From Catellatospora methionotrophica (GTDB taxonomy: Bacteria; Actinomycetota; Actinomycetes; Mycobacteriales; Micromonosporaceae): 64,000 nt of DNA. The notes under the pieces are model-generated. The model was not told the DNA's origin and searched no databases. It was given only the letters and a program-made list of their open reading frames with translations. Shown one piece after another: positions 1-64,000 of the stretch. Where the stretch lies: assembly GCF_011297335.1 (NCBI RefSeq), contig NZ_JAAOTJ010000003.1, forward strand, positions 124,001 to 188,000, written 5' to 3'. Numbering within the stretch: the stretch's first letter is position 1; each line of letters begins with the position of its first letter. The translations under genes and the position numbers were made by a program.

Positions 1-2220
1 GCGGCGCTGCGCGCCGGGTGCGTTCACGTGGTGCTGCCCGCGCTGCGGCAGGCCGCCGCAGCTGAGCCCCTCGACGAGGCGCTGCAGGCGCGGCTGCTGC
101 TCGCGCTGGCCGCCGACGGCCGGCGGGCCGAGGCCCTGGCCGCCTTCGCCGACATAGAGCACCGGCTCGCCGACGAACTCGGCATCGTGCCAGGCCCGGA
201 GCTGCGTGCGGCCCGCGACAGCCTACTCGGCCACGAGGCCCCGACCAGCGCGGCCGAACGCCCTGCCCAGTTGCCGGGTGACCATCCGTACTTCACGGGC
301 CGCCGTGACGTGCTCGCCGCCGTCGAACAATTGCTGGCCGGGGAGCAGCGGCCGACGGCGCTGGTCGTCGACGGCATGCCCGGCGTCGGCAAGACCACGT
401 TCGCGGTGCACCTGTCGCACCGGCTGGCCGACCGCTACCCCGACGGGCAGCTGCACGCCGACCTGCGCGGGTTCGACGCCACGGGTGCGGCGATGACGCC
501 GTCGGAGGCGCTGCGCGGGTTCCTGTGGTCGCTGGGCGTGGCGCCGTCGGCGATCCCCGCGGAGCTGCACGCCCAGGCCGGCCTGTATCGCAGCATCCTG
601 GCCGAGCGGCGGATGCTGATCCTGCTCGACAACTGCCGCGACGGTGACCAGATCCGGCACCTGCTGCCCGGCACAGGCGCGAGCCTGGTCATCGCGACGA
701 GCCGCCGCCGGATCACCGGTGTGGCGGGCGCGCACGCGCTGCACCTGAACCTGCTGACCGACGCCGAGGCCCGGGAACTGCTGACCCGTCGGCTCGGGGA
801 CGTGGTCGCCGCCGACCCTGCCGCCGTCGGGGAGATCATCGTGCGGTGCGGGCGGTTGCCGCTGGCGCTGGCGCTGGTCGCGACCCGCAGCGTCGGCCGG
901 CCGGGGCTGAGCCTGCCGGAGGTCGCCGGTGAGCTGGCCGGGGCCGACGGGCGGCTGGCCGGTTTCGGCGACGCGTACGCCGACCTGGAGGCGATCTTCT
1001 CCTGGTCGTATCAGGCGCTGTCGCCCGGGGCGGCGCGGCTGTTCCGGCTGCTGCCCCTGCATCCGGGCGCGGACTGGAGCCTGGACGCGGCGGCGGCGCT
1101 GGGCGGGCTGACGCCACGGGCCGCGCGGGGCCTGCTGGCCGAACTCGGCGCGCAGTTGCTGGTGCAGCCCGGTGACGGCCGGTGGCGGATGCACGACCTG
1201 CTGCGCGCCTACGCGGCTGAACTCGGTGAGGAGCACGACGGCGCGGCCGAACGTGACGCGGCCGTCGAGCGGATGTACGACTTCTACGAGCTGAGCGCGT
1301 ACGCGGCGCATCTGCTGGTGCTGCCGCAGGTGCCGCTGCCGGAACCGGAGCCGTCGGTGGTCGCCGGGCGGTCGTTCACCGACCGGGACGAGGCGATGGC
1401 GTGGTTCGCCGCCGAGCAGCGGGTGCTGACCGGCATCGTCGCGCGGGCGGGGCGGCGCGGGCGGCCGGGTACGGCGTGGCGGATCGCGCTGGCGATGCAG
1501 AACTTCTTCCAGGACACGGCACAGTTCAAACAGTGGGCGGCCGTGGCGGGTATCGGCCTGGCCGCGGTAGGCGACGACCTGGTCGCGCGGGCGCTGCTGC
1601 ACCGCAGCCTCGCGGGCGCGTGCTACTTCCTGGGCGATCTCGACGGCGGTCTGTCGCACCTGGACCGGGCGCGGAAGATCTTCGAACGGCTGGGGCTGCG
1701 CACCGAGCAGGGCCATGTCGAGAACAACATCGCTGAGATCCGCCTCGAGCAGGGCCGCTACGACGAAGCGATCGAGCACGCGGGAGCGGCGCAGACCCTG
1801 TTCCGGGCAGAAGGCAACGAGCGGGGTGCGACGACGGCGCTGCTGGCGATCGCGCGGGCGCAGTCCTGGATGGGCCGCCACGAGCCGGCGCTGGGCATGT
1901 TCACCCAGGCGCAGCGGCAGTTCGAGGCCCTCGGTGACCTGCACGGGGTCGGCACGACGCAGGCGTGGCTGGCGCACACGTACTCGATGATCGACGACCT
2001 GCCGCACGCGATGGCAGGGTGGCGGCAGGCGATCGGCACGTTCCGGGGCGCGGGGGCCGCTCATCACACCGCCGAGGTGCTGGTCGCGGTCGGTGACTTC
2101 CACTCCGGCCACGGTGAACCGGTCCGGGCGCGGCAGGCGTGGCGGGAGGCGCTGGCAGAGCTCGACGGCACGGACTCGCCGATCGCCCGGCAGATCCGCG
2201 ACCGGCTGATCAGCCGGTGA
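1..2220 (+). CDS. AfsR/SARP-type regulator, N-terminus outside window
   Basis: The frame is open from the first base, so the DNA-binding N-terminus lies upstream of the window. Visible residues 1-80 look like the end of a bacterial transcriptional activation (BTAD) domain. An NB-ARC type ATPase follows, with Walker A GMPGVGKTT and Walker B LILLDNC, then a winged-helix-like segment and about 250 residues of TPR-like helices at the C-terminus. This BTAD, NB-ARC, TPR order is that of AfsR-family regulators, which typically switch on secondary metabolism or morphological genes. The target genes are not visible. It converges on the protease gene and ends at a strong hairpin. A GTG at 28 could be mistaken for the start, but the coding frame continues upstream of it. 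Confidence 0.85.
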   Translation, partial: AALRAGCVHVVLPALRQAAAAEPLDEALQARLLLALAADGRRAEALAAFADIEHRLADELGIVPGPELRAARDSLLGHEAPTSAAERPAQLPGDHPYFTGRRDVLAAVEQLLAGEQRPTALVVDGMPGVGKTTFAVHLSHRLADRYPDGQLHADLRGFDATGAAMTPSEALRGFLWSLGVAPSAIPAELHAQAGLYRSILAERRMLILLDNCRDGDQIRHLLPGTGASLVIATSRRRITGVAGAHALHLNLLTDAEARELLTRRLGDVVAADPAAVGEIIVRCGRLPLALALVATRSVGRPGLSLPEVAGELAGADGRLAGFGDAYADLEAIFSWSYQALSPGAARLFRLLPLHPGADWSLDAAAALGGLTPRAARGLLAELGAQLLVQPGDGRWRMHDLLRAYAAELGEEHDGAAERDAAVERMYDFYELSAYAAHLLVLPQVPLPEPEPSVVAGRSFTDRDEAMAWFAAEQRVLTGIVARAGRRGRPGTAWRIALAMQNFFQDTAQFKQWAAVAGIGLAAVGDDLVARALLHRSLAGACYFLGDLDGGLSHLDRARKIFERLGLRTEQGHVENNIAEIRLEQGRYDEAIEHAGAAQTLFRAEGNERGATTALLAIARAQSWMGRHEPALGMFTQAQRQFEALGDLHGVGTTQAWLAHTYSMIDDLPHAMAGWRQAIGTFRGAGAAHHTAEVLVAVGDFHSGHGEPVRARQAWREALAELDGTDSPIARQIRDRLISR

Positions 2221-2254
2221 CCCGGACGCGGCGCCGGGCAGCGCCGCGTCCGGG
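2221..2254. terminator. Bidirectional hairpin terminator
   Basis: A perfect 14-bp inverted repeat (arms 2221-2234 and 2241-2254, loop CGGGCA) starts directly after the TGA of the AfsR-type gene and lies 8 bases from the stop of the convergent protease gene. It has no T-run, as is usual in high-GC actinobacteria, and could serve both genes. Confidence 0.7.
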
Positions 2255-2262
2255 ACCGGTGC

Positions 2263-5200
2263 TCAGTACCGGTAGGCGCGGATCACGGTCTGCTTGACCG
2301 TGTTGCCACGGTTGTCGGTCGCCGCGGCGCGCAGCGACACGAAACCGGTGCCCGCCGGGTGGCAGATCAGCGCGGTGCCCTGCTCACCGAAGCGCAGCAC
2401 CGGCAGCTTGTGCCAGGTCTTGCCGTCGTCGAACGACGCCTCGACCGTCAGTGCCTTCGTCCGGCCCGGCGCGGCTCCGACCTGACGGTCCAGCGACACC
2501 GGGATCGTGAACAGCCGGCCCGCCGCCGCCTTGTTGTCGATGTCGAGCTTCGGGCTGTACCGGATCGCGGTCAGCGGCAGTTTCACCAGTTCCCCGTCGG
2601 GCACGTGGCCGGACGTGAACGTCCACTCGGCCTGCACGACGGTCGACAGGGTGAACGCCGGGTCGCTGGTGAACGTCGCGGCAAGCCGGTAGTCGCCGGT
2701 CTGCGCGGGCACCTGCCACGTGTACGGCACCTCGGACGCGCTGCCGATCTCGACACCGTCGCGGTACAGGGTGACCTGGGCGCTGCCGCCACGTACGTGC
2801 CGGAAGCCCATGTGCCCGGTGCCGTCACCGTGCAGCGGGCCGGGTCCGCCGATCTGGTCGCCCCAGTAGCGGGTCGCGTACTGCTGACCGAAGTTCGGCT
2901 GCGGGTACACCGGCCCGGCGACCGCGTTGGCCCACTTCACGTGGTACGTACGGCCCGGCTGGTAGCCGGTCCAGTCCGACTGGTAGTAGGTGTAGCGCGT
3001 CTGCGCCGACACCGACTGCCATACCGCCTTCTTGTCGGTGTGGTAGTACTCGGTGATGGTGGCGGGCACGTCGTAGGTGAAGGTCGGCTGGATGTTGCGC
3101 TCGTCGCGGTAGACCGGCGAGTTACCGGGCGCGTGCGCGACCGCGTTGCGGGCGACCGGCACCCCGGGCACGTCCGCGCTGATCTGCGACCGGACCGTGG
3201 CGAAGTCACCGGCGCGCAGCCGGCGGGTCAGGCCGGTCATCATCTGGCCCGGCTCGTAGAAGTAGGCCCGGTACACGTACGGGCTGTTGTGCAGACCGCC
3301 GTCGGCGTCGACCTGGCCCCAGATCCCGTGCACGTAGGACACGAAACCGGGGGTCCTACCGGACCCGACCTGCGCGGTGCGGATGTGGTCGAACGGCACG
3401 TTCATCAGCGTGCCGAAGGGGTCGTTGCTGCCCCAGATCTGCGGTTGCTGCGTGCGGATCGTCCAGCCCGAGTCCGGGAAGACCAGGCTCGCCTTCGCGT
3501 TCGGCACCGACACCGTGAGCGGCTTGGCCTTGCGGGTGTCGACGGTCAGCGACTGGTCCTTGGTCAGGTCGAGGGTCGGGCGGACCAGGGACGTGATGTC
3601 GGGGGCGTTCGGGTCGCCGGTCAGCATGTACGTCTGGACCAGGTAGCGGCCCGCGCGGACCCGGTGCGTGGTGGCCGACGGGTCGTCGAGCACCAGCTGG
3701 GTCTGCCGGTCCAGGTCCATCAGGACCGTCACCCAGCCCTGCTCGGCGGTCGGCTTGCCGCCGTCGGGGCCGATCAGCTTGAGGGTCAGCTGACGGCGTA
3801 CGACATCCACCGCGACCGGGGTCTGCACCTGCGTGCCGTTGCCGGTCGCGGTCACCTCACCGCCGAAGTACCGGTCGGGCAGACCGGCGCTGGCCTGCAC
3901 GGTGACGGTCACCGTCGCGGTGCCGCCCGCGGGCACTGTCACGGTCGGGGCGCTGAGGCTGAACAGCCCCGCCGGGGCCGGTGCGCCGTCGGCGTCCTTG
4001 GCGTCGAAGGTCAGCGCCAGGGTCAGGGCCGAGGTGCCACTGTTGGTGTAGGTGACGGTGCGGCTCTGCGCGGCGGTGGTCCGCTCGAACGCGACGCTGA
4101 CCGGGCTGGCGGTGGCGGTCTGCCCGATCGCGCGGGCGACGTCGACGAAGCCCGCGCCCTGCTCGTACACGCCGATCGCGGTGCTGGGCTGTGCGGCTGC
4201 CATCAGCGTCGACTTGATCCGGTCCGGGGTCCAGTCGGGGTGCTGCTGGGCCAGGATCGCCGCCGCGCCCGCCACGTGCGGCGTCGCCATCGACGTACCG
4301 GACAGGCTCGCGTACTGCGGATTATCGTCGTTGGCGTACAGATCGGAGGCCGCGCTACGCGCCGCGACGATCGCCACGCCAGGTCCGGTGATGTCGGGCT
4401 TGATGCCCGCGTCGCCGGTGCGCGGGCCGCGGCTGGAGAACTCGGCCAGCTCACCGGTCTTGGACACCGCGCCGACGGTCAGCGCCTCGGTGACGCTGCC
4501 GGGCGAGTTGACGGTCGACTCCCCGCCCAGGCCCGTGTTGCCGGCGGCGACGACGAACAGGATCCCGTAGCGGTGGGTCAGGTCGGCCAGGGCCGCCTCG
4601 ATCGGGTCGGTCGCCGAGCTGTCCGGGCCGCCCAGGCTCATGTTGGCGACCTTGACGCCCTGCTGCGCCGCCCAGGTCATACCGGCCAGGATCGCCGACT
4701 CGGGGCAGCCGTCGATGGTGCAGACCTTCGCGCTGTACAGCGACGCGCCGGGCGCCATGCCCTTGAACCGGCCCTGCGACGCCTCTCCCCCACCGGCGAT
4801 GGTCGAGGCGACGTGGGTGCCGTGGCCGACCCGGTCGAGGGCGTCGGGCTCGGCGGTGAAGTTCTCCGCGGCGGCGACCCGTCCCGCGAGGTCGGGGTGG
4901 GTCTGGTCGACGCCGGTGTCGATGACGGCGACCTTCACCCCGGTGCCGGTGAACCCGGCCTGCCAGGCCTGCGGTGCGCCGGTCAGCGGGACGCTGACGT
5001 CGAGTGTCGGCTTGCGCAGACCGTCGAGCCAGATCTTGTCGTATCCGGTGCGCAGCCGCCGCTCGGAGCCGGTCGCTGCGGTGAGGCTGTTCCAGAAGGC
5101 GACGGCGTCGGTGCGGTTCTGTGCGACGGCGCTCAGACCGGGGAGTTCACGGATGGTCCGCGCACCGGTGAGGCCACCGGTGGTGCCGTCGTGCTCGATG

Positions 5201-5592
5201 AGCAGCGGCAGAGTGGTACGCGAGTCGTCGTAGCCGAAGCCGACCAGCGTCGAGATGTCGAACAGGCGCTCGTCGAGCTTGCCGCGGTTGAGCAGGCCGA
5301 CGGCGTCGGCGGGGATGACCCGCACGTCGTCGCCCGCGCTGTGGGTCAGGAACGCGATCCGTTCCCGGCCCTTGCCCGGCACGACGGTGACGGCGGTCTG
5401 GCCGTCGATCGTGCTGACGTGGACGGTGTCGCCGGTGAGCAGAGTGACCGTCGAGGGCTTCGACGCGACCGGGGGTGTGGTCGCCGGCTTCGGCAGCGGG
5501 GTCGGAGCCGCGGCGGCGGAGCCGCCGGGGACGACCGCCGAGACGCCGAGCACCAGCACCGCCAGCGCCGATAACTTGCGTACTGACCGCAT
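2263..5592 (-). CDS. Secreted subtilisin-like serine protease (S8 family)
   Basis: This encodes a 1109-aa precursor. An N-terminal signal peptide is visible (basic start, hydrophobic stretch, Ala-rich cleavage region near residue 28), followed by a propeptide-like region. The catalytic triad is Asp225 (VIDTGVDQTHPDL), His257 (GHGTHVAS) and Ser434 (SGTSMATPHVAG), with the oxyanion Asn in AAGNTG. About 600 C-terminal residues contain beta-rich segments rather than a second catalytic domain. The ATG at 5592 is preceded by AGGGAG at good spacing. It is monocistronic and probably an extracellular protease used in nutrition. Nothing links it to the defence genes. A near full-length open frame on the opposite strand is a GC-driven shadow. 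Confidence 0.95.
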   Translation of the reverse strand: MRSVRKLSALAVLVLGVSAVVPGGSAAAAPTPLPKPATTPPVASKPSTVTLLTGDTVHVSTIDGQTAVTVVPGKGRERIAFLTHSAGDDVRVIPADAVGLLNRGKLDERLFDISTLVGFGYDDSRTTLPLLIEHDGTTGGLTGARTIRELPGLSAVAQNRTDAVAFWNSLTAATGSERRLRTGYDKIWLDGLRKPTLDVSVPLTGAPQAWQAGFTGTGVKVAVIDTGVDQTHPDLAGRVAAAENFTAEPDALDRVGHGTHVASTIAGGGEASQGRFKGMAPGASLYSAKVCTIDGCPESAILAGMTWAAQQGVKVANMSLGGPDSSATDPIEAALADLTHRYGILFVVAAGNTGLGGESTVNSPGSVTEALTVGAVSKTGELAEFSSRGPRTGDAGIKPDITGPGVAIVAARSAASDLYANDDNPQYASLSGTSMATPHVAGAAAILAQQHPDWTPDRIKSTLMAAAQPSTAIGVYEQGAGFVDVARAIGQTATASPVSVAFERTTAAQSRTVTYTNSGTSALTLALTFDAKDADGAPAPAGLFSLSAPTVTVPAGGTATVTVTVQASAGLPDRYFGGEVTATGNGTQVQTPVAVDVVRRQLTLKLIGPDGGKPTAEQGWVTVLMDLDRQTQLVLDDPSATTHRVRAGRYLVQTYMLTGDPNAPDITSLVRPTLDLTKDQSLTVDTRKAKPLTVSVPNAKASLVFPDSGWTIRTQQPQIWGSNDPFGTLMNVPFDHIRTAQVGSGRTPGFVSYVHGIWGQVDADGGLHNSPYVYRAYFYEPGQMMTGLTRRLRAGDFATVRSQISADVPGVPVARNAVAHAPGNSPVYRDERNIQPTFTYDVPATITEYYHTDKKAVWQSVSAQTRYTYYQSDWTGYQPGRTYHVKWANAVAGPVYPQPNFGQQYATRYWGDQIGGPGPLHGDGTGHMGFRHVRGGSAQVTLYRDGVEIGSASEVPYTWQVPAQTGDYRLAATFTSDPAFTLSTVVQAEWTFTSGHVPDGELVKLPLTAIRYSPKLDIDNKAAAGRLFTIPVSLDRQVGAAPGRTKALTVEASFDDGKTWHKLPVLRFGEQGTALICHPAGTGFVSLRAAATDNRGNTVKQTVIRAYRY

Positions 5593-5804
5593 CTTTCTCC
5601 CTTGATGAACGCGAGAGGGGTACGCGTCATCAGGACGTGGCCAGCAGGTGAAAGTTCAGACTGGTGACCTGGATCACATCATCGGATCGGCTTAGGCCCC
5701 GCGAGCTGGCACGCCCAGGGCTGACAACGAGGGCAGCTTCGCCCACCACGCGACTGCACGTCGTCATACCTGACCCAGGGCGTGGGCAGCATGCTCAGCC
5801 ACGC

Positions 5805-6197
5805 CTAGACCCGGTCCGGGTGGGCATCCTCCAGGCGCTCGACCCGCAGGTAGCCGAGAAGCAGCTCCTGATCCCGTGGGTCGAGCGCGGCGAACGCCCG
5901 AGACGCCGCCGCCCTCGACCCGGGGGTCTCGATGCCCAGCAGGCCGATGATCGCCACCCACGCCATCGACACGAGATGGAACAACCTGTCCTCACGGAGC
6001 CGGGGATCCTCGGCAAGGTCTGCCAGCGGCTGGACGAGATGAGCGTCGGTTCTTGCCCTGCCGATAAGCTCGAGCAGCGCGGCCCGACGCAGTGTGCGCC
6101 CGCGGCCGATCAGCTCAATGATCTCGTGGTCGGAGAGCGCCTTGACAGCGGCGCGGTCGCCGCCCGGAGACTGGGCATCAGCACTCCCGCTATCCAT
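5805..6197 (-). CDS. Hypothetical protein, 130 aa
   Basis: I do not recognise this family. The product is predicted helical, with Leu/Ala-rich segments (a stretch around IELIGRGRTLRRAALLELIG) and no signal peptide. Its ATG lies inside the end of the upstream small gene, overlapping by 8 bases, which suggests translational coupling. It may be a HEAT-like or regulatory small protein, but nothing in the sequence settles this. Confidence 0.55.
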   Translation of the reverse strand: MDSGSADAQSPGGDRAAVKALSDHEIIELIGRGRTLRRAALLELIGRARTDAHLVQPLADLAEDPRLREDRLFHLVSMAWVAIIGLLGIETPGSRAAASRAFAALDPRDQELLLGYLRVERLEDAHPDRV

Positions 6198-6480
6198 ACC
6201 ACTCCTCCCGGATCTTCGCGATCGCCGCGTCCCTGATCTCGGTCAGCCTACGCACGGCATCGAGGTCACCGATCGACGTCGCATAGTCGATCTCCTTCTG
6301 GAGGGGGCGTCGCAAGACCCAGAGAACCAGGTCCCCTGACTTCGCCCAGGCGTGCACAACGTTCGGGATGGAAGCATCGGGACCAGCGACGGCAGGCTCC
6401 ACTTTTGCTCGACGCGGGCGATCGCGGCAGGCAGCAGGGCCGGCCCTGCTCAGGGCCGATCCTGCCGCCGCCTGCGGCAT
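6190..6480 (-). CDS. Hypothetical protein, up to 96 aa
   Basis: This is a small gene upstream of, and overlapping, the 130-aa hypothetical by 8 bases. The conserved-looking part is the C-terminal half (from about NVVHAWAKSGDLVLWV to EIRDAAIAKIREEWYG), which resembles a small helical protein. The first 40 residues are compositionally poor and there is no good ribosome binding site at 6480, so the true start may be an internal GTG near 6354. Function unknown. Confidence 0.4.
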   Translation of the reverse strand: MPQAAAGSALSRAGPAACRDRPRRAKVEPAVAGPDASIPNVVHAWAKSGDLVLWVLRRPLQKEIDYATSIGDLDAVRRLTEIRDAAIAKIREEWYG

Positions 6481-6490
6481 CGTTGCAATA

Positions 6491-6955
6491 TCAGTAATGG
6501 GTACAGTTCCCGCTGTTCATCGCAGGCCAGCACATGATGTTGCGGGTCTGCGACCCGTAACCTCCGTCGATCTTGATGGTCGCGTCGAGGTGGTCGTGCC
6601 ACCACCTCTGGGCGAACCGCAGGCCGGCCTCGGTATTGGGCCCGAAGTCGTTGTCCTCGCTGAGCATGACCCAGCCGTCGAAGTATCTGAAGTTGTAGTT
6701 CAGCGCCCGCTGCAGCTGGCCGACCCCGGAGTTGTGCGAGCCGCGCAGCAGCCAGCAGTTGAAGTTGCTCGACCGGTACCCGGGAATCCACGCCGAATGC
6801 GTCCCGCCGTAGTCGTCGGGCCGGATGATCAGACCTGTGCCGTCGCACTGGGGGTTGGCCGCGTGGGCCGCCGACGGGCCGACCAACTGCACCACGGCGG
6901 ACGCGAGAACGATCGCGGTGACGGTGAAAACGCGCCGAGCTCCCGACTTGAACAT
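6491..6955 (-). CDS. Secreted peptidoglycan-binding-like protein
   Basis: The chosen start is the ATG at 6955, which has GAGGAG about 11 bases upstream. A longer in-frame start at 7015 adds 20 residues in front of the signal peptide and is less likely. The 154-aa product begins with a signal peptide ending in the Ala-His-Ala region near residue 32. The mature part has the layout of a PG_binding_1 fold (GVGQLQRALNYN, DNDFGPNTEAGLRFAQRWW, IDGGYGSQT), the repeat that anchors exoproteins to peptidoglycan. There is no catalytic domain. Four Cys remain in the mature protein and could form disulfides. Probably a cell-wall-associated or released small protein. Confidence 0.75.
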   Translation of the reverse strand: MFKSGARRVFTVTAIVLASAVVQLVGPSAAHAANPQCDGTGLIIRPDDYGGTHSAWIPGYRSSNFNCWLLRGSHNSGVGQLQRALNYNFRYFDGWVMLSEDNDFGPNTEAGLRFAQRWWHDHLDATIKIDGGYGSQTRNIMCWPAMNSGNCTHY

Positions 6956-7320
6956 GCCGATTTTGCTCCTCACTCGATCCCTGGAAGTGGAATCGCCGGT
7001 GAACAGCGTCGCCATCGCCGGCGGGCGGACGGATCCGCACCGACCAACTCCGGACTGCGGCGACCGCTGGCCTGATCATCACCGCCGCACCGGGCCCGGA
7101 CACCGGACAGAACCGGATCTAGAACGTACGGACGAGTAACGCTGCCCGCCGAGCAGCGATGACATGGCCCGGTGACCACGGAGCACCAGGCCATCGTCAA
7201 ACGCGGCACAGCGAACGCCTACCAGCGGATAGCGCTTCATGCCACTGCCGCGCCGGACCACAGGCCACTAGATCCACAAAGATGTACCAATACGTTGACG
7301 TGCATCACTACACTGCGGCA
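6956..7320. other. 365-nt divergent intergenic region
   Basis: This lies between two divergently transcribed genes and presumably carries both promoters. I see no convincing gene, no long inverted repeat and no clear -35/-10 pair. Open frames crossing it are upstream extensions without ribosome binding sites. Confidence 0.4.
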
Positions 7321-7836
7321 ATGGAGACGCTGACGGCCATCTTGCCACTGGCCGGTGTCGTGATCGGTGCGGTCGCGACATATCTCGTCACCACCGCGAC
7401 TGAACGTAGCCGGTGGCAGCGGGCGCAGGACGTGCGCTGGGACGAGCGCAGGCTGACGGCGTACATCGCTTTCGGCGAGGCGAGTAAGCGGATATACAGC
7501 GTCGCCTTCCGGATCGCGGCCCACCACGGATTCCACAACCGCGGCGACCCACTGACGCCGGAGGACGGCCTGCCGCTGCTGTCCGCTGCGATCGCAGATC
7601 GGGCGGTCAGCTGGGAAGCGCTGCTGCTACTGGGCGGAAGTGGCGCACTCGAATCCGCACGAGAGTGGCACCGCGTGCTGCGGGTCCCCGTGTCATACGT
7701 CCGGGGCGAGGCGACCGATCCTCAGGCGTGGCAGGCTGCGGAACGTGCCGTGGACCTGGCACGGGACGCGTTCTACATGGCCGCCCGCGACGACTTGGGC
7801 GTGCCCGACTTCACGGTGTCGGCACATCTGCGCTGA
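7321..7836 (+). CDS. Small membrane-anchored hypothetical protein
   Basis: The 171-aa product is chosen from ATG 7321, because an upstream extension to 7159 has no membrane-protein logic. Residues 5-25 form one hydrophobic N-terminal segment (LTAILPLAGVVIGAVATYLV), followed by a charged, helical cytoplasmic part (TERSRWQRAQDVRWDERRLTA). This layout, one TM helix then a helical bundle, is common in actinobacterial hypothetical proteins, and I know of no assigned function. It converges with the NERD-helicase gene, leaving 16 bases between stops. Confidence 0.7.
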   Translation: METLTAILPLAGVVIGAVATYLVTTATERSRWQRAQDVRWDERRLTAYIAFGEASKRIYSVAFRIAAHHGFHNRGDPLTPEDGLPLLSAAIADRAVSWEALLLLGGSGALESAREWHRVLRVPVSYVRGEATDPQAWQAAERAVDLARDAFYMAARDDLGVPDFTVSAHLR

Positions 7837-7852
7837 GCGAACCCGGCACGCC

Positions 7853-9961
7853 TCACGCGAGGGCACCAGGCTTGGCGGGCGCGCGTGACGTCTCCCCCAA
7901 CCAGAGGGTCAGCCGAGCGCGACTCATCGCCACATGTAGAGCGTGTCGAGCCAGAGTCGCCGACTCATCATCGGACTGGTACCCCTTGGCGGCGTCGGTG
8001 ATCGCGCTACTGGGGCCCGGCAGCAGGACGTGCGCGAACTCCAGGCCCTTCGCCTTGTGCCAGGTGCCCACCTTGACCCGGTCGGTGGGGTCACCGGTAT
8101 AGGCATCGAGTTCCACAACGGGGATGCCCTCCCTGCGCAGCAGGGCGGCGTATCGCCTGGCCTGCGCTCCCCGGTAGCACAACACGGCGACCTCGCCGTA
8201 GCCTCCCCCGGCCGCCAGCTCCCGGACAGCCGCGACGGCCTGGTTCTCGAGCTGGGATTCAGTCTCCTCCGACACCCGCACGACCCGCCCAGCGCCATGA
8301 GTCACCGCCAGATCCGCCGGCCGCCCCGTGACCATCGTGCCGTCGATGTCCTCCAGCCGCTGCTCCGCGATGACGTCGAGAGCCGCGTCGAGGATCGCCG
8401 GGGCGTTGCGGTAGTTGACGGTCAGAACCTCACTGCGTCCGCCGGTGATCGACAGGCCCGCGTCAGACAGCCGGTAACCGCCGGGATAGATCTTCTGGCG
8501 GCAGTCACCGATCAGAAGCAACCCGTTCGCCCCCGGTGGCGCGACAGCGGACACCAGCCGAAGCGCCGTCAAAGACAGGTCCTGCACCTCGTCGACGATG
8601 ACCGCCCCGTATCCGGGCTGCGGCGGCTCCCGCCGCGCCTCCGCGAGCGCCCGCATCAGCAGATCGGCCGCATCGGCGATCCCACGGTGCACGAGACGCT
8701 GCTGGTACCGCTCGTACAGGTCCCATACCAAGTCGCGTTGACCTTCTGTGAGCCGCAGTTGCCGGCCGGGCCTCGCGCTAGCCCGGTACTGGCCACGCTC
8801 GGCGATGCCCCGGCCCTTGATGACGACATCGATCTCCTGCCGCCAGTAGACCGGCCGCGGGTCCAACGCGGCCAGGGGCGAGCCGCGCATGGCCAGCCAG
8901 GCATGGCTGAACTCGTTCTCGGCAGCCGCCGCGTCGTAGGCTACCTCGATGCCGCGCTCGGCAAGGAACCTGGCGGCCCACCCGTGCACATGCACGCAGT
9001 CGATGCGATGGGCCAGGTCCGGGCGCATCTGATGGAGCAGTCTCGCCTGCACCCGCGGCACCATGCGCACGAGGCTGGTCAGCAGCACCGGACCGGTCGT
9101 GTTCTTGGCCGCTTCGACAGCGCGCCACAGTCCCACCACCGTCTTTCCCGTGCCCGCCGGGCCGCTGATCCGGGCAGGTCCCGTGTAGGTGCGTCGCACG
9201 ATCGCCAACTGGCTGGCGTGCAGGAACGTCATCCAGCGCTCCATGGGCCGGGCAGTCGCGGCCGCGACCTCGGCGTCGAGGATGTCCTGTGGTTCGAAGA
9301 GTCCTCCTGCCACCTGGGCGGCAGCCTGGACGGCGACCCGATCGGCCGGCAGGTTGCAGGGCTCGTACGCCGGATACACCTGTGCCAGGACCTCGTGCAC
9401 AGCTGTCACGTCGGCCGTCGACAGACGTGACGGCAGCTCTCCGGCCAGCGTCGGGCGCAGCTCCTTCACGCCCAGCAACATCACGCCCTGGTGATTGCGG
9501 TGCACCGAATGACCAGCGAAAGCGAGCACCGGATGAACGATGTCGGCGACGATCTGCAGCCGCCGTGCCAGCGCGTGCTGCGCGGGCCGGATCATCGCCT
9601 TCACCTTCGCGATCTCGGCCTGCCGGTTGTCCAGACCCGCGCACAGCACACCGGCATGGATCTGAGGCTGGCTGGTCCACTCCTTCGCGTCGACGATGAA
9701 TACGCCCGGCGGTCCGATCAGAATCATGTCCACGTTCGCCGAACGGGTTCCGGGCCAGGCACGGTCGATCATCAAGAACCATCGCTGCCGCCCGGCACCG
9801 TCCGGGCGGGTGAGTGCCATCAAGGCCGTCGCGATCTGTCGCTCGCCGAACGCGCCACGGGCGAACCGTGGCGCCAGTACGGCTTGCGCGTCCAGTTGGT
9901 CCCGCACCAGCTGCTGAGACCGGTCGGTGTCTGCGCGACGCCGACCGGTCACGACAGGCAC
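7853..9961 (-). CDS. NERD-domain nuclease/UvrD-like helicase
   Basis: This is a 702-aa protein. Residues 30-150 match a nuclease-related (NERD) domain: GAFGERQIATAL, then NVDMILIGPPGVFIVDAKEW with the acidic residue and K expected for a restriction-endonuclease-like fold. From residue 260 it is a superfamily 1 helicase, with Walker A GPAGTGKT (from G267), Walker B IVDEVQDL, GDCRQKIYPGGY, and C-terminal motifs GTWHKAKGLEFAHVLLPG and HVAMSRAR. NERD-helicase fusions are associated with DNA processing and anti-phage islands. The start is a GTG at 9961 without a strong ribosome binding site, sitting in a short palindrome (GACAGG-CA-CCTGTC, 9954-9967). It is probably monocistronic. Action on DNA in the cytoplasm is inferred from domains only. 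Confidence 0.85.
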   Translation of the reverse strand: MPVVTGRRRADTDRSQQLVRDQLDAQAVLAPRFARGAFGERQIATALMALTRPDGAGRQRWFLMIDRAWPGTRSANVDMILIGPPGVFIVDAKEWTSQPQIHAGVLCAGLDNRQAEIAKVKAMIRPAQHALARRLQIVADIVHPVLAFAGHSVHRNHQGVMLLGVKELRPTLAGELPSRLSTADVTAVHEVLAQVYPAYEPCNLPADRVAVQAAAQVAGGLFEPQDILDAEVAAATARPMERWMTFLHASQLAIVRRTYTGPARISGPAGTGKTVVGLWRAVEAAKNTTGPVLLTSLVRMVPRVQARLLHQMRPDLAHRIDCVHVHGWAARFLAERGIEVAYDAAAAENEFSHAWLAMRGSPLAALDPRPVYWRQEIDVVIKGRGIAERGQYRASARPGRQLRLTEGQRDLVWDLYERYQQRLVHRGIADAADLLMRALAEARREPPQPGYGAVIVDEVQDLSLTALRLVSAVAPPGANGLLLIGDCRQKIYPGGYRLSDAGLSITGGRSEVLTVNYRNAPAILDAALDVIAEQRLEDIDGTMVTGRPADLAVTHGAGRVVRVSEETESQLENQAVAAVRELAAGGGYGEVAVLCYRGAQARRYAALLRREGIPVVELDAYTGDPTDRVKVGTWHKAKGLEFAHVLLPGPSSAITDAAKGYQSDDESATLARHALHVAMSRARLTLWLGETSRAPAKPGALA

Positions 9962-10238
9962 CTGTCAACCGCGCCAACATCCCGACCACGGGGTACGTTC
10001 ATCGCGCCGGCCCTCCCCAGGTACCTACATCGATCGACTGTGCCATACAGTAATCGACGCACCACGCTGTGTCAGCCCAGATCGCTAATGGTCGGCGAAA
10101 AGCACTATCGATCAGTCTGCGACACCAGGCAACCACGACACGATCGCCGAGTTCTCCGGACATGATCACATTTCCGGGGCGTCAGAAGCCGTTCACCCGC
10201 TGCTGGGCTGCCGAGAACCGCCGCTGAGGACGGGACAT

Positions 10239-12074
10239 TCAGTCCTCATAATCAGGGTCGTCGTCCTGCTCCTCGAACTCGCCCTCCTCAGGAACATCAC
10301 GCACGGCTGACTTGCCCATCGCCTCGCTGATGAGATTCAGCAGCTTCACCTGCCGATCCTCGAAGAAGGTCTCGAAGTCATCTGAGCGCAGCGCTGTCGG
10401 ATGAATCAGATGCGACTCGATGATCTGGTCCATCTTGTCGCCCCGGACACCGGCTGCCGATTCCACCCTCGCCAGGTAGCTGCTCGGAGCTCGCCCACCG
10501 ATCGCCCGGTTGGTGACGGAGGACAGCGCCGTCTTGTTGACGATCGACTCACGGTCGGCCCGGCTGATGTTGTTCCTGTCGCACCACGTCTTAGGAAAGA
10601 TGTGGTGGATATCGACCTGAAGGTCGAGAAAGTTAGCGATATTTATCGGTTGCGGCTGGATCCAATCCAGCCCACCTTCCCGCATCAACAGCGCGTAGAT
10701 GCCCTTGTAGGCCGCGCTGTTGCGCGTCCGTAGACTCCAGAGCCGGGACTCGTGGAAACTCGCGTCCGACACGGTGCCCGGCTCGGCCCTGTCGCCGCGA
10801 ACCCAGTCAACGACCTGCTCCAGGTCCCTGGCGAAGCGCGTCTCGGTACTACCCCCGTAGAGCTCGCCCAGTACCCCGGACCAGAACCAGCGTCGCAGTT
10901 TGATGTCGGCGCTGTGGGTGTCCACGGCAGAACCCAGCACTGCCCTGATCGCCGCCAGCGGAATGAGCTGACTCCGGTAAGGAACATCCTTGTCAGTAAA
11001 TATGTGCTGACGGGTAAGGAACGCCGAGGCCCAGATCAGACCCTCCTCAACCGCAGGCGCGTGGGTGAGGTAGTCGTCCAGCGTGAGCTTGAGGATGTCG
11101 CGGCGTTTACACGACACCCCTGGCGACTGCGCAGAGTCTTTCCCAGCCGCCAGATGGGCCTCTCGTCGCGCGTACGAGGTCAGTAGCGAGATCGTCTGCA
11201 GGAAGTCGGTGTTCTGCACAGAGCCGAGAACACGCTTCGCGGCCAGCCGCTCGTACCGCTGCCGCCAGTCGTCGTTGAGGCGAAAGTCCTGGTGCTTTCG
11301 ATCTCCAGCAAACGTGGCGGTCAGCAGCTCGAATACGTTGAGCACCACTCCGCCCGTGTTCACCTTCTCAAAAACTATGCAGACCGCTTCCTTCGGCGTC
11401 GACTTCTTCAGAACGATGACAGGCACCGTGTAGCTGATGATGTTCTGCAGTACTTTCGCGTAGAAGGCATTCCAACGATGCACTCTGTCCGCGTCCCCTG
11501 CGACATACCGGCCGCCCCACTCGAAGACCTTCGCCGCGTCGAGTGCGATCCACAGCGGGAAAACGCCTTCCACACATTGCTGATCGATCGTGGAATAGTC
11601 CGCGATGGTCACCCGGCCGAAGTCTTTCCGCAATTTCAGGTCGGCAGGCACGGAGAGGATCGCCTCCTCACGATCGCCGTCCTCATCCAGCGCTCGCTCC
11701 ATGTCGATGAAGTACCAACGCTGCAGTTTCTTACCGTTCGGGTCGCAGGTCTCGACAGGTTGCTGGGCCTTGAGCGACTGGAACAGGGAGGTCAGCCGCT
11801 GTTGGCCGTCGAGCAGCAGCTGCTCCGGCTCGGCCAGTGCGGCTCCATCGGCCACGCCAGCGAGAGGGCGGGGCGCCAGACGGATGTCATCGCCACCCGT
11901 CTCCAACATCATCACGACCCCGACCGGGTAGCCAAGGCTGATGGTCGCAAGCAGGCTGGCGATCCGCGGGTCGTCCCACTTCCATTCTCGCTGGAAGTCA
12001 GGCAGTTGGACCTTGCCCTGACCGACATCCTGTAGCAGCGTTCCGAGGTTAATGTCTGGGCTGTCGAACGGCAT
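10239..12074 (-). CDS. DUF262 / HNH (GmrSD-type) restriction protein
   Basis: The start at ATG 12074, with a G-rich ribosome binding site, gives 611 aa. A GTG at 12116 would add 14 unconserved residues. The N-terminal DUF262 (GmrS-like) domain has LPDFQREWKW and LLDGQQRLTSL, the ParB-like NTPase motifs. The C-terminus carries an HNH-type motif (DIHHIFPKTWC followed by NKTALSSVTNRAIGG), as in GmrD/DUF1524. Family members such as GmrSD are nucleotide-dependent type IV enzymes that cut modified phage DNA. An acidic tail (EEGEFEEQDDDPDYED) ends the protein. It is divergent from the RAMA-CBS gene, with 229 bases between starts, so the two may act together. Confidence 0.88.
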   Translation of the reverse strand: MPFDSPDINLGTLLQDVGQGKVQLPDFQREWKWDDPRIASLLATISLGYPVGVVMMLETGGDDIRLAPRPLAGVADGAALAEPEQLLLDGQQRLTSLFQSLKAQQPVETCDPNGKKLQRWYFIDMERALDEDGDREEAILSVPADLKLRKDFGRVTIADYSTIDQQCVEGVFPLWIALDAAKVFEWGGRYVAGDADRVHRWNAFYAKVLQNIISYTVPVIVLKKSTPKEAVCIVFEKVNTGGVVLNVFELLTATFAGDRKHQDFRLNDDWRQRYERLAAKRVLGSVQNTDFLQTISLLTSYARREAHLAAGKDSAQSPGVSCKRRDILKLTLDDYLTHAPAVEEGLIWASAFLTRQHIFTDKDVPYRSQLIPLAAIRAVLGSAVDTHSADIKLRRWFWSGVLGELYGGSTETRFARDLEQVVDWVRGDRAEPGTVSDASFHESRLWSLRTRNSAAYKGIYALLMREGGLDWIQPQPINIANFLDLQVDIHHIFPKTWCDRNNISRADRESIVNKTALSSVTNRAIGGRAPSSYLARVESAAGVRGDKMDQIIESHLIHPTALRSDDFETFFEDRQVKLLNLISEAMGKSAVRDVPEEGEFEEQDDDPDYED

Positions 12075-12303
12075 ATCAAACCCCCACCACGGCGACCAAG
12101 ACGACAACCCTTCCACGAGATCCAGACTGCCGCCATCGTCCGGTCATCTTTCGAGTGACACCCGGTCGAGGAAATGTATTCCTGCGCCGATTGCGGTATC
12201 GCTCTGGATAGGACAGGATCGTCCGCGGTGTTGTGCCCGCCCGGTTTACTGTGCAGAGCGGCTGTCGCCAGCCGACCGCATCCCGACAGCAGGAGAGTCG
12301 CGC

Positions 12304-13707
12304 ATGTCGCTCGAAGACCGGCCCCGGACCCGCCGCGAGCTGCTCATCGACGGGCGCCGCGTGCGGCTCGCCGACCTGATCGAAGCAAGCTTGCTCAAGC
12401 CCGGCCAGGAGCTTTTCTACCAGCAGCGCGTGGGCATGGAGCCATTCCGGTCGGTGCTCACCGAACGCGGGCGCCTGCGACTAGATGACGGGCGGGAATT
12501 CAGCTCGCCTTCTGCGGCAGCCACGGCACTCGCCGAGGTCACCGCGGTCGCCGGGTGGTCCGCATGGCGCGTCGGGCGTGACGGCCCCTACCTCTATCGG
12601 CTTCGTCAAGAGCTCTTGAAGGAGGTAGCCGACGAGGTATCGCGGGCCGCCAGCACCGCAGAGCCCGAGGCCGACGCCGCGACCCAGCGGTTTGCCCTTT
12701 TGAACGACGCCCGCAGCGCCGCCGATTCCGGCGAGCCACGCACCCTGACCGTTCAGGAGATGCTGAAACTCTGGGGCGCAGAGGACCGGGATCGCTCCAC
12801 GAGCATGCAGATCGAGTCAGACCTGGCCAACCACGGGCTGACCACCGTGCCCGACTTCCGCGCGGTAAGCCTGGACCATGTCGTACGCATCGTCGCCCCT
12901 GCCGTCGAGGCTCCCACCATTCCCGCCGCAACCTCCCTCGAGGAATCGAGTTCGCCGTCCGCTCGGCTGGCTAGCGAGGAGGTGAGTGTCGACATCGGCC
13001 TTACGCTCGGCAACCTGTTGTCCGGCACGCGGCGACTCGCCGCCGTCTCCCCTTCGGCGACGTTCGAGGAAGCCGTCACCACCATGCAACTCAATGACTA
13101 CTCTCAGCTTGCGGTGCTCGCTACTCCCCGCAAACTGCACGGGGCGGTCTCGTGGAAATCGATCGCTGAGGCGAGGCACCTCAAGCCCGATGCGAAGTTC
13201 AGCGACGCCGTCGACCGCAATGTTCAAGTCTTCGGCTACGGTACCCGCCTGCTCGACGTCCTCGACGTACTACAGCGTGACGGCTTCATATTCGTCAGCG
13301 ACTTCGACAACACGATCAACGGCATCATCACCACCGCCGACGTGGTACAGAAGTACGACGAGACCGCGACGCCGTTCTTCCTCATCGGCGAGGTCGATCA
13401 GGAACTCCGCCTCCTGATCCAGAACACGTTCGACGAGGAGACCGCACGGCAGGCGTGCACGGCGGCGAAGATCGGCTTCAAGACGTTTCATGAGATGACC
13501 ATGGGCCAGTACCAGGCTGTCCTCGATAATCCATCGTGCTGGGCGCAACTCGGCTGGCCGCTGGATCGGAAGACCTTCATTCAGCGGTTGGACCAGATAC
13601 GCCGGGTCCGCAACACTGTCATGCACTTCAATCCCGATCCCGTCAGGGCGGAGGACGTCGCCATACTGCGCAACTTCCTGAACCTGATCAGGCGATACAA
13701 CGGCTGA
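12304..13707 (+). CDS. RAMA - CBS pair - HEPN-like fusion protein
   Basis: ATG 12304 is preceded by AGGAG at about 9 bases, and the product is 467 aa. Residues 12-105 resemble RAMA, a small beta domain found with adenine methylases and proposed to read modified DNA (LIDGRRVRLADLIEASLLKPG, GREFSSPSAAATAL). About residues 220-360 form two CBS repeats (LAAVSPSATFEEAVTTMQ and FGYGTRLLDVLDVLQRDGF), which usually bind adenine nucleotides. The C-terminal 110 residues are helical and contain R436-N437-T-V-M-H441, the RNxxxH signature of HEPN ribonucleases, in the context DQIRRVRNTVMHFNPD. I infer a DNA-modification or nucleotide sensor coupled to an RNase effector. The function is untested, and the HEPN call rests on motif and helix context. 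Confidence 0.75.
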   Translation: MSLEDRPRTRRELLIDGRRVRLADLIEASLLKPGQELFYQQRVGMEPFRSVLTERGRLRLDDGREFSSPSAAATALAEVTAVAGWSAWRVGRDGPYLYRLRQELLKEVADEVSRAASTAEPEADAATQRFALLNDARSAADSGEPRTLTVQEMLKLWGAEDRDRSTSMQIESDLANHGLTTVPDFRAVSLDHVVRIVAPAVEAPTIPAATSLEESSSPSARLASEEVSVDIGLTLGNLLSGTRRLAAVSPSATFEEAVTTMQLNDYSQLAVLATPRKLHGAVSWKSIAEARHLKPDAKFSDAVDRNVQVFGYGTRLLDVLDVLQRDGFIFVSDFDNTINGIITTADVVQKYDETATPFFLIGEVDQELRLLIQNTFDEETARQACTAAKIGFKTFHEMTMGQYQAVLDNPSCWAQLGWPLDRKTFIQRLDQIRRVRNTVMHFNPDPVRAEDVAILRNFLNLIRRYNG

Positions 13708-13825
13708 ACGGTTCCACGTAACGGAGAGGCTGGGCACGTTCATCACCAGCGGTAATTGATCTCGGGCAAAAGCCACGAGGGCGGGAGCGACATCGGTTTG
13801 GCGCACCTGTGGAGCTAGACCCGGC

Positions 13826-14131
13826 TCACGCGTAGTACTTGTGCGCCGTCTCCGGCGCCTCACCGGATTGCAGATACTTTGAAATGATCGCCCCGGCGAC
13901 TCGCACCACCTTGAGCCGGTCAGATGACGAATCGTGGCCGGCGACCACAAACCGGGAACCGTATATGACTAGGTCACCTTGGACCACTCCGTCCTCCGCG
14001 CATGGCCTCACTGCCTGGGTCGCCGGATCGAACAGCACGAAGCCAGCGGTCACGCTGCCGCCATCAGCCTCCCAGCGGTAAAGGACGCCGCTCGGCAGCT
14101 CCGCGACTTTGAACACGCCCAGTACGAACAC
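13826..14131 (-). CDS. Presumed immunity protein, cassette copy 1
   Basis: This is a 101-aa protein starting at GTG 14131, with AAGGAG seven bases upstream that overlaps the end of the toxin gene. It has no signal peptide or TM segment. The sequence alternates hydrophobic and charged residues as in a small beta-rich domain (GVLYRWEADGG, AEDGVVQGDLVIYGS). The copy at 30011-30316 differs at roughly one residue in five but keeps length and position behind the same toxin. Position 15 bases after a polymorphic toxin is the main reason to call it an immunity protein. I do not recognise the family. Confidence 0.6.
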   Translation of the reverse strand: MFVLGVFKVAELPSGVLYRWEADGGSVTAGFVLFDPATQAVRPCAEDGVVQGDLVIYGSRFVVAGHDSSSDRLKVVRVAGAIISKYLQSGEAPETAHKYYA

Positions 14132-14146
14132 GCGCTGACTCCTTCA

Positions 14147-15409
14147 TTACCCCTGGAACCCTAGACCGTCGGCTGCGGCAGCACCTTCGTTCCAGGGGTG
14201 GCCTGCCTCGATCGTGGCATTGTGGGCCTTCATGTAACTGGGATCGCCGGTCCTGGCCATGTGCTGCGACTCGTACAACTCGTGCCGAAGCAGGTTTAGG
14301 TCGGCGGGGTGCGGGGTGCCGTTGGCGAGCCGCTGCCACGCTTCGGCGATTCGCGGGTTGGGGTCGAAGCGCGCCATCTCCCCCGGCGGGAAATAGTCGA
14401 GCAGGTGCTCCTCGTGAAAGAGGTGGTTCTTGATCTGAATGACGTCGTCGGGCGTGAAGCCGTGTTCGGCGGCCGTTGCCGCCACGTCCGCCACGTCGTC
14501 GGCTGATCGGATCTCGTCGTACATCTCTGATGCCCAGCGGGCGTCCCAGTCGCCGGCGTCTCTGGGCCGCCGGACGATGCCGCCGCTCTGCAAGATGTCG
14601 AAGCCCGCGTCGCCGTCCAGGTGGGCGGATGGTGCACCGAACCGGCGCGCCATGAGGCGAGCCAGGGTCTCGACGATCTCGTCCAGCTTTCGCAGGGCAG
14701 GCGACAGGTTGCGCAAGCTGGAGGTGAGCGCCTTGATCAGCCGCATGATCCGTGCGCCCCACTTCGCGACCAGGGCTGCCACCTGTGCTTCGACGTAGGG
14801 CGTGGCGAGACCGAAGGTGCCGAGCGTCTCCGCCGTCCACAGCGGGATCCGGGCGACGAGGATCGACACCAGTTCCCCGATGAGATCTCGCACCAGCGTA
14901 CGGACGAGCGTCACCAGCGATCCGGTCATCTCGACGATGACGCCCATAGCCTCTGAGGCTTTCGCCAGCCCCGCTGTCAGTTCGAACGTATCGGCGGCCT
15001 GGGCCCGGTAGGCCGCAGCGGCAGCACCGCGCCAGTCCGGAATCTCGTATCTGACGCCTCGCAGGTAATGATCGGCGATGCTGTCTTGCTCCTCGGCGAC
15101 GTTTCGCCACGTCTGCGCGTTGGCTGCCACGTGATCAGGGTCTCCCACGAGCCAGTCGAGGGCGTCCGACAGTGGCTGGACATGCTCAACGACCCATCCG
15201 AACCCGGCGGTGACGAGAGCACCGACAGGATCGAGCAGCCACACCGCGCCTTCCGCGGCAGTACCGAAGCCACCCAGCGTGCTGTCGACCCACGACCCGC
15301 TCTTGACGCCGTCGACCAGCATGTCGACCGTTTCGACGATGCCGACACCGGAATACCAGGCTGTCGTGTCCACGCGCGGCGCTACGAGCGGGTTCTTGGC
15401 TTCTGGCAC
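14147..15409 (-). CDS. WXG/ESX-type polymorphic toxin, cassette copy 1
   Basis: This is a 420-aa protein starting at GTG 15409, three bases after the WXG-like frame ends. Residues 1-200 are helical, with a Trp-rich ESX-like layout (DWLVGDPDHV, WRNVAEEQDSIADHYLRG, DWRGAAAAAYRAQAADTFE), typical of type VII secretion substrates. Residues 290-420 are a separate C-terminal domain rich in His and acidic residues (HLFHEEHLLDYFPPGEMARF, LLRHELYESQHM, MKAHNATIEAGHPWN) that I take as the toxic domain. Its activity is not recognisable. The paralogue at 30332-31594 is nearly identical over this domain, including a 311-bp stretch without a single difference. Frame and length are intact. Confidence 0.7.
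   Translation of the reverse strand: MPEAKNPLVAPRVDTTAWYSGVGIVETVDMLVDGVKSGSWVDSTLGGFGTAAEGAVWLLDPVGALVTAGFGWVVEHVQPLSDALDWLVGDPDHVAANAQTWRNVAEEQDSIADHYLRGVRYEIPDWRGAAAAAYRAQAADTFELTAGLAKASEAMGVIVEMTGSLVTLVRTLVRDLIGELVSILVARIPLWTAETLGTFGLATPYVEAQVAALVAKWGARIMRLIKALTSSLRNLSPALRKLDEIVETLARLMARRFGAPSAHLDGDAGFDILQSGGIVRRPRDAGDWDARWASEMYDEIRSADDVADVAATAAEHGFTPDDVIQIKNHLFHEEHLLDYFPPGEMARFDPNPRIAEAWQRLANGTPHPADLNLLRHELYESQHMARTGDPSYMKAHNATIEAGHPWNEGAAAADGLGFQG
14307..14617. repeat. 311-bp identical tract, toxin copy 1
   Basis: These 311 bases are identical to 30492-30802, although flanking homologous DNA differs every 5-15 bases. The tract covers the core of the toxin domain (from the IVRRPRDAGDW region to NGTPHP). 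Identity includes synonymous positions, which selection on the protein would not preserve, so recent gene conversion or recombination between the cassettes is the likely cause. Confidence 0.8.
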
Positions 15410-15412
15410 CGC

Positions 15413-15769
15413 TCAGATCTGCCTGTCGGCAGGTCGGTAACGGGCGAGCAGGTCAAGATGACCACTGACCGAGTCATCGGCCATCTGGTAGGTCGTGCGG
15501 ACCGCGCGCAGCGCCTCACCCATAGTCTCCACATGCACTGCCGACATCTGCATCACAGCGATGATCCGGGCTTGGAACGGCGCAAGATTTGCGGGTATAA
15601 ACGCGCACGCTTGGCCGTAGGCATCGATGTCCAGGCTCGCCCTACGCGCGGCGCTGTGCACCGTGTCGGCACGGTCGGCAAGGCCGCTGACAGTACGCGC
15701 ATGACGGCTGATCTACTCGCTCGGAGCGACGACCTGCTCGAGGGGCACCCCATCGTCAGCGATCAGCAT
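15413..15769 (-). pseudogene. WXG-like ESX protein gene, amber-interrupted (copy 1)
   Basis: Aligned with the intact 118-aa copy at 31598-31954, this frame has exactly the same length (357 nt) and starts at ATG 15769. Codon 19, Gln in the other copy, is TAG here (15713-15715), between VVAPSE and ISRHAR. Downstream the frame stays open and similar (ADRADTVHSAARRASLDIDAYGQACAFIPANL). A shortened product from GTG 15661 (82 aa) could still be made. The intact version is a small helical secretion partner placed before the toxin. Loss of the first third would probably disable it. Confidence 0.7.
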
Positions 15770-16081
15770 CGCCGAATCCCGCTACAGTGGTGAGCTCGAG
15801 GATGTGCGCGGCCAAGGCCTGGCGGGCCGCGTCGGTGGCAGCCAGCACGCCCTGCGCGATCCGCGTCGCCGGCCAGTCACGGACGCGCCGTCCAGCCTCA
15901 GATCGGTGAGGTGACCGCCCTGATCCACGGTCGCGGTGACCATTCCACGTCCAATCGAGGCGTCGACTCTCAAGTCGCGAACCTGCGCTGCGAGATCCGC
16001 AGCGCGGCGGGCACGATCCTCAAGTACGTTCGCCCAGTGTTCGACTCGAGCGTCGAGCCGGTCCGCATCAGCGTCGAACAA
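15756..16081 (-). pseudogene. YbaB-like small protein gene, frameshifted (copy 1)
   Basis: The first 65 residues (DADRLDARVEHWANVLEDRA ... VDASIGRGMVTATVDQGGHL) match the 108-aa intact protein at 31941-32267. Near 15888 one base is missing, after which the homologous sequence (RVRDWPATRIAQGVLAATDA) continues in another frame to a TGA at the equivalent position. The span is 326 nt against 327 in copy 2, which fits a single deletion. The family resembles YbaB/EbfC-like proteins often found at the head of actinobacterial ESX toxin cassettes. It overlaps the next gene by 14 bases, as copy 2 does. Confidence 0.7.
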
Positions 16082-16920
16082 ATACCTTCGCCTCCCGAGT
16101 CACCTAGCCTTCGCAGCCTAGGAGACCGAGCCGAACCGGACAAGGCTTCTGTCGATGCTTCGATCAGGGCGTTAGGTCTAGCGAGCTGCCGCACTCGACT
16201 GGCTCGACTAAACAGCGTCGTCGCTTCCCGTCGATGCGTGTTACCGCGCAGGAGTAGCAGTCACCTACCTTCGGCGCGGTCCTGCCCTGGCGCGTCGACC
16301 CACCTCGCACCCTGACGACGTCATTGAGCCGATGACCATCGACGGCGTCTATGCCGCGCTCGGGGAACTCGGCGACGCTCCACAAACTCTGGAAAGAGAC
16401 CTATCCGAACATAAGCTCGACCGCTACCGAAGCCGCTCGACTCAGGGTCACCTATTTTCGCTGATCTTGCCGAGCGTCGGATGGATTTAATCGGCATCCG
16501 AGGGGTAACCCAAACGAAATCCCCACCGGATTCGACGCTGTCGACGTCGATTCAGTTGATCTAGCTGTTATCGGGGCGGGGTTCCAGGTCTCGACACTTT
16601 CACGGTGGAGCAGCTTCCGGGGCTCCTCGCCGCGGGCCACCGCGAGCCTGCCGAGCTGAGGAAGAACTCATCGAACTGCGGTGGCGACGCGACGCGTGAG
16701 GGTAACCAACGGACCTTGCCCGACCCGAGCCACCGTACAACGGGCCAGGAGTCTGTCGACGTCGGGCGCGTTATCGAAACGTTATGGAATTGACCAGCAG
16801 CAATCTAACCAAGACTTCGGTGGCGGCGCTAATTTGTTCAATGCCTCAACTATTACCCCCACAGGTCTTCGGCGAGCCGCGGCGGGCTCTGAAGTCCCGT
16901 CCAGGCATTGGAGACTCTTC
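16082..16920. other. 839-nt intergenic region with no firm gene
   Basis: This separates the toxin cassette from the ThuA gene. A 52-codon open frame from ATG 16332 to TAA 16490 on the plus strand (MTIDGVYAALGELGDAPQTL...) has gene-like codons but no clear ribosome binding site, so I leave it uncalled. About 135 bases before the ThuA start, at 16771-16786, TTATCGAAACGTTATG contains the AACGTT core seen in LacI-type operators. It could be a carbohydrate-responsive site, but this is weak. Unlike the cassettes, this upstream DNA shows no obvious match to the region upstream of copy 2. Confidence 0.4.
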
Positions 16921-19900
16921 GTGTCCGCACAACGTCGCAGCCGCACCCATCCGAATATCAGAGCGCGATCTCTGCTCGGTTCGGTGCTCGCGCTCGCCAT
17001 GACCGTGACCGCGCTTGCCGTCGGGCAGTCGCCCACGCGGGCCGCGCCGGCAACCACCCGTCAAGCCAACGCGGCGCTCGCTCCGTTCTCGGTGCTGGTC
17101 TTCTCGAAGACCGCCGGGTTCCGGCATGATTCCATTCCCGCCGGCATCGCAGCGATCCAGCAACTCGGTGTCGACAACGGGTTCACGGTCACCGCGACGG
17201 AGGACGCTGGCGCGTTCACCGACGCCAACCTCGCGCAGTACGCGGCGGTGATCTGGCTGTCGACCACCGGTGATGTGCTCGACGCCGCCCAGCAGGAAGC
17301 CTTCGAGCGCTACATCCGTGCCGGCGGCGGTTATGCCGGCGTGCATTCCGCATCGGACACCGAATATGCCTGGCCATGGTACGGCAGCCTGGTCGGCGCA
17401 TACTTCTCTGCGCACCCGAACAACCAGCAGGCGACCATCAAGGTCGAGGACCCAGCGCACCCGTCCACGGCTGCTCTGCCGGCGCAGTGGTCACGGATCG
17501 ACGAGTGGTACAACTACCAGGCGAACCCGCGCAGCAAGGTGCATGTGCTGGCCAGTCTGGACGAGCGGTCCTACTCGCCGGGCACCGGTGCGATGGGTGC
17601 CGATCACCCGATCGCGTGGTGCCAGGATTATGACGGCGGCCGGTCCTGGTACACCGGGATCGGTCACACCATCGCTTCGTACACCGAGCCTTCATTCCTG
17701 GCTCACCTGCTCGGCGGCATCCAGACCGCGGCCGGTGCGCTCGACTCCGACTGCAGCGCGTCGCTGACCAGCGGGTACGAGAAGGTGACGCTGGACAGCA
17801 ACACGCAGAATCCGATGGAGCTGGACGTCGCGCCGGACGGCCGGGTCTTCTACATCGAGCGTGACGGCCGGGTGCAGATCATCAAGCCCGCCACCGGCAC
17901 CACGGTGACCGCGGTCGACCTGGATGTCTTCACCGGCAACGAGGACGGCCTGATCGGCATCCGGCTGGACCCGAACTTCGCCACCACCAACTGGGTCTAC
18001 CTGTACTGGGCGCCGAACGACGGTATGACGCGTAACCGGATCTCCCGGTTCACGGCCAGCGGCGACAGCATCGACCCGGCCAGCGAGAAGGTCGTGCTGG
18101 AGGTGACGACGCAGCGCACCACCTGCTGCCACGCCGGCGGTTCGATGGTGTTCGACCGCGCCGGCAACCTGTACCTGGCCACCGGCGACAACACCAACCC
18201 GTTCGAGTCCGACTCGTTCACCCCGATCGACGAGCGGACCGGGCGCCAGAACTTTGACTCCCAGCGCACCTCCGGTAACACCAACGACCTGCGCGGCAAG
18301 GTGCTGCGCATCCACCCGGAGGCCGACGGCACGTACACCATCCCGAGCGGGAACCTCTTCCCGCAGGGTACGGCGATGACCCGGCCTGAGATCTTCGCGA
18401 TGGGCTTCCGCAACCCGTTCCGGATCGGCATCGACGCGAAGACGAACACGCTGTACGTGGCCGACTACGGCCCGGACGCGAGCACGACGAACCCGAACCG
18501 CGGCCCGGAAGGAACAGTCGAATGGAACATCGTCCAGCCCGGCAACTACGGCTGGCCGTACTGCCACGGGGCTAACTACGCCTACAACGACTACACCTTC
18601 CCGAGCGGACCGTCCGGCGCGAAGTTCGACTGCGCCGCCCCGGTCAACAACTCGCCCAACAACACGGGTCTGACCAACCTTCCGCCCGCGGTCAGCGCCA
18701 CCGTCGACTACGACTACAGCGGCAACGCACTGTTCCCGGAGATCGGTGGCGGCGGCGCGCCGATGGCCGGGCCCGTGTACCGCTACGACCCCGACCTCGT
18801 CTCCGAGCGCAAGTGGCCGGCGTACCACGACGGCAAGGCGATGTTCGGCGAGTGGAACCAGAACAAGATGTACGCGTTCCAGGTCGCCGCCGACGGCAGG
18901 TCGCTGGTCGACATCAACAACATGCTCAGCGGCATGACCTTCCTGCGGCCGATGGACATCGAGTTCGGTCCGGACGGCGCGCTCTACCTGATCGAATGGG
19001 GCACCGGATTCGGCGGCAACAACGGCGACTCCGGCATCTACCGCATCGACTACATAGCGGGCGAGCGGGCCCCGATCGCGGTGGCGACCGGCACGCCGGA
19101 CTCCGGACCTGCGCCACTTTCGGTGCAGTTCTCCAGCGCCGGGTCGCGTGACCCGAACGGCGGGGCGCTGAGCTACGCATGGACGTTCGGTGACGGTGGC
19201 ACCTCCACCGTGGCCAACCCGTCGCACACCTACCCGGCTGCCGGCAACTACACGGCGCAGCTGACCGTCACCAACACCGCCAACCGCACGGCCGTCGCGA
19301 ACGTGACGGTCACGGTCGGCAACACCGCACCCACGGTCACCATCTCGTTCCCGCCGGACGGCGGCTTCTTCGAGTGGGGTGACCAGGTCAAGTACACCGT
19401 CGCGGTGACCGACCCGGAGGACGGGACGATCGACTGCTCGCGGGTGAGGCTGCAGTACTACCTCGGTCACGACCAGCACGCACACCCCCTGCAGTCGTAC
19501 ACCGGGTGCACCGGCACCGTGCAGACGTCGCTGGCCTCCGGCCACGGCGCTGACGCCAACGTGTTTGCCGTGTTCGAGGCCACCTACACCGATGATGGTG
19601 GAGCCGGCGGCTCCCACGCGCTGACCGGCAGGGCGATCGAACAGCTGCAGCCCAAGCGCAAGCAGGCCGAGTACTTCACCGCCACCGGACGGGCTCCCGA
19701 CGGCGTCGGCGGCGGTGACCCGGGCGTGCAACTGGAGACGACGACCGACACCGCCGGCGGTTTCCAGAACATCGGCTTCATCGAGGACGGCGACTTCTGG
19801 TCGTACGCCCCGGTGAACCTGACCGGTATCGACGTGCTGCGGTTCCGGGTGGCGTCGGCCACCGCCGGTGGACGCATCGAGGTAAGGACCGGCACGGCGG

Positions 19901-22761
19901 ACGGGCCGGTGCTGGCTACCGCGACAGTGCCGGGCACCGGCGGCTGGCAGACCTTCACCGATGTCACGGCGACGCTGAGCAGCCCGAGCACGGTGACCGG
20001 GCCGCTGTTCCTGGTGGCGAAGAACCCGGCAGGCGACACCGGTACGGGTTCGTTGTTCAACGTCAACTGGGTCGACTTCCTGGGACGCGGCGTGACCGAC
20101 AACGCGCCGCCGGTGGTCACCGCGACGGCGACGCCCACCACCGGCACCGCGCCGGTGCTGGTCACCTTCACCGGTTCGGCGACCGACGCCGAAGACGACA
20201 GCCCGCTGACCTACCTGTGGGAGTTCGGAGACGGCGCCACAGCCGCCACCGCCAACGCCACGCACACCTACGCCAACCCCGGCACTTTCACAGCGACGCT
20301 GACCGTGTCCGATGCGCGCGGCGCGAAGTCGTACGCCAACGTGGTCGTCAGGGTCCAAGCGCCGAACAACGCCTGCCTCGGCGCCCGTTCGGACAACTTC
20401 GACGGCACCGCACTGGACAAGGGCCGCTGGTCGACCGTGGTCCGGGAGAACCAGCTCTACTCAGTGGCCGGTGGCACATTGCGGCTGCCCACCGCGGTCG
20501 GTGACCTCTACGGCACCCGCAACGACGCGACCAACCTGATCCTGCAGCCGGCACCGGATGGCGCCTGGCAGGCGACCACCAAGGTGTCTGTCACCGTGGC
20601 GGCCGACTACCAGCAGGCCGGCCTGATCGTGTACGGCGACGACGACAACTACGCCAAGCTGGACCTGGTGTACGGAGGCTCCAGGAAGTTCGAGTTCATC
20701 CGGGAGACCGCAGGGTCGCCGCGCAACGGCTCCGCCGACGCGGTCAGGGCCCCGGCAGAGCTCGGCGACACGGCCTACCTGCGGTTGATCAGTGACGGCG
20801 TGAACCTGACGGCGGCCTGGTCAGCTGACGGTGTGACATTCGCGCCGGTCGGGCAGTCGGCCGCGCTGGCCGGCATCGTCAACCCGAAGGTGGGCATGTT
20901 CGCCCTCAACGGCGGCACCACCGCACCGGTCGTCGACGCGGCGTTCGACTGGTTCCAGATCACCCCGGACGCTCCGGCCGGGCCGATCGACCCGTCCGAC
21001 GAGTTCGACGGGTCAGCCCTGGACCGGTGCAAGTGGAACGCGGTAGTCCGCGAGGAAGCCGGCAAGTACCGGGTCACCGGCGGCAAGCTGGAGATAGATG
21101 TGCCTAACGGGGACATCTACACAGGTGCCAACACCGGGCCCACCAACTTCATCCTGCAGAACGCGCCATCCGGTGACTGGACGCTGCAGACGAAGGTGGA
21201 CGGTAGCCAGCTCAACGAGCAGTACCAGCAGGCAGGCCTGCTGGTCTACCTCGACGACGACAACTACCTGAAGCTGGACTACATAGTCGACAACACGGCC
21301 GGCTCACCCGTCAGCCGGCGGATCGAGTTCCGCAGCGAGATCGCCAGTGTCGTGCAGAACCCGCAACCCGGAATCACCAACCTCACCGGCGCGGTATGGC
21401 ACCTGCGACTGGCCCGGGTGGGCGGCGTCTACACGGCCTCCTACTCCGCCGACGGCACCACCTGGACGGCGCTGGAGCCGTTGACCAACACGGTCGTAGG
21501 TGACACTCCCAAGGTCGGGCTGTTCACGCTCGGCGCCAACCAGACGGCGTCGAAGCCGGCAAGCTTCGACTACTTCCGGATGACCACGCCAGGCGCCGGC
21601 GACACCACAGCCCCGGTGACCACGGCTACCGTGACCGGTGCGGCTACCGCCGGCTGGTACACCGAGTCGCCGACGGTCAGCCTGACCGCCGCCGACGAGG
21701 CCGCAGGCAGCGGCGTCACGCGCACCGAGTACCAGCTCGACGACGCCACGACGTGGACCGCCTACACCGAGCCGGTGCTGATCAGCGGGACAGGAACGCA
21801 CCAGCTGCGCTACCGCTCCACCGACACCGCAGGCAACGTCGAGCAGGCCAAGACCGTCGAGGTGAAGATCGACGCCACGGCGCCGGTCACCACAGCGACG
21901 TTCGCACCGGCCAACGACGACGGCTGGCACGCCGGGCAGGTGCCGGTGCTGCTCGCCGCCACCGACGCCGGTGCCGGCGTGGCCAAGCTGGAGTGGTCAC
22001 TGGACGGCGGGCCGTGGACGCCCTACACCGAGCCTGTCAACATCGGCGGCGACGGGCAGCACGAGCTGCTCTACCGGGCCACCGACGGGGCGGGCAACGT
22101 CGAGACGCTGAAGTCCGCCATCCTGAAGGTCGACGGCAACCAGCCGACCGTCATCGTGGCAGGGTTGGCCGACGGCCAGCTCTACGGCGACAGCCAGGAC
22201 GTCCGGGTCACCTTCCAGGCCGTCGATCCGACCTCCGGCATCGCGTCGGTCGTCGGGACGCTCAACGGCGCGGCGTACACGACCGGCACCCTGCAGGCCA
22301 TGTACGAGCTGCGGCTCGGCCTGCACGAGTTGACGGTCACCGCCACCGACAAGGCCGGCAACAAGACGGTCTCCACGGTGCGGTTCTACGTGACGACCTC
22401 GTTCCGGGACATGCAGAACCTGCTGGACCGGTTCAAGGCGACCAGCCGGCTGTCGGCCAACGCGCACAAGAAGCTGACGGCCAAGCTGACAGCGGCTCGC
22501 CAGTCCGAGGCGAACGGCAAAGACGCCAAAGCCATCAGCCAGCTCAAGGAGTTCCGCGCGCTCGCGTTGAACACCTCGCTCGTGCCCGAGGCCGAAGTCC
22601 GGGCGGTACTCGTCCGCGACACCGATGCCATGATCATCAGGCTGGGCGGCACACCGCCGACCAACGCCGGGGCCAAGGCCAACGGCGGCACGTCACTGGC
22701 CGGGGTCGGACGGCTGAACGGTGACGTCGTCCGCATCGGCAAGAACGGCCGCCTGAGGTAG
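16921..22761 (+). CDS. Secreted ThuA / sugar dehydrogenase / CBM multidomain enzyme
   Basis: GTG 16921 has GGAG seven bases upstream and starts a signal peptide directly (basic RRSRTHPNIRARS, hydrophobic core, Ala-rich end). An open frame reaching back to 16681 lacks a start signal. The 1946-aa product contains, in approximate residue order: ThuA domain (55-277); glucose/sorbosone dehydrogenase-like PQQ-type beta-propeller (284-714); PKD domain (719-800, with YAWTFGDGG); Ig-like region; CBM6-like module (914-1057, QAEYFTATG start); second PKD (1062-1145); two related laminin-G/DUF1349-like modules (1158-1352 and 1359-1557, sharing YQQAGL and DDDNY); two OmpL47/Ig-like repeats; and a helical C-terminal segment. 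It probably acts on extracellular sugars or polysaccharides. It is monocistronic and ends at a strong hairpin. Confidence 0.9.
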   Translation: MSAQRRSRTHPNIRARSLLGSVLALAMTVTALAVGQSPTRAAPATTRQANAALAPFSVLVFSKTAGFRHDSIPAGIAAIQQLGVDNGFTVTATEDAGAFTDANLAQYAAVIWLSTTGDVLDAAQQEAFERYIRAGGGYAGVHSASDTEYAWPWYGSLVGAYFSAHPNNQQATIKVEDPAHPSTAALPAQWSRIDEWYNYQANPRSKVHVLASLDERSYSPGTGAMGADHPIAWCQDYDGGRSWYTGIGHTIASYTEPSFLAHLLGGIQTAAGALDSDCSASLTSGYEKVTLDSNTQNPMELDVAPDGRVFYIERDGRVQIIKPATGTTVTAVDLDVFTGNEDGLIGIRLDPNFATTNWVYLYWAPNDGMTRNRISRFTASGDSIDPASEKVVLEVTTQRTTCCHAGGSMVFDRAGNLYLATGDNTNPFESDSFTPIDERTGRQNFDSQRTSGNTNDLRGKVLRIHPEADGTYTIPSGNLFPQGTAMTRPEIFAMGFRNPFRIGIDAKTNTLYVADYGPDASTTNPNRGPEGTVEWNIVQPGNYGWPYCHGANYAYNDYTFPSGPSGAKFDCAAPVNNSPNNTGLTNLPPAVSATVDYDYSGNALFPEIGGGGAPMAGPVYRYDPDLVSERKWPAYHDGKAMFGEWNQNKMYAFQVAADGRSLVDINNMLSGMTFLRPMDIEFGPDGALYLIEWGTGFGGNNGDSGIYRIDYIAGERAPIAVATGTPDSGPAPLSVQFSSAGSRDPNGGALSYAWTFGDGGTSTVANPSHTYPAAGNYTAQLTVTNTANRTAVANVTVTVGNTAPTVTISFPPDGGFFEWGDQVKYTVAVTDPEDGTIDCSRVRLQYYLGHDQHAHPLQSYTGCTGTVQTSLASGHGADANVFAVFEATYTDDGGAGGSHALTGRAIEQLQPKRKQAEYFTATGRAPDGVGGGDPGVQLETTTDTAGGFQNIGFIEDGDFWSYAPVNLTGIDVLRFRVASATAGGRIEVRTGTADGPVLATATVPGTGGWQTFTDVTATLSSPSTVTGPLFLVAKNPAGDTGTGSLFNVNWVDFLGRGVTDNAPPVVTATATPTTGTAPVLVTFTGSATDAEDDSPLTYLWEFGDGATAATANATHTYANPGTFTATLTVSDARGAKSYANVVVRVQAPNNACLGARSDNFDGTALDKGRWSTVVRENQLYSVAGGTLRLPTAVGDLYGTRNDATNLILQPAPDGAWQATTKVSVTVAADYQQAGLIVYGDDDNYAKLDLVYGGSRKFEFIRETAGSPRNGSADAVRAPAELGDTAYLRLISDGVNLTAAWSADGVTFAPVGQSAALAGIVNPKVGMFALNGGTTAPVVDAAFDWFQITPDAPAGPIDPSDEFDGSALDRCKWNAVVREEAGKYRVTGGKLEIDVPNGDIYTGANTGPTNFILQNAPSGDWTLQTKVDGSQLNEQYQQAGLLVYLDDDNYLKLDYIVDNTAGSPVSRRIEFRSEIASVVQNPQPGITNLTGAVWHLRLARVGGVYTASYSADGTTWTALEPLTNTVVGDTPKVGLFTLGANQTASKPASFDYFRMTTPGAGDTTAPVTTATVTGAATAGWYTESPTVSLTAADEAAGSGVTRTEYQLDDATTWTAYTEPVLISGTGTHQLRYRSTDTAGNVEQAKTVEVKIDATAPVTTATFAPANDDGWHAGQVPVLLAATDAGAGVAKLEWSLDGGPWTPYTEPVNIGGDGQHELLYRATDGAGNVETLKSAILKVDGNQPTVIVAGLADGQLYGDSQDVRVTFQAVDPTSGIASVVGTLNGAAYTTGTLQAMYELRLGLHELTVTATDKAGNKTVSTVRFYVTTSFRDMQNLLDRFKATSRLSANAHKKLTAKLTAARQSEANGKDAKAISQLKEFRALALNTSLVPEAEVRAVLVRDTDAMIIRLGGTPPTNAGAKANGGTSLAGVGRLNGDVVRIGKNGRLR

Positions 22762-22775
22762 ACAAGCACCATCTG

Positions 22776-22822
22776 GTACGAGGTCGCGCCGTCACGAACT
22801 CCGTGGCGGCGCGACCTCGTAC
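22776..22822 (+). terminator. Long hairpin terminator after ThuA gene
   Basis: Two 21-base arms (from GTACGAGGTCGCGCCG at 22776 to its complement ending at 22822) form a stem interrupted only by one T-G pair, with a 5-base loop AACTC. It starts 14 bases after the TAG of the large exoenzyme gene, the position expected for its terminator. Confidence 0.8.
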
Positions 22823-22908
22823 GCCATGCGTTCAGGGTTGCGAAGGTAACCACCAGCGCGAGTCGTCAGAAGGTCCTGGAACTGCCTCAGTCTGTCGGGT
22901 CGGGCATG

Positions 22909-23055
22909 TCAGGCCGAGATCAAACGACGTACAGCCTCTTCCACGTCGGCGGGCTTTCCCCGTAGTTCATTCACCATCTCGGCAACCTCCCGCAGGTCGA
23001 TGGCAACGCTGACGCCGACCCATAAGATCCCGCGTCCGCTGGTTGTGAGCGACAA
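22909..23055 (-). CDS. Possible small ORF or gene remnant, 48 aa
   Basis: The region between the ThuA terminator and the membrane-protein gene (22823-23218) has no firm gene. On the minus strand a short frame with natural-looking protein sequence (VGVSVAIDLREVAEMVNELR, then KPADVEEAVRRLISA) ends at TGA 22909. The only upstream start is a TTG at 23053-23055, and a stop closes the frame soon after. It may be a true small protein or the tail of a lost gene. Function unknown. Confidence 0.25.
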   Translation of the reverse strand: MSLTTSGRGILWVGVSVAIDLREVAEMVNELRGKPADVEEAVRRLISA

Positions 23056-23218
23056 CCAGCTCCGTCAGGATCACCGGCCTGCCGTGACCCACGGGCCCCC
23101 GACGTCGTTGCCTTGGTCAACAACCCGGACCGGGCCGCTCGGCGGGCTGATCGGCGCCGGTGGCGGCCGACGACGCCGCCGCAGCCCGGTCGTGGGTCTG
23201 CGGCCGCTCCTCGGCGAG

Positions 23219-24202
23219 TCAGGGCCCGGTACTGACAGCCGCAGGCTGCTCCGGCAGGGTCTTGGCGAGCACCTGCTCGATCTGCTCGCCGACCGCCGTG
23301 GTCAGCGAACCGTCACAGGCGATGCCGAGCGCCATCGCCAACTGCCGACCGTGCAGGTCGACGGTGGCCTCGAGCAGCTGGGCGAGCACCTCGGTCGCAC
23401 GGCGCGCCCGCCGCCGGCCGCTGCCCAGGACGACCAGGCCGATCAGTAGCGCGGGCCACCAGAACAGGCCGAGCACGAGGTAGGCCAGGCCCCAGGCGAA
23501 CAGGCGCGCCGCATCGGCGTACCCGCGCTGGGCGCTGGTCAGGTCCGTCCGCAACGGCTCGGGCGCCACCGACCACAGGTGCGGCCACGCCGACCGCAAC
23601 GCGAACCCGTACCGGGCGAGCACCCGGCGTTCCACCAGGGCGAGCCGGTCGGCGATCCACGTCGCGGCCACCGGCTCGGCCGGTGCGACCCGGTCGCGCC
23701 TAGCACGCAGCCGACGTCGGCGCGCCCGCGCGTCGTCGGGGTCCTCGGGTACGTCCGCGGTGGCGCGCTGCCGGGGCGGGGCCGTGCGCAGCCGGCCGCG
23801 GGCGACCGCCGCTGCGAACGCGTCCAGCTCCGCAGTGAGCGCCCGGTCCGCCGCGAGCCAGCGCCGCCGGCGACGCGCCGCCGCCCGGTCGGCGAGCAGG
23901 CCGGGCGGGTCACCCCACGCGGCCTCGACAGCCCGACCCAGCGAAGCCACTCCCACCCCGCACAGGGCCGCCGCGAACGCCACCGCCGCCAAGGCCAGAC
24001 CCACCCGGATCGTATCGTCGGCGCCGGACCCGACCCCGAACCGCGCGATCACCGCCTGAGCCCGCTCGACGTCTGCGGCGTGGCGGTGGCCCAGCCGCAG
24101 GCCGAGCCACGCGCAGGCGACGAACAGCAGCCCGGGGCCGAACACGACCGCGGCCCAGCGGTCCAGCACCCGCTTGGACAGCTCCTGCAACAGAGACGTC
24201 AT
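23219..24202 (-). CDS. Integral membrane protein of the CHAT locus
   Basis: The 327-aa product has hydrophobic segments at about residues 18-38 (VVFGPGLLFVACAWLGLRLG), 65-90 (VGLALAAVAFAAALCGVGVA) and 235-258 (LAYLVLGLFWWPALLIGLVV). They are separated by an Arg-rich cytoplasmic region (ADRAAARRRRRWLAADRAL, RARRRRLRARRDRV). No enzyme motif is visible. It is the second gene of a two-gene unit, starting 28 bases after the small Cys-containing gene and transcribed divergently from the TPR-CHAT protease. Membrane partners of this type occur beside CHAT and other proteolytic conflict systems. A role as membrane-located target or effector is an inference from position. Confidence 0.7.
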   Translation of the reverse strand: MTSLLQELSKRVLDRWAAVVFGPGLLFVACAWLGLRLGHRHAADVERAQAVIARFGVGSGADDTIRVGLALAAVAFAAALCGVGVASLGRAVEAAWGDPPGLLADRAAARRRRRWLAADRALTAELDAFAAAVARGRLRTAPPRQRATADVPEDPDDARARRRRLRARRDRVAPAEPVAATWIADRLALVERRVLARYGFALRSAWPHLWSVAPEPLRTDLTSAQRGYADAARLFAWGLAYLVLGLFWWPALLIGLVVLGSGRRRARRATEVLAQLLEATVDLHGRQLAMALGIACDGSLTTAVGEQIEQVLAKTLPEQPAAVSTGP

Positions 24203-24230
24203 GGCGTCGCCGCCGGCGCACGACCGGGCG

Positions 24231-24641
24231 TCACCCCGGCACCGTCACCGGTTCGAGCCCGCGACCACCGACAGCGCAGCGCGACTTCGCCGAAGGCTGG
24301 GACTCGGCGCGCACGCACATCCGCAGCGGGCACACCCACACCTGCTCGGACCCGGGGCCGGGCGGCAGCAGCCGGAACGAGCGGTTGGCGCGGGTGAACC
24401 CGTGCACGCCCACGAGCAGGAGCTGGTCGTCCAGCGCGTCGAGCGCGCCGCGGATGCGGGCCGGGTCGGAGGCGCCCGCACGGATCTCCGTCAGCGCCGT
24501 CTCGAACTGCTCCTCGGCATCGGCGGCCGCCAGCACCTCGTACAGGTCGCCGCGGTCGAATGCCCGACAGAGCCGCTCGATGCGCTCGGCCAGCTCTGTC
24601 CCGTCGTCGGTCGAATCACCATAATGATTGTCCGGTAGCAC
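24231..24641 (-). CDS. Small protein with C-terminal Cys-rich tail
   Basis: This is a 136-aa protein starting at GTG 24641. The first 90 residues are helical (LAERIERLCRAFDRGDLYEV, FETALTEIRAGASDPARIRG). The end, VWVCPLRMCVRAE...RCAVGGRGLEPV, has three Cys in a CP-x-x-x-C ... C layout like a degenerate zinc ribbon. Its start lies close behind a TATACA-like hexamer, so the transcript may be leaderless. It is cotranscribed with the membrane-protein gene and divergent from the CHAT gene, with 60 bases between starts. The family is not recognised. Similar small proteins accompany CHAT and trypsin-like proteases in actinobacteria, which is why I place it in that locus. Confidence 0.6.
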   Translation of the reverse strand: MLPDNHYGDSTDDGTELAERIERLCRAFDRGDLYEVLAAADAEEQFETALTEIRAGASDPARIRGALDALDDQLLLVGVHGFTRANRSFRLLPPGPGSEQVWVCPLRMCVRAESQPSAKSRCAVGGRGLEPVTVPG

Positions 24642-24657
24642 AGGGTGAGTGTATACC
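24628..24657 (+). promoter_or_regulatory. Putative promoter of the TPR-CHAT gene
   Basis: TTGTCC (24628-24633) and TATACC (24652-24657) are separated by 18 bases and lie 44 bases before the GTG start of the CHAT gene, which has a strong GAGGAGG ribosome binding site. The GTATAC core is palindromic, so the opposite strand also carries a -10-like TATACA in front of the divergent small gene. This is a consensus match by eye only. Confidence 0.35.
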
Positions 24658-24701
24658 TACAGAACAGCGCTAACGCGGTCTGTCCACTGAGGAGGTAGGG
24701 G

Positions 24702-27700
24702 GTGCGGGTACGGCTGCTGGCACTGCTGAACGCCAAGCTGGCACACGCCCGGCAGCACCAGTCGACGGAGCTCCTCGACGACGACACCACCCTCGCCGAG
24801 CTGGTCGATCTCCTCCATGACCGTCGACCCGCCACGGAGCACGGCCCGGACCTCGAGGTCCTGTCCATCGTGGGCTGGGTGCTCTATCTGCGTCACCTCA
24901 ACGCACCGGAGCAGACCCGGCTGCCCACCTTCGTGGCCGCCTGCCAGCTGCTGGGCCCGGTCCACCTCGCCGACCCAGGTTCCCTGCCGCCGATGGTCGC
25001 CGCGTTCTACGCGACCGGTGCCGACCCCCGGGAGTTCTTCTCCTGGCAGACGGGCATGAACACCGATCCTGAGGTGTGGGTGGCGCTCGTCCGCGAACCC
25101 ATGACCCGCTTCCTCGCCGACCACACCGACCTCGCCACGGCCCGGCTCGTCACCGGTCTGCTGCGGCTGGCCTGCGTAGCCGCCGGCGACCGGCACCCCG
25201 GCCGCACGCGCTATCTCGGCGGTCTCGCCTCTCACCTGGCCGTCCTGCGCCCACTGGTCGACGACCTCGAAACCGCCCGCGCCTCGGCCGAGGCCAACCA
25301 GGCGATGCTCGACGCGATGACCGCCAGCGACCCGGCGCGGGGGTTGTTCCTGCAGAACCTCGGGGTGGCCCGGTTCACCGTAGGGCGCGACACCGACCGG
25401 CTGGACCTGGTCGAGCAGGCCGTCGACCTGTTCCGGGAAGCGCTGCCGCTAGCCAGGAGTGCGGACGAACGCGACCATCTCCGGCTCAACCTGGGCGGGG
25501 CGCTGGGCCATCTCGGCGCGTTCGGCACGCGACACGCGCTGCTGCACGAGGCGGCGGTACTGCTGCGCGAGACCGCCGCCGGCGCCGGACCGGTCGCCGA
25601 CGCCGCGGTCAAGAACCTGCGCGCCATGCTCGGACAGGCGATGGCCGGACTCCAGGCCACCCCTGACGACGACGCCCTGCTGGCGCTGTGCACCGGCGCG
25701 GTCCGGCCCGAGCCACCCGACGCCCCACTCGACGCCCTGTTCCTCATCGCCCTGATGTACCTGTTGATGCGCCGCTACCAGTTGCCGCGCGGGACGCTGC
25801 AGGACGCGACCCGCGCGATCGCGTACGGCCGTCGGGCGCACGCCGTCACCCGCACCGGCCGGATCATCGATCACGCCGAACGCGCCAGTCTCCTGCACAA
25901 CCTCGGCTCCTGCATGCGCACCGTCGCCCAGATCTCCGGCGACGTCGCGCTGGTCGACGAGGCGATCGACCTCGGCCGGCAGGCATGCGCGGCACCGGCC
26001 TCGCCCAGCCTGGACCAGGCGACCCTGCTGGCGTCGCTGGCCTCCTCCCTGGCCTGCCGGTTCGACCTGGCCGGAGACCGCGCCGCCCAGCGTGAAGCCC
26101 TGGCCGTGAGCCGGCAAGCGGTCGCCTACATCGAGGCCGGCGGCACCCCCGGCGACAGCCTCACCCTGTTCGACGTGCACACCGTCCAGACCGACGACCC
26201 GGACGCCGGCCGGCACACGGTCGCCGCCTGGCGGGCGTCGGTGCTCCACGCGCACACCGCGGTGCTGCGCAACTCCGCGCACATCCTCGACGACCTCAGC
26301 CTGCTCCGGGAGGCCGTCGACATCCGCCGCGAACTCGCCGCGGAACCCGGCATCACCGACCGAACCCACGGGCGACGCCTGCACGCGTACTCCGACGTGC
26401 TGCGTGACCTGGCCGCCAGCACGCGCGGCGCGGAACGTGCGACGTTCGCTCGGGAAGCCGTCGACCTCGCCCGGCGCGGCATGGCCCTCACCCCCGACGA
26501 CGACGTGGACCGCTACGCCTACCAGGGCAACCTGGGCCGTGCCCTGCGCCTGCTCGGCCAGATCGAAGGCGAGGCGACCGGTGCCGAGGCCGTGCTCGCC
26601 GCCCGCCAGGCCCGCGACACCACCGACCCGAAGAGCCCCTGGTGGGCGTTCCACAGCCTGCACCTCGGTCTGGCGCTATACCACGAGTCCGACAGCACCG
26701 ACGCGGTTGAGCAGGCCCTGGCGGCATTCGAGGCCGCCACGCACGCTCCGGCCGCCCGGCCGGACGTCCGGGTCAACTCCGGCCGCATGTACGCCGAGGC
26801 GGCACTGCGGCTCGACCGGCCCGCGGCCGCGGTCGACGCGCTCGCCGAGGCCGTCGCGCACCTGCCCTTCGTGGCCTCTCCCGACCAGTCCCGCCAGGAC
26901 CGGGAACGGATCCTGCGCGACCAGCAGGGTCTCACCGCCCAGATCGTGCGGGCCTGCGTCGCCGCCGGCGATCCCGCACGCGCGGTGGAGCTGCTGGAGC
27001 AGGCGCGCGGCCTGCTCTATGCCGAGGCCCTGGGCGCCCGCGGCGACCTCAGCGAACTGCAGCGCCTCGACAGCGACCTGTATGCCCAGTTCAACGACGT
27101 GCTGCGCCGCATCCGCGGCCTCGATTCCGCCGAGCCCGCACCGGGCACGGACCGCCAGGCCGCCGACCTGCGCGGCACCACCATCGCCGAACGCAACGCG
27201 CTGATAGCACGGATCCGCACCAGCACGCCGCTCACCGACTTCCTGAAACCACCGGGACTGTCGCAGCTGAGGGCACAGGCATGCGACGGCCCGATCATCA
27301 TCGTCGCCTCCACCGGGGAGTCAGGCCACGCGCTGATCATCACCGCCGACGCCGACCGGCCCGTCCGCCACGTGCCCCTGCCCGGACTCGCCTACGAGCA
27401 GGCCAGCGACCGGGTCCTGACATTCCTCGCGGCACGCACCGTGGCCACCGACCCCGGGTACTCGATCCGGGCCCGGATACGGGGCCAGCGCGAGGTCACC
27501 GGCATGCTCTCCTGGCTGTGGACCGTCGCCGCCGAGCCGATCATGGAAGCACTCGGCGCGGCGGCCGTGCCCGACGCCGACGACGCCGAACTCCCCCGCG
27601 TCTGGTGGTGCCCGGTCGGGTTCCTTGCCAACCTGCCCTGGCACGCCGCCGGCACGCACGACCGGGGCACCGCAGCCGCCGTACTGGACAGGGTCGTGTC

Positions 27701-28367
27701 GTCCTACACCGTCAGCATCCGGGCCCTGCAGTACGCGCGCGCCCGCCCCGTGCCACCGTCGGGCGGGAGCATGCTGGTCGTGGCTCAGCCGACCCTGCCG
27801 GGCGCCGGCACCCTGGGGGGCGTGGCCGCAGAGGTCGACCGGATCACCCGCTACGTCCCCGAGACCGAGCAGCTGTCCGAAAGCCGCGCACGCAAAGCCG
27901 AGGTGCTCGCCGGCCTGGCCCGCCACCCGTACGCCCACTTCGCCTGCCACGCTCTGTCCGACCTGCGCGAACCCGCCCGCAGCCGACTGATCCTGGCCGA
28001 CCACGAGACCGATCCGTTGACCGTGCGGGACCTCTCCGCCCTCCACCTCGAGGCTAAGGAGCTGGCAGTGCTCTCCGCCTGCAGCACCTACGAGACCAAC
28101 CCGTCGACAGCCGACGACGCCGTCCATCTGACCGCGGCGTTCCAGCTCCTCGGCTTCCGACACGTCGTCGGCTCGCTGTGGCCGGTCTCCGACGGGACGG
28201 CCGTCGACCTCGCCGACACGCTGTACCACCACCTCACCGGCGGCGGCCGGCAGCCGCTCGACGCGACCGCGACCGCGACCGCCCTGCACCGCGCCGTCCG
28301 CGCGCTGCGCGCCCGGTTCCCCGCCGCGCCCACCGTCTGGGCCGCCTACCTCCACACCGGTGCGTGA
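24702..28367 (+). CDS. TPR-CHAT caspase-like protease
   Basis: The 1221-aa product starts at GTG 24702 behind GAGGAGG. The first 150 residues are a divergent helical domain. About residues 180-800 are TPR-like repeats (NLGVARFTVGRDTDRLDLVE, NLGSCMRTVAQISGDVALVD and others). The C-terminal 350 residues form a CHAT domain, with the conserved His in YAHFACHALSD (H1083) and Cys in VLSACSTYE (C1127), followed by FRHVVGSLWPVSDGTA. CHAT proteases are separase/caspase relatives that cleave protein targets, and in several bacteria TPR-CHAT proteases trigger cell suicide when a sensor is activated. It is translationally coupled to the TPR gene behind it (8-base overlap). The divergent small protein and membrane protein are possible substrates or sensors. 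Confidence 0.88.
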   Translation: MRVRLLALLNAKLAHARQHQSTELLDDDTTLAELVDLLHDRRPATEHGPDLEVLSIVGWVLYLRHLNAPEQTRLPTFVAACQLLGPVHLADPGSLPPMVAAFYATGADPREFFSWQTGMNTDPEVWVALVREPMTRFLADHTDLATARLVTGLLRLACVAAGDRHPGRTRYLGGLASHLAVLRPLVDDLETARASAEANQAMLDAMTASDPARGLFLQNLGVARFTVGRDTDRLDLVEQAVDLFREALPLARSADERDHLRLNLGGALGHLGAFGTRHALLHEAAVLLRETAAGAGPVADAAVKNLRAMLGQAMAGLQATPDDDALLALCTGAVRPEPPDAPLDALFLIALMYLLMRRYQLPRGTLQDATRAIAYGRRAHAVTRTGRIIDHAERASLLHNLGSCMRTVAQISGDVALVDEAIDLGRQACAAPASPSLDQATLLASLASSLACRFDLAGDRAAQREALAVSRQAVAYIEAGGTPGDSLTLFDVHTVQTDDPDAGRHTVAAWRASVLHAHTAVLRNSAHILDDLSLLREAVDIRRELAAEPGITDRTHGRRLHAYSDVLRDLAASTRGAERATFAREAVDLARRGMALTPDDDVDRYAYQGNLGRALRLLGQIEGEATGAEAVLAARQARDTTDPKSPWWAFHSLHLGLALYHESDSTDAVEQALAAFEAATHAPAARPDVRVNSGRMYAEAALRLDRPAAAVDALAEAVAHLPFVASPDQSRQDRERILRDQQGLTAQIVRACVAAGDPARAVELLEQARGLLYAEALGARGDLSELQRLDSDLYAQFNDVLRRIRGLDSAEPAPGTDRQAADLRGTTIAERNALIARIRTSTPLTDFLKPPGLSQLRAQACDGPIIIVASTGESGHALIITADADRPVRHVPLPGLAYEQASDRVLTFLAARTVATDPGYSIRARIRGQREVTGMLSWLWTVAAEPIMEALGAAAVPDADDAELPRVWWCPVGFLANLPWHAAGTHDRGTAAAVLDRVVSSYTVSIRALQYARARPVPPSGGSMLVVAQPTLPGAGTLGGVAAEVDRITRYVPETEQLSESRARKAEVLAGLARHPYAHFACHALSDLREPARSRLILADHETDPLTVRDLSALHLEAKELAVLSACSTYETNPSTADDAVHLTAAFQLLGFRHVVGSLWPVSDGTAVDLADTLYHHLTGGGRQPLDATATATALHRAVRALRARFPAAPTVWAAYLHTGA

Positions 28368-29673
28368 TCCGGTGACGCCGCCAGACGACGTGGCCGTGGA
28401 GGCCCGACAGCTGCACGACACGCTGACCGCCCTGGGCGAGGGCCGGCACGCCATCGCCGTCGTGCTCAGCCAACTGCCCCGCATCCTCTCGCTGATCGAC
28501 GCCACCCCGGTCGAGGACGAAACCACCATCTCGCTGCGCGTCTACAACGTCGCCATCGTCGCCCTACTGCACCACCAGATGGGCGAACGGGCGGTGCCGC
28601 TCGCGGAGCGAGCCCGTGACGTCGTCATGCTCAGGCTGGGACCAGAACACGAGGTCACCCTGTCCATCCTGGAGACGCTCGCCTCGACGTACCAGCAGTC
28701 GGGCCAGCACACCCGTGCGGTGCAGCTGCTGGAGAAGGTACTGACCGCCCGGCAGACGACGCAGGACCCGGACGACCCGGACATCTGGCACGTGATGCAG
28801 AACCTCGGCGGCGCCTACCACGCCGCAGGACGACACCGCGAGGCGCTGGCGACCGTCGACCAGATCGAAGCCCACCACATCCGCACCGTCGGCCCCTGGC
28901 ACCGGTCGACGTTCATGGCGCGCAACAACCGGGCGGTGATCCTCCGCAGCGCCGGCGACCCGGCCGAGGCGATCCGGATCCTGGAGCTCCTGGTCCCCGA
29001 GATGGAGCAACACCTCGGCGCGCAGCACGCGGACACCGTCGACGTCCGCGACGGCCTGGCCCGGGCCCGGCGAGCCCACGCCCGCACGTCGGGCGCGCAC
29101 GCCGCCGCGAAGGCGGACCCCGCCCACCCCCGCCCCGCGCTGGCGGACACCGATGACCTGGAACCCGAGGGCGGCATCGACGAGATGTACGCCCTCGTAC
29201 GCGACCAGACCGCCGCGCGCGGCGCGCACGACCTGCACACGCTGATCGCGCGGGTCCGCGCCGCCACGACGCTGCGCAACCAGGGACACCTCGACGAGGC
29301 CCGCGAGGAGTTCGAACGGACGCTGGCCGACTGCGTCACCCACCTGGGCGAGAACCATCCGGTCACCCTCGACGCCCGGATCAGGCTGGCGTTCACGCTG
29401 TGGCGGCAGGACGAAGACGAGCAGGCACTGATCGCGACCGAGGTGCTCGTCGTCGACTGCGAACGGGAACTCGGGCGGCTGTCCCGGCTCACCATCACGG
29501 CCGTGACCATGCTCATCAACCTCTACAGCCTGCGGTCCAGGTCGCAGGACGCCGACCAACTGCTCGACGAGTGGCACGCTGACATCATCGAGGTGCTCGG
29601 ATTCGAGCACGAGCTCACTCGCCTGGTGCTCGCCCAGCGCACCTTGCGCCAGTACGGCATCGACCAATTGTGA
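28360..29673 (+). CDS. TPR-repeat partner of the CHAT protease
   Basis: This is a 437-aa protein starting at GTG 28360, overlapping the CHAT gene by 8 bases. It is made almost wholly of tetratricopeptide-like repeats of the kinesin-light-chain type (VTLSILETLASTYQQSGQHT, NLGGAYHAAGRHREALATVD, TARNNRAVILRSAGDPAEA-like, VTLDARIRLAFTLWRQ). There is no enzymatic domain, signal peptide or TM helix. Coupled translation suggests a stoichiometric partner that scaffolds or senses for the CHAT protease. Other actinobacterial TPR proteins of this type pair with NB-ARC or kinase proteins, so the CHAT link is inferred from overlap alone. Confidence 0.8.
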   Translation: MRDPVTPPDDVAVEARQLHDTLTALGEGRHAIAVVLSQLPRILSLIDATPVEDETTISLRVYNVAIVALLHHQMGERAVPLAERARDVVMLRLGPEHEVTLSILETLASTYQQSGQHTRAVQLLEKVLTARQTTQDPDDPDIWHVMQNLGGAYHAAGRHREALATVDQIEAHHIRTVGPWHRSTFMARNNRAVILRSAGDPAEAIRILELLVPEMEQHLGAQHADTVDVRDGLARARRAHARTSGAHAAAKADPAHPRPALADTDDLEPEGGIDEMYALVRDQTAARGAHDLHTLIARVRAATTLRNQGHLDEAREEFERTLADCVTHLGENHPVTLDARIRLAFTLWRQDEDEQALIATEVLVVDCERELGRLSRLTITAVTMLINLYSLRSRSQDADQLLDEWHADIIEVLGFEHELTRLVLAQRTLRQYGIDQL

Positions 29674-30010
29674 CCCGCCGCGGCGGTACCGGCAGACAGC
29701 GGAGCGAGGCACCAGAAAGACCCGTCCGGCGCCAGAACCCAATGACGAGCTCGACCTGCACCGATCCGACGGCTAAGGCAGACGTATCCGCAGGAACACA
29801 AACGGTGTTCGCCATGATTGATCTTGGCGAACATCGTTGGGATTTGATTGGTGTCCGAGGGGGCATTTGAACACCGCTTTTCGGCGTCCATGATGCATTT
29901 GGGTGTTCATGTGCAGCACGATATCAGCCTAATTCATCTCAGATCGGGCCAGAAACTGCGAGGGCCGGCGCGAGATCGATTTCTTCCGCACCAGCGGGGT
30001 TAAACGCAGT
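29674..30010. other. 337-nt convergent intergenic region with inverted repeats
   Basis: This lies between the ends of the TPR gene and of toxin cassette copy 2. It opens with the 12-bp palindrome CCGCCGCGGCGG (29675-29686). At 29803-29836 two 12-base arms around TGTTCGCCA and TGGCGAACA (one G-T pair, 10-base loop) form a hairpin. A second pair, TGAACACC near 29868 and GGTGTTCA near 29902, is further apart. The AT-rich stretch differs in composition from its neighbours. No gene is seen, and the repeats may be terminators or the trace of a past insertion. Confidence 0.45.
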
Positions 30011-30316
30011 TCACGCGTAGTACTTGTGCGCCGTTTCCGGTACCTCACCGGATTGCATAAACTTTGTGATGATCGCACCGGCAACCCGCACTACCTTGAG
30101 CCGGTCGGATGAGGGGTCGTGTCCGCCGACCACGAGCTGAGAGCCGGATATCACGAGGTCACCTTGGACGGCTCCGTCCTCCGCACATGGCCTCACTGCC
30201 GGACTCACCGGGTCGAACAGCACGTAGCCTGCGGCCGTGCTGCCGCCATCGGCCTCCCAGCGGTAGAGGACGCCGCTCGGCAGCTCCGCGACTTTGAACA
30301 CGCCCAGTACGAACAC
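30011..30316 (-). CDS. Presumed immunity protein, cassette copy 2
   Basis: This is a 101-aa paralogue of 13826-14131 with the same first 26 residues (FVLGVFKVAELPSGVLYRWE) and the same end (PETAHKYYA). Differences cluster in the middle (TAAGYVLFDPVSPAV, GSQLVVGGHDPSS). It starts at GTG 30316 with AAGGGG at good spacing, 15 bases after the toxin stop. The presence of a separate, diverged partner for each nearly identical toxin suggests either cross-protection or matching of subtle toxin differences. The immunity role is inferred from position only. Confidence 0.6.
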   Translation of the reverse strand: MFVLGVFKVAELPSGVLYRWEADGGSTAAGYVLFDPVSPAVRPCAEDGAVQGDLVISGSQLVVGGHDPSSDRLKVVRVAGAIITKFMQSGEVPETAHKYYA

Positions 30317-30331
30317 GCGCTGACCCCTTCG

Positions 30332-31594
30332 TTACCCCTGGAACCCTAGACCGTCGGCTGCGGCAGCACCTTCGTTCCAGGGGTGGCCTGCCTCGATCGT
30401 GGCGTTGTGGGCCTTCATGTAACTGGGATCGCCGGTCCTGGCCATGTGCTGAGATTCGTACAGCTCGTGACGGAGCAGGTCGAGGTCGGCCGGGTGCGGG
30501 GTGCCGTTGGCGAGCCGCTGCCACGCTTCGGCGATTCGCGGGTTGGGGTCGAAGCGCGCCATCTCCCCCGGCGGGAAATAGTCGAGCAGGTGCTCCTCGT
30601 GAAAGAGGTGGTTCTTGATCTGAATGACGTCGTCGGGCGTGAAGCCGTGTTCGGCGGCCGTTGCCGCCACGTCCGCCACGTCGTCGGCTGATCGGATCTC
30701 GTCGTACATCTCTGATGCCCAGCGGGCGTCCCAGTCGCCGGCGTCTCTGGGCCGCCGGACGATGCCGCCGCTCTGCAAGATGTCGAAGCCCGCGTCGCCG
30801 TCGAGATGTGAGGATGGTGTACCGGACCGGCGCGCCATAAGGCGAGCCATGGTCTCGACGATCTCGTCCAGCTTCCGCAGCGCAGGTGACAGATTGCGCA
30901 GGCTGGAGGTGAGCGCCTTGATCAGCCGCATGATCCGTGCGCCCCACTTCGCGACGAGGGCTGCCACTTGGGCCTCGACGTAGGGCGTGGCGAGACCGAA
31001 GGTGCCGAGCGTCTCTGCCGTCCACAGCGGGATCCGAGCGATGATGATTGACACCAGCTCGCCGATGAGGTCGCGTACGAGGGTGCGAACGAGGCTGACC
31101 AGTGATCCGGTCATCTCCACGACAACGCTCATCGCCTCCGACGCCTTCGCCAAGCCCATCGCCAGCTCGAAAGTGTCAGCGGCCTGCGTGCGGTAGGCAA
31201 CGGCGGCAGGACCACGCCAGTCCGGGATGTCGTAGCGGACGCCCCGAAGGTACAGGTCGGCAATGTCGTCATGCTCCACGGCGACGTTTCGCCAGGTCTG
31301 TGCATTCGCAGCGACCTGGTCCGGGTCGCCGGCAAGCCAGTCGAGCACGTTCGACAGCGGTTCGACATGCTCGACGACCCAACCGAAGCCGGCGGTGACG
31401 AGTGCGCCCACCGGATCGAGTACCCAAACGGCGCCTTCGGCGACGGTACCGACACCACCCAGTGTGCCGTCGACCCAGGAGCCACTCCTGACGCCACCGA
31501 TCAGCAAGTCCAGGGTCTCGACGATACCGAGGCCCGAGTACCACGTTGTCGTGTCGACCCGTGGCGCGACCAGTGGAAGAGCGGGGTCCGGCAC
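30332..31594 (-). CDS. WXG/ESX-type polymorphic toxin, cassette copy 2
   Basis: The 420-aa product has the same length and domain layout as 14147-15409. The N-terminal 180 residues differ at many positions (PALPLVAPRVDTTTWYSGLG against PEAKNPLVAPRVDTTAWYSG). From about residue 185 the two are almost the same, and residues near 264-368 come from DNA without any difference. The C-terminal domain with HEEHLLDYFPPGEMARF and HELYESQHMARTGDPSYM is the presumed toxin. All four genes of this cassette are intact and closely packed, so this copy is likely functional. Confidence 0.72.
   Translation of the reverse strand: MPDPALPLVAPRVDTTTWYSGLGIVETLDLLIGGVRSGSWVDGTLGGVGTVAEGAVWVLDPVGALVTAGFGWVVEHVEPLSNVLDWLAGDPDQVAANAQTWRNVAVEHDDIADLYLRGVRYDIPDWRGPAAVAYRTQAADTFELAMGLAKASEAMSVVVEMTGSLVSLVRTLVRDLIGELVSIIIARIPLWTAETLGTFGLATPYVEAQVAALVAKWGARIMRLIKALTSSLRNLSPALRKLDEIVETMARLMARRSGTPSSHLDGDAGFDILQSGGIVRRPRDAGDWDARWASEMYDEIRSADDVADVAATAAEHGFTPDDVIQIKNHLFHEEHLLDYFPPGEMARFDPNPRIAEAWQRLANGTPHPADLDLLRHELYESQHMARTGDPSYMKAHNATIEAGHPWNEGAAAADGLGFQG
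30492..30802. repeat. 311-bp identical tract, toxin copy 2
   Basis: This is the partner of 14307-14617, in direct orientation and 16,185 bases apart. First flanking differences are at 30491 (C against G) and 30803 (G against C). Recombination between the two could delete or duplicate the intervening 16 kb, which carries the ThuA and CHAT loci. Confidence 0.8.
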
Positions 31595-31597
31595 GGC

Positions 31598-31954
31598 TCA
31601 GGCCTGCCTGTCGCCAGAACGGCTGTGGGTGAGGGCATCGAGTTGAGCGCTGATCCGGTTGTCCGCGGCCTGATAGGTCGGGCCGATCGAGTTCAGAGCG
31701 GCACCCATGGACTCCATGTGTTGTGCCGACATCTGCATCAACGCGGCGATGCGCGTCTGGAGCGGCACTAGGTTCGCCGGGATGAAGGCGCACGCTTTGC
31801 CGTAGGCATCGCCATCCATACTCACGTGGCGTGCGGCTCCATATGCCATGTCAGCGCGATCCGCCAGACGATCGACTGTCTGGGCATGTCGGCTGATCTG
31901 CTCGTCGGGCGCAACGATCTCCGCGCTCGCGCCGCCATCATCAGTGGTCAGCAT
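31598..31954 (-). CDS. WXG-like ESX secretion partner (copy 2)
   Basis: The 118-aa product starts at ATG 31954, inside the end of the preceding YbaB-like gene (14-base overlap). The frame runs open upstream without a ribosome binding site. The product is helical throughout (DEQISRHAQTVDRLADRADM, LQTRIAALMQMSAQHMESMG), like small ESX/WXG100-family proteins that accompany type VII secreted toxins, although a clear central WXG is absent. It ends 3 bases before the toxin GTG. The copy-1 version carries an amber codon at the position of Gln19. Confidence 0.7.
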   Translation of the reverse strand: MLTTDDGGASAEIVAPDEQISRHAQTVDRLADRADMAYGAARHVSMDGDAYGKACAFIPANLVPLQTRIAALMQMSAQHMESMGAALNSIGPTYQAADNRISAQLDALTHSRSGDRQA

Positions 31955-32267
31955 TGCCGAATCCCGACTCGACAGTGAGTTCACGAACGTGTGCGGCAAG
32001 CGCCTGATGGGCGGCGTCTGTAGCGGCCAGCACGCCTTGAGCAATCCGCTCCACGGGCCAGCTACGGACACGCTCGTCGAGCTTGAGATCCTTGAGACGC
32101 CCTGCCTGATCAACGGTTGCGGTAATCAACCCATGGCCAATGGAGGCATCGACCCTCAGATCACGGACCTGCGTTGCCAGGTCTGCAGCCCGACGGGCAC
32201 GGTCTTCCAGCACGACCTGCCAAGCTTCGATGCGGTCGTCGAGCCTGTCTGCATCGGATTCGAACAC
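31941..32267 (-). CDS. YbaB/EbfC-like small protein (copy 2)
   Basis: This 108-aa protein is the first gene of cassette copy 2. An N-terminal coiled coil (DADRLDDRIEAWQVVLEDRA) is followed by a compact part with the sequence ITATVDQAGRLKDLKLDERV, which matches the beta-hairpin pattern of YbaB/EbfC proteins (TVTVDxxGxLxxLxLD). YbaB members bind nucleoid DNA, but in actinobacterial ESX cassettes their role is not known, and they may chaperone the toxin. No strong ribosome binding site is visible at ATG 32267. Confidence 0.65.
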   Translation of the reverse strand: MFESDADRLDDRIEAWQVVLEDRARRAADLATQVRDLRVDASIGHGLITATVDQAGRLKDLKLDERVRSWPVERIAQGVLAATDAAHQALAAHVRELTVESGFGNADH

Positions 32268-32520
32268 GTGGCAGCCGCCTCCCCCGAGCCTGTCAACCCA
32301 GGACGCAGGCTAGCACCAGGGGCCCAGCAGCCCTGCCGTCGATGCGATAGGCCCCAGAATGGATCACACCGCCGACTCGGGTGACGAGCGCCGCAGCGGG
32401 CAGCTGTAGCAATGTTCACCCGACTGGGGCTAGCCCGCAGGGTCTGCAGCCACGACCGATGGAGTAAGACGTATGCCTGGGTGACAAACTGCTCGACATG
32501 GCATCGACGTCCTTGTCACG

Positions 32521-33177
32521 ATGCTGAGCGTGCGCGTCATGCTCGACACCAACCTGCGGTCGTACCTGGGCGACGCGGGCATGGTGCGAACGTTCGACGC
32601 CGAGGTCACCCGGCGGTCGATTCGGGTGATGATGGCGCCGAGCACGCTGGTCGAAGTGCTGGGCCATCCGAAACTCGATGTTCGGTAGCGAATCCTCAAG
32701 GCCATCGGCACCGGCCGGCGGAACCGTCTGCCGACCGAGGCCAGCGCCGAGGCTGCGGAGTTGGTCGCCGAGGCGCAGCGGACACGTCCTCGTTGGCTGC
32801 GCCAGATCCCGGATGCGGGACGGGTCGCTCACCTGCACACCTTCTGGACCAAAACCGGATGGCGTGATGCCCTCTCCGACTCGCGTTCACAGCACGATTA
32901 CGTCACGGCTCAGCGCGAGGTCACCGACTACCTGGTCGGCCGCCAACGCGAGCAGCGATCACGACTTCTCAAGTCGGATTTCTCCGTCCGCCCGCTGACC
33001 GCGATCATCCTGCGGCCCGACGAAAACCCGGTTCCTCACCCACTGCTACCGGGCTGGTCCGGCGAGCAGGTGGAGGCATGGCGGGCAAATCTCCGCTGCT
33101 ACTACTGGCACCAGCTGGTGACTGTCGCCGGACGATCGGTGGTCACCAGCGAGGACACCACCGCGGCAGACTGGGTC
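32521..33177 (+). pseudogene. PIN-like domain gene, amber-interrupted and truncated
   Basis: ATG 32521 opens a frame beginning LSVRVMLDTNLRSYLGDAG, with an acidic residue and DTN as in PIN-domain RNases, and continuing APSTLVEVLGHPKL. A TAG at 32686-32688 stops it, yet the same frame runs on with coherent protein (RILKAIGTGRRNRLPTEASA, HLHTFWTKTGWRDALSDSR, YYWHQLVTVAGRSVVTSEDT). After ADWV near 33177 the sense is lost, so the C-terminal part with the remaining acidic residues appears deleted. PIN proteins are usually toxin-type RNases. No partner antitoxin is visible. Confidence 0.55.
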
Positions 33178-33337
33178 GTTCATCGCCGACCTCGGCCCGC
33201 TGCGCGGGACGCTGAACACGTCTGCCGCGGAAGGGCCAGTCCGCCTTTACGCTGGCGCCTTGGAACGGATATTTCCGTCCACCGCCGCAGCGACGATCCA
33301 CAACTCCACCATCCCATCGGAACCGGACGTCGCTGCC

Positions 33338-33928
33338 ATGGCATCCCCGCACCCGATGACCAGGGAACAGCTGGCCGCGGTTCGTGACCAGGCACGTGAG
33401 ATGGCCGAGCGAACGTGCTTCCGGCAGGCGGCTGCTGCGCTCGCGAAGGTCGAACGACTGGCGAGGCAGACCTTCGGCAGCACTGACGGCGACGTGCTGC
33501 AGGTGCGACACGAGCTGGCACAGTCCCTGTTCGAAAGTGGCGACTATCGCAGCGCCGCGCCTGTCTATCAAGGGTTAGCCGCGGATCTTGCCGACTCTGA
33601 TCTGGCGGACCTGCTGTTCGAATGTCGGCAGAAGGCAGCGAGCTGCCACGCGCTCACCGGCAATCCGGGCGATGCCCTGCGCGAGCTGGACGAGTTACTC
33701 GACGACAAACGACAGTTCTACGGTGAGACCGATCCACGAACGTCCGAACTACGCAAGCAGATCGGCCTGCTTCAGTTCGGCCTGGGCGAACGATCGGCTG
33801 CCCAAAAAACGCTCTTTGGGTTGCTTGACGATCTGCGTTTGCTGCCCGGCAGCGGCACGCGGGCGGATGACTTGGCGAAGCTGCTCAGCAACCTCGGGAT
33901 CGACAGCCCCGCGCGCGGGACCGTTTGA
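33338..33928 (+). CDS. TPR-repeat protein, possibly a fragment
   Basis: This is a 196-aa product from ATG 33338. A TTG at 33260 would add 26 residues of low-complexity linker. It consists of TPR-like helices (AAALAKVERLARQTFGSTDG, VRHELAQSLFESGDYRSAAP, ALRELDELLDDKRQFYGETD, QIGLLQFGLGERSAAQKTLF). The same kind of tail follows the kinase domain of the protein encoded at 37117-38667, so this may be the surviving C-terminus of a lost TPR-containing signalling protein. It sits directly after the broken PIN-like gene and before the split GmrSD gene, in a region that shows decay. Confidence 0.5.
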   Translation: MASPHPMTREQLAAVRDQAREMAERTCFRQAAAALAKVERLARQTFGSTDGDVLQVRHELAQSLFESGDYRSAAPVYQGLAADLADSDLADLLFECRQKAASCHALTGNPGDALRELDELLDDKRQFYGETDPRTSELRKQIGLLQFGLGERSAAQKTLFGLLDDLRLLPGSGTRADDLAKLLSNLGIDSPARGTV

Positions 33929-34094
33929 CGCCTGGCGCGAGACGATGGGTGCGCGACCGGGCCAGACCGGTGCCGTTTCGGGGTGACGCCACCCGACACG
34001 TCTGGAGTCCACGAGACAGTCGCCTTCCCGACAGACCTCTAATGGACCTGCCCTGCGTGGGAGGATCACCTGATCCATAGCGGCTGGAGGCGCG

Positions 34095-36143
34095 GTGAAG
34101 GCAAGCGAAACGACGTTAAAGGGCCTCCTACAAGGTGAGCGTCAGTATCTGGTTCCGCTCTACCAACGCCGATACAGCTGGAAACGCCATCACCTTCAGC
34201 AACTGTGGGATGACATCCTCAGTCTGGAACACGCTGACGCCTCAACCACACACTTCCTCGGGTCATTGGTTCTCGCTCCAAGCCCGGCCAACACCCCGGC
34301 AGGTGTGCAGAGCTGGCTGGTGGTGGATGGCCAGCAACGACTGACCACCCTCAGCATCCTGCTATGCGCTATTCGTGATCATTTAAGGAATGGGGACCCA
34401 CACGCAGCCGCGAGAATCGATGATCTCTATTTACTCAACAAATACGCGGTCGGGCATGAGCGTTACACGCTGCTACCCACGCAGGCCGATCGCAGGTCAT
34501 GGATTTCTCTTGTGGAGCACACGCCTGACGCGGGCGGTGATGACCTTGTCGGCCAGGCCTACAACTTCTTCAGGTCTGTCCTCGCCACGACCGACGACAC
34601 CGAACCACCTCTCGACCTGGCACGGGTCGAGCAGGTCATTGTGGGCCGCCTCAGCATTGTGGAAATCGCCGCGCATGCCGACGACAACGTTCACCGCATC
34701 TTCGAATCGCTCAACCACACCGGCCAGCGGCTCACCCAGGCAGACCTGCTCCGCAATTACCTTTTCATGCGGCTGACGACCCGAGCCGATCACGTATACG
34801 AGTTCCAGTGGCTGCCTTTGCAGAACCTGCTCGATGATGACCAGCTCACTCAGCTTGTCTAGCTTGACCTGGTGCTCCGCGGCGATGACCGTGCCACGCA
34901 GGAGTCCACTTACCACTTTCAACAGCAGCGGTTGAAGCAGCTCGCCGGCGAGGCTGAAGTCGAGGCTTGGATCGTCGAGCTGCACCGTCGAGCGCGGCTC
35001 TATGACCGGATCTTGCGCCCGGAGAAGGAGCCGCACCCGACACTGCGCCGTGCGTTGGACCGGCTCAAGCGCTGGGGTGCGGCCGTTGTCGAGCCGATCG
35101 CCTTGCTCGTGTCGCTGGCTCAGGACGACGGCCGCCTTACCCATGAGGAAGCCGCAAGTGCGCTGCGGGTGGTGGAGAGTTACCTCGTGCGGCGCATGAT
35201 CGCCGGTATCGCGACCAACAACACCAACCGCTTCCTCATGTCGGTGGTGAAGGACCTTCGTGACTCGGTGCCCACTGCGGCAGAGATCACTCGGCTGCTT
35301 TCCGCGCCCCGACGCCGCTTCCCGACTGACGCGTTGGTGCGTGAGGCGGTCCTGGCGAATCCATTCTATTGGAATGGTCGCGGGCCACAGCGTAGCTATG
35401 TACTGCGGTGCATCGAGGAGGCCTACGAACACGCGGAGCCCCTGGACTTCACCACCGCGAAGCTGACCATCGAGCACGTTCTGCCGCAGTCCCCCACCCC
35501 CGAGTGGCTGGAGATGCTGGCGACAGACGCGCCCGACGAGGCCCCTGATGAGCTCCACAGCTCGCTGGTGCATACCCTCGGCAACTTGAGCCTGACCGCG
35601 TACAACTCCAAGCTCGCCAACGACACCTTCGATGCGAAGAAGAAGATCCTGGCCGACAGCGGCCTGGTCATGAACCGCGAGATAGCCGACGCTCCGCGGT
35701 GGGGACGTACTGAGATCCACCGGCGCGGGCGCGCGATCGCCGAGAAGATCATCACGGTATGGCCAGGCCCGGACAATACCGCGAGCACTGAGCCCGTGAA
35801 GCCGCAGTGGTCCTTGATGACGACGGTGCTGGCGTCGGTGCCAGCCGGCCGCTGGACGAGCTACACCGATGTCGCGACGGTGATCGGTTCCCACCAGGTG
35901 CCTGTGGGTGTGCGTGTGGCCACCGTCGCGGTGCCCAACGCGCACCGTGTCCTCAAGCTCAATGGAACCATCTCGCCCGAGTTCCGCTGGCCCGACCCGC
36001 AGCGCACCGATGACCCACGAGCCGTGCTCGAGGCTGAGGGCGTCCAGTTCGACGCTCATGGCAAGGCTGCATCGAGCCAACGCATGACTGCGGACGAGCT
36101 GGCCAAGATGATCGGTCTGGAGATCGACGCCCCAGCCGAGTAG
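34095..36143 (+). pseudogene. DUF262-DUF1524-ATL (GmrSD-type) gene split by an amber codon
   Basis: Two open frames, 34095-34862 (255 aa) and 34872-36143 (423 aa), lie in the same reading frame, separated only by TAG 34860-34862 in the context DDDQLTQLV-stop-LDLVLRGDDRA. A Trp (TGG) there would restore one 682-aa protein. The first half is DUF262 (LVPLYQRRYSWKR, LVVDGQQRLTTLS). The second has the DUF1524 His motif (TIEHVLPQS, HTLGNLSLTAYNSKLAN) and then an MGMT/alkyltransferase-like DNA-binding domain (VPAGRWTSYTDVATVIGS, VPNAHRVLKLNG, DDPRAVLEAEGV). Intact relatives are type IV-like restriction enzymes. The ATL domain may target alkylated or unusual guanine in phage DNA. As written it is probably inactive, or two fragments might reassemble. 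Confidence 0.75.
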
Positions 36144-36157
36144 CCGGCGTCTGCGTC

Positions 36158-37120
36158 CTAGGCCTGTGGGTTCCGCAGCCGCGGGATCCACAGGCCACGG
36201 ATCGCCTCGGCGGCCGCGGAGTTCGCCGCATATGGCTCGTCCCAGCCGACCTCGGCTCCGACGTCCCAGAGTGCCTGCCGTACGCGACCGAACCTGATCC
36301 CCTGCTGCGCATACGTGTCATCGGTACGGACCAGCAGCGCCACCGGCGAGCTTCCGGGGTCCACGATCACCCGTGCCACGACTGCGGGAGCGGAGGCGGC
36401 AGTGTTGCCGTGTGGCTCGCCGCCTTCGACGGAGACCTCGAAGAGCACCACCTCATGGCCTCTCAGCAGGCGATCTTCGTCGTCGTCGTAAAGCTGCCAG
36501 GTCTCCACCATCCCTTCGCCGTAACGCGCGGTCAGACGAGACAGCTCAGCTTCCGCCTTCGGACCCAGGTCGTAGTCGGACGGCGTCGTCTTGCCCAACC
36601 AGATGGGCCCAGCCGCTGCGGCCTTCGATCCAGGCGAGCGCCGACCTGGACCCGATCGCGGTGGCTGGTAGATCGCTCGCGCGTGGGCGAGCCACCGGGC
36701 GTCGACCTCGTCGCTTCGGGTCCACCAGACGTCCAATTGCTCCTTCAGTTGGTCGCACAGACCGTTATCTGTCGTGACGATCGCGGCTTCGAATAGGTTG
36801 CGGGAGTTCGCCGAGGCGTTCGCAGAACCGACGATGCCAACAGGCGGTTCTGACTCGACGAGCATGACCTTGGCGTGTAGGCCGGGCAGCGAGCGCACGT
36901 CGACGCCCTGGTCCAGCCAGGTGCTGATGACCTCCGGATCGACTCCACCAGCGGAGACGACCCTGTCGGAGCCGTCCACGATCACCGAATCTCCAGGCTC
37001 CAGTTGAAGTAGGTCGGCTGCAGCAGCGCCGACGTAGGCGATGGCAGCGACGGTCCGGGCTTCGGTGCCGAGGTGGTCGGCAAGACCCGGCCATACGTCG
37101 TCGGCAACCAGCTGGATCAT
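36158..37120 (-). CDS. PLD-family nuclease-like protein
   Basis: The 320-aa product overlaps the kinase gene stop by four bases (ATGA), so it is cotranslated. One phospholipase-D HKD motif is visible, H82-x-K84 in GLHAKVMLVES, followed by GIVGSANASANS (N101, S103), the layout of single-HKD nucleases that dimerise (Nuc/BfiI type). The C-terminal 180 residues are not assigned (TWQLYDDDEDRLLRGHEVVL). Single-HKD PLD proteins occur as effectors in several restriction and defence operons. It is the last gene of the seven-gene minus-strand unit headed by the HTH-methylase. DNA cleavage is inferred from family. Confidence 0.75.
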   Translation of the reverse strand: MIQLVADDVWPGLADHLGTEARTVAAIAYVGAAAADLLQLEPGDSVIVDGSDRVVSAGGVDPEVISTWLDQGVDVRSLPGLHAKVMLVESEPPVGIVGSANASANSRNLFEAAIVTTDNGLCDQLKEQLDVWWTRSDEVDARWLAHARAIYQPPRSGPGRRSPGSKAAAAGPIWLGKTTPSDYDLGPKAEAELSRLTARYGEGMVETWQLYDDDEDRLLRGHEVVLFEVSVEGGEPHGNTAASAPAVVARVIVDPGSSPVALLVRTDDTYAQQGIRFGRVRQALWDVGAEVGWDEPYAANSAAAEAIRGLWIPRLRNPQA

Positions 37121-38667
37121 GGCTGACTCCTGAGCTTCTCGATGCGGCGTTCGAGAGTTCGCACGTGTATGGAGTCCGGGCCGTACTCGGCGGCGAGCAG
37201 CGGAAGGACACCGTCTAGGTCAGCGAGGCCCGCGGCGGCGTGGCCGGAGGCGTGCAGCATGATCCCCCGGCTGTACATCGCATCCCGGTACAGCGGGTCG
37301 TTCGCGTCGGCGTGGGCGAGGTAGTCCGTCAGGTAACGGACCGCGTCATCTGCGCTGTCGATCTGCGCATGGCTGGTTCCCGCCGCGTAGCGCAGGTATT
37401 GCACGTAGGCGTCGTCGTCGCCGTCACGCAGCACCAACTCCGGCAGCAGGCGGTCGAGCAGGTCGGCGGCGCGGGTGAACTCGTCGCCGTCGTACAGCGC
37501 GAGGGCGAGGTCCAGGCCTATCTCAAGGGCGAGCTCGGGCTGATGTCCCGCCCGGGCGTACGCGTCCTCAAGCAGGTCGACGGCCTGCTGCAGGTGACCC
37601 TCGTCCAGCAGTTCGCGCATCCGGGCAAGCACGGCGAGGGCTTCATCGACGTCGAGCGGCACGGCGTCGACCTTCGCGGGCGCTGGGCCGCGCGGGCGCA
37701 CTGACCGCGGCGTCGGGGCCAGCGGGCGCAGGAACGGCCGGCGCGGGTCGCGTTCGCCGGGGACGCCAGTCACGCCGGCGCCGACGAACGGCAGCAGTGC
37801 CTCGTAGACGGCCTCCGCCTCGGGGCGCTCGCCCGGCTGCTTGGCAAGCATCGCCAGGATCAGCTCGTCGAGCTCGTCGGGCACATCGCCGCGGAGCAAC
37901 CGCACCGATCGGGCCGGGGTGTTGACATGGTGGTCCTGGTACGACCGGGTGGGGCTGGCCTCGAACGGCACCCGGCCGGTGAGCATCTCGTACAGCACGC
38001 AACCGAGGGCGTACACGTCGGTCGGAGGTCCGACCAGGTTACCGAGGGCCTGCTCACGCGACATGTAGGGCGGGCTGCCGACCGTCTTGCCGATCTGGGT
38101 GAGCCGGGGCAGCGCAGCCGCGCCCTGCAGCACGGCGACGCCGAAGTCGAGCAACTTGATCACGCCACTGGTCGTGAGCATGACGTTGCTGGGCTTGATG
38201 TCGCGGTGCACGACGTCGACGCGGTGCACGTCCACGAGCGTCGCCGCGATCTGGGCGCCGATCGCGGCGCTCCACGACACCGGCTGCTGTAGCGAGTTCG
38301 GGATCGCCTCGGCAAGGGTCTGGCCGTAGAGCAGCTGCATGACCAGGTAGATGCGGCCGCTGGCTTCTTCGACCCCGAAGTCGTACACGGTGGGGATGCC
38401 GGAGTGGTCGAGCCGGGCGGTAGTGCGGATCTCCCGCAGGAACCGCTCCCGGTCCAGCACGGCGGCCTCGATGAGGGCCGCCGCCTCGGGGCTGCCCGAG
38501 GGAAGCGGCATGGGCGTGGGGCGGTGCATGAGCTTGATCGCGATCCGGCGATCGAGCTGCTGGTCATAGCCGCGCCAGACCTCGCCCATGCCGCCGGAAC
38601 CGATCGGCGCGTCGACCCGGTAGCGGCCGGCCAGCAGCCACTCGTCGATCGGTGCCGCGTCGCTCAT
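37117..38667 (-). CDS. Ser/Thr protein kinase with TPR tail
   Basis: ATG 38667 (GGGGTGGG upstream) gives 516 aa. A frame extension to 38709 adds only an Arg-rich leader. Residues 12-280 are a Hanks-type kinase: glycine loop IGSGGMGEVW, AIKL lysine, HRDIKPSN catalytic loop, DFG, and activation segment TVGSPPYMSREQ. A linker and about 180 residues of TPR-like helices follow (VDLLEDAYARAGHQPELALE, AADLLDRLLPELVLRD). No transmembrane segment is present, so it is a soluble kinase unlike PknB. It starts 45 bases after hsdR and overlaps the PLD gene by 4 bases. Soluble kinases take part in several anti-phage systems, and here it may link DNA-damage or restriction sensing to the PLD protein. Confidence 0.85.
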   Translation of the reverse strand: MSDAAPIDEWLLAGRYRVDAPIGSGGMGEVWRGYDQQLDRRIAIKLMHRPTPMPLPSGSPEAAALIEAAVLDRERFLREIRTTARLDHSGIPTVYDFGVEEASGRIYLVMQLLYGQTLAEAIPNSLQQPVSWSAAIGAQIAATLVDVHRVDVVHRDIKPSNVMLTTSGVIKLLDFGVAVLQGAAALPRLTQIGKTVGSPPYMSREQALGNLVGPPTDVYALGCVLYEMLTGRVPFEASPTRSYQDHHVNTPARSVRLLRGDVPDELDELILAMLAKQPGERPEAEAVYEALLPFVGAGVTGVPGERDPRRPFLRPLAPTPRSVRPRGPAPAKVDAVPLDVDEALAVLARMRELLDEGHLQQAVDLLEDAYARAGHQPELALEIGLDLALALYDGDEFTRAADLLDRLLPELVLRDGDDDAYVQYLRYAAGTSHAQIDSADDAVRYLTDYLAHADANDPLYRDAMYSRGIMLHASGHAAAGLADLDGVLPLLAAEYGPDSIHVRTLERRIEKLRSQP

Positions 38668-38712
38668 GCCCACCCCTGCCCGTGCCCGACGGCCGCGAGA
38701 CCGCCACAACCG

Positions 38713-41700
38713 TTAAGGCGTAACTGTCTCACGACCCTGCGTGTCCGTGTTGGTCGCTGCCCGCAGCCTGCGCAGCGCCTCGTCACGGGCCGGGCTGCGG
38801 ATCAGGTCGTACGCCCGCTTGCGTGCCACCTGCTTGATCGCGGCCTGGAACTCCGGGTTGTCGAAGTAGCGCCGGACGAAGTCGGTGTTGCTGTCGTGAT
38901 TCTCCGCGACGACGTTGTCGAGCTGCTTGTCGGCGACCTGGCCGAACTTGTCCAGGTCGTTCTGCAGCGCGACGGCCTGCATCTTGTCGTCCATCACCAG
39001 CGACACGATCTGCTGGACCAGCAGGATCTGGTCCGAGGTGCCAAGGTCGAGGCCGAAGCGGTCGTTGAGGTCGGCGATGACCTCGCTGAGCGGCACCTCC
39101 TCGACCTCCTTACCGACCCCGCCGTCGGGAGAGAAGCCGGGAATCAGGTGCTCACCGGCCGGGGCGAGTTTGAGATCGTGCTTGCCGGTCTTGTCGATGC
39201 GCAGGTGGCTCAGCGTCGCGTCGCCGACGTCGACGCCCGCGCTGGGCTGGCGGGGCAGCCGGTTGAACAGGTGCCTGCCATAGAGGTAGAGCCGCTCGAG
39301 CTCCGGGTCGGTATAGCCGGCGATCTGCGCCAGGAAGCTGTACGCCCGCAAGTAGTCCGACAGCGACGACCGGAACTCCTCGGCCTGCTCCGGCTCCCGG
39401 TCGGCCAGCTCCTTGAACCGGTCAACGGCCGGCTGGGTGAAGTGGTAGAGCTGCGCGTGCGCCTTCTGCAGCTGCGCCTCGCTGGCCGAGGACTGCTCGG
39501 CGTTCAGCAGGGCGTCCACGAACGCCTGCATCTCCGAGGCCACCAGAAGCTGGTGGTCCATGACCTCCCGCTCCTTGTCGTAGAGCAGGTTCGGGTCGGT
39601 CGGCTCAGTGATCGTCGTCTCGAAGTACGGCTTGAAGGCCGCCTGAAGGTGCTCGGCGTCGTTGGCGAAGTCGAGCACGACCACGTCGTCCTGCGTCTTG
39701 TACCGGTTGGTGCGGTTGAGCCGCGAAAGCGTCTGCACCGCTGCGACTCCGGCCAGCGGCTTGTCGACGTACATTGCGGTGAGCAGCGGCTGGTCGAAGC
39801 CGGTCTGGTACTTCTCGGCCACAACCAGGATCCGGTACTCGGTCTGGTTGCGGGCCAGCGCCTGCGGATCGTCGATCTCCGTGTACGCGAACCGGTCCGG
39901 CAGCGCCGGCTCGGGGAAGCCGTTGAGCTTCGGCTCGGTATAGTCGATGTCGTCGATGCTCAGCGTGCCGGAGAACGCGACCAGCGGCGTGCAGTCGGTC
40001 AGTTCCAGCTTCTCGATATACCGGCGAATCGCCTGGTAGAGGCGCACGGCGTGCTCACGCGACCGGGTGACCACCATGGCCTTGGCCCGGCTGCCCAGCC
40101 GGTCGGCGATCTCCTTCTGGAAATGGTCCACGATGATCTGCGCCCGCTGGTCCTGCGACGACGGGTGCAGCTCGGCGGCCCGGACCAGCTTCGCCTTGGC
40201 CTTACGCGGGTCGACCTCGGGGTCGGCCTGCTCCGACGCCTCGACTGCGGCGTTGGTCAGCCGCCAGCGGGCCTGGTAGGTGATGTAGTTGCGCAGCACG
40301 TCGAGGATGAAGCCCTCGTCGATCGCCTGCCGCATCGAGTACACGTGGAACGGCCGCCAGTTACCCGTCTCCGGGTCCTTCATGCCGAACAGCTCCAGCG
40401 TCTTCGACTTCGGGGTCGCGGTGAACGCGAAGTACGACAGGTTCGGGTGCCGGCCGCGGGCCATCGCCGAGGCGGTGAGCAGGTCGCCGTCGTCCATGTC
40501 GTCGAACCCGTGCCGGCCCAGCGCCTTCTTCAGCGCGTTCGCCGACTCGCCGGACTGCGACGAGTGCGCCTCGTCGATGATGACTGCGTACCGCTTCTCC
40601 CCCAACGCGGACACCTTGTCCAGCACGTACGGGAACTTCTGCAGAGTCGTGATGACGATGCGGGCGGTAGATCCGGCCAGCGCGTCCGCGAGCTGCTGCG
40701 AGTTCTCGTCGATCTTCTGCACGACCCCGGTCACGTGGTCGAACTGGTAGATCGTGTCCTGCAGCTGCCGGTCGAGCACCACCCGGTCGGTGATAACGAT
40801 GACCTTGTCGAAGACCGGGATGTTCGGCCGCAGCCCGGCCTTCAGCGCGAGCTCGTCGAGCGCCGCAGGGCTCTCCGGGGTGTGCAGCGTGGACAGCCGG
40901 TGGGCCAACCAGGCGATCGTGTTCGACTTGCCCGAGCCGGCCGAATGCTCGATCAGGTAGTTGGTGCCCGCGCCGTGGCGTGCTGCGTGCGCGGTCATCT
41001 GCTGCACGGCGTGCCACTGGTGGAACCGGGGGAAGATCAGCGGACTGGTGTGCGGGTCCGCGGTGCCGCTCTTGCCGTTGCGGGCGCGTGGGTTCTCCAC
41101 GTGCATGAATCGCTGCAGCAGCTCCAGCCAGGCGTCCCGCTGCCAGATCTGCCGCCATAGGTACGACGCCTGGTAGCCGTCCTCCTTCGCGGACGGGTTG
41201 CCGGACCCGCCGGAGACGCCTGGACCGTGCGAGCCCATGTTGAACGGCAGGAACCGGGTCTGGTCCCCGGCCAGCCGAGTCGTCAGGAACACCAGGTGCG
41301 GGTCGACCGCGAAGTGCACCAGGGTCCGCTTGGCGAAGATGAGCTCCTTCGCGTCACGGTCATTGCGGTACTGCTCCTTCGCGTCCTCGACCGTCTGGCC
41401 GGTCAGTGGGTTCTTTAACTCGGCGGTCGCCACCGGGATGCCGTTGACGAACAACGCCAGGTCCAGTGACTTCTCCGGCGTCCTGGCCGAGTAGCGCAAC
41501 TGGCGTACCACCGTCAGCCGGTTGGCGTTGTACTCGTCTAGCGCACCAGCGGCGAGGGTGTGACCTGGGCGGAAGTACACGAGCTGAATCGTGACGCCCC
41601 GATCCTTGACCCCGTTGCGCAGCACATCCAGCACGCCGCGCTTGTCGATCTCTCCCGCCAGCCGCTTCTTGAAAGCAATCTGTGCCGAGCCGATGTCGCC

Positions 41701-41883
41701 ATACGCCTCGACCAGCCGCTCGAACGCGTTGTGCTGCGTGGCACCGATAAAGGTGAATAGTTCGTCACCGTCAAGGCCCAGCTCCGTCGAATACGAGCCC
41801 GGATTACCCGAATGCCAACAGGTGGCCAAGAGCTCAGCCTCTATCACATCCTCGAACGACTTCTCCTTGTATACCCCGGTCAC
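38713..41883 (-). CDS. hsdR: Type I restriction enzyme HsdR subunit
   Basis: This is a 1056-aa protein from GTG 41883, overlapping the AIPR gene by 4 bases. The N-terminal nuclease domain has the PD-(D/E)xK pattern (SLDLALFVNGIPVATAELKN, D and ExK). The SF2 translocase domain follows, with Walker A IEHSAGSGKSNTI, VITDRVVLDRQL, DEAH box VIIDEAHSSQSGE, TPKSKTLELFG, and motif VI SRLNRTNRYK. The C-terminus is the helical HsdM/S-binding region. Length is normal for HsdR. It works with HsdM and HsdS encoded upstream to cut unmodified DNA after translocation. Confidence 0.95.
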   Translation of the reverse strand: MTGVYKEKSFEDVIEAELLATCWHSGNPGSYSTELGLDGDELFTFIGATQHNAFERLVEAYGDIGSAQIAFKKRLAGEIDKRGVLDVLRNGVKDRGVTIQLVYFRPGHTLAAGALDEYNANRLTVVRQLRYSARTPEKSLDLALFVNGIPVATAELKNPLTGQTVEDAKEQYRNDRDAKELIFAKRTLVHFAVDPHLVFLTTRLAGDQTRFLPFNMGSHGPGVSGGSGNPSAKEDGYQASYLWRQIWQRDAWLELLQRFMHVENPRARNGKSGTADPHTSPLIFPRFHQWHAVQQMTAHAARHGAGTNYLIEHSAGSGKSNTIAWLAHRLSTLHTPESPAALDELALKAGLRPNIPVFDKVIVITDRVVLDRQLQDTIYQFDHVTGVVQKIDENSQQLADALAGSTARIVITTLQKFPYVLDKVSALGEKRYAVIIDEAHSSQSGESANALKKALGRHGFDDMDDGDLLTASAMARGRHPNLSYFAFTATPKSKTLELFGMKDPETGNWRPFHVYSMRQAIDEGFILDVLRNYITYQARWRLTNAAVEASEQADPEVDPRKAKAKLVRAAELHPSSQDQRAQIIVDHFQKEIADRLGSRAKAMVVTRSREHAVRLYQAIRRYIEKLELTDCTPLVAFSGTLSIDDIDYTEPKLNGFPEPALPDRFAYTEIDDPQALARNQTEYRILVVAEKYQTGFDQPLLTAMYVDKPLAGVAAVQTLSRLNRTNRYKTQDDVVVLDFANDAEHLQAAFKPYFETTITEPTDPNLLYDKEREVMDHQLLVASEMQAFVDALLNAEQSSASEAQLQKAHAQLYHFTQPAVDRFKELADREPEQAEEFRSSLSDYLRAYSFLAQIAGYTDPELERLYLYGRHLFNRLPRQPSAGVDVGDATLSHLRIDKTGKHDLKLAPAGEHLIPGFSPDGGVGKEVEEVPLSEVIADLNDRFGLDLGTSDQILLVQQIVSLVMDDKMQAVALQNDLDKFGQVADKQLDNVVAENHDSNTDFVRRYFDNPEFQAAIKQVARKRAYDLIRSPARDEALRRLRAATNTDTQGRETVTP

Positions 41884-44054
41884 AGCAGCTCCTCCCCGGC
41901 CAAAGGCAGCTCCCCCGCACGCAGCACCGCTTCTGCCATCTCCACCAGAGTTCCTTCGCCGGGCACTGACCAGCGTTTAGTGCCCTGAACTGCGACCGAA
42001 GCCTCAGCCCACTCCGCCAGAGCCCACATTCGCATGACCAGCCCGCTGGGGCTGTATCGCTTCGCGTCGACTGCCCAAAGCAGCGGCTTCGTCCGGTCGT
42101 TCACCCACGTGGCCGTCTCCCGACGCGGGTCAGCCGACAACCAATCGGCCAGTGCGGCCCGCTCCGGAGCGGTGTCGGCTCCGAATTTGAGTGTGGTGCC
42201 GTCCTTAATCATGCGAGCATCTACGAGAATCTGAACACTGCTGGCTCGGCGCGTGCGCTGCTTAGGCAGGACTCGATATGAATCCGGCAACTCCGGTACC
42301 GAAGCTCCTTCGTCCAGCTTCTGCAAGGCGAATTGAACCAGCGATCTGACGCGTTCAGGGTTCGAGAATGTAGCACCGATCAGCTTATTCGCGCCGATGA
42401 TCTCATCCACCGCATGGATGAGCCATTGCAATGCCACATCGACCAGCCCGGGCACCTGACCGAGGACATCGTTCCAGTCGAAGTCGGGGTCGTCGACACC
42501 GTCACGGCCGATCCGTTGGAACACCAGGTGCGCGACGAGCAGGTTCCCATGCTCGGCTACTGCGGCGGCTCGGCCCTCCCTGGATGCCTGGCCAGCATGG
42601 AGTGATTCGAGTACAGACCGCAGAAGCTGCACCGACCGCCAGATCTGGATCGCGCTAGGCTTCGAGCCGAAGAGCAGCCGGTAGGCACCCTTAGGCCCGT
42701 CCTCCCACAACAGATCCTCGGCGACGCGTGCCCGCACGGCAAGCTCGGCGCTAGGATGGGCAGAGGCGAGCGCCACCGCGGCCACCCGAACAGAGCACCC
42801 GGATTCCGCCGGCGGCTCGAGTTCGCTACGCCGGATCGAATACGTTAGCCCCAGCGCTGCGGCGAATTCATCCTTGATCTGGGCCTGGATCGGATCGAGG
42901 GCGACGAAGTCCCGGCGCTCGACGTGGTTTTGCGTGTTCGTGGCCTTGGTGATCTGTGAACCAACGGCAGTGTCCGACGTCTCGATTATTCGGACATTGA
43001 CAAATGCATAGCCTGCGGTCTCCTCCTGGTTCACTGCCCGTGCGACGGCCGCGACGGTCTGGGCCCCATTCACGACGCTGGCACCCGTAATCTTCAGGTC
43101 GACCGGCCCACTTGGCAGACCCTTCGACCGGAGCTTCACATCCAGGTCGTCACACAGCACCGTGATGCCGTTGTTGTAGTACCAGAAGTCGTGGGGGTCT
43201 TCCGTGAGAGTCCGAACGAGACCTGCGTTGACATGCGTGAGCCCGAGCGACTCGCGAATGTTCTTGCTGAACAGTCGGTCGCCATGGGTGGTGTGCCAGT
43301 CGGCGACTTCCGCCGCCGAGACGACCCCGACGATGGCCCGCATCGGTGTCTCCAACTGGAACCAACGATCCATGATCAGGGCAAGGTCGATCGGGTCCGG
43401 CTGACTTGATCGGCGCATCATCTCCCAGAGGTCTCGTCCGTAGAGGACCTTCACGTCAAGGTGCTCGCCATACGCATTGAACTCACGCCGGACGTCCTCC
43501 AGTCGCTGGGTCACGTTCTCGTGGAGTTCGTCCTTCCGCATGAGCGCCAGCACCAGCGTGATGCGAGCGCGCCGGTCACTCAGCACCGTCTTCACGCGCT
43601 CCGCGTGCTGCTGGAACCGAGGGTTGAACCGGGCGAAGTCAAATTGGTCGATCTTCCGCAGCCCGTCGACCATAGTCATGACTTCGAGTTCGCCAAGTTT
43701 GGCTTCACCCTTGTCACTCCACTTGGTCTGAATCAGCCACAACCTGGGCGCGCCCTCGGAGATTGCCAGTGCATCAATGCCGAAGTCCTGGCCACCGTCG
43801 ACGACGAAGTCAGCCGCGGCCCGAGCGTCACAACCGACGTAGTCGCGTACGACAAGTGCGCCCAGTGCTCGCGTCAGGAACTTGCGACGCCTCTCGCCGA
43901 GATCCGGATGCGTAAAGTCGCTGATGTCGATGAGGTCAGCGAAATCGCGTTTAAGTGCCTCGGCCATGACGGTGACCTGACGCGCAGCTTCAATAGTCAC
44001 AACGTGCCCTTTCCTCAACTGAGACATCGAATTTCTCACCACCGTCGTGGCCAT
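41880..44054 (-). CDS. AIPR-family abortive infection protein
   Basis: The 724 aa are counted from ATG 44054. A GTG at 44000 with the better ribosome binding site GAGGAAAGG would give 706 aa. Motifs of the AIPR family are clear: LFSKNIRESLG, DFWYYNNGITVLCDD, ITGASVVNGAQTV and ITKATNTQNHVERRDFVALD. Near the N-terminus, QDFGIDALAI followed by RLWLIQTKWS resembles a PD-(D/E)xK nuclease core with QxK. AIPR proteins are named for abortive phage resistance and often sit inside type I RM loci. The gene is joined to hsdR by a 4-base overlap but separated from hsdS by 281 bases containing a hairpin, so AIPR-hsdR-kinase-PLD could form a separately controlled subunit. Confidence 0.88.
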   Translation of the reverse strand: MATTVVRNSMSQLRKGHVVTIEAARQVTVMAEALKRDFADLIDISDFTHPDLGERRRKFLTRALGALVVRDYVGCDARAAADFVVDGGQDFGIDALAISEGAPRLWLIQTKWSDKGEAKLGELEVMTMVDGLRKIDQFDFARFNPRFQQHAERVKTVLSDRRARITLVLALMRKDELHENVTQRLEDVRREFNAYGEHLDVKVLYGRDLWEMMRRSSQPDPIDLALIMDRWFQLETPMRAIVGVVSAAEVADWHTTHGDRLFSKNIRESLGLTHVNAGLVRTLTEDPHDFWYYNNGITVLCDDLDVKLRSKGLPSGPVDLKITGASVVNGAQTVAAVARAVNQEETAGYAFVNVRIIETSDTAVGSQITKATNTQNHVERRDFVALDPIQAQIKDEFAAALGLTYSIRRSELEPPAESGCSVRVAAVALASAHPSAELAVRARVAEDLLWEDGPKGAYRLLFGSKPSAIQIWRSVQLLRSVLESLHAGQASREGRAAAVAEHGNLLVAHLVFQRIGRDGVDDPDFDWNDVLGQVPGLVDVALQWLIHAVDEIIGANKLIGATFSNPERVRSLVQFALQKLDEGASVPELPDSYRVLPKQRTRRASSVQILVDARMIKDGTTLKFGADTAPERAALADWLSADPRRETATWVNDRTKPLLWAVDAKRYSPSGLVMRMWALAEWAEASVAVQGTKRWSVPGEGTLVEMAEAVLRAGELPLAGEELL

Positions 44055-44149
44055 GATCGCCTGCGCTGCTCATTCAGCAGCAAGATTCGGCACCCGGCCT
44101 TATTCGCGAGACTGCCCATGAGCTATTTCGTGCCCTTGATACGAGCAAC

Positions 44150-44175
44150 GCCTTCCCGTTGTTCAACGGGAGGGC
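44150..44175. terminator. Stem-loop between hsdS and the AIPR gene
   Basis: GCCTTCCCGTTG and CAACGGGAGGGC face each other around TT, pairing over 12 positions with one T-G pair. It lies in the only large gap (44055-44335) of the minus-strand operon, 96 bases before the AIPR start, and could act as a terminator or attenuator separating modification genes from restriction genes. The remainder of the gap shows no convincing gene. A 26-codon frame from ATG near 44266 is too short to call. Confidence 0.45.
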
Positions 44176-44335
44176 GCACCGAAACTCACATCATCTGAAG
44201 ATCTGAGACGTCGACGGTCTTGGCCGTTAAGCCCTGCGCCAGGCTGCCGAACAGGTACGGACACATCTCCCCAAGGGAGCCGAGGAGTTCTGGCTTCTAT
44301 TCCTAGAGGGCGCCTCCCTAAACACGCCCGCACTC

Positions 44336-45586
44336 TCACGATAGGTCCGCTCCCCTAGCCGTCGACACGTCCAGCTGACCGGTTACCGCCACAGTGACCA
44401 TCGCCTGACGTCGCTCACTGATCAAAGAAAGCTGATCCGTGAGTGCCCTGCGAAGGGCCGCAATCTTTTCGACCTCCGCGTTGATCCGTCGAACAGTCAC
44501 TCGCTGCTCCTCAAGGTCAACCAACGGAACCCTGAGATCACGAATCTTACTGCTGCTTGTTGAAGCCAGGTTCGTCGTCCTGACCCCCGTGCTCTCGAAA
44601 TGAGAGCGTGCATGGGTCGACCGGGTCAACAAGGCAAGATAATCTGGGTCAAGCTTTCGAGGATCTGGACGAACCGCAAAGACATGGTTTTGGTGAAGGC
44701 AGTCAAACAATTCGCCCCGCCAGACGGTACCCCGCCCCAACTTGTCGAGGTCCCCCCCTTCCGTCATGAGAACATCGCCAGGACGAAGCGTGCTGACCGC
44801 CGCCATCTGCCTCGGGACTGTCACTTCAGTCACTGAATCGAGCGCCACAAATCCCTCCTGGACGTTGGCGACTCGCAGATACGGACGCCTCACAACATCG
44901 CCCGACAAATCTCGACTGGAATCCACAGTGATACCCGACTGTACTTTTGCCAAATACCCAAGACGCACCATGGGAACGTCCCGAGCGCCATCGGCGATCG
45001 AAGAGACGGCACACAGTAGATACTCAGATAAGGTTGCTAGTTGTTTGAGCCGTAATGCACTTAGTTCGTCCAGGCGACTCACCTCCGAGTCGAGGAAGTC
45101 GGCGATGCGCCGCTGCTCGCCCAAGTCCATGAGGGCGACAGGTGTGCGCGACAGCGGTTCAAGATTCAGGGCACGGAAAGTCGCACCGCCGACACTTGAC
45201 TCCCAGAATTTGACAGCGATCGCGGATTGCAACGCCCAGTAGAGAAAACGAGCTTCAACATTAGGGCCCGGAGCAACCCGAGCAGTCCCCTGGGTAAGAT
45301 TAGCGCCCGCTAGGGCGGGCGGGACAATCATGACCTTCCCGAACGAAGGTCCAATAGAAACTACGAGATCCCCATCACGAATGGTCGAGCGCCGATACGA
45401 ATCGGCGATCGTAAGTGTAGTGCGCAAGAGCGATTCAGGATCTAACACACCCGCATTCGGGGTCATATCAGCTGGGCGGATGTATGGCGTTCCACCGGGC
45501 GTGTCCGGGCCTGCCTGAACAATGCCGTAGGTGATCGGGCGGTACGGGTCAACCAACCGCTTAAGTGGTACTTCACTTCGGATCAC
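44336..45586 (-). CDS. hsdS: Type I restriction specificity subunit HsdS
   Basis: This is a 416-aa protein overlapping hsdM by 4 bases (ATGA). There are two target-recognition domains: residues 1-140 (GGTPYIRPADM, GDLVVSIGPSFGKV, ANLTQGTARVAP) and about 200-350 (RRPYLRVANVQEG, RPGDVLMTEGGDLDKLGRG). Each is followed by a conserved helical spacer (DLGEQRRIADFLDSEVSRL; DLEEQRVTVRRINAEVEKI). Each TRD would read one half of a bipartite target. The first spacer ends in LRLKQLATLSEYLL, the second in LTDQLSLISERRQAMV. No sequence specificity can be given by eye. Confidence 0.93.
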   Translation of the reverse strand: MIRSEVPLKRLVDPYRPITYGIVQAGPDTPGGTPYIRPADMTPNAGVLDPESLLRTTLTIADSYRRSTIRDGDLVVSIGPSFGKVMIVPPALAGANLTQGTARVAPGPNVEARFLYWALQSAIAVKFWESSVGGATFRALNLEPLSRTPVALMDLGEQRRIADFLDSEVSRLDELSALRLKQLATLSEYLLCAVSSIADGARDVPMVRLGYLAKVQSGITVDSSRDLSGDVVRRPYLRVANVQEGFVALDSVTEVTVPRQMAAVSTLRPGDVLMTEGGDLDKLGRGTVWRGELFDCLHQNHVFAVRPDPRKLDPDYLALLTRSTHARSHFESTGVRTTNLASTSSSKIRDLRVPLVDLEEQRVTVRRINAEVEKIAALRRALTDQLSLISERRQAMVTVAVTGQLDVSTARGADLS

Positions 45587-47547
45587 TTGGTCACCTCGCG
45601 CAGCAGGGACTGGATTTGGGACTCAAGCTGTCGCAGCTCACCGTCAATGTTGGCGAGCGGCCGCGGCGGGGTGTACACGTAAAAGTGCCTGGTGAATGGG
45701 ATCTCGTACCCGGTCTTGGTCTTGGCGTAGTCGATCCAGGCGTCAGGGACATGGGGCAGCACCTCGCGGGCGAAGTACTCATCAGCGTCCTCGTTGAGTG
45801 GCACGTTCTCGTAGTCGCGCAGGTCGGGGTCGGGGACCACCTCGCACTTCTCCTGCTGCACCTCGCCGTCCGCATCGCTGATTGCAATCGAGGCCCACAA
45901 CCCCTTCTCGACAGCGGCGGTCGGCCAGGGCACGCCCGATCCGGCTGCGGCCTCAAGCAGCGTGACCTTGGCTTCCTTCTTCGTCCACCACACCGTGCCG
46001 ACGAGCGGCTTGAACGCGGTGATCAGCATGTCGCGGTAGTCGTACCTCGCCAGCGGCTTGGCCTCGGCCAACGCCGCCAGCGTCTCCTCGGTGATCTCGA
46101 AGCGCAGCTTGAGGGGGCGCTCCACGGTGATGCGCTGGTAGCCGAAGTCGGTGGTCGCGAACACCTTGACCTTGGCGTGTCCGGGATGGTCCGGGTCGGA
46201 CGCGACGGTGAGGGCCTCGCCGTACAGGCGGGTGATGTCAGAGATCTGGTCGTCGGTGATGAGCTTGCGCTTGTCGCCAAGGCTCTTGCGCATTTTTGCC
46301 CACTGGTCGCGGGCATCGAGCAGCACCACCTTGTTCCGCAGCTTGGATGCCTTGCGGTTGGACAGGATCCAGAAGTACGTGGAGATCCCGGTGTTGTAGA
46401 AGAGCTGGTCGGGCAGCGCGACGATGCCTTCCAGCAGGTCGTTCTCCAGGATCCAGCGACGGATGTTCGACTCTCCCGACTCAGCTGCGCCGGTGAACAG
46501 CGGCGAGCCGTTGAAGACGATCGCCAGCCGGGAGCCGCCCTTCTCCACCGGCCGCATCTTGGACAGCATGTGCTGCAGGAACAGGAACGAGCCGTCGTTG
46601 ATGCGCGGCAGGCCGGCCCCGAATCGGCCCGCGTGGCCGAAGGCAGCTTCCTTTTCGACTGCCTCCTTGACCTTCTTCCACTCGACACCGAACGGCGGGT
46701 TGGCCAGCATGTAGTCGAAGGTCCGACCCTGGTGGCCGTCCTCGCTGAACGAGTTCCCCAGCACGATGTTGGCCGGGTCCTGGCCCTTGAGCATCATGTC
46801 TGACCGGCAGATGGCGTACGACTCGGCGTTAAGTTCCTGACCGAACAGCGTGACGGTCGCGCCCGGGTTGAGCGATGCGATGTGGTCCTCGGCCGCAGAC
46901 AGCATGCCGCCTGTCCCGCAGGCCGGGTCGAGGATGTTGATGACCTGGCCGGGTTCGGTGAGCGCACCCGCGTCCGGTGCCAGCAGCAGGTTCACCATCA
47001 GCTTAATTACCTCGCGCGGGGTGAAGTGCTCACCGGCGGTCTCGTTGGAGATTTCGGAGAACTTCCGGATCAGCTCCTCGAAGACGTACCCCATCTGGTG
47101 GTTGTCGACCTTGTCGAGGCGCAGGTCGACGTCGGCGAACTTCTGCACAACGAGGTAGAGCAGCTTGGCGTTCTTCAGGCGGGTGATCTGGGCATCGAAG
47201 TCGTACTTGTCGAGGATCTCGCGGGCGTTGGGCGAGAAGCCGTTGATGAAGTCGCGCAGGTTCTTGTCGGCGCTGGCCGCGTCCGCCCCGATAGTGGCAA
47301 AGGCCTGCTTCGACGTGTTGTAGAAGGGCAGCTTCGCCGCAATCTTCAACAGCTGGTCCTTGTTGTCGAGGTTGAGCGACGCGTCGCGGTCCCAGACGGC
47401 CTGACGGGTCGGCTCCATGACGCACTCCAGCCGGCGCAGCACCGTCAGCGGCAGGATGACCTTGCCGTACTCGGACTGCCGGTAGTCGCCGCGGAGCAGG
47501 TCGGCAACTGACCAGATGAATCCGGCCAGTTCCTGGTGTGTGGTCAC
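45583..47547 (-). CDS. hsdM: Type I N6-adenine methyltransferase HsdM
   Basis: This is a 654-aa protein from GTG 47547. The N-terminal HsdM domain (FIWSVADLLRGDYRQSEYGK) is followed by the catalytic fold: motif I DPACGTGG (D207-G214), GQELNAESYAICRSDM, and motif IV NPPF (N283-F286), with intact residues for adenine methylation. About 150 C-terminal residues extend beyond the core and interact with HsdS in relatives. The ribosome binding site is weak. It lies 50 bases after the HTH-methylase gene and is joined to hsdS. Confidence 0.95.
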   Translation of the reverse strand: MTTHQELAGFIWSVADLLRGDYRQSEYGKVILPLTVLRRLECVMEPTRQAVWDRDASLNLDNKDQLLKIAAKLPFYNTSKQAFATIGADAASADKNLRDFINGFSPNAREILDKYDFDAQITRLKNAKLLYLVVQKFADVDLRLDKVDNHQMGYVFEELIRKFSEISNETAGEHFTPREVIKLMVNLLLAPDAGALTEPGQVINILDPACGTGGMLSAAEDHIASLNPGATVTLFGQELNAESYAICRSDMMLKGQDPANIVLGNSFSEDGHQGRTFDYMLANPPFGVEWKKVKEAVEKEAAFGHAGRFGAGLPRINDGSFLFLQHMLSKMRPVEKGGSRLAIVFNGSPLFTGAAESGESNIRRWILENDLLEGIVALPDQLFYNTGISTYFWILSNRKASKLRNKVVLLDARDQWAKMRKSLGDKRKLITDDQISDITRLYGEALTVASDPDHPGHAKVKVFATTDFGYQRITVERPLKLRFEITEETLAALAEAKPLARYDYRDMLITAFKPLVGTVWWTKKEAKVTLLEAAAGSGVPWPTAAVEKGLWASIAISDADGEVQQEKCEVVPDPDLRDYENVPLNEDADEYFAREVLPHVPDAWIDYAKTKTGYEIPFTRHFYVYTPPRPLANIDGELRQLESQIQSLLREVTK

Positions 47548-47597
47548 GATGAGTGCTCGTCTCGTCTCAACTAAACGGGAAAGGAGAGGATAAGGGA

Positions 47598-49175
47598 CTA
47601 GGCGGCCGCATCGGGTGCGAAGACACCCGAGGTGAGCCCATACACGGCCGTTCGCACGGCATCGTCAGCTAGAGAGGTGACCGCCTCGGCCTGTTCGGTG
47701 AAGGCGGCGATCAGCCGGAAGGCGTCGCCGTAGCGGCGCTGCTCCGCAAGCGGCAGTCGGGGCACACGTGCGCGCCTGACGTCCAGCCGGAAGGTGCCGC
47801 CCTGCGTGCCGGTGGCCTGGCGGCGGTTACTCTCCGAGCGCAGGAAGCAGGCCACGAAGTACGGGTCGAGTTGCTGCGGATCGCAGCGGATGACCTCGCC
47901 CACCGGGCGTTCTCGCGCTGCCTCGGCGTCGGCCGCCACGACGGCGTCGAACCGGTTGGCACCGCCCGGGATGACGATGTCGCCCGGCTGGAGGTCCTGC
48001 TTGTCGGCGAACTCGAGGGCGCCGGCCCGGGCCAGGTCCGCGATCGTGGTCGTCGGCAGCGTGATCGGCTCCGGCCGGGCCGTGAACGACGGCAGGTCGC
48101 GGGCCAGGCGGCGCACCGCTGTGCCGAGCGAGGAGCGTAGGTCCTCGTAGTCGCCGCTGACGTCTCTGACCGGCAGTTCGATGTGGCGTGCCGGGACGAG
48201 CAGCACCTCCTCGTCGAGCAGCTCGATCGACGGCACGTCCCGGGTGCAGGCCTCGTCGGCGAAGACCCGCTGCCAGCCGGGTTCGTCGCGTGGCACGTCG
48301 GCGGGGTCGGCGTCGGTCAGGTCGACCAGGCGGAGCGTGTACGCGGGCTGGCCTTCAGGCCGTTGCAGCACCCAGATCAGCCACGGACCGCCGGGACCGC
48401 CGAACCCCTCCGGCAGCGCTACCACCTGCTGGAGCACCCCGGCGCGCAACAGCTCCGCTCTGATCTTGCGCCCGGTGGCGCGGACGCCCGCGGCGTACGG
48501 CATCAGCAGCGTCGCGGTGCCCGATGGCTTGACGTACGCGAAGGCCAGTTGCAGCCAGACCAGGGCCGTGTCCTGGTGATGGGGCGGGCCGAACTCCCAG
48601 CGGTGGTCGAAGGCGCCGTCGTCGGCCTGCCAGGCCACCTTGATCGGCGGCATGCAGATGACGGCATCCGCCCGCCCGCGGTAGTCCGCCAGCGTGTCGT
48701 GCTCGAACGGTTCGCCCTCGGCCAGCTCGGACGAGACTCGGCCGCTCTCGGCAAGCCTCTCGCCTGCCAGCTGCGCACGAGCCGGGGAGACGTCCTGACC
48801 CACGTACCGGGCCGCACTGCCGAACCGCCTTGCCGCCGCGACCAGCGCCGAGCCGGCACCGCAGGCGGGATCGAGCACTTGTCCCTGCCGCACGGCGGGC
48901 ATCAACGCCGCCATTGCGGCAGCCACCTCGTCATCGACTGCGCGATGGACTGGACGCGCGGCTGCGGTCGGCTTCGGCAGTGCCGGCAATGCGTCTTCCA
49001 GCTTGCCGTTGACGCGCAGCCAGGCCTCGACGTCCGCTAACGCGAACATCGGGCTGTTCGGCGGGCCACCGACGGGCTGCGGGAAGTCTGCGTGGCGTCG
49101 TCGCCAGTTCGACACTGCGGCTCGTCCCACGCCCGCCAGCCGCGCGATGTCGGCCGCGGTCACCTCGTCTGCCAT
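47598..49175 (-). CDS. HTH-fused HsdM-like methylase with altered motif IV
   Basis: ATG 49175 has GGAGG at proper spacing, and an ATG at 49190 lies within that ribosome binding site region. The 525-aa product starts with a MerR/Xre-like helix-turn-helix (VTAADIARLAGVGRAAVSNW). An N6-methylase fold follows, with motif I DPACGAG (from D102). The motif IV position reads CMPPI (C174-I178) instead of NPPF/Y, so the catalytic Asn is Met and activity is doubtful. The C-terminal 130 residues resemble an HsdS target-recognition half (LQPGDIVIPGG, YFVACFLRSESNRRQATGTQ, RVPRLPLAEQRRYGDAF). First gene of the type I operon, next to the GTGTACAC boxes. A regulatory DNA-binding role is my inference. Confidence 0.8.
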   Translation of the reverse strand: MADEVTAADIARLAGVGRAAVSNWRRRHADFPQPVGGPPNSPMFALADVEAWLRVNGKLEDALPALPKPTAAARPVHRAVDDEVAAAMAALMPAVRQGQVLDPACGAGSALVAAARRFGSAARYVGQDVSPARAQLAGERLAESGRVSSELAEGEPFEHDTLADYRGRADAVICMPPIKVAWQADDGAFDHRWEFGPPHHQDTALVWLQLAFAYVKPSGTATLLMPYAAGVRATGRKIRAELLRAGVLQQVVALPEGFGGPGGPWLIWVLQRPEGQPAYTLRLVDLTDADPADVPRDEPGWQRVFADEACTRDVPSIELLDEEVLLVPARHIELPVRDVSGDYEDLRSSLGTAVRRLARDLPSFTARPEPITLPTTTIADLARAGALEFADKQDLQPGDIVIPGGANRFDAVVAADAEAARERPVGEVIRCDPQQLDPYFVACFLRSESNRRQATGTQGGTFRLDVRRARVPRLPLAEQRRYGDAFRLIAAFTEQAEAVTSLADDAVRTAVYGLTSGVFAPDAAA

Positions 49176-49222
49176 GTGGTGCACCTCCATTTACGACGAC
49201 ACCGTACACGAACCGTCGCCCC

Positions 49223-49288
49223 GTGTACACGACGGCTTAGCACAGAACTTCGATTTGTGTACACGCGTGGTGTGTGTATAGTGTACAC
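49223..49288. promoter_or_regulatory. Three GTGTACAC palindromes in a divergent promoter
   Basis: Perfect copies lie at 49223-49230, 49257-49264 and 49281-49288, with start-to-start spacing of 34 and 24 bases, plus a partial GTACAC at 49204. The second and third overlap a plausible plus-strand promoter: TTGTGT (49255-49260), 16 bases, TATAGT (49277-49282). The region separates the HTH-methylase operon from the Zn-ribbon/ATPase operon. The boxes look like operators for a dimeric repressor, most simply the HTH protein encoded next to them. The remaining DNA to 49368 holds nothing else obvious. Confidence 0.65.
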
Positions 49289-49368
49289 AAAATCGGCGAT
49301 CGTCGGTCGCGTGAACTCCCGTGGCTGGACTGCCACCGAACCCCTTACGAGTACGAGGTGACATCGCG

Positions 49369-49850
49369 ATGAAACGAACCTGCGCCACGTGCGGAAAGAA
49401 GTCCTACTTCATCCAGGAGCGCGCCATCACGGTCGCGCTGCGCTGCTCCCGTCTCCGCGGCACCGCACTGCGGGTCACCACTGCCCCCAGCACGAGACCT
49501 GGCACCTGACCAGCCGCGCCACGTGGCACGAGCGCCCACCGGCGCCGCCCGTCGCCACGCTGGGCTACCGGCGCGCCATCGCCGCCCTGCTCGCCGACCG
49601 GGGGTCGGTCGTCGAGCAGGAGTTGGTCGCCATCACCGCGTGCGGCGCGGACCCGCGGCACGTCCCGTCGATCGTCACCGAGCTTCTGAATTCGTGGTGC
49701 CGCTGGGGACTGGTGTACCCGGACGGGCAGACCGTCATCGCGGTCAACGTTCCCGCACTGCGCGCGATCTCGCAGCACGGATGGTCGGTCTGGGTGCGCG
49801 AACACCCGACCGGCGACGCCGCTGCTCCCTCCCCTGCCGACAATCTGTGA
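49369..49850 (+). pseudogene. Zn-ribbon / winged-helix protein gene with a -1 frameshift
   Basis: ATG 49369 opens MKRTCATCGKKSYFIQERAI, half of a zinc ribbon. After ALRV (GTC at 49474-49476) the matching half HHCPQHETWHLTSR is found only one base back, in the frame that continues to 49850. Reading the two together gives a CxxC ... CxxH zinc site followed by a winged-helix-like part (GYRRAIAALLADRGSVVEQE, VPSIVTELLNSWCRWGLVYP), about 160 aa. A lost base beside CC would explain it, and no slippery heptamer is present. It sits 10 bases before the ATPase gene and is probably its first partner. Confidence 0.6.
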
Positions 49851-49860
49851 AGGCGCTGCC

Positions 49861-52286
49861 ATGACTCACGACGAACCACTGGTCGAGCTGCTGTTCGACC
49901 GCCTCGCCACCGACGGCGTACCGGATGATGTCGCCGAGGTCGTGCTCGGTGCGGTCGGCGGTGACGGCGACCTGCGGGCCGCCCTCGACACACGGCCGAC
50001 CCGCCTCGACCCCGCGGGGGAGGTCCCGCAGCAGCAGCGCGCCCACGTCTACCTGGACTCGGTCACCATCTGTGGGTTCCGGGGCGTCGGTCCGCAGCGC
50101 ACCCTGCCGGTGCGGCCCGGCCCGGGCCTGACCCTGGTCGTGGGCCGCAACGGCTCCGGAAAGTCCAGCTTCGCCGAGGCGATCGAGCTGGCCCTCACCG
50201 GGGACAGCGCCCGCTGGGCCGACCGCAACAGCGTGTGGCGCAGCGGTTGGCGCAACCTGCACCAGCCCGACACGTGCGCCATCACCCTCGACCTGCGCAT
50301 CGACGGCGTCACGACGCCCACCCGCATCCGTCGGACCTGGGCGCCGGGCGGCGACCTGACCTCGGCGTCGGTGGCCGTCACCAGCGCCGCGGGCAGCTTC
50401 GACAACCTGAACGCGCTGGCGCTGGCCCGGCCGCTGAAGCTGTACCGGCCGTTCCTCACCGCAGGCGATCTCAGCAGGCTGGTCACCAGCACGCCCAGCG
50501 CGCTGCACGACTCCATCAACTCGATCCTGGGCTGGAGCTGCTCACCGACGCCGGCCAGCGGCTGGCGGCCGCGGCCCGGCCCGTCGACGCCGCGCTCACG
50601 AACATCCGGGACCGGCGCCTCGTGCTGCGGGTCGCGCTCGACCCGATCGACGATGACCGGGCCCGGCGTGCCGCACATGCGCTTGCCTCGGCCTCTCCCG
50701 AGCACGACCTGATCGACGCCGTCCTCGCCGAGCCTGTCGACGCCGGCACCGATGAGACGCTCACCCTGCACCACCGGCTCGCCGACCTCAGCCTGCCCGA
50801 GCCAGCCGCGATCGCGCGCCTGGCCGAGGGCCTCGCCGCTGCGGTAGAGGAGAGCAGGGGGTACGAGGAGCGGCAGGCGAAGGCCTCGGTGCGTACCGCC
50901 GAGCTGCTCCGTCTCGCGGTGGACCACCATGAGGAAACCGGCGACGGCCCCTGCCCGGTGTGCCACACCGGCACGCTCGACGGTGCCTGGCGGCAGGAAG
51001 CCGACCAGGCCTTCCGCGAGCTGCGCGAGCTGTCGCTGTCGGCCAGCCGGGCCTCGTCGCAGGTCACCGAGCTGGCCCGGCGCGCCCGCCAGATGATCGC
51101 CGAAATCGAGCTGCCTCAGGGCGAGGGCGTAGCGCTCGCCCAGCTTCATGACGCCCTCGCCGACCTGCTGGCGGTACCCGGCGCCCCGGGCGAGCTGGCC
51201 GCGCACCTGGCTGCCCGCTATCCGCTGGTAACCCATGCTGCCGAGCTGGTATGCGACGAGTCTCGCGCCTACCTGCGCGAGCGCGACACCGTTTGGCAGA
51301 CCGTCGCCGTAGAGCTACGGTCCTGGTCCGTCGACGCCCGCCGAGTACCGACGCTCAAGGCCGAGCAGGCGCGGCTCAAGGCGGCACGCCAGTGGCTCAG
51401 GAACGCCGCCGAGGACATCCGCAACGCACGCCTGGCCCCGTTCGCCGCGCACTCGCAGGGCATCTGGTCGCAGCTGCGCCAGGAGAGCAACGTCGAGCTC
51501 GGCACGATGACCCTGCAGGGCGCCAACACGCGCCGCAAGGTCGAGTTCGAGGTCAGTGTCGACGGCGTAGACAACGGCACCGCGCTGGGCGTGATGAGCC
51601 AGGGCGAGCTGCAGGCGCTCGGGCTGGCCACGTTCCTACCGCGCAGCTGCACGGCCGAGAGCCCGTTCCGGTTCGTCGTCGTCGACGACCCCGTGCAGAG
51701 CATGGACCCGTCCAAGGTCGACGCGCTGGCGAAGGTGCTCGCCGACCTCGCCGACGAGCGGCAGGTCGTCGTGTTCACCCACGACAGCCGCCTGCCCGAC
51801 GCCGTACGCCGGCTGGAGATCGATGCGCAGATCCTGGAGGTGGTGCGGGCGGAGCGGTCAGTCGTCACTATCCGGCCTGGCCTCGACCCGGTCACCCGCT
51901 ACCTTGACGACGCCGGTGCGGTGGCCCTGTCCCGGGACATCCCCGAGGAGGTCCGCGCGCCCGTCGTCGCCGAGCTGTGCCGCTCCGCCCTGGAAGCGGC
52001 CTGCCACCGGGTCGTCTGGCGCGTCCGCACCGCAAAGGGTGAGTGCCGTCTCGACATCGAAACGGACCTCCAGAAGGCTGGCAAGAACATCACCCTGGCC
52101 TTCGCGCTCGCGCTGTTCGACGACGTCAACAGAGGCGGGGATGTGCTTTCCCGGATCAACAGCGCCTACGGGCGCCGAGCCGGCGACGCCTACCAGGCCT
52201 GCCGCCGGGGCGTCCACGGCCAATGGCACGGCGACCTGCCCGACCTCGTCCGCCAGGTCCGCCAGATCGCCGAGGTTCTGAAATGA
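49861..52286 (+). pseudogene. Rad50/SMC-like ATPase gene with a -1 frameshift
   Basis: The frame from ATG 49861 has the RecF/Rad50 start (YLDSVTICGFRGVG) and Walker A GRNGSGKSS (residues 95-103), and runs to SINSILG. At 50532 sense continues one base back (LELLTDAGQRLAAAARPVDA) to TGA 52286. Restoring one base gives about 808 aa. The second part includes a coiled-coil arm with CPVC (one zinc-hook-like CxxC), the ABC signature-like VMSQGELQALGLA, Walker B FVVVDDPVQSMD, and the H-loop VFTHDSR. A SMC-like ATPase usually manages DNA ends or senses foreign DNA. It overlaps the next gene by 4 bases. True decay or a sequencing deletion (GGGCC read as GGGC) are both possible. Confidence 0.75.
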
Positions 52287-52684
52287 CGACACCGGCCACT
52301 GCTCAGCCTGCGGCCGTGGCGGCAGCGCACTGCTACCTCACCGCTGCCGACAGCATGCTCCGCGGCCACGGCCCCGTCGGATCCGCCGCCGTCTCCGAGG
52401 GCTGGTGGCCCAAAGCCTGTGCGTGCCTCATCCGGCTCGCACTCGAGACGGCGATAGACGCCTACTGGCAGCGGATGAACCCCGCCGTCGCGCAGTACGG
52501 GAGCGGGCGGACCAAGCTCCTGCTGCTGCGCAACCGCTGCGAACGCACGCTCACCCGCCAAGCCACGTTCGCCTGGACGACCCTGTCCCGGGCAGCCCAC
52601 CACCACTACTACGAGACAGCGCCATCCGTCACTGAACTTCGGCACCTGCACGGCTCAGTGCTCGACATCCTCGCGCGGCTGTGA
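52283..52684 (+). CDS. Small helical partner of the Rad50-like ATPase
   Basis: This is a 133-aa protein starting at ATG 52283 and overlapping the ATPase stop (ATGA), so it is coupled to it. It is predicted all-helical, with the conserved-looking sequence RNRCERTLTRQATFAWTTLS followed by AAHHHYYETAP. The His cluster plus Tyr/Glu after a long helix recalls HEPN-type bundles, but no RxxxxH motif is aligned, so I do not assign activity. Gene order, Zn-ribbon/wHTH then ATPase then this protein, suggests a three-component system in which this could be the effector or an adaptor. Confidence 0.7.
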   Translation: MTTPATAQPAAVAAAHCYLTAADSMLRGHGPVGSAAVSEGWWPKACACLIRLALETAIDAYWQRMNPAVAQYGSGRTKLLLLRNRCERTLTRQATFAWTTLSRAAHHHYYETAPSVTELRHLHGSVLDILARL

Positions 52685-52815
52685 CACTCCGCGGCCGGCA
52701 GGACCCGCCGCGCCACCGTCGACCAGCCGACGCCGACGCCGTTTCTGTTCAGTCCAGTCACTGACGCTAGATCGCTCAACTCATTGCAACCGAACCTACC
52801 GAGGAGACCCATCCC

Positions 52816-53483
52816 ATGACGCACAACAGCCCCACCCCTGACATGCCGCGCGTCGGAACCCCGGCGCTCGCGCCACCGAGGAAGAGCCTGAGCACCGGCG
52901 GGATCATCGCCATCGTCGTCGGCTCGCTCCTCGCCCTCTGCTGCGTGCTGGGCACCGTGGCCGTCCTCGCCAGTAGCGACGACACCGGCAAGTCCACGTC
53001 CGTCGCTGCGACCGACAACCCGCCCACCAGCCCGGGGCCGGCCACCTCCGATGCCGCCCCGTCGCTGGCGCCAAACGTCGAGCCGAAGGGGCCGGCAACG
53101 GTGAAGGTCGGCCAGGCCATCAACGTCAAGTTCCTGAACGACGAGACCAGGGTGACGGTCAAGTCCATCAAGAAGGCGATGTCGCCGAACCAGTTCACGC
53201 AGCCCAAGCGTGGTCAGTTCGTCGCCGTGATGGTTGACATCTTCGCCGCCAAGGGCGACACCGACCTCGGCCCGTCGAACTTCCGCCTGATCGCCAAGGA
53301 CGGCACGGTCTACAAGGCCGAGTTCCTCGTCGTCGGCATCGACCCACAGCTTGATGCGATGACTACGGTCAACGAGGGGCAGCGCAAGAACGACAACATA
53401 GTGTTCGACGTCGACCCGGACAAGGTCGCGGGGTCGAGCTGACTGACGACTTCGGCGACGTCCAGGGCTACTGGACCGTCTGA
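52816..53483 (+). CDS. DUF4352-type membrane-anchored protein, end frameshifted
   Basis: ATG 52816 follows GGAG. The N-terminus is Pro-rich, residues 25-50 are one TM helix (GGIIAIVVGSLLALCCVLGT), then comes a Ser/Thr/Pro linker and a DUF4352 (Ig-like, telokin-type) domain with VKVGQAINVKFLNDETRVTV and GQFVAVMVDIFAAKGD. The frame as written stops at TGA 53442 after KVAGSS. One base back, the typical family ending VELTDDFGDVQGYWTV runs to TGA 53483, so a G has probably been lost from the run at 53430-53433. The coordinates here include that ending. Extracytoplasmic, function unknown. Confidence 0.75.
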
Positions 53484-53496
53484 CGCAGAAGTGCGA

Positions 53497-53521
53497 GGGC
53501 CCCGGCGAAATGCCGGGGCCC
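53497..53521 (+). terminator. Hairpin terminator after the DUF4352 gene
   Basis: A perfect 10-bp stem, GGGCCCCGGC and GCCGGGGCCC, with loop GAAAT starts 14 bases after the restored stop of the DUF4352 gene (53483). Its position supports 53483 as the ancestral gene end. Confidence 0.75.
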
Positions 53522-53621
53522 GGCACCCACTTGGATGTCTCCTTTCAGGACTTTCGCCCCCTCTGACGACAGGCCCTTCTGTGGTTCGATGAGCCGCACC
53601 CGCCACCAGGAACGGAGCACG

Positions 53622-54350
53622 ATGGACACGGACGAGACAGACGCTGACAAGCACGACGGGGGTCCATCCAATGCGGTGGTCCGCTACTTCCAGAACATGG
53701 TGGTCAAGGTCATTGAAGACGGTGTTGGCCCCATCACAGGGTCGGTCGCATACGCGGAGGCACGCCTCGGCAAGGTCGACCCAGACCTACGCGGCCCACT
53801 CTCGGAACCCGAAAGCGGTCCATTGCGTGACCATGTGAGTCAGGAGGCCATCGAGCAGGTAATCGGTCGGCTCATCAAGGAGGCAGTGGCCGCATCATCG
53901 ACAAACGGCTTCCTCACCGGTTTGGGCGGGTTCGTGACCATGCCAATCACGCTCCCCGCGAACGTCGCGGGAGCGCTGTTGATCAATGCCCGACTGGTCG
54001 GGGCCATCGCATACCTACGGGGCTACAACATCTCGGACCCGCACGTTCAAACCGTCATCACTCTCGCGACGGCGGGCGGGACGCTCGCGAGCACGCTCCA
54101 GGGGGTCGGCGTCAAGATCGGGACAAAGCTGACCGCACAGATGATCAAGGCGATCCCCATCGCCGTCATTCGGAAGATCAACACACGGGTGGGCTTCATG
54201 CTCATCGCCAAGTACGGGACGCAGCGGTCGGTCATCACCTTGGCCAAAGGCATTCCACTTGCGGGGGGCGTGGTCGGAGCCGGGGTGGATGCAGCCCTCA
54301 CCGCTCTGGTCGGTCGCGCAGCCAAATCGAGCTTTCCGGCGCACGTCTGA
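53622..54350 (+). CDS. EcsC-family protein
   Basis: ATG 53622 with GGAG upstream gives 242 aa. A longer frame to 53535 crosses the intergenic region. After an acidic N-terminus the protein is Ala/Gly-rich and amphipathic (GFLTGLGGFVTMPITLPANV, LLINARLVGAIAYLRGYN, IAKYGTQRSVITLAKGIPLA), which matches the EcsC family (membrane-associated, best known from Bacillus beside an ABC transporter). There is no transporter here, so the role is open. It is probably monocistronic. Confidence 0.75.
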   Translation: MDTDETDADKHDGGPSNAVVRYFQNMVVKVIEDGVGPITGSVAYAEARLGKVDPDLRGPLSEPESGPLRDHVSQEAIEQVIGRLIKEAVAASSTNGFLTGLGGFVTMPITLPANVAGALLINARLVGAIAYLRGYNISDPHVQTVITLATAGGTLASTLQGVGVKIGTKLTAQMIKAIPIAVIRKINTRVGFMLIAKYGTQRSVITLAKGIPLAGGVVGAGVDAALTALVGRAAKSSFPAHV

Positions 54351-54358
54351 TTTCGGTA

Positions 54359-54376
54359 TCGGCTCGCCTGAGCCGA
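54359..54376 (+). terminator. Short hairpin after the EcsC gene
   Basis: TCGGCTC and GAGCCGA form a 7-bp stem with loop GCCT, 9 bases after the EcsC stop. The rest of the 239-base gap to the vWA gene should contain the promoter of the long operon. I see no clear consensus. Confidence 0.45.
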
Positions 54377-54589
54377 GCCGATTGTCCAACGTCCCCGGTC
54401 AGCCAGCTGCCGCTATGGCCGGGGATCACGCGAGGCGCAGACAACGATCAACGGGCTGTCAGATCATGGACATAAGGCTTTTGTACGTAGATCATTCATT
54501 ACGTCCGCCTTTATGATCCAGCAATGCCACCAGTGACCTGATCCCATCAGGCACTGAAGCAGCCATCTTCGCACGACAGAAGGATCTCC

Positions 54590-55282
54590 ATGCCACTCCG
54601 AGACTTCGTCGCCGCCACTCCTCGCCAACTTCCGGTTCTCATTCTCGCCGACGTGAGTGGAAGCATGTTCCACGAATCCAAGATCGAGACACTGAACCGC
54701 AGCGTCGGCGAAATGATCAGGTCTTTCAAGTCTTTCGGCGAGGCGACGTACGAGATCACTGTCGGCGTCATCACCTTCGGGGGCCTAACCGGGCTGCACG
54801 TTCCCCTCACCCCCGCGCGCGAATTGGCCTGGCAGGACATGTCCGCCAGTGGTGTCACCCCCCTCGACAAGGCTCTGCTGCTCGCCCACGACGTGCTTGA
54901 GGACCGCAGCCAGGTCCCGAGCCGATCCGCCAGGCCGGTGCTGGTCCTACTATCTGACGGGCAGCCGACCGACAGCCAGGGCCACCCCAGCGACAACTGG
55001 CGGGAGCCGCTCGACCGCCTGTTGCAGGCCCCGCGGGCCGGCAAGGCGGCACGGTACGCCGTGGCCGTCGGGCGGGAGGTCGACGCGGAGGCGATGGCGG
55101 TTCTCGAGCGCTTCGCCGGGGACGGTAACGAGGGCGTCTTCCAGGCTACCGAGGTCCACCGAATCGTCGAATTCTTCGAATGGCTCACCATGAGCGTCAG
55201 CCAGCAGGCCACCACTGGCATCGTCGATGGTAGGCCGCCGCTGCCGCTGGCCGAGCGCACTGCCGACATCGTCATCGACTGA
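54590..55282 (+). CDS. TerY-like vWA domain protein
   Basis: This is a 230-aa protein from ATG 54590 (AGGA upstream). It is a single von Willebrand A domain with MIDAS motif DVSGSM (LPVLILADVSGSMFHESKIE), the Thr in SGVTPLDKAL, and the Asp in VLLSDGQPTD, all present. Small stand-alone vWA proteins of this type (TerY-like) form a triad with a PP2C phosphatase and a Zn-ribbon kinase. The next two genes complete that triad, with 1 base between this stop and the PP2C start. The MIDAS probably binds a metal and recruits partner proteins. Confidence 0.88.
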   Translation: MPLRDFVAATPRQLPVLILADVSGSMFHESKIETLNRSVGEMIRSFKSFGEATYEITVGVITFGGLTGLHVPLTPARELAWQDMSASGVTPLDKALLLAHDVLEDRSQVPSRSARPVLVLLSDGQPTDSQGHPSDNWREPLDRLLQAPRAGKAARYAVAVGREVDAEAMAVLERFAGDGNEGVFQATEVHRIVEFFEWLTMSVSQQATTGIVDGRPPLPLAERTADIVID

Positions 55283-55283
55283 C

Positions 55284-56054
55284 ATGGCAGTTGACCGCAG
55301 GAACGCGGGCTGGTTCGGTGCGTCGGTGTGTGGTCCGGCGCACCGCCGCACCGGGACCTCGAACCAGGACGCCTGGCGCGGCACCCGAGGGAAGTTCGGC
55401 TCCCTCGTCGTGGTCGCCGACGGCATGGGATCGAGACCTCATGCCCGGCTGGGTGCGCAGAAAGTTTGTCGCGCGGCCCACCGAGCCGTTGTCGAGGTGG
55501 CCACCGAGGACATGCCGGACCCGGAGCTGCTCACCAGGCGACTCGAAGCACGCTGGCGTGAGGCGCTGGCCCCCCTCGACGCGGCCCAGGCTGCCACGAC
55601 AGTACTGCTGTCCCTGGCGCATCGCAGCGGTGAGGTCCTGTTGTGTCAGCTCGGTGACGGCTTGATTGCCTTCACTGAAGGTGGGCGTCTAGAGGTCTTC
55701 GTGCCCGCCGACGGGTTCGGCAATGAGACCGAGGCGCTGGGGCTTGCCGATCGGCGGCCGCAATGGCACGTTCGGCGCCTCCCGCTGCTTTCCGGAGGGC
55801 GGCAGATGCTGCTGGCGACCGATGGGGTCTCCGCAGACCTGCTCCCCGGCGCGCTGCCCGGACTGATCGATCACCTGTCCCAGGACTTCGCACCCTTGGC
55901 ACCGCGCACCCGCCACGGTCGCCTTTGTGCGCAGCTGCGCGCCTGGCCGACGCCAGGCCACTTCGACGACAAGACGCTAGCGCTGCACTGGACGACACGG
56001 GAGGAAAACCATGGGGCAGCCGATGACACTGCCGCACAGAGTGAAGACGGCTAG
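55284..56054 (+). CDS. PP2C-family protein phosphatase
   Basis: This is a 256-aa protein from ATG 55284. PP2C motifs with metal-binding Asp are visible: SNQDAW, VVVADGMGSRPHA, CQLGDGLIAF, LLATDGVS and FDDKTLAL. It is soluble. The last 44 bases overlap the kinase gene, so expression is coupled. In TerY-P-like triads the phosphatase and kinase are thought to act on the same targets, possibly the vWA protein or downstream DNA-processing proteins, but no substrate can be read from sequence. Confidence 0.9.
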   Translation: MAVDRRNAGWFGASVCGPAHRRTGTSNQDAWRGTRGKFGSLVVVADGMGSRPHARLGAQKVCRAAHRAVVEVATEDMPDPELLTRRLEARWREALAPLDAAQAATTVLLSLAHRSGEVLLCQLGDGLIAFTEGGRLEVFVPADGFGNETEALGLADRRPQWHVRRLPLLSGGRQMLLATDGVSADLLPGALPGLIDHLSQDFAPLAPRTRHGRLCAQLRAWPTPGHFDDKTLALHWTTREENHGAADDTAAQSEDG

Positions 56055-57420
56055 CGGTGTGACCTTGGAACTGGTGCGTGAGCTCGGCCGCGGCGGCCAG
56101 GGCGCCGTGTACGAGGTGGCCGGTGGACGGCATGCCGTCAAGATCTTGTCCGGACGGCACGCGGCAGAGACGGACGGATGGGTGGAGCGAATTCAGGCCA
56201 TCCGTCGCCTTCCTCTGGAGGGCTTACCGGTGGCGCGGCCACTCGAGACCCTGGCAGCGCCTCTCGTCGGCTACGTTATGGAGCTCATCGTCGGCATGGT
56301 CCCGCTGTCGCAGATGTGCCGCGTGCCGTCTGGGGCAAGCGCAGTGGAACATTACCGGGATACCGGCGGTCTGCGTCAACGGCTGAAGGTGCTGGCATCA
56401 GCCGCGGAGACACTGGCACGGCTGCACGCGCTGGGCCTCGTGTATCAGGACCCATCGCCGAACAACCTATTCATCTCCGACTCCGCCGACACGGCGCAGG
56501 TGTGGTTGATCGATTGCGACAACCTCTCGTACGCCACTATGCAGCGCGGCAGCGTCTTCACTCCGCGCTATCACGCGCCCGAGCTGCGGCATGGCGGCCT
56601 GCACCGCCCCGACAGCCTCTCCGACGCATTCGCCTTCGCAGTGCTGGCGTTCGAGACGTTGACATTCGACCACCCGTTCGTTGGCGACGTCGTCTACGAG
56701 AGCGAGGAGGACGAAGAGGCCGCCGTCCTGGACGGTATACACGTATTTGTCGATCATCCAAAAGACGCATCCAACCGGTCCAGCCGAGGTATCCAGTCCC
56801 GATGGTTGGTGCTCGACGAAGCGTTGGCGCTGGCCTTCCAAGCGACCTTCGTTGACGGGCTGACCCGACGCGACCGCAGGCCAGGGCTCGGTCACTGGCG
56901 AACGCTCCTGCGGGCCGCGGCATCCAGGACAGTATCCTGCGCTGCTTGCCGAATGAGTTCCTACTTCGACGCCGAAGAGCAGTCGTGTCCCTGGTGCGAC
57001 GAGCTACCGAGGCCCGCCACCTTGCACACCCGGAGCTACCTGGACCTGCGCGGCGACCCAGACGACGGCGCGGATGAAACGCCGGACCGCGCGCCTTACG
57101 TCGAACGCTGCCGGGTGGTGCTGTCAGACGGCGAAGAGGTCGAGCTGGCCCGCGAGGCAGTGCTTGGTGCGGTGGCACAGGCCGAGCAGTCCATGTTCCA
57201 GCTGCGTTGGGAGCAGGGCCGCCTCAAGATCGTAAACCTGAGCGGCGGCTCCGTCGAACTGGTGTCCCCAGACGGCAGCAAGATCCACACATTGCTCGCT
57301 GACAAGGTGGCAGATCTCCGCGCCGACGGCACCGCGCCCGTGTGGAGCATCCGGATCGGCACGGCAGGCCGAGCCGATCGGTGGCTCTGCTTCGACGTGG
57401 TTCCGGAGGGACGGCCGTGA
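56011..57420 (+). CDS. Protein kinase with C-terminal zinc ribbon
   Basis: The start ATG 56011 lies behind GGAGG inside the phosphatase gene. The 469-aa product has kinase residues 15-290: glycine loop LGRGGQGAVYEV, HAVKIL lysine, and catalytic loop YQDPSPNNLF, where the usual HRD is YQD. The metal-binding DFG is DCD (WLIDCDNL), so activity may be unusual. A zinc ribbon follows (SCAACRMSSYFDAEEQSCPW, then C), and then a beta-rich domain that may be FHA-like (LKIVNLSGGSVELVSPDGSK). Kinase plus zinc ribbon is the hallmark of the TerY-P triad kinase. The next gene starts at GTG inside its stop. Confidence 0.85.
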   Translation: MGQPMTLPHRVKTASGVTLELVRELGRGGQGAVYEVAGGRHAVKILSGRHAAETDGWVERIQAIRRLPLEGLPVARPLETLAAPLVGYVMELIVGMVPLSQMCRVPSGASAVEHYRDTGGLRQRLKVLASAAETLARLHALGLVYQDPSPNNLFISDSADTAQVWLIDCDNLSYATMQRGSVFTPRYHAPELRHGGLHRPDSLSDAFAFAVLAFETLTFDHPFVGDVVYESEEDEEAAVLDGIHVFVDHPKDASNRSSRGIQSRWLVLDEALALAFQATFVDGLTRRDRRPGLGHWRTLLRAAASRTVSCAACRMSSYFDAEEQSCPWCDELPRPATLHTRSYLDLRGDPDDGADETPDRAPYVERCRVVLSDGEEVELAREAVLGAVAQAEQSMFQLRWEQGRLKIVNLSGGSVELVSPDGSKIHTLLADKVADLRADGTAPVWSIRIGTAGRADRWLCFDVVPEGRP

Positions 57421-60400
57421 GATTGAGGGACCTGCGCACCGACTCGGCATCGGCGATCACGCTGCGCACCCGCGGTGGCGAGAATCCCGCCACGGTCGCA
57501 CGGGTGGGTGACGAGGCATCGCTGCTGTACTCATCCACCGGGGGCAATCTCCTGCTGCGCATCGGCGCCAATGCTTGGCAGGCGGCCGGTGACACGCCGA
57601 CCGACGAACAGGTGCTCACCGACGTCATCGGCACAAACCTGCCCGTGCTCGCCTGGGTGAGCCGGGTCGCCGCACCCGACTCGGTCGCCGTCCAAGTACA
57701 CCGCTTCGCGCACCGGCTGACCTGGGATCAGAAGCTGGTGATCGGGGTCGACGACGACGCAGTCCGGGCGGTTCAACGCGCCCTGCACAGATCACGCACC
57801 TCGGCAGACCTCGTCCGCTGGCTCGCGGACGAGTTCGTCCTCGCCCCGAGCGCCGACGGCCGCCCGGTGCGGGTCTTCGGATCGGCAGGTCAGCAGTCGC
57901 TCGACCTGAGCACCGGGTTCGTGCTGCATGGACGCACCACAGAGGCCCATCTAGAGTCCCGCGATGGAGTCCTGTGGCTCAAGACCCTGCGGCGACCTGG
58001 CCGACGTGGCCAACGCGAGGTCGCACTCACGCTGGTCGAGGCAGACCTGACTTTCGCCGATGGCACGCACGCCCATACGTTCAAGCAACAGCATCTGGAC
58101 GAGTTCCAGCGCCTGCTCAGCAGCGGGCAGCAGTACCTCAACCACTGGGACGAGTACGGCAGGATGGATCAGGCACAGGTCATCGCGCGAGCGATCGGAC
58201 TCGGCGCGGTGCACTATCACGCCGTACACCAGCAGGACGCGCGAACCTACCGGTTCCAGCTCGACTCTGATGACGGTCAGCAGTTCATGTCTCGGCTCGG
58301 CGACGAGCACGGCCGGCTCGCCGCCTCGACCCATGCCCCCGACGGCCTGCAGAACGGCACACTAGATCTCGACGGCCGCGACATGGAGGAAAACTTCACC
58401 GGAGACATCGCCTGGGTGAACCCCGCTGCGAACAGCCTCGGCCTGCGGGTCCCCGAAGACCGCACTTTGCAGCACCCACCAGCGCGTGGCGTGCTCTACC
58501 TCAGCCTGCTGGGTGATCGGGTTCGCATCAACCGCCAGCGGCGGGCCCGGCACCGCATCGAAACACTGAGCACGCCGATGCCACAACTCGGCCTGCTCTT
58601 GGAAGGCCAGCCCATGCCCTCGGCACGGGCTGGCCTTCGGATCGTGCAACCACGCTCGCTGAAAGCGTTCGCCCCGTACCAGAACTTTACGGACAAGCAG
58701 GAGGAGGCCGTCCGGATAGCCATCAACACGCCGGACATCGCGTTGATCCAGGGACCTCCCGGCACCGGCAAGACTCGTGTCATCACCGCGATCCAGGACT
58801 GCCTGGCCGAGATGGCGAAGGCAGCCGGCACGATCGAGCACAGCGTGCTGCTGACGAGTTTCCAGAACGACGCCGTCGACGAAGTGGTCCGCCGGACGAA
58901 GGTCTTCGGCCTACCCGCCGTCAAGGTGAGTTCTCGGCAACCGCAGGGCAATAGCGACGCCGTGGCGCAGTGGTGCCGTGAGAAGGCCGCGCAGCTGCGC
59001 GCGGAACGTACGCCGGGCGGGCTGCTGCTACAGGCAGCACGCCGGGCCGAGGCACTGGTGCTCGGCTACGGCCAGCAACCACCCACTCCGGCTGGCACTG
59101 CCAGGCTGATCGCGGAGCTGGACGGCCTGTGCGGCCACTACCTGTCCGCTGCGCTGCGCAGCCGGCTAATAATGGCCGGTAGCGCCTTGACCAACGGCGC
59201 TCCGGTTGCTGTGGCGAGCGCTGATCTGGAGCCACTGCGCAGAGCCGTCGGAGGGATCCGGGTCGATGCAGTCTCCTTTGCCGACGACGGGCCACATATG
59301 GCCCGGCGCGCTTTGCTGCGCCTGCGCGCGCACACTGAGCTGGCGCAGCACCTCAATGTGATCGAGCAGGCGGCTGAATGGGAGGGTGCGGAGCCGCCGT
59401 TCCTTGCAGAACTGACAGCAGCACGCGACCGTCTGCTCGACAGCCTCACCACGCCCGCAGTTCCCCTCAACGCGGTCGCCGACGAGGAGATCGTCGCGCT
59501 GTTGAGCGAGGTTACCGCAGAGCTGCGCAGCCGCCTTGTCGTGTCTCCCGACGGGGTCGCGGCCGCCGTCGAAGCATTTCTCGACGACCTTGAGAACGAC
59601 CCAGAGGCGGTCGGCGAGGCGATTCGTGGTTTCACCGCCGTCGTCGCCGCGACCTGCCAGCAGTCCGGATCCCGCCTCATGTCCGAGTTGGTGACCGGCG
59701 ATGACATCCGGTTCGACACTGTGATCGTCGACGAAGCCGCCCGAGCCAACCCCCTGGACCTCATGATTCCGCTGTGTCTCGCGGCGCGGCGCATCGTGCT
59801 GGTCGGCGATCACCGGCAGCTTCCCCACCTGCTGGAGCCTGACATCGAACGCGACCTGGAGATCTCGACCGAGACCGAGATGCTGGCGGCACTCAAGCAG
59901 AGTATGTTCGAGCGCCTGTTCGAGTATCTGCGACGTGAGGACCGTGGAAGAGCCGGCTTGCGCCGCGAGATCACGCTGGATACTCAGTTCCGTATGCACC
60001 CAGTGCTCGGCCGCTTCGTGGCAGAGGCGTTCTACGCCAGCGACACCGAGCTGGGTTCTGGAACGAACACGGTCCAGCTGCGCCACGGCATCGAGCGTTA
60101 CGGCGACGCGGTCGCGGTGTGGGCCGACCTGCCCTTTGCCACCCACGGCGGAGAAACGAGCGGCCGGAGCAAGTCTCGGCGGGCCGAGGCCGAGTGGATC
60201 GCGGCGGAACTGAAGAAACTCGCGGCCGAGGCTCCGCCAGCTGCCAAGGTTGGCGTGATCGCCTTCTACCGAGCGCAGGTTCAGCTGATCTGGCAGGCGC
60301 TGAACGACGAGAAGCTCGCCGAGCGCGACAGCCACGGCCGGTACCGCGCCGTAGGAGCGTTGGCGGATCGGTTGTACATCGGCACCGTCGACGCCTTCCA

Positions 60401-60665
60401 GGGACGGGAGTTCGACGTCGTCCTCCTTTCAGCGACCCGCAGCAATACCTTGGCTTCAGGTTCTCCGACGGCTGACCGCCGCAAGTATGGACACCTGCTC
60501 CTCACGAACCGGTTGTGTGTGGCAATGAGCCGCCAGCAACGGCTGCTCATCACAGTCGGCGATGCGGCCATGTTCCGAGAGCCGTCCAGCACCGGCCCGT
60601 CCGAGCTGACGAAGTTCCTGTCCCTGTGCGAGGACGGAAGGTATGGACGTGTCGTTCGCCGCTGA
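57417..60665 (+). CDS. Superfamily 1 DNA/RNA helicase (DNA2/NAM7-like)
   Basis: GTG 57417 overlaps the kinase stop and has GGAGG at good spacing. An in-frame ATG at 57342 lies within the kinase. The product is 1082 aa. The first 420 residues are a non-helicase region. Helicase motifs follow: Walker A IQGPPGTGKTR (about residues 446-453), LLTSFQNDAVDEVV, Walker B VIVDEAARANP, VGDHRQLPHLL, LDTQFRMHPVLGRF, TVDAFQGREFDVVLLSATRS and CVAMSRQQRLL. This is the UPF1/DNA2 subgroup, active on single-stranded nucleic acid. Its place inside the kinase-phosphatase operon suggests it is controlled by phosphorylation. Confidence 0.9.
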   Translation: MRLRDLRTDSASAITLRTRGGENPATVARVGDEASLLYSSTGGNLLLRIGANAWQAAGDTPTDEQVLTDVIGTNLPVLAWVSRVAAPDSVAVQVHRFAHRLTWDQKLVIGVDDDAVRAVQRALHRSRTSADLVRWLADEFVLAPSADGRPVRVFGSAGQQSLDLSTGFVLHGRTTEAHLESRDGVLWLKTLRRPGRRGQREVALTLVEADLTFADGTHAHTFKQQHLDEFQRLLSSGQQYLNHWDEYGRMDQAQVIARAIGLGAVHYHAVHQQDARTYRFQLDSDDGQQFMSRLGDEHGRLAASTHAPDGLQNGTLDLDGRDMEENFTGDIAWVNPAANSLGLRVPEDRTLQHPPARGVLYLSLLGDRVRINRQRRARHRIETLSTPMPQLGLLLEGQPMPSARAGLRIVQPRSLKAFAPYQNFTDKQEEAVRIAINTPDIALIQGPPGTGKTRVITAIQDCLAEMAKAAGTIEHSVLLTSFQNDAVDEVVRRTKVFGLPAVKVSSRQPQGNSDAVAQWCREKAAQLRAERTPGGLLLQAARRAEALVLGYGQQPPTPAGTARLIAELDGLCGHYLSAALRSRLIMAGSALTNGAPVAVASADLEPLRRAVGGIRVDAVSFADDGPHMARRALLRLRAHTELAQHLNVIEQAAEWEGAEPPFLAELTAARDRLLDSLTTPAVPLNAVADEEIVALLSEVTAELRSRLVVSPDGVAAAVEAFLDDLENDPEAVGEAIRGFTAVVAATCQQSGSRLMSELVTGDDIRFDTVIVDEAARANPLDLMIPLCLAARRIVLVGDHRQLPHLLEPDIERDLEISTETEMLAALKQSMFERLFEYLRREDRGRAGLRREITLDTQFRMHPVLGRFVAEAFYASDTELGSGTNTVQLRHGIERYGDAVAVWADLPFATHGGETSGRSKSRRAEAEWIAAELKKLAAEAPPAAKVGVIAFYRAQVQLIWQALNDEKLAERDSHGRYRAVGALADRLYIGTVDAFQGREFDVVLLSATRSNTLASGSPTADRRKYGHLLLTNRLCVAMSRQQRLLITVGDAAMFREPSSTGPSELTKFLSLCEDGRYGRVVRR

Positions 60666-62265
60666 CACACCGATCCTCGACTTCGGACGCCTGGGTTCCG
60701 CACCGCCTGGAAGCGCATGGATGCTGTGGCCCGCCTGGTCCTGGCGGGTACTCGCTGCCGACCACGTGCACCGCAAACTCGACCCGTTCCTGCGAGTCGT
60801 CGCGATGCTGTGCCAGGCGGGCCTCACCGACCCTGCCGAGCAGGCCGAGGTCAGCGGGCTGCACATGGGGATGTGCCAGAACATCATGCAGATGCTCCGG
60901 CAGCGGCATCTGATCGACCATCACCGGCGGCTGACCGTGCAAGGCCTCCGAGCGCTCGATGGGCAAGCCTGGGACGCCTCCACCCAGCGGCTGCTGTTCG
61001 TGTTCCAGAGCCCCTTCACGGGGCCGGGTTCGGCATGGCTGTGGCCTGCGGCGCGGCCGAGCCTGGACTATGCACACGTCGACTACCTGGATGATGGGCG
61101 GCCTCGGCTGCGCCTCGACGCGCGACGCGACGCGACGCCGATCCACCCGATGATCGTGAGTACGGTCGGGGTACGCCCGCCCGCCCGGCCACGGTCCGAG
61201 GCGATAGCCGCCGCGATCCGCACCGCCGCAACGCGGGTGTCCGGTGAAGAGACGCAGACTGCCGCCGCGCCGCCGGTTGGCACCCAGGCGGGACGGGTGT
61301 CGTACGTCGGCGGGCAACCGGAGCCGGTGTTCCTGCTGACCTGTGCCTATTTGCCCGAGGGCGCCTACACAAGTGCGGACTGGGAGGCGCTGGACCCGTT
61401 CACCGGGTGGCCTCACGCTGAGCTGAAGCAGCTCATCCTCGAACGCGCCGAGGAGGACACACGGCTAGCCGCAACCATCGGCCGCATCCGGTCCCGCCTG
61501 GTCAATCAGGATGCCGCCGCGCAGCAGCAGGAACAGCGCAGACTCGCGCAGGCCGAGGTCCGAGCCCAGGACCGCCTTGGCCGCCGGCTGCTGGATCCCG
61601 AGTACGCCGACGTCCTCAAGCTGCTCACCCATATCGAAGCGGACCATGCTCAGGCGGTGGCGCTCGGCTCGCTGGGCGGCAGGCGTCGGCAGTCTGCGGT
61701 CAACAACGCGCTCAAACTGTTCGAAGAGATCTTCTTCAGGCTGGCCCGACGCTTCCCGTTGAACTCGGCACGCCTACATCAGCTCAGGGACGGCAGAGAC
61801 GGCACCAGGATGCTGGAGCACAACCTAAGGCGAGTCCGTGCACACACCGGCGTTGCCGCTGTACCGGAAGGTGTGCGCCGCCAGCAGCACGATCAGGTGG
61901 CACGTGCCGCTGCGGGAACCCTTCCGTCATTTCGCGCCGGGCTGGCCGGGGTGCTGATCGCGACCCTCGATCATCCTCGGCATCCGCTACTCGGCGCCCT
62001 GCACCGCCGACCGACGCTGTGCGATCAGCTCGACCGGGCGGCGAAGCTGCGCAACGACGCCTCTCATCGCGGGGATCACGAACCCTCGCCGGAGGAGACT
62101 GCCGAGATCGTGGAGCTCCTCTACTGGACCACCGAACACCTGCTCATGGCCCCGACGATCCCCGCTAAGGAAGATGATGGCTCCGCGACACCCCCGCTCC
62201 GGTCCACCTCAGCAGAACTCCCACGGGGACGCGCTCTTGCGGGAAGCCCGGAAGGCGGCTCGTAA
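60643..62265 (+). CDS. Hypothetical operon protein with wHTH-like start and HEPN-like motif
   Basis: This is a 540-aa protein from ATG 60643 (GGAAGG upstream), overlapping the helicase by 23 bases. Residues 40-110 look like a winged helix (FLRVVAMLCQAGLTDPAEQA, GMCQNIMQMLRQRHLIDHHR). The middle has a charged helical stretch (QQQEQRRLAQAEVRAQDRLG). The C-terminal third is helical and contains R470-N471-D-A-S-H475 in AAKLRNDASHRGDHEPS, the RNxxxH pattern of HEPN RNases, placed between two helices as in that fold. The family is otherwise unknown to me. If the HEPN reading is right, it would be the RNase effector of the operon. Confidence 0.65.
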   Translation: MDVSFAADTPILDFGRLGSAPPGSAWMLWPAWSWRVLAADHVHRKLDPFLRVVAMLCQAGLTDPAEQAEVSGLHMGMCQNIMQMLRQRHLIDHHRRLTVQGLRALDGQAWDASTQRLLFVFQSPFTGPGSAWLWPAARPSLDYAHVDYLDDGRPRLRLDARRDATPIHPMIVSTVGVRPPARPRSEAIAAAIRTAATRVSGEETQTAAAPPVGTQAGRVSYVGGQPEPVFLLTCAYLPEGAYTSADWEALDPFTGWPHAELKQLILERAEEDTRLAATIGRIRSRLVNQDAAAQQQEQRRLAQAEVRAQDRLGRRLLDPEYADVLKLLTHIEADHAQAVALGSLGGRRRQSAVNNALKLFEEIFFRLARRFPLNSARLHQLRDGRDGTRMLEHNLRRVRAHTGVAAVPEGVRRQQHDQVARAAAGTLPSFRAGLAGVLIATLDHPRHPLLGALHRRPTLCDQLDRAAKLRNDASHRGDHEPSPEETAEIVELLYWTTEHLLMAPTIPAKEDDGSATPPLRSTSAELPRGRALAGSPEGGS

Positions 62266-64000
62266 CGCGCAGGAGGTCGCCGAACAGAGGGGGATCGAGG
62301 CCGAACCCGCCGAGCTTCCCGGCGCGGATCTGCCGCTCACGACAGCTCAGGAATTGTGGACCGAGGCGTCGCGCGTGGCCGGCGTCTACCGCAAGGCCCT
62401 GCAGATCTTGGAACGCGACACCGAGAACCTTGCCCGCGAGCGGGACCAGCTGCAGGCCAAGACTGCGAAGCAGGACCAGGACCAGGCCGGCCTGGTGCGG
62501 GACACACTCCAGTTGGCGGCGGACCAGGCCCGGCTGGCCGCTGATCGTGCAGATCTCGAGAAGGAGCTGGCGGCACTGCGACGCCGTACGCAGGAAGTCG
62601 CGGAATGGGCGGCGCAGACCCGGCAGGAGCGGATCGACAGCGCAGCCGGATTCATGGACCTGGAACGCCAACACCAGCGACGACTCGACGAGCAACGCGC
62701 TGCGATGGACCAGGACATCGACCGGAGCAGAGCCGAGGCAGCCTCCGCCGTCGCCCGGGAGCGCTCCGAACTCGACGAGCTGCGCCAGCACAGCGCCACC
62801 GAACTCGAGGCCCAGCGCGCAGAGCTGGAGGAGCAGCGCCGCGCCCTGCGGTCGGAGCAGAACATGCTGCGTGCCATGGCCGAGAACGAGCAGGAAAACG
62901 AGGACCTAGCCCGCCAGCGGGCAGAACTCGCGGTGGCGGCCGAATTGCAACGCCGTCAGCTGAAGATCGACCAGCTCACCCAGACCCATGAGACGGTGAA
63001 GGCGCACGCCGACCGGCTCCGGGAGGAACTGGACCGACGTGACGCTGCCGCCCGTGACGCCGGGCACGAGGACCCTGCGCGCCTGCAACAGCAGATCCGG
63101 CTACTCAACGAAGACAACTCACGGCTGCGTGCCCAGCTGGCAAACTCGCTGACGATCGAGGATCAGCAGCTGATCACCCGCCTACGCGAGGACAACGCGC
63201 TGCAGGCACAGCAGATTCTGGCGCTGGAGCACCAATGCGCCAGCCTGCGCACCGAGAACAACCTCTACCTGATCTCCACCACCGAGGTGGAGGAGCTTCG
63301 CGAACACCGCGACCACCTGCAGCACTCGATCAGCACACACCGCAAGCTACTCCGGGAAAAGCAGGAGGAGGTCGACTCGCTGCTCGGCGGCGAACGCGCG
63401 CCGCGGCCGTTCCCCGGCCTCGACGAGCTCGACGCGGAACCGGGCCTGCAGACGGCCCGGCCCACCAATCGCAAAACACCGGATCTGGACGACCTCCTCG
63501 ACCACATCCAGCGGCACATTCACGCCGACCGCATCCTCAGCAGCGCCTCGTCGCCGTTGTCCTTCGACAAACGTGATCTGCGTTGCCTGCTCGGCGGCCT
63601 TGCGATGAGCCGGCTGCACCTGCTCCAGGGCATCAGCGGCATCGGCAAGACCAGCCTGCCCAAGGCGTTCGCGCGCGCGATCGGCGCCGATTACGCCGTC
63701 GTCGAGGTGCAGGCCGGGTGGCGAGACCGGGCCGACCTGGTCGGCCACCTCAACGCCTTCGAACGCCGATACTACGAGACCACGTTCACGAAGGCGGTCT
63801 ACCAGGCAGGCTGCGCGGCGCACCAGGACAGGCCATTCTTCGTCATCCTCGACGAGATGAACCTGGCCCACCCCGAGCAGTACTTCGCCGACATCCTTTC
63901 CGGCCTGGAGAACACCGGCGAGCAGATCCGTCTCCAGCTGTCCAACCAGGTGCTGGAGCCCGCCCCACAGCACCTGTCGCGGCAACGCGGAACCCACCTG
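62177..64000 (+). CDS. Coiled-coil McrB-like AAA ATPase, C-terminus outside window
   Basis: ATG 62177 (AGGA five bases upstream) starts within the previous gene (89-base overlap). 608 residues are visible and the frame is open at the window end. Residues 60-400 are a long charged coiled coil (ERDTENLARERDQLQAK, RLDEQRAAMDQDIDRSRAEA, QIRLLNEDNSRLRAQL). An AAA domain begins near residue 470, with Walker A GISGIGKTS (485-493) and Walker B ILDEMNLA (D559-A564). The DEMNLA form is typical of McrB and related AAA proteins in modification-dependent restriction. A McrC-like or nuclease partner may follow beyond the window. No stop or frameshift is seen in the visible part. Confidence 0.85.
   Translation, partial: MAPRHPRSGPPQQNSHGDALLREARKAARNAQEVAEQRGIEAEPAELPGADLPLTTAQELWTEASRVAGVYRKALQILERDTENLARERDQLQAKTAKQDQDQAGLVRDTLQLAADQARLAADRADLEKELAALRRRTQEVAEWAAQTRQERIDSAAGFMDLERQHQRRLDEQRAAMDQDIDRSRAEAASAVARERSELDELRQHSATELEAQRAELEEQRRALRSEQNMLRAMAENEQENEDLARQRAELAVAAELQRRQLKIDQLTQTHETVKAHADRLREELDRRDAAARDAGHEDPARLQQQIRLLNEDNSRLRAQLANSLTIEDQQLITRLREDNALQAQQILALEHQCASLRTENNLYLISTTEVEELREHRDHLQHSISTHRKLLREKQEEVDSLLGGERAPRPFPGLDELDAEPGLQTARPTNRKTPDLDDLLDHIQRHIHADRILSSASSPLSFDKRDLRCLLGGLAMSRLHLLQGISGIGKTSLPKAFARAIGADYAVVEVQAGWRDRADLVGHLNAFERRYYETTFTKAVYQAGCAAHQDRPFFVILDEMNLAHPEQYFADILSGLENTGEQIRLQLSNQVLEPAPQHLSRQRGTHL

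What the first reader, a model, noticed from the sequence alone, without database searches (positions are those of the whole stretch)
12304..13707. RAMA reader, CBS sensor and HEPN-like motif in one protein
The sequence shows a RAMA-like N-terminus, a CBS pair and RNTVMH at residues 436-441 in a helical C-terminus. RAMA is known from adenine-methylase contexts, CBS pairs bind adenine nucleotides and HEPN domains are RNases in many defence systems. I know of no described system with this order. Together with the divergent GmrSD-type gene it could be a detector of modified DNA or nucleotide shifts that triggers RNA cleavage.
Basis: partly seen in the sequence, partly recalled or inferred. Interest (0 to 1): 0.78.

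Follow-up and report, generated by a model that had tools for sequence, protein, structure and literature searches.

The report
Antiphage RNase fused to DNA-reader domain
This gene encodes a relative of a recently described single-protein bacterial defence RNase (DS-11) that carries an extra DNA-reading domain at its front end, an arrangement kept in one group of actinobacteria that hints at what the otherwise unexplained RNase might be watching.

Summary
In detail: the 467-aa protein has a RAMA domain (residues 10-108), a CBS pair (about 242-354) and a helical C-terminus with RNTVMH at 436-441. It is not an unknown system: NCBIfam places residues 152-462 in DS-11, an E. coli CBS-HEPN antiphage protein that needs its CBS tyrosine Y157 and its HEPN catalytic residues (window Y266, R436/H441). 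R, N and H of the motif are invariant in 71 of 71 full-length proteins aligned. New, as far as I could search, is the front end. Of those 71, 36 carry RAMA, 13 a different domain shared with PADLOC's PDC-S02, and 22, including the E. coli homologue, neither; none carries both. The RAMA proteins form one supported clade. In 17 of them a ParA-like ATPase gene lies just upstream (not in the window). A GmrSD gene like the window's neighbour was found near none of the other 35 RAMA genes, but sits upstream of a reader-less DS-11 clade in 9 of 9 loci. Best reading: an RNase effector of the DS-11 kind, gated by an adenine nucleotide and by DNA contact through RAMA. RNase activity and reading of modified bases are untested; a fold search did not confirm HEPN.

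The parts
12291..12295 (+). Shine-Dalgarno-like AGGAG, 8 bases before the ATG at 12304
   Evidence: sequence printed
12304..13707 (+). RAMA-DS-11 gene, 467 aa plus stop
12331..12627 (+). RAMA domain, residues 10-108
   Evidence: Pfam PF18755 76.8 bits, cut-off 35.2
12739..12903 (+). conserved N-terminal subdomain of the DS-11 core, about residues 146-200 (helices then strands), present with or without a reader in front; R162 invariant
   Evidence: NF053863 match begins at residue 152; R162 in 71 of 71; model
13027..13365 (+). CBS pair, about residues 242-354
   Evidence: Pfam PF00571, NF041630 237-354; fold matches to CBS pairs bound to AMP, c-di-AMP, ATP or SAM
13099..13101 (+). Tyr266, counterpart of DS-11 Y157 (Y 42, F 28, W 1 of 71)
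   Evidence: Y157A result in PMC13092281
13366..13704 (+). HEPN-type helical domain, about residues 355-467
13609..13626 (+). RNTVMH, residues 436-441, predicted RNase active site
   Evidence: R, N and H invariant in 71 of 71
10239..12074 (-). divergent GmrSD_N-containing gene (611 aa), neighbour rather than shown partner
   Evidence: Pfam PF03235 4e-26

Best explanation
It is a DS-11-type defence effector with a DNA-contact module added. Inferred working: the protein is a dimer; the CBS pair holds an adenine nucleotide whose level or kind changes on infection; RAMA, perhaps with the short subdomain behind it, holds the protein on double-stranded DNA, perhaps preferring modified phage DNA; when both conditions are met the C-terminal HEPN pair cuts RNA through R436/N437/H441 and stops the infected cell. 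Shown elsewhere: antiphage activity of E. coli DS-11 and its loss on mutating Y157 or HEPN catalytic residues. Shown here: domain content, conservation, clade structure, neighbours. Inferred: RNA cleavage, two-input gating, what RAMA binds. About 0.85 for a DS-11-type RNase effector; about 0.5 for RAMA acting as a DNA-dependent input.
For: NF053863 DS11_antiphage, 267.2 bits (cut-off 260), residues 152-462. The E. coli homologue scores 404.9 bits and has Tyr at exactly 157 and RNDVMH at 330-335, the residue number that PMC13092281 reports for the DS-11 mutant. R/N/H invariant in 71 of 71, position 266 always aromatic. RAMA-DS-11 is one side of a branch with SH-aLRT support 100, so the fusion is kept rather than a one-off. 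A second front domain occurs in another 13 and matches PDC-S02 models in 10 of 10 scanned, and more weakly a PADLOC type II restriction enzyme model; it was never found together with RAMA. Two RAMA members are further fused to an SF2 helicase (ResIII and Helicase_C), and 17 of 36 follow a ParA-like ATPase gene.
Against: No experiment on any RAMA-bearing member. The window score is only 7 bits over the DS-11 cut-off; of 7 RAMA members scanned (window, L001, L089) exceed it and 4 (L002, L003, L004, L130) lie 1.6-5.1 bits under. HEPN fold not confirmed by fold search. RAMA preference for 6mA was not reproduced in the MPND structural study, which also says that RAMA of CcrM contacts DNA backbones without base-specific contacts (PMC9963953, passages). 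No conserved methyltransferase was seen beside the RAMA loci: a crude motif scan within 6 kb found candidates in 4 of 35 RAMA, 4 of 13 second-domain and 1 of 13 reader-less loci examined, several of which look like chance motifs.
Confidence: 0.6

Rival explanations
1. RAMA is only a non-specific DNA tether. It keeps the RNase on the nucleoid or at phage replication sites; the CBS ligand alone is the trigger, as presumed for reader-less DS-11.
For: 22 of 71 relatives have no reader and E. coli DS-11 is active although its homologue here has none; RAMA of MPND binds dsDNA regardless of 6mA and sequence (PMC9963953, passages); no methylase is conserved beside RAMA loci in a crude scan.
Against: The alternative front domain is shared with a candidate defence family, PDC-S02, and with a type II restriction enzyme model; RAMA also occurs in nuclease fusions proposed as modification-dependent (PMC11037411, passages). 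Both point to recognition more than tethering.
Confidence: 0.25
2. A GmrSD plus RAMA-DS-11 two-gene system: GmrSD recognises or cuts modified phage DNA and releases the RNase, the two genes sharing the intergenic region.
For: Relatives of this GmrSD sit directly upstream of reader-less DS-11-like genes in 9 of 9 loci of one clade; HEPN combined with DUF262-HNH is on record (PMC3710099, Table 1, passage; that DUF262 is the older name of GmrSD_N is recalled).
Against: 0 of the other 35 RAMA loci have it in the stretch fetched; the window GmrSD groups outside the operon clade; 8 of 15 genomes of the family with this GmrSD carry it with no DS-11-like gene within the about 6 kb fetched each side.
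Confidence: 0.1
3. A toxin-antitoxin type growth regulator: the RNase is held off by a partner (ParA-like ATPase in the sister subclade) and acts in stress, defence being secondary.
For: A ParA/Soj-HEPN dyad was proposed as a toxin-antitoxin pair (PMC3710099, passage) and 17 of 17 members of the sister subclade have a ParA-like gene upstream.
Against: No ParA-like gene in the window (64 kb) or in the fetched loci of the other 16 rows of its subclade; its founding relative is an antiphage protein.
Confidence: 0.1

Closest known systems
DS-11 (DefensePredictor; NCBIfam NF053863), E. coli CBS-HEPN antiphage protein
   Same: N-terminal subdomain, CBS pair with the aromatic at Y157/Y266, RN..MHF motif, order of domains
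   Different: E. coli homologue is 365 aa with no reader; the window protein adds about 145 residues with RAMA; 27% identity over the core
CBS-HEPN fusions noted in 2013 (PMC3710099)
   Same: CBS coupled to HEPN, proposed to regulate RNA stability in response to nucleotides (passage)
   Different: no RAMA named: 0 occurrences in the main text
RAMA fusion endonucleases (RAMA-Mrr-NTPase, GIY-YIG-RAMA) mentioned in PMC11037411
   Same: RAMA as the possible recognition end of a defence protein (passage)
   Different: their effector is a DNase; here it is a predicted RNase behind a CBS pair
CoCoNuT type IV-related systems (PMC11090510)
   Same: modified-base reader domains and HEPN RNases in one class of systems (passages)
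   Different: multi-gene McrBC-type GTPase systems; YTH-like readers; no RAMA or CBS in the passages seen
GmrSD type IV restriction
   Same: neighbour gene has GmrSD_N
   Different: not conserved with the RAMA-DS-11 gene

Membership tests
DS-11 (NF053863) | curated score cut-off of 260 bits over the 305-position model | tested here: met
   267.2 bits, model 2-305; borderline, 4 of 7 RAMA members scanned lie just under
DS-11 (NF053863) | CBS tyrosine that contacts the predicted adenine ligand (Y157) | tested here: met
   Y266 aligns in D-Y-S-Q; 42 Y, 28 F, 1 W of 71
DS-11 (NF053863) | HEPN catalytic residues | tested here: met
   R436, N437, H441 invariant in 71 of 71
DS-11 (NF053863) | defence by a single protein | not testable with these tools
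   no experiment; neighbour GmrSD is not conserved with it
[quoted passage not shown]
   RNTVMH at the end of helix 422-439; definition from PMC3710099 (passages)
HEPN superfamily | HEPN fold by structure comparison | tested here: inconclusive
   0 PDB matches at E <= 0.001; MntA-HepT toxin-antitoxin chains at ranks 7 and 22 with E 1.6 and 2.7
RAMA (PF18755) | Pfam gathering score | tested here: met
   76.8 bits against 35.2
RAMA (PF18755) | binding of DNA, with or without preference for 6mA | not testable with these tools
   PDB matches of the RAMA profile include MPND 7ydt (rank 1, E 0.084) and CcrM 6pbd (rank 5, E 1), neither significant
GmrSD system | GmrSD_N domain in the adjacent gene and conserved linkage | tested here: not met
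   domain met, linkage not met: 0 of 35 other RAMA loci in the stretch fetched

The most novel reading that the evidence does not exclude
DS-11-type CBS-HEPN proteins are a shared RNase chassis onto which restriction-type recognition parts are plugged: RAMA by fusion, the PDC-S02 front domain by fusion, GmrSD by operon. If so, this is modification-dependent (type IV-like) immunity whose cut is made in RNA, with a second key, an adenine nucleotide, at the CBS pair.
Probability: 0.35. Interest if true: 0.8.

Novelty: new variant of a known kind. Interest (0 to 1): 0.55.

Why it matters
DS-11's trigger is unknown; its authors say the adenine derivative remains to be discovered. A sizeable actinobacterial set in which the same effector core carries one of two alternative front domains, or has a GmrSD gene in front, says where to look: DNA, possibly modified DNA. 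It would connect two classes usually kept apart, modification-dependent restriction and abortive RNases, and it offers natural constructs (with RAMA, with the PDC-S02 domain, with neither) for direct comparison.

Tried and rejected
Rejected: GmrSD as dedicated partner of this gene. Not found: a methylase conserved beside RAMA loci (a crude motif scan that left out the 9 loci L006-L008 and L041-L046). Not concluded: that the about 300 aa in front of RAMA in L002 and L067-L069 are really fused; they are similar to each other, but L068 lacks a stretch, L070 and L072 do not share it, and a Met (Val in L072) lies before RAMA; Pfam gives nothing for L002, and my impression of an RNase H-like region is recalled.

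Led nowhere: phage records, no match of the full protein at E 1e-5; window DNA against E. coli genomes, no match; PDB sequence search with the C-terminal domain, nothing relevant; Foldseek with the C-terminal domain, no significant match; PDB and Pfam for the second front domain, nothing relevant. I therefore call it the PDC-S02 front domain; 'PUA-like', the label used in my scripts and notes, is my recall of the sequence pattern and was not tested. A flanking-gene search for an empty site gave no clean one. A paper search with 'RAMA' as a word start returned mostly Raman spectroscopy.

Full report
What is there. The reading frame 12304-13707 (+) gives 467 residues. An in-frame start upstream at 12052 exists (551 aa), but it overlaps the start of the divergent gene, and the ATG at 12304 has AGGAG 8 bases upstream (sequence) and fits the starts of relatives. 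Pfam finds RAMA at residues 10-108 (76.8 bits, cut-off 35.2) and CBS (two stretches); nothing for the C-terminus. NCBIfam finds NF053863, 'DS11_antiphage, CBS domain-containing anti-phage protein', residues 152-462, 267.2 bits against a cut-off of 260.

Identity with DS-11. In the DefensePredictor paper (PMC13092281; I saw search listings and passages) DS-11 is a one-protein antiphage system with CBS and HEPN domains; alanine at Y157 in the CBS domain, or mutation of HEPN catalytic residues, abolished defence, and the adenine ligand is said to be undiscovered. A tblastn of the window protein found an E. coli homologue (28.8% identity over residues 137-463) whose translation is 365 aa with Tyr at exactly 157 in HDYSQL and RNDVMH at 330-335. 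It scores 404.9 bits with NF053863. Its DNA matches 127 of 5426 complete E. coli genomes (126 over at least 80% of the query), annotated 'CBS domain-containing protein' in the 15 rows listed. That this is the tested DS-11 protein is an inference from the residue number and the score. In the window the counterparts are Y266, R436 and H441. 'RAMA' occurs 0 times in that paper's main text; supplements were not read.

Family survey. A profile of the core (A2, 10 sequences) was searched in 354 genomes of the window's family (66 with a match at E <= 1e-15), 397 of the order (26 at E <= 1e-25) and 396 of the phylum (3 at E <= 1e-25, two of them of the window's family); the sets overlap and each includes the window's own genome. 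Six relatives came from viral contigs, 5 from genome contigs and 4 from plasmid records. The family is Micromonosporaceae, inferred because contig lengths of L001-L003 (Micromonospora) equal those of G220, G218 and G271. Of the 68 places, four weak or partial ones (G027, G282, G355 and the second place in G119, all under 100 bits) were not fetched. From 89 loci, 91 matching frames were found; I kept 70 that cover most of the core with more than 190 bits and dropped 21 frames: broken, split or truncated genes and shorter or more distant CBS-HEPN-like proteins. With the window this is 71. Four dropped loci (L065, L093, L106, L138) also show RAMA in a frame at the same place.

Conservation. R436, N437 and H441 are invariant in 71 of 71; position 440 is M in 57, A in 12, T in 2; position 266 is Y in 42, F in 28, W in 1; Q268, G340, T343, D346 and P357 are invariant. 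Of the 21 dropped frames, 18 reach the motif and all 18 keep R and H. This is what an active HEPN site and a kept ligand pocket would give.

Front domains. With profiles made from family members, 36 of 71 carry RAMA (window included), 13 carry a second domain, 22 carry neither, none carries both. The RAMA rows are one side of a branch with SH-aLRT 100; the three labels together need 3 changes where shuffled labels need 29.8 on average (quick method, several long branches, so single long rows are unsure). RAMA rows come from Micromonosporaceae (28 plus the window) and from 7 further loci: Actinophytocola (L004) and six genomes of the order under two other family codes; in one of these, L127, RAMA lies partly in another frame. 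The second domain (A4, 10 of the 13) is hit by PADLOC's PDC-S02 models in 10 of 10 members, residues 1-164 of a 346-position model in the first, and more weakly by a type II restriction enzyme model in 10 of 10; Pfam and PDB sequence searches gave nothing relevant. The 10 full-length relatives from E. coli, Rhizobium, Methylobacterium, six viral contigs and one unnamed bacterium (L005-L008, L041-L046) have no front domain. PMC11037411 (passages) notes RAMA fusions to nucleases as possible modification readers; PMC9963953 (passages) reports that RAMA of MPND binds dsDNA but found no effect of 6mA.

Neighbours. In 17 of 17 rows of one RAMA subclade (SH-aLRT 93) a ParA-like ATPase gene lies 0.3-1.0 kb upstream on the same strand, except that the frame called for L129 runs up to it and that the gene is split over two frames in L087. 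In the four loci inspected (L004, L081, L090, L130) a 158-248 aa gene lies between; the two of these scanned have only sub-threshold Rho_N (2.4e-5) or SAP (0.0069) matches. The window's subclade lacks the ATPase (0 of 17 rows). L088 and L089 are 899 aa and begin with an SF2 helicase (ResIII, Helicase_C). Of 15 genomes of the family with this GmrSD, 6 are such operons, one is the window, and 8 have no DS-11-like gene in the stretches fetched. So GmrSD-DS-11 pairing is real in another clade; in the window it may be coincidence. Among DS-11-like neighbours in other loci are large helicases similar to Druantia DruE (L001, 308 bits), which fits defence surroundings. Window G+C is 0.61-0.70 from about 5 to 17 kb, against 0.71-0.76 to the left, but it stays at 0.67-0.70 to about 23 kb on the right, so the right edge is not sharp. 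Of the other 10 genomes of the genus, only G003 has a match, and that is weak and short. A gained island is plausible, not shown.

Structure. AlphaFold2 of the whole protein (12 sequences, pLDDT 81.1, pTM 0.58) puts RNTVMH at the end of helix 422-439. Foldseek of that model finds CBS pairs, some bound to AMP, c-di-AMP, ATP or SAM, best E 7.4e-7. The C-terminal 116 residues alone (pLDDT 90.0) have 0 PDB matches at E <= 0.001; two MntA-HepT chains appear at E 1.6 and 2.7. Pfam HEPN-type families appear only weakly among 12 members (HEPN_RiboL-PSP 0.016, DUF4145 0.024, HEPN_Swt1 0.037), beside unrelated families of similar E-value. So HEPN rests on the motif, its place, its invariance and the published DS-11 result, not on a fold match here.

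Known and new. CBS-HEPN fusions were noted in 2013 (PMC3710099, passages) and DS-11 was tested in the 2026 paper. Papers holding both 'RAMA domain' and 'CBS domain': 0; 'RAMA domain', 'phage' and 'HEPN': 1, where RAMA is fused to DUF3780; 'CBS domain', 'anti-phage' and 'HEPN': 2, the two named above; at least 3 of five related terms: 5 papers, of which I read passages of two. A survey of the ParB-CTPase fold reports CBS fusions in archaea but does not mention HEPN or GmrSD (PMC12704722, passages). In this open-access library I found no description of the RAMA-DS-11 architecture; most subscription papers are not held.

Verdict. A confirmed, correctly described protein; a new variant of a known antiphage effector. 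The mechanism I favour is an RNase gated by an adenine nucleotide and by DNA contact through RAMA; reading of modified bases is possible but unproved.

Noticed in passing
L057, L059-L063, L133-L135: GmrSD relatives directly upstream, same strand, of reader-less DS-11-like genes with RN..AHF in 9 of 9 loci; looks like a two-gene system that I did not find described.
   Followed up: partly
L004, L078, L079, L081-L087, L090, L125-L130: RAMA-DS-11 genes preceded by a ParA-like ATPase gene, 17 of 17; in the four loci inspected a small gene lies between.
   Followed up: partly
L088:7998-10694, L089:6315-9011: 899-aa fusions of an SF2 helicase with RAMA and the DS-11 core; the helicase of L089 resembles those of type I restriction endonucleases in part.
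   Followed up: no
L094-L097, L099-L105, L136: Shorter or more distant CBS-HEPN-like proteins (257-389 aa) with RNKVFH or RNAVFH, most without the N-terminal subdomain; left out of the counts.
   Followed up: no
window 7853-9961 (-): NERD plus UvrD-type helicase gene beside GmrSD; relatives also lie near several DS-11-like loci.
   Followed up: no
window 13826-15661 (-): A 420-aa protein flanked by two small genes that, by eye, resembles a secreted actinobacterial polymorphic toxin with an immunity gene (recalled impression, no family search); one relative in L069.
   Followed up: no
window 2263-5592 and 16681-22761: The genes flanking this stretch are about 11 kb apart here but about 80-184 kb apart in the three relatives of the genus (G002, G006, G010) where their closest counterparts lie on one contig.
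   Followed up: partly
L056 (G125): A DS-11 gene with the second front domain is interrupted by a stop codon.
   Followed up: no
L156, reverse-strand frame 2802-3948: A 382-aa protein with a weak RAMA match (29 bits, E 2e-8) lies about 1.9 kb upstream of a GmrSD relative that has no DS-11-like neighbour.
   Followed up: no
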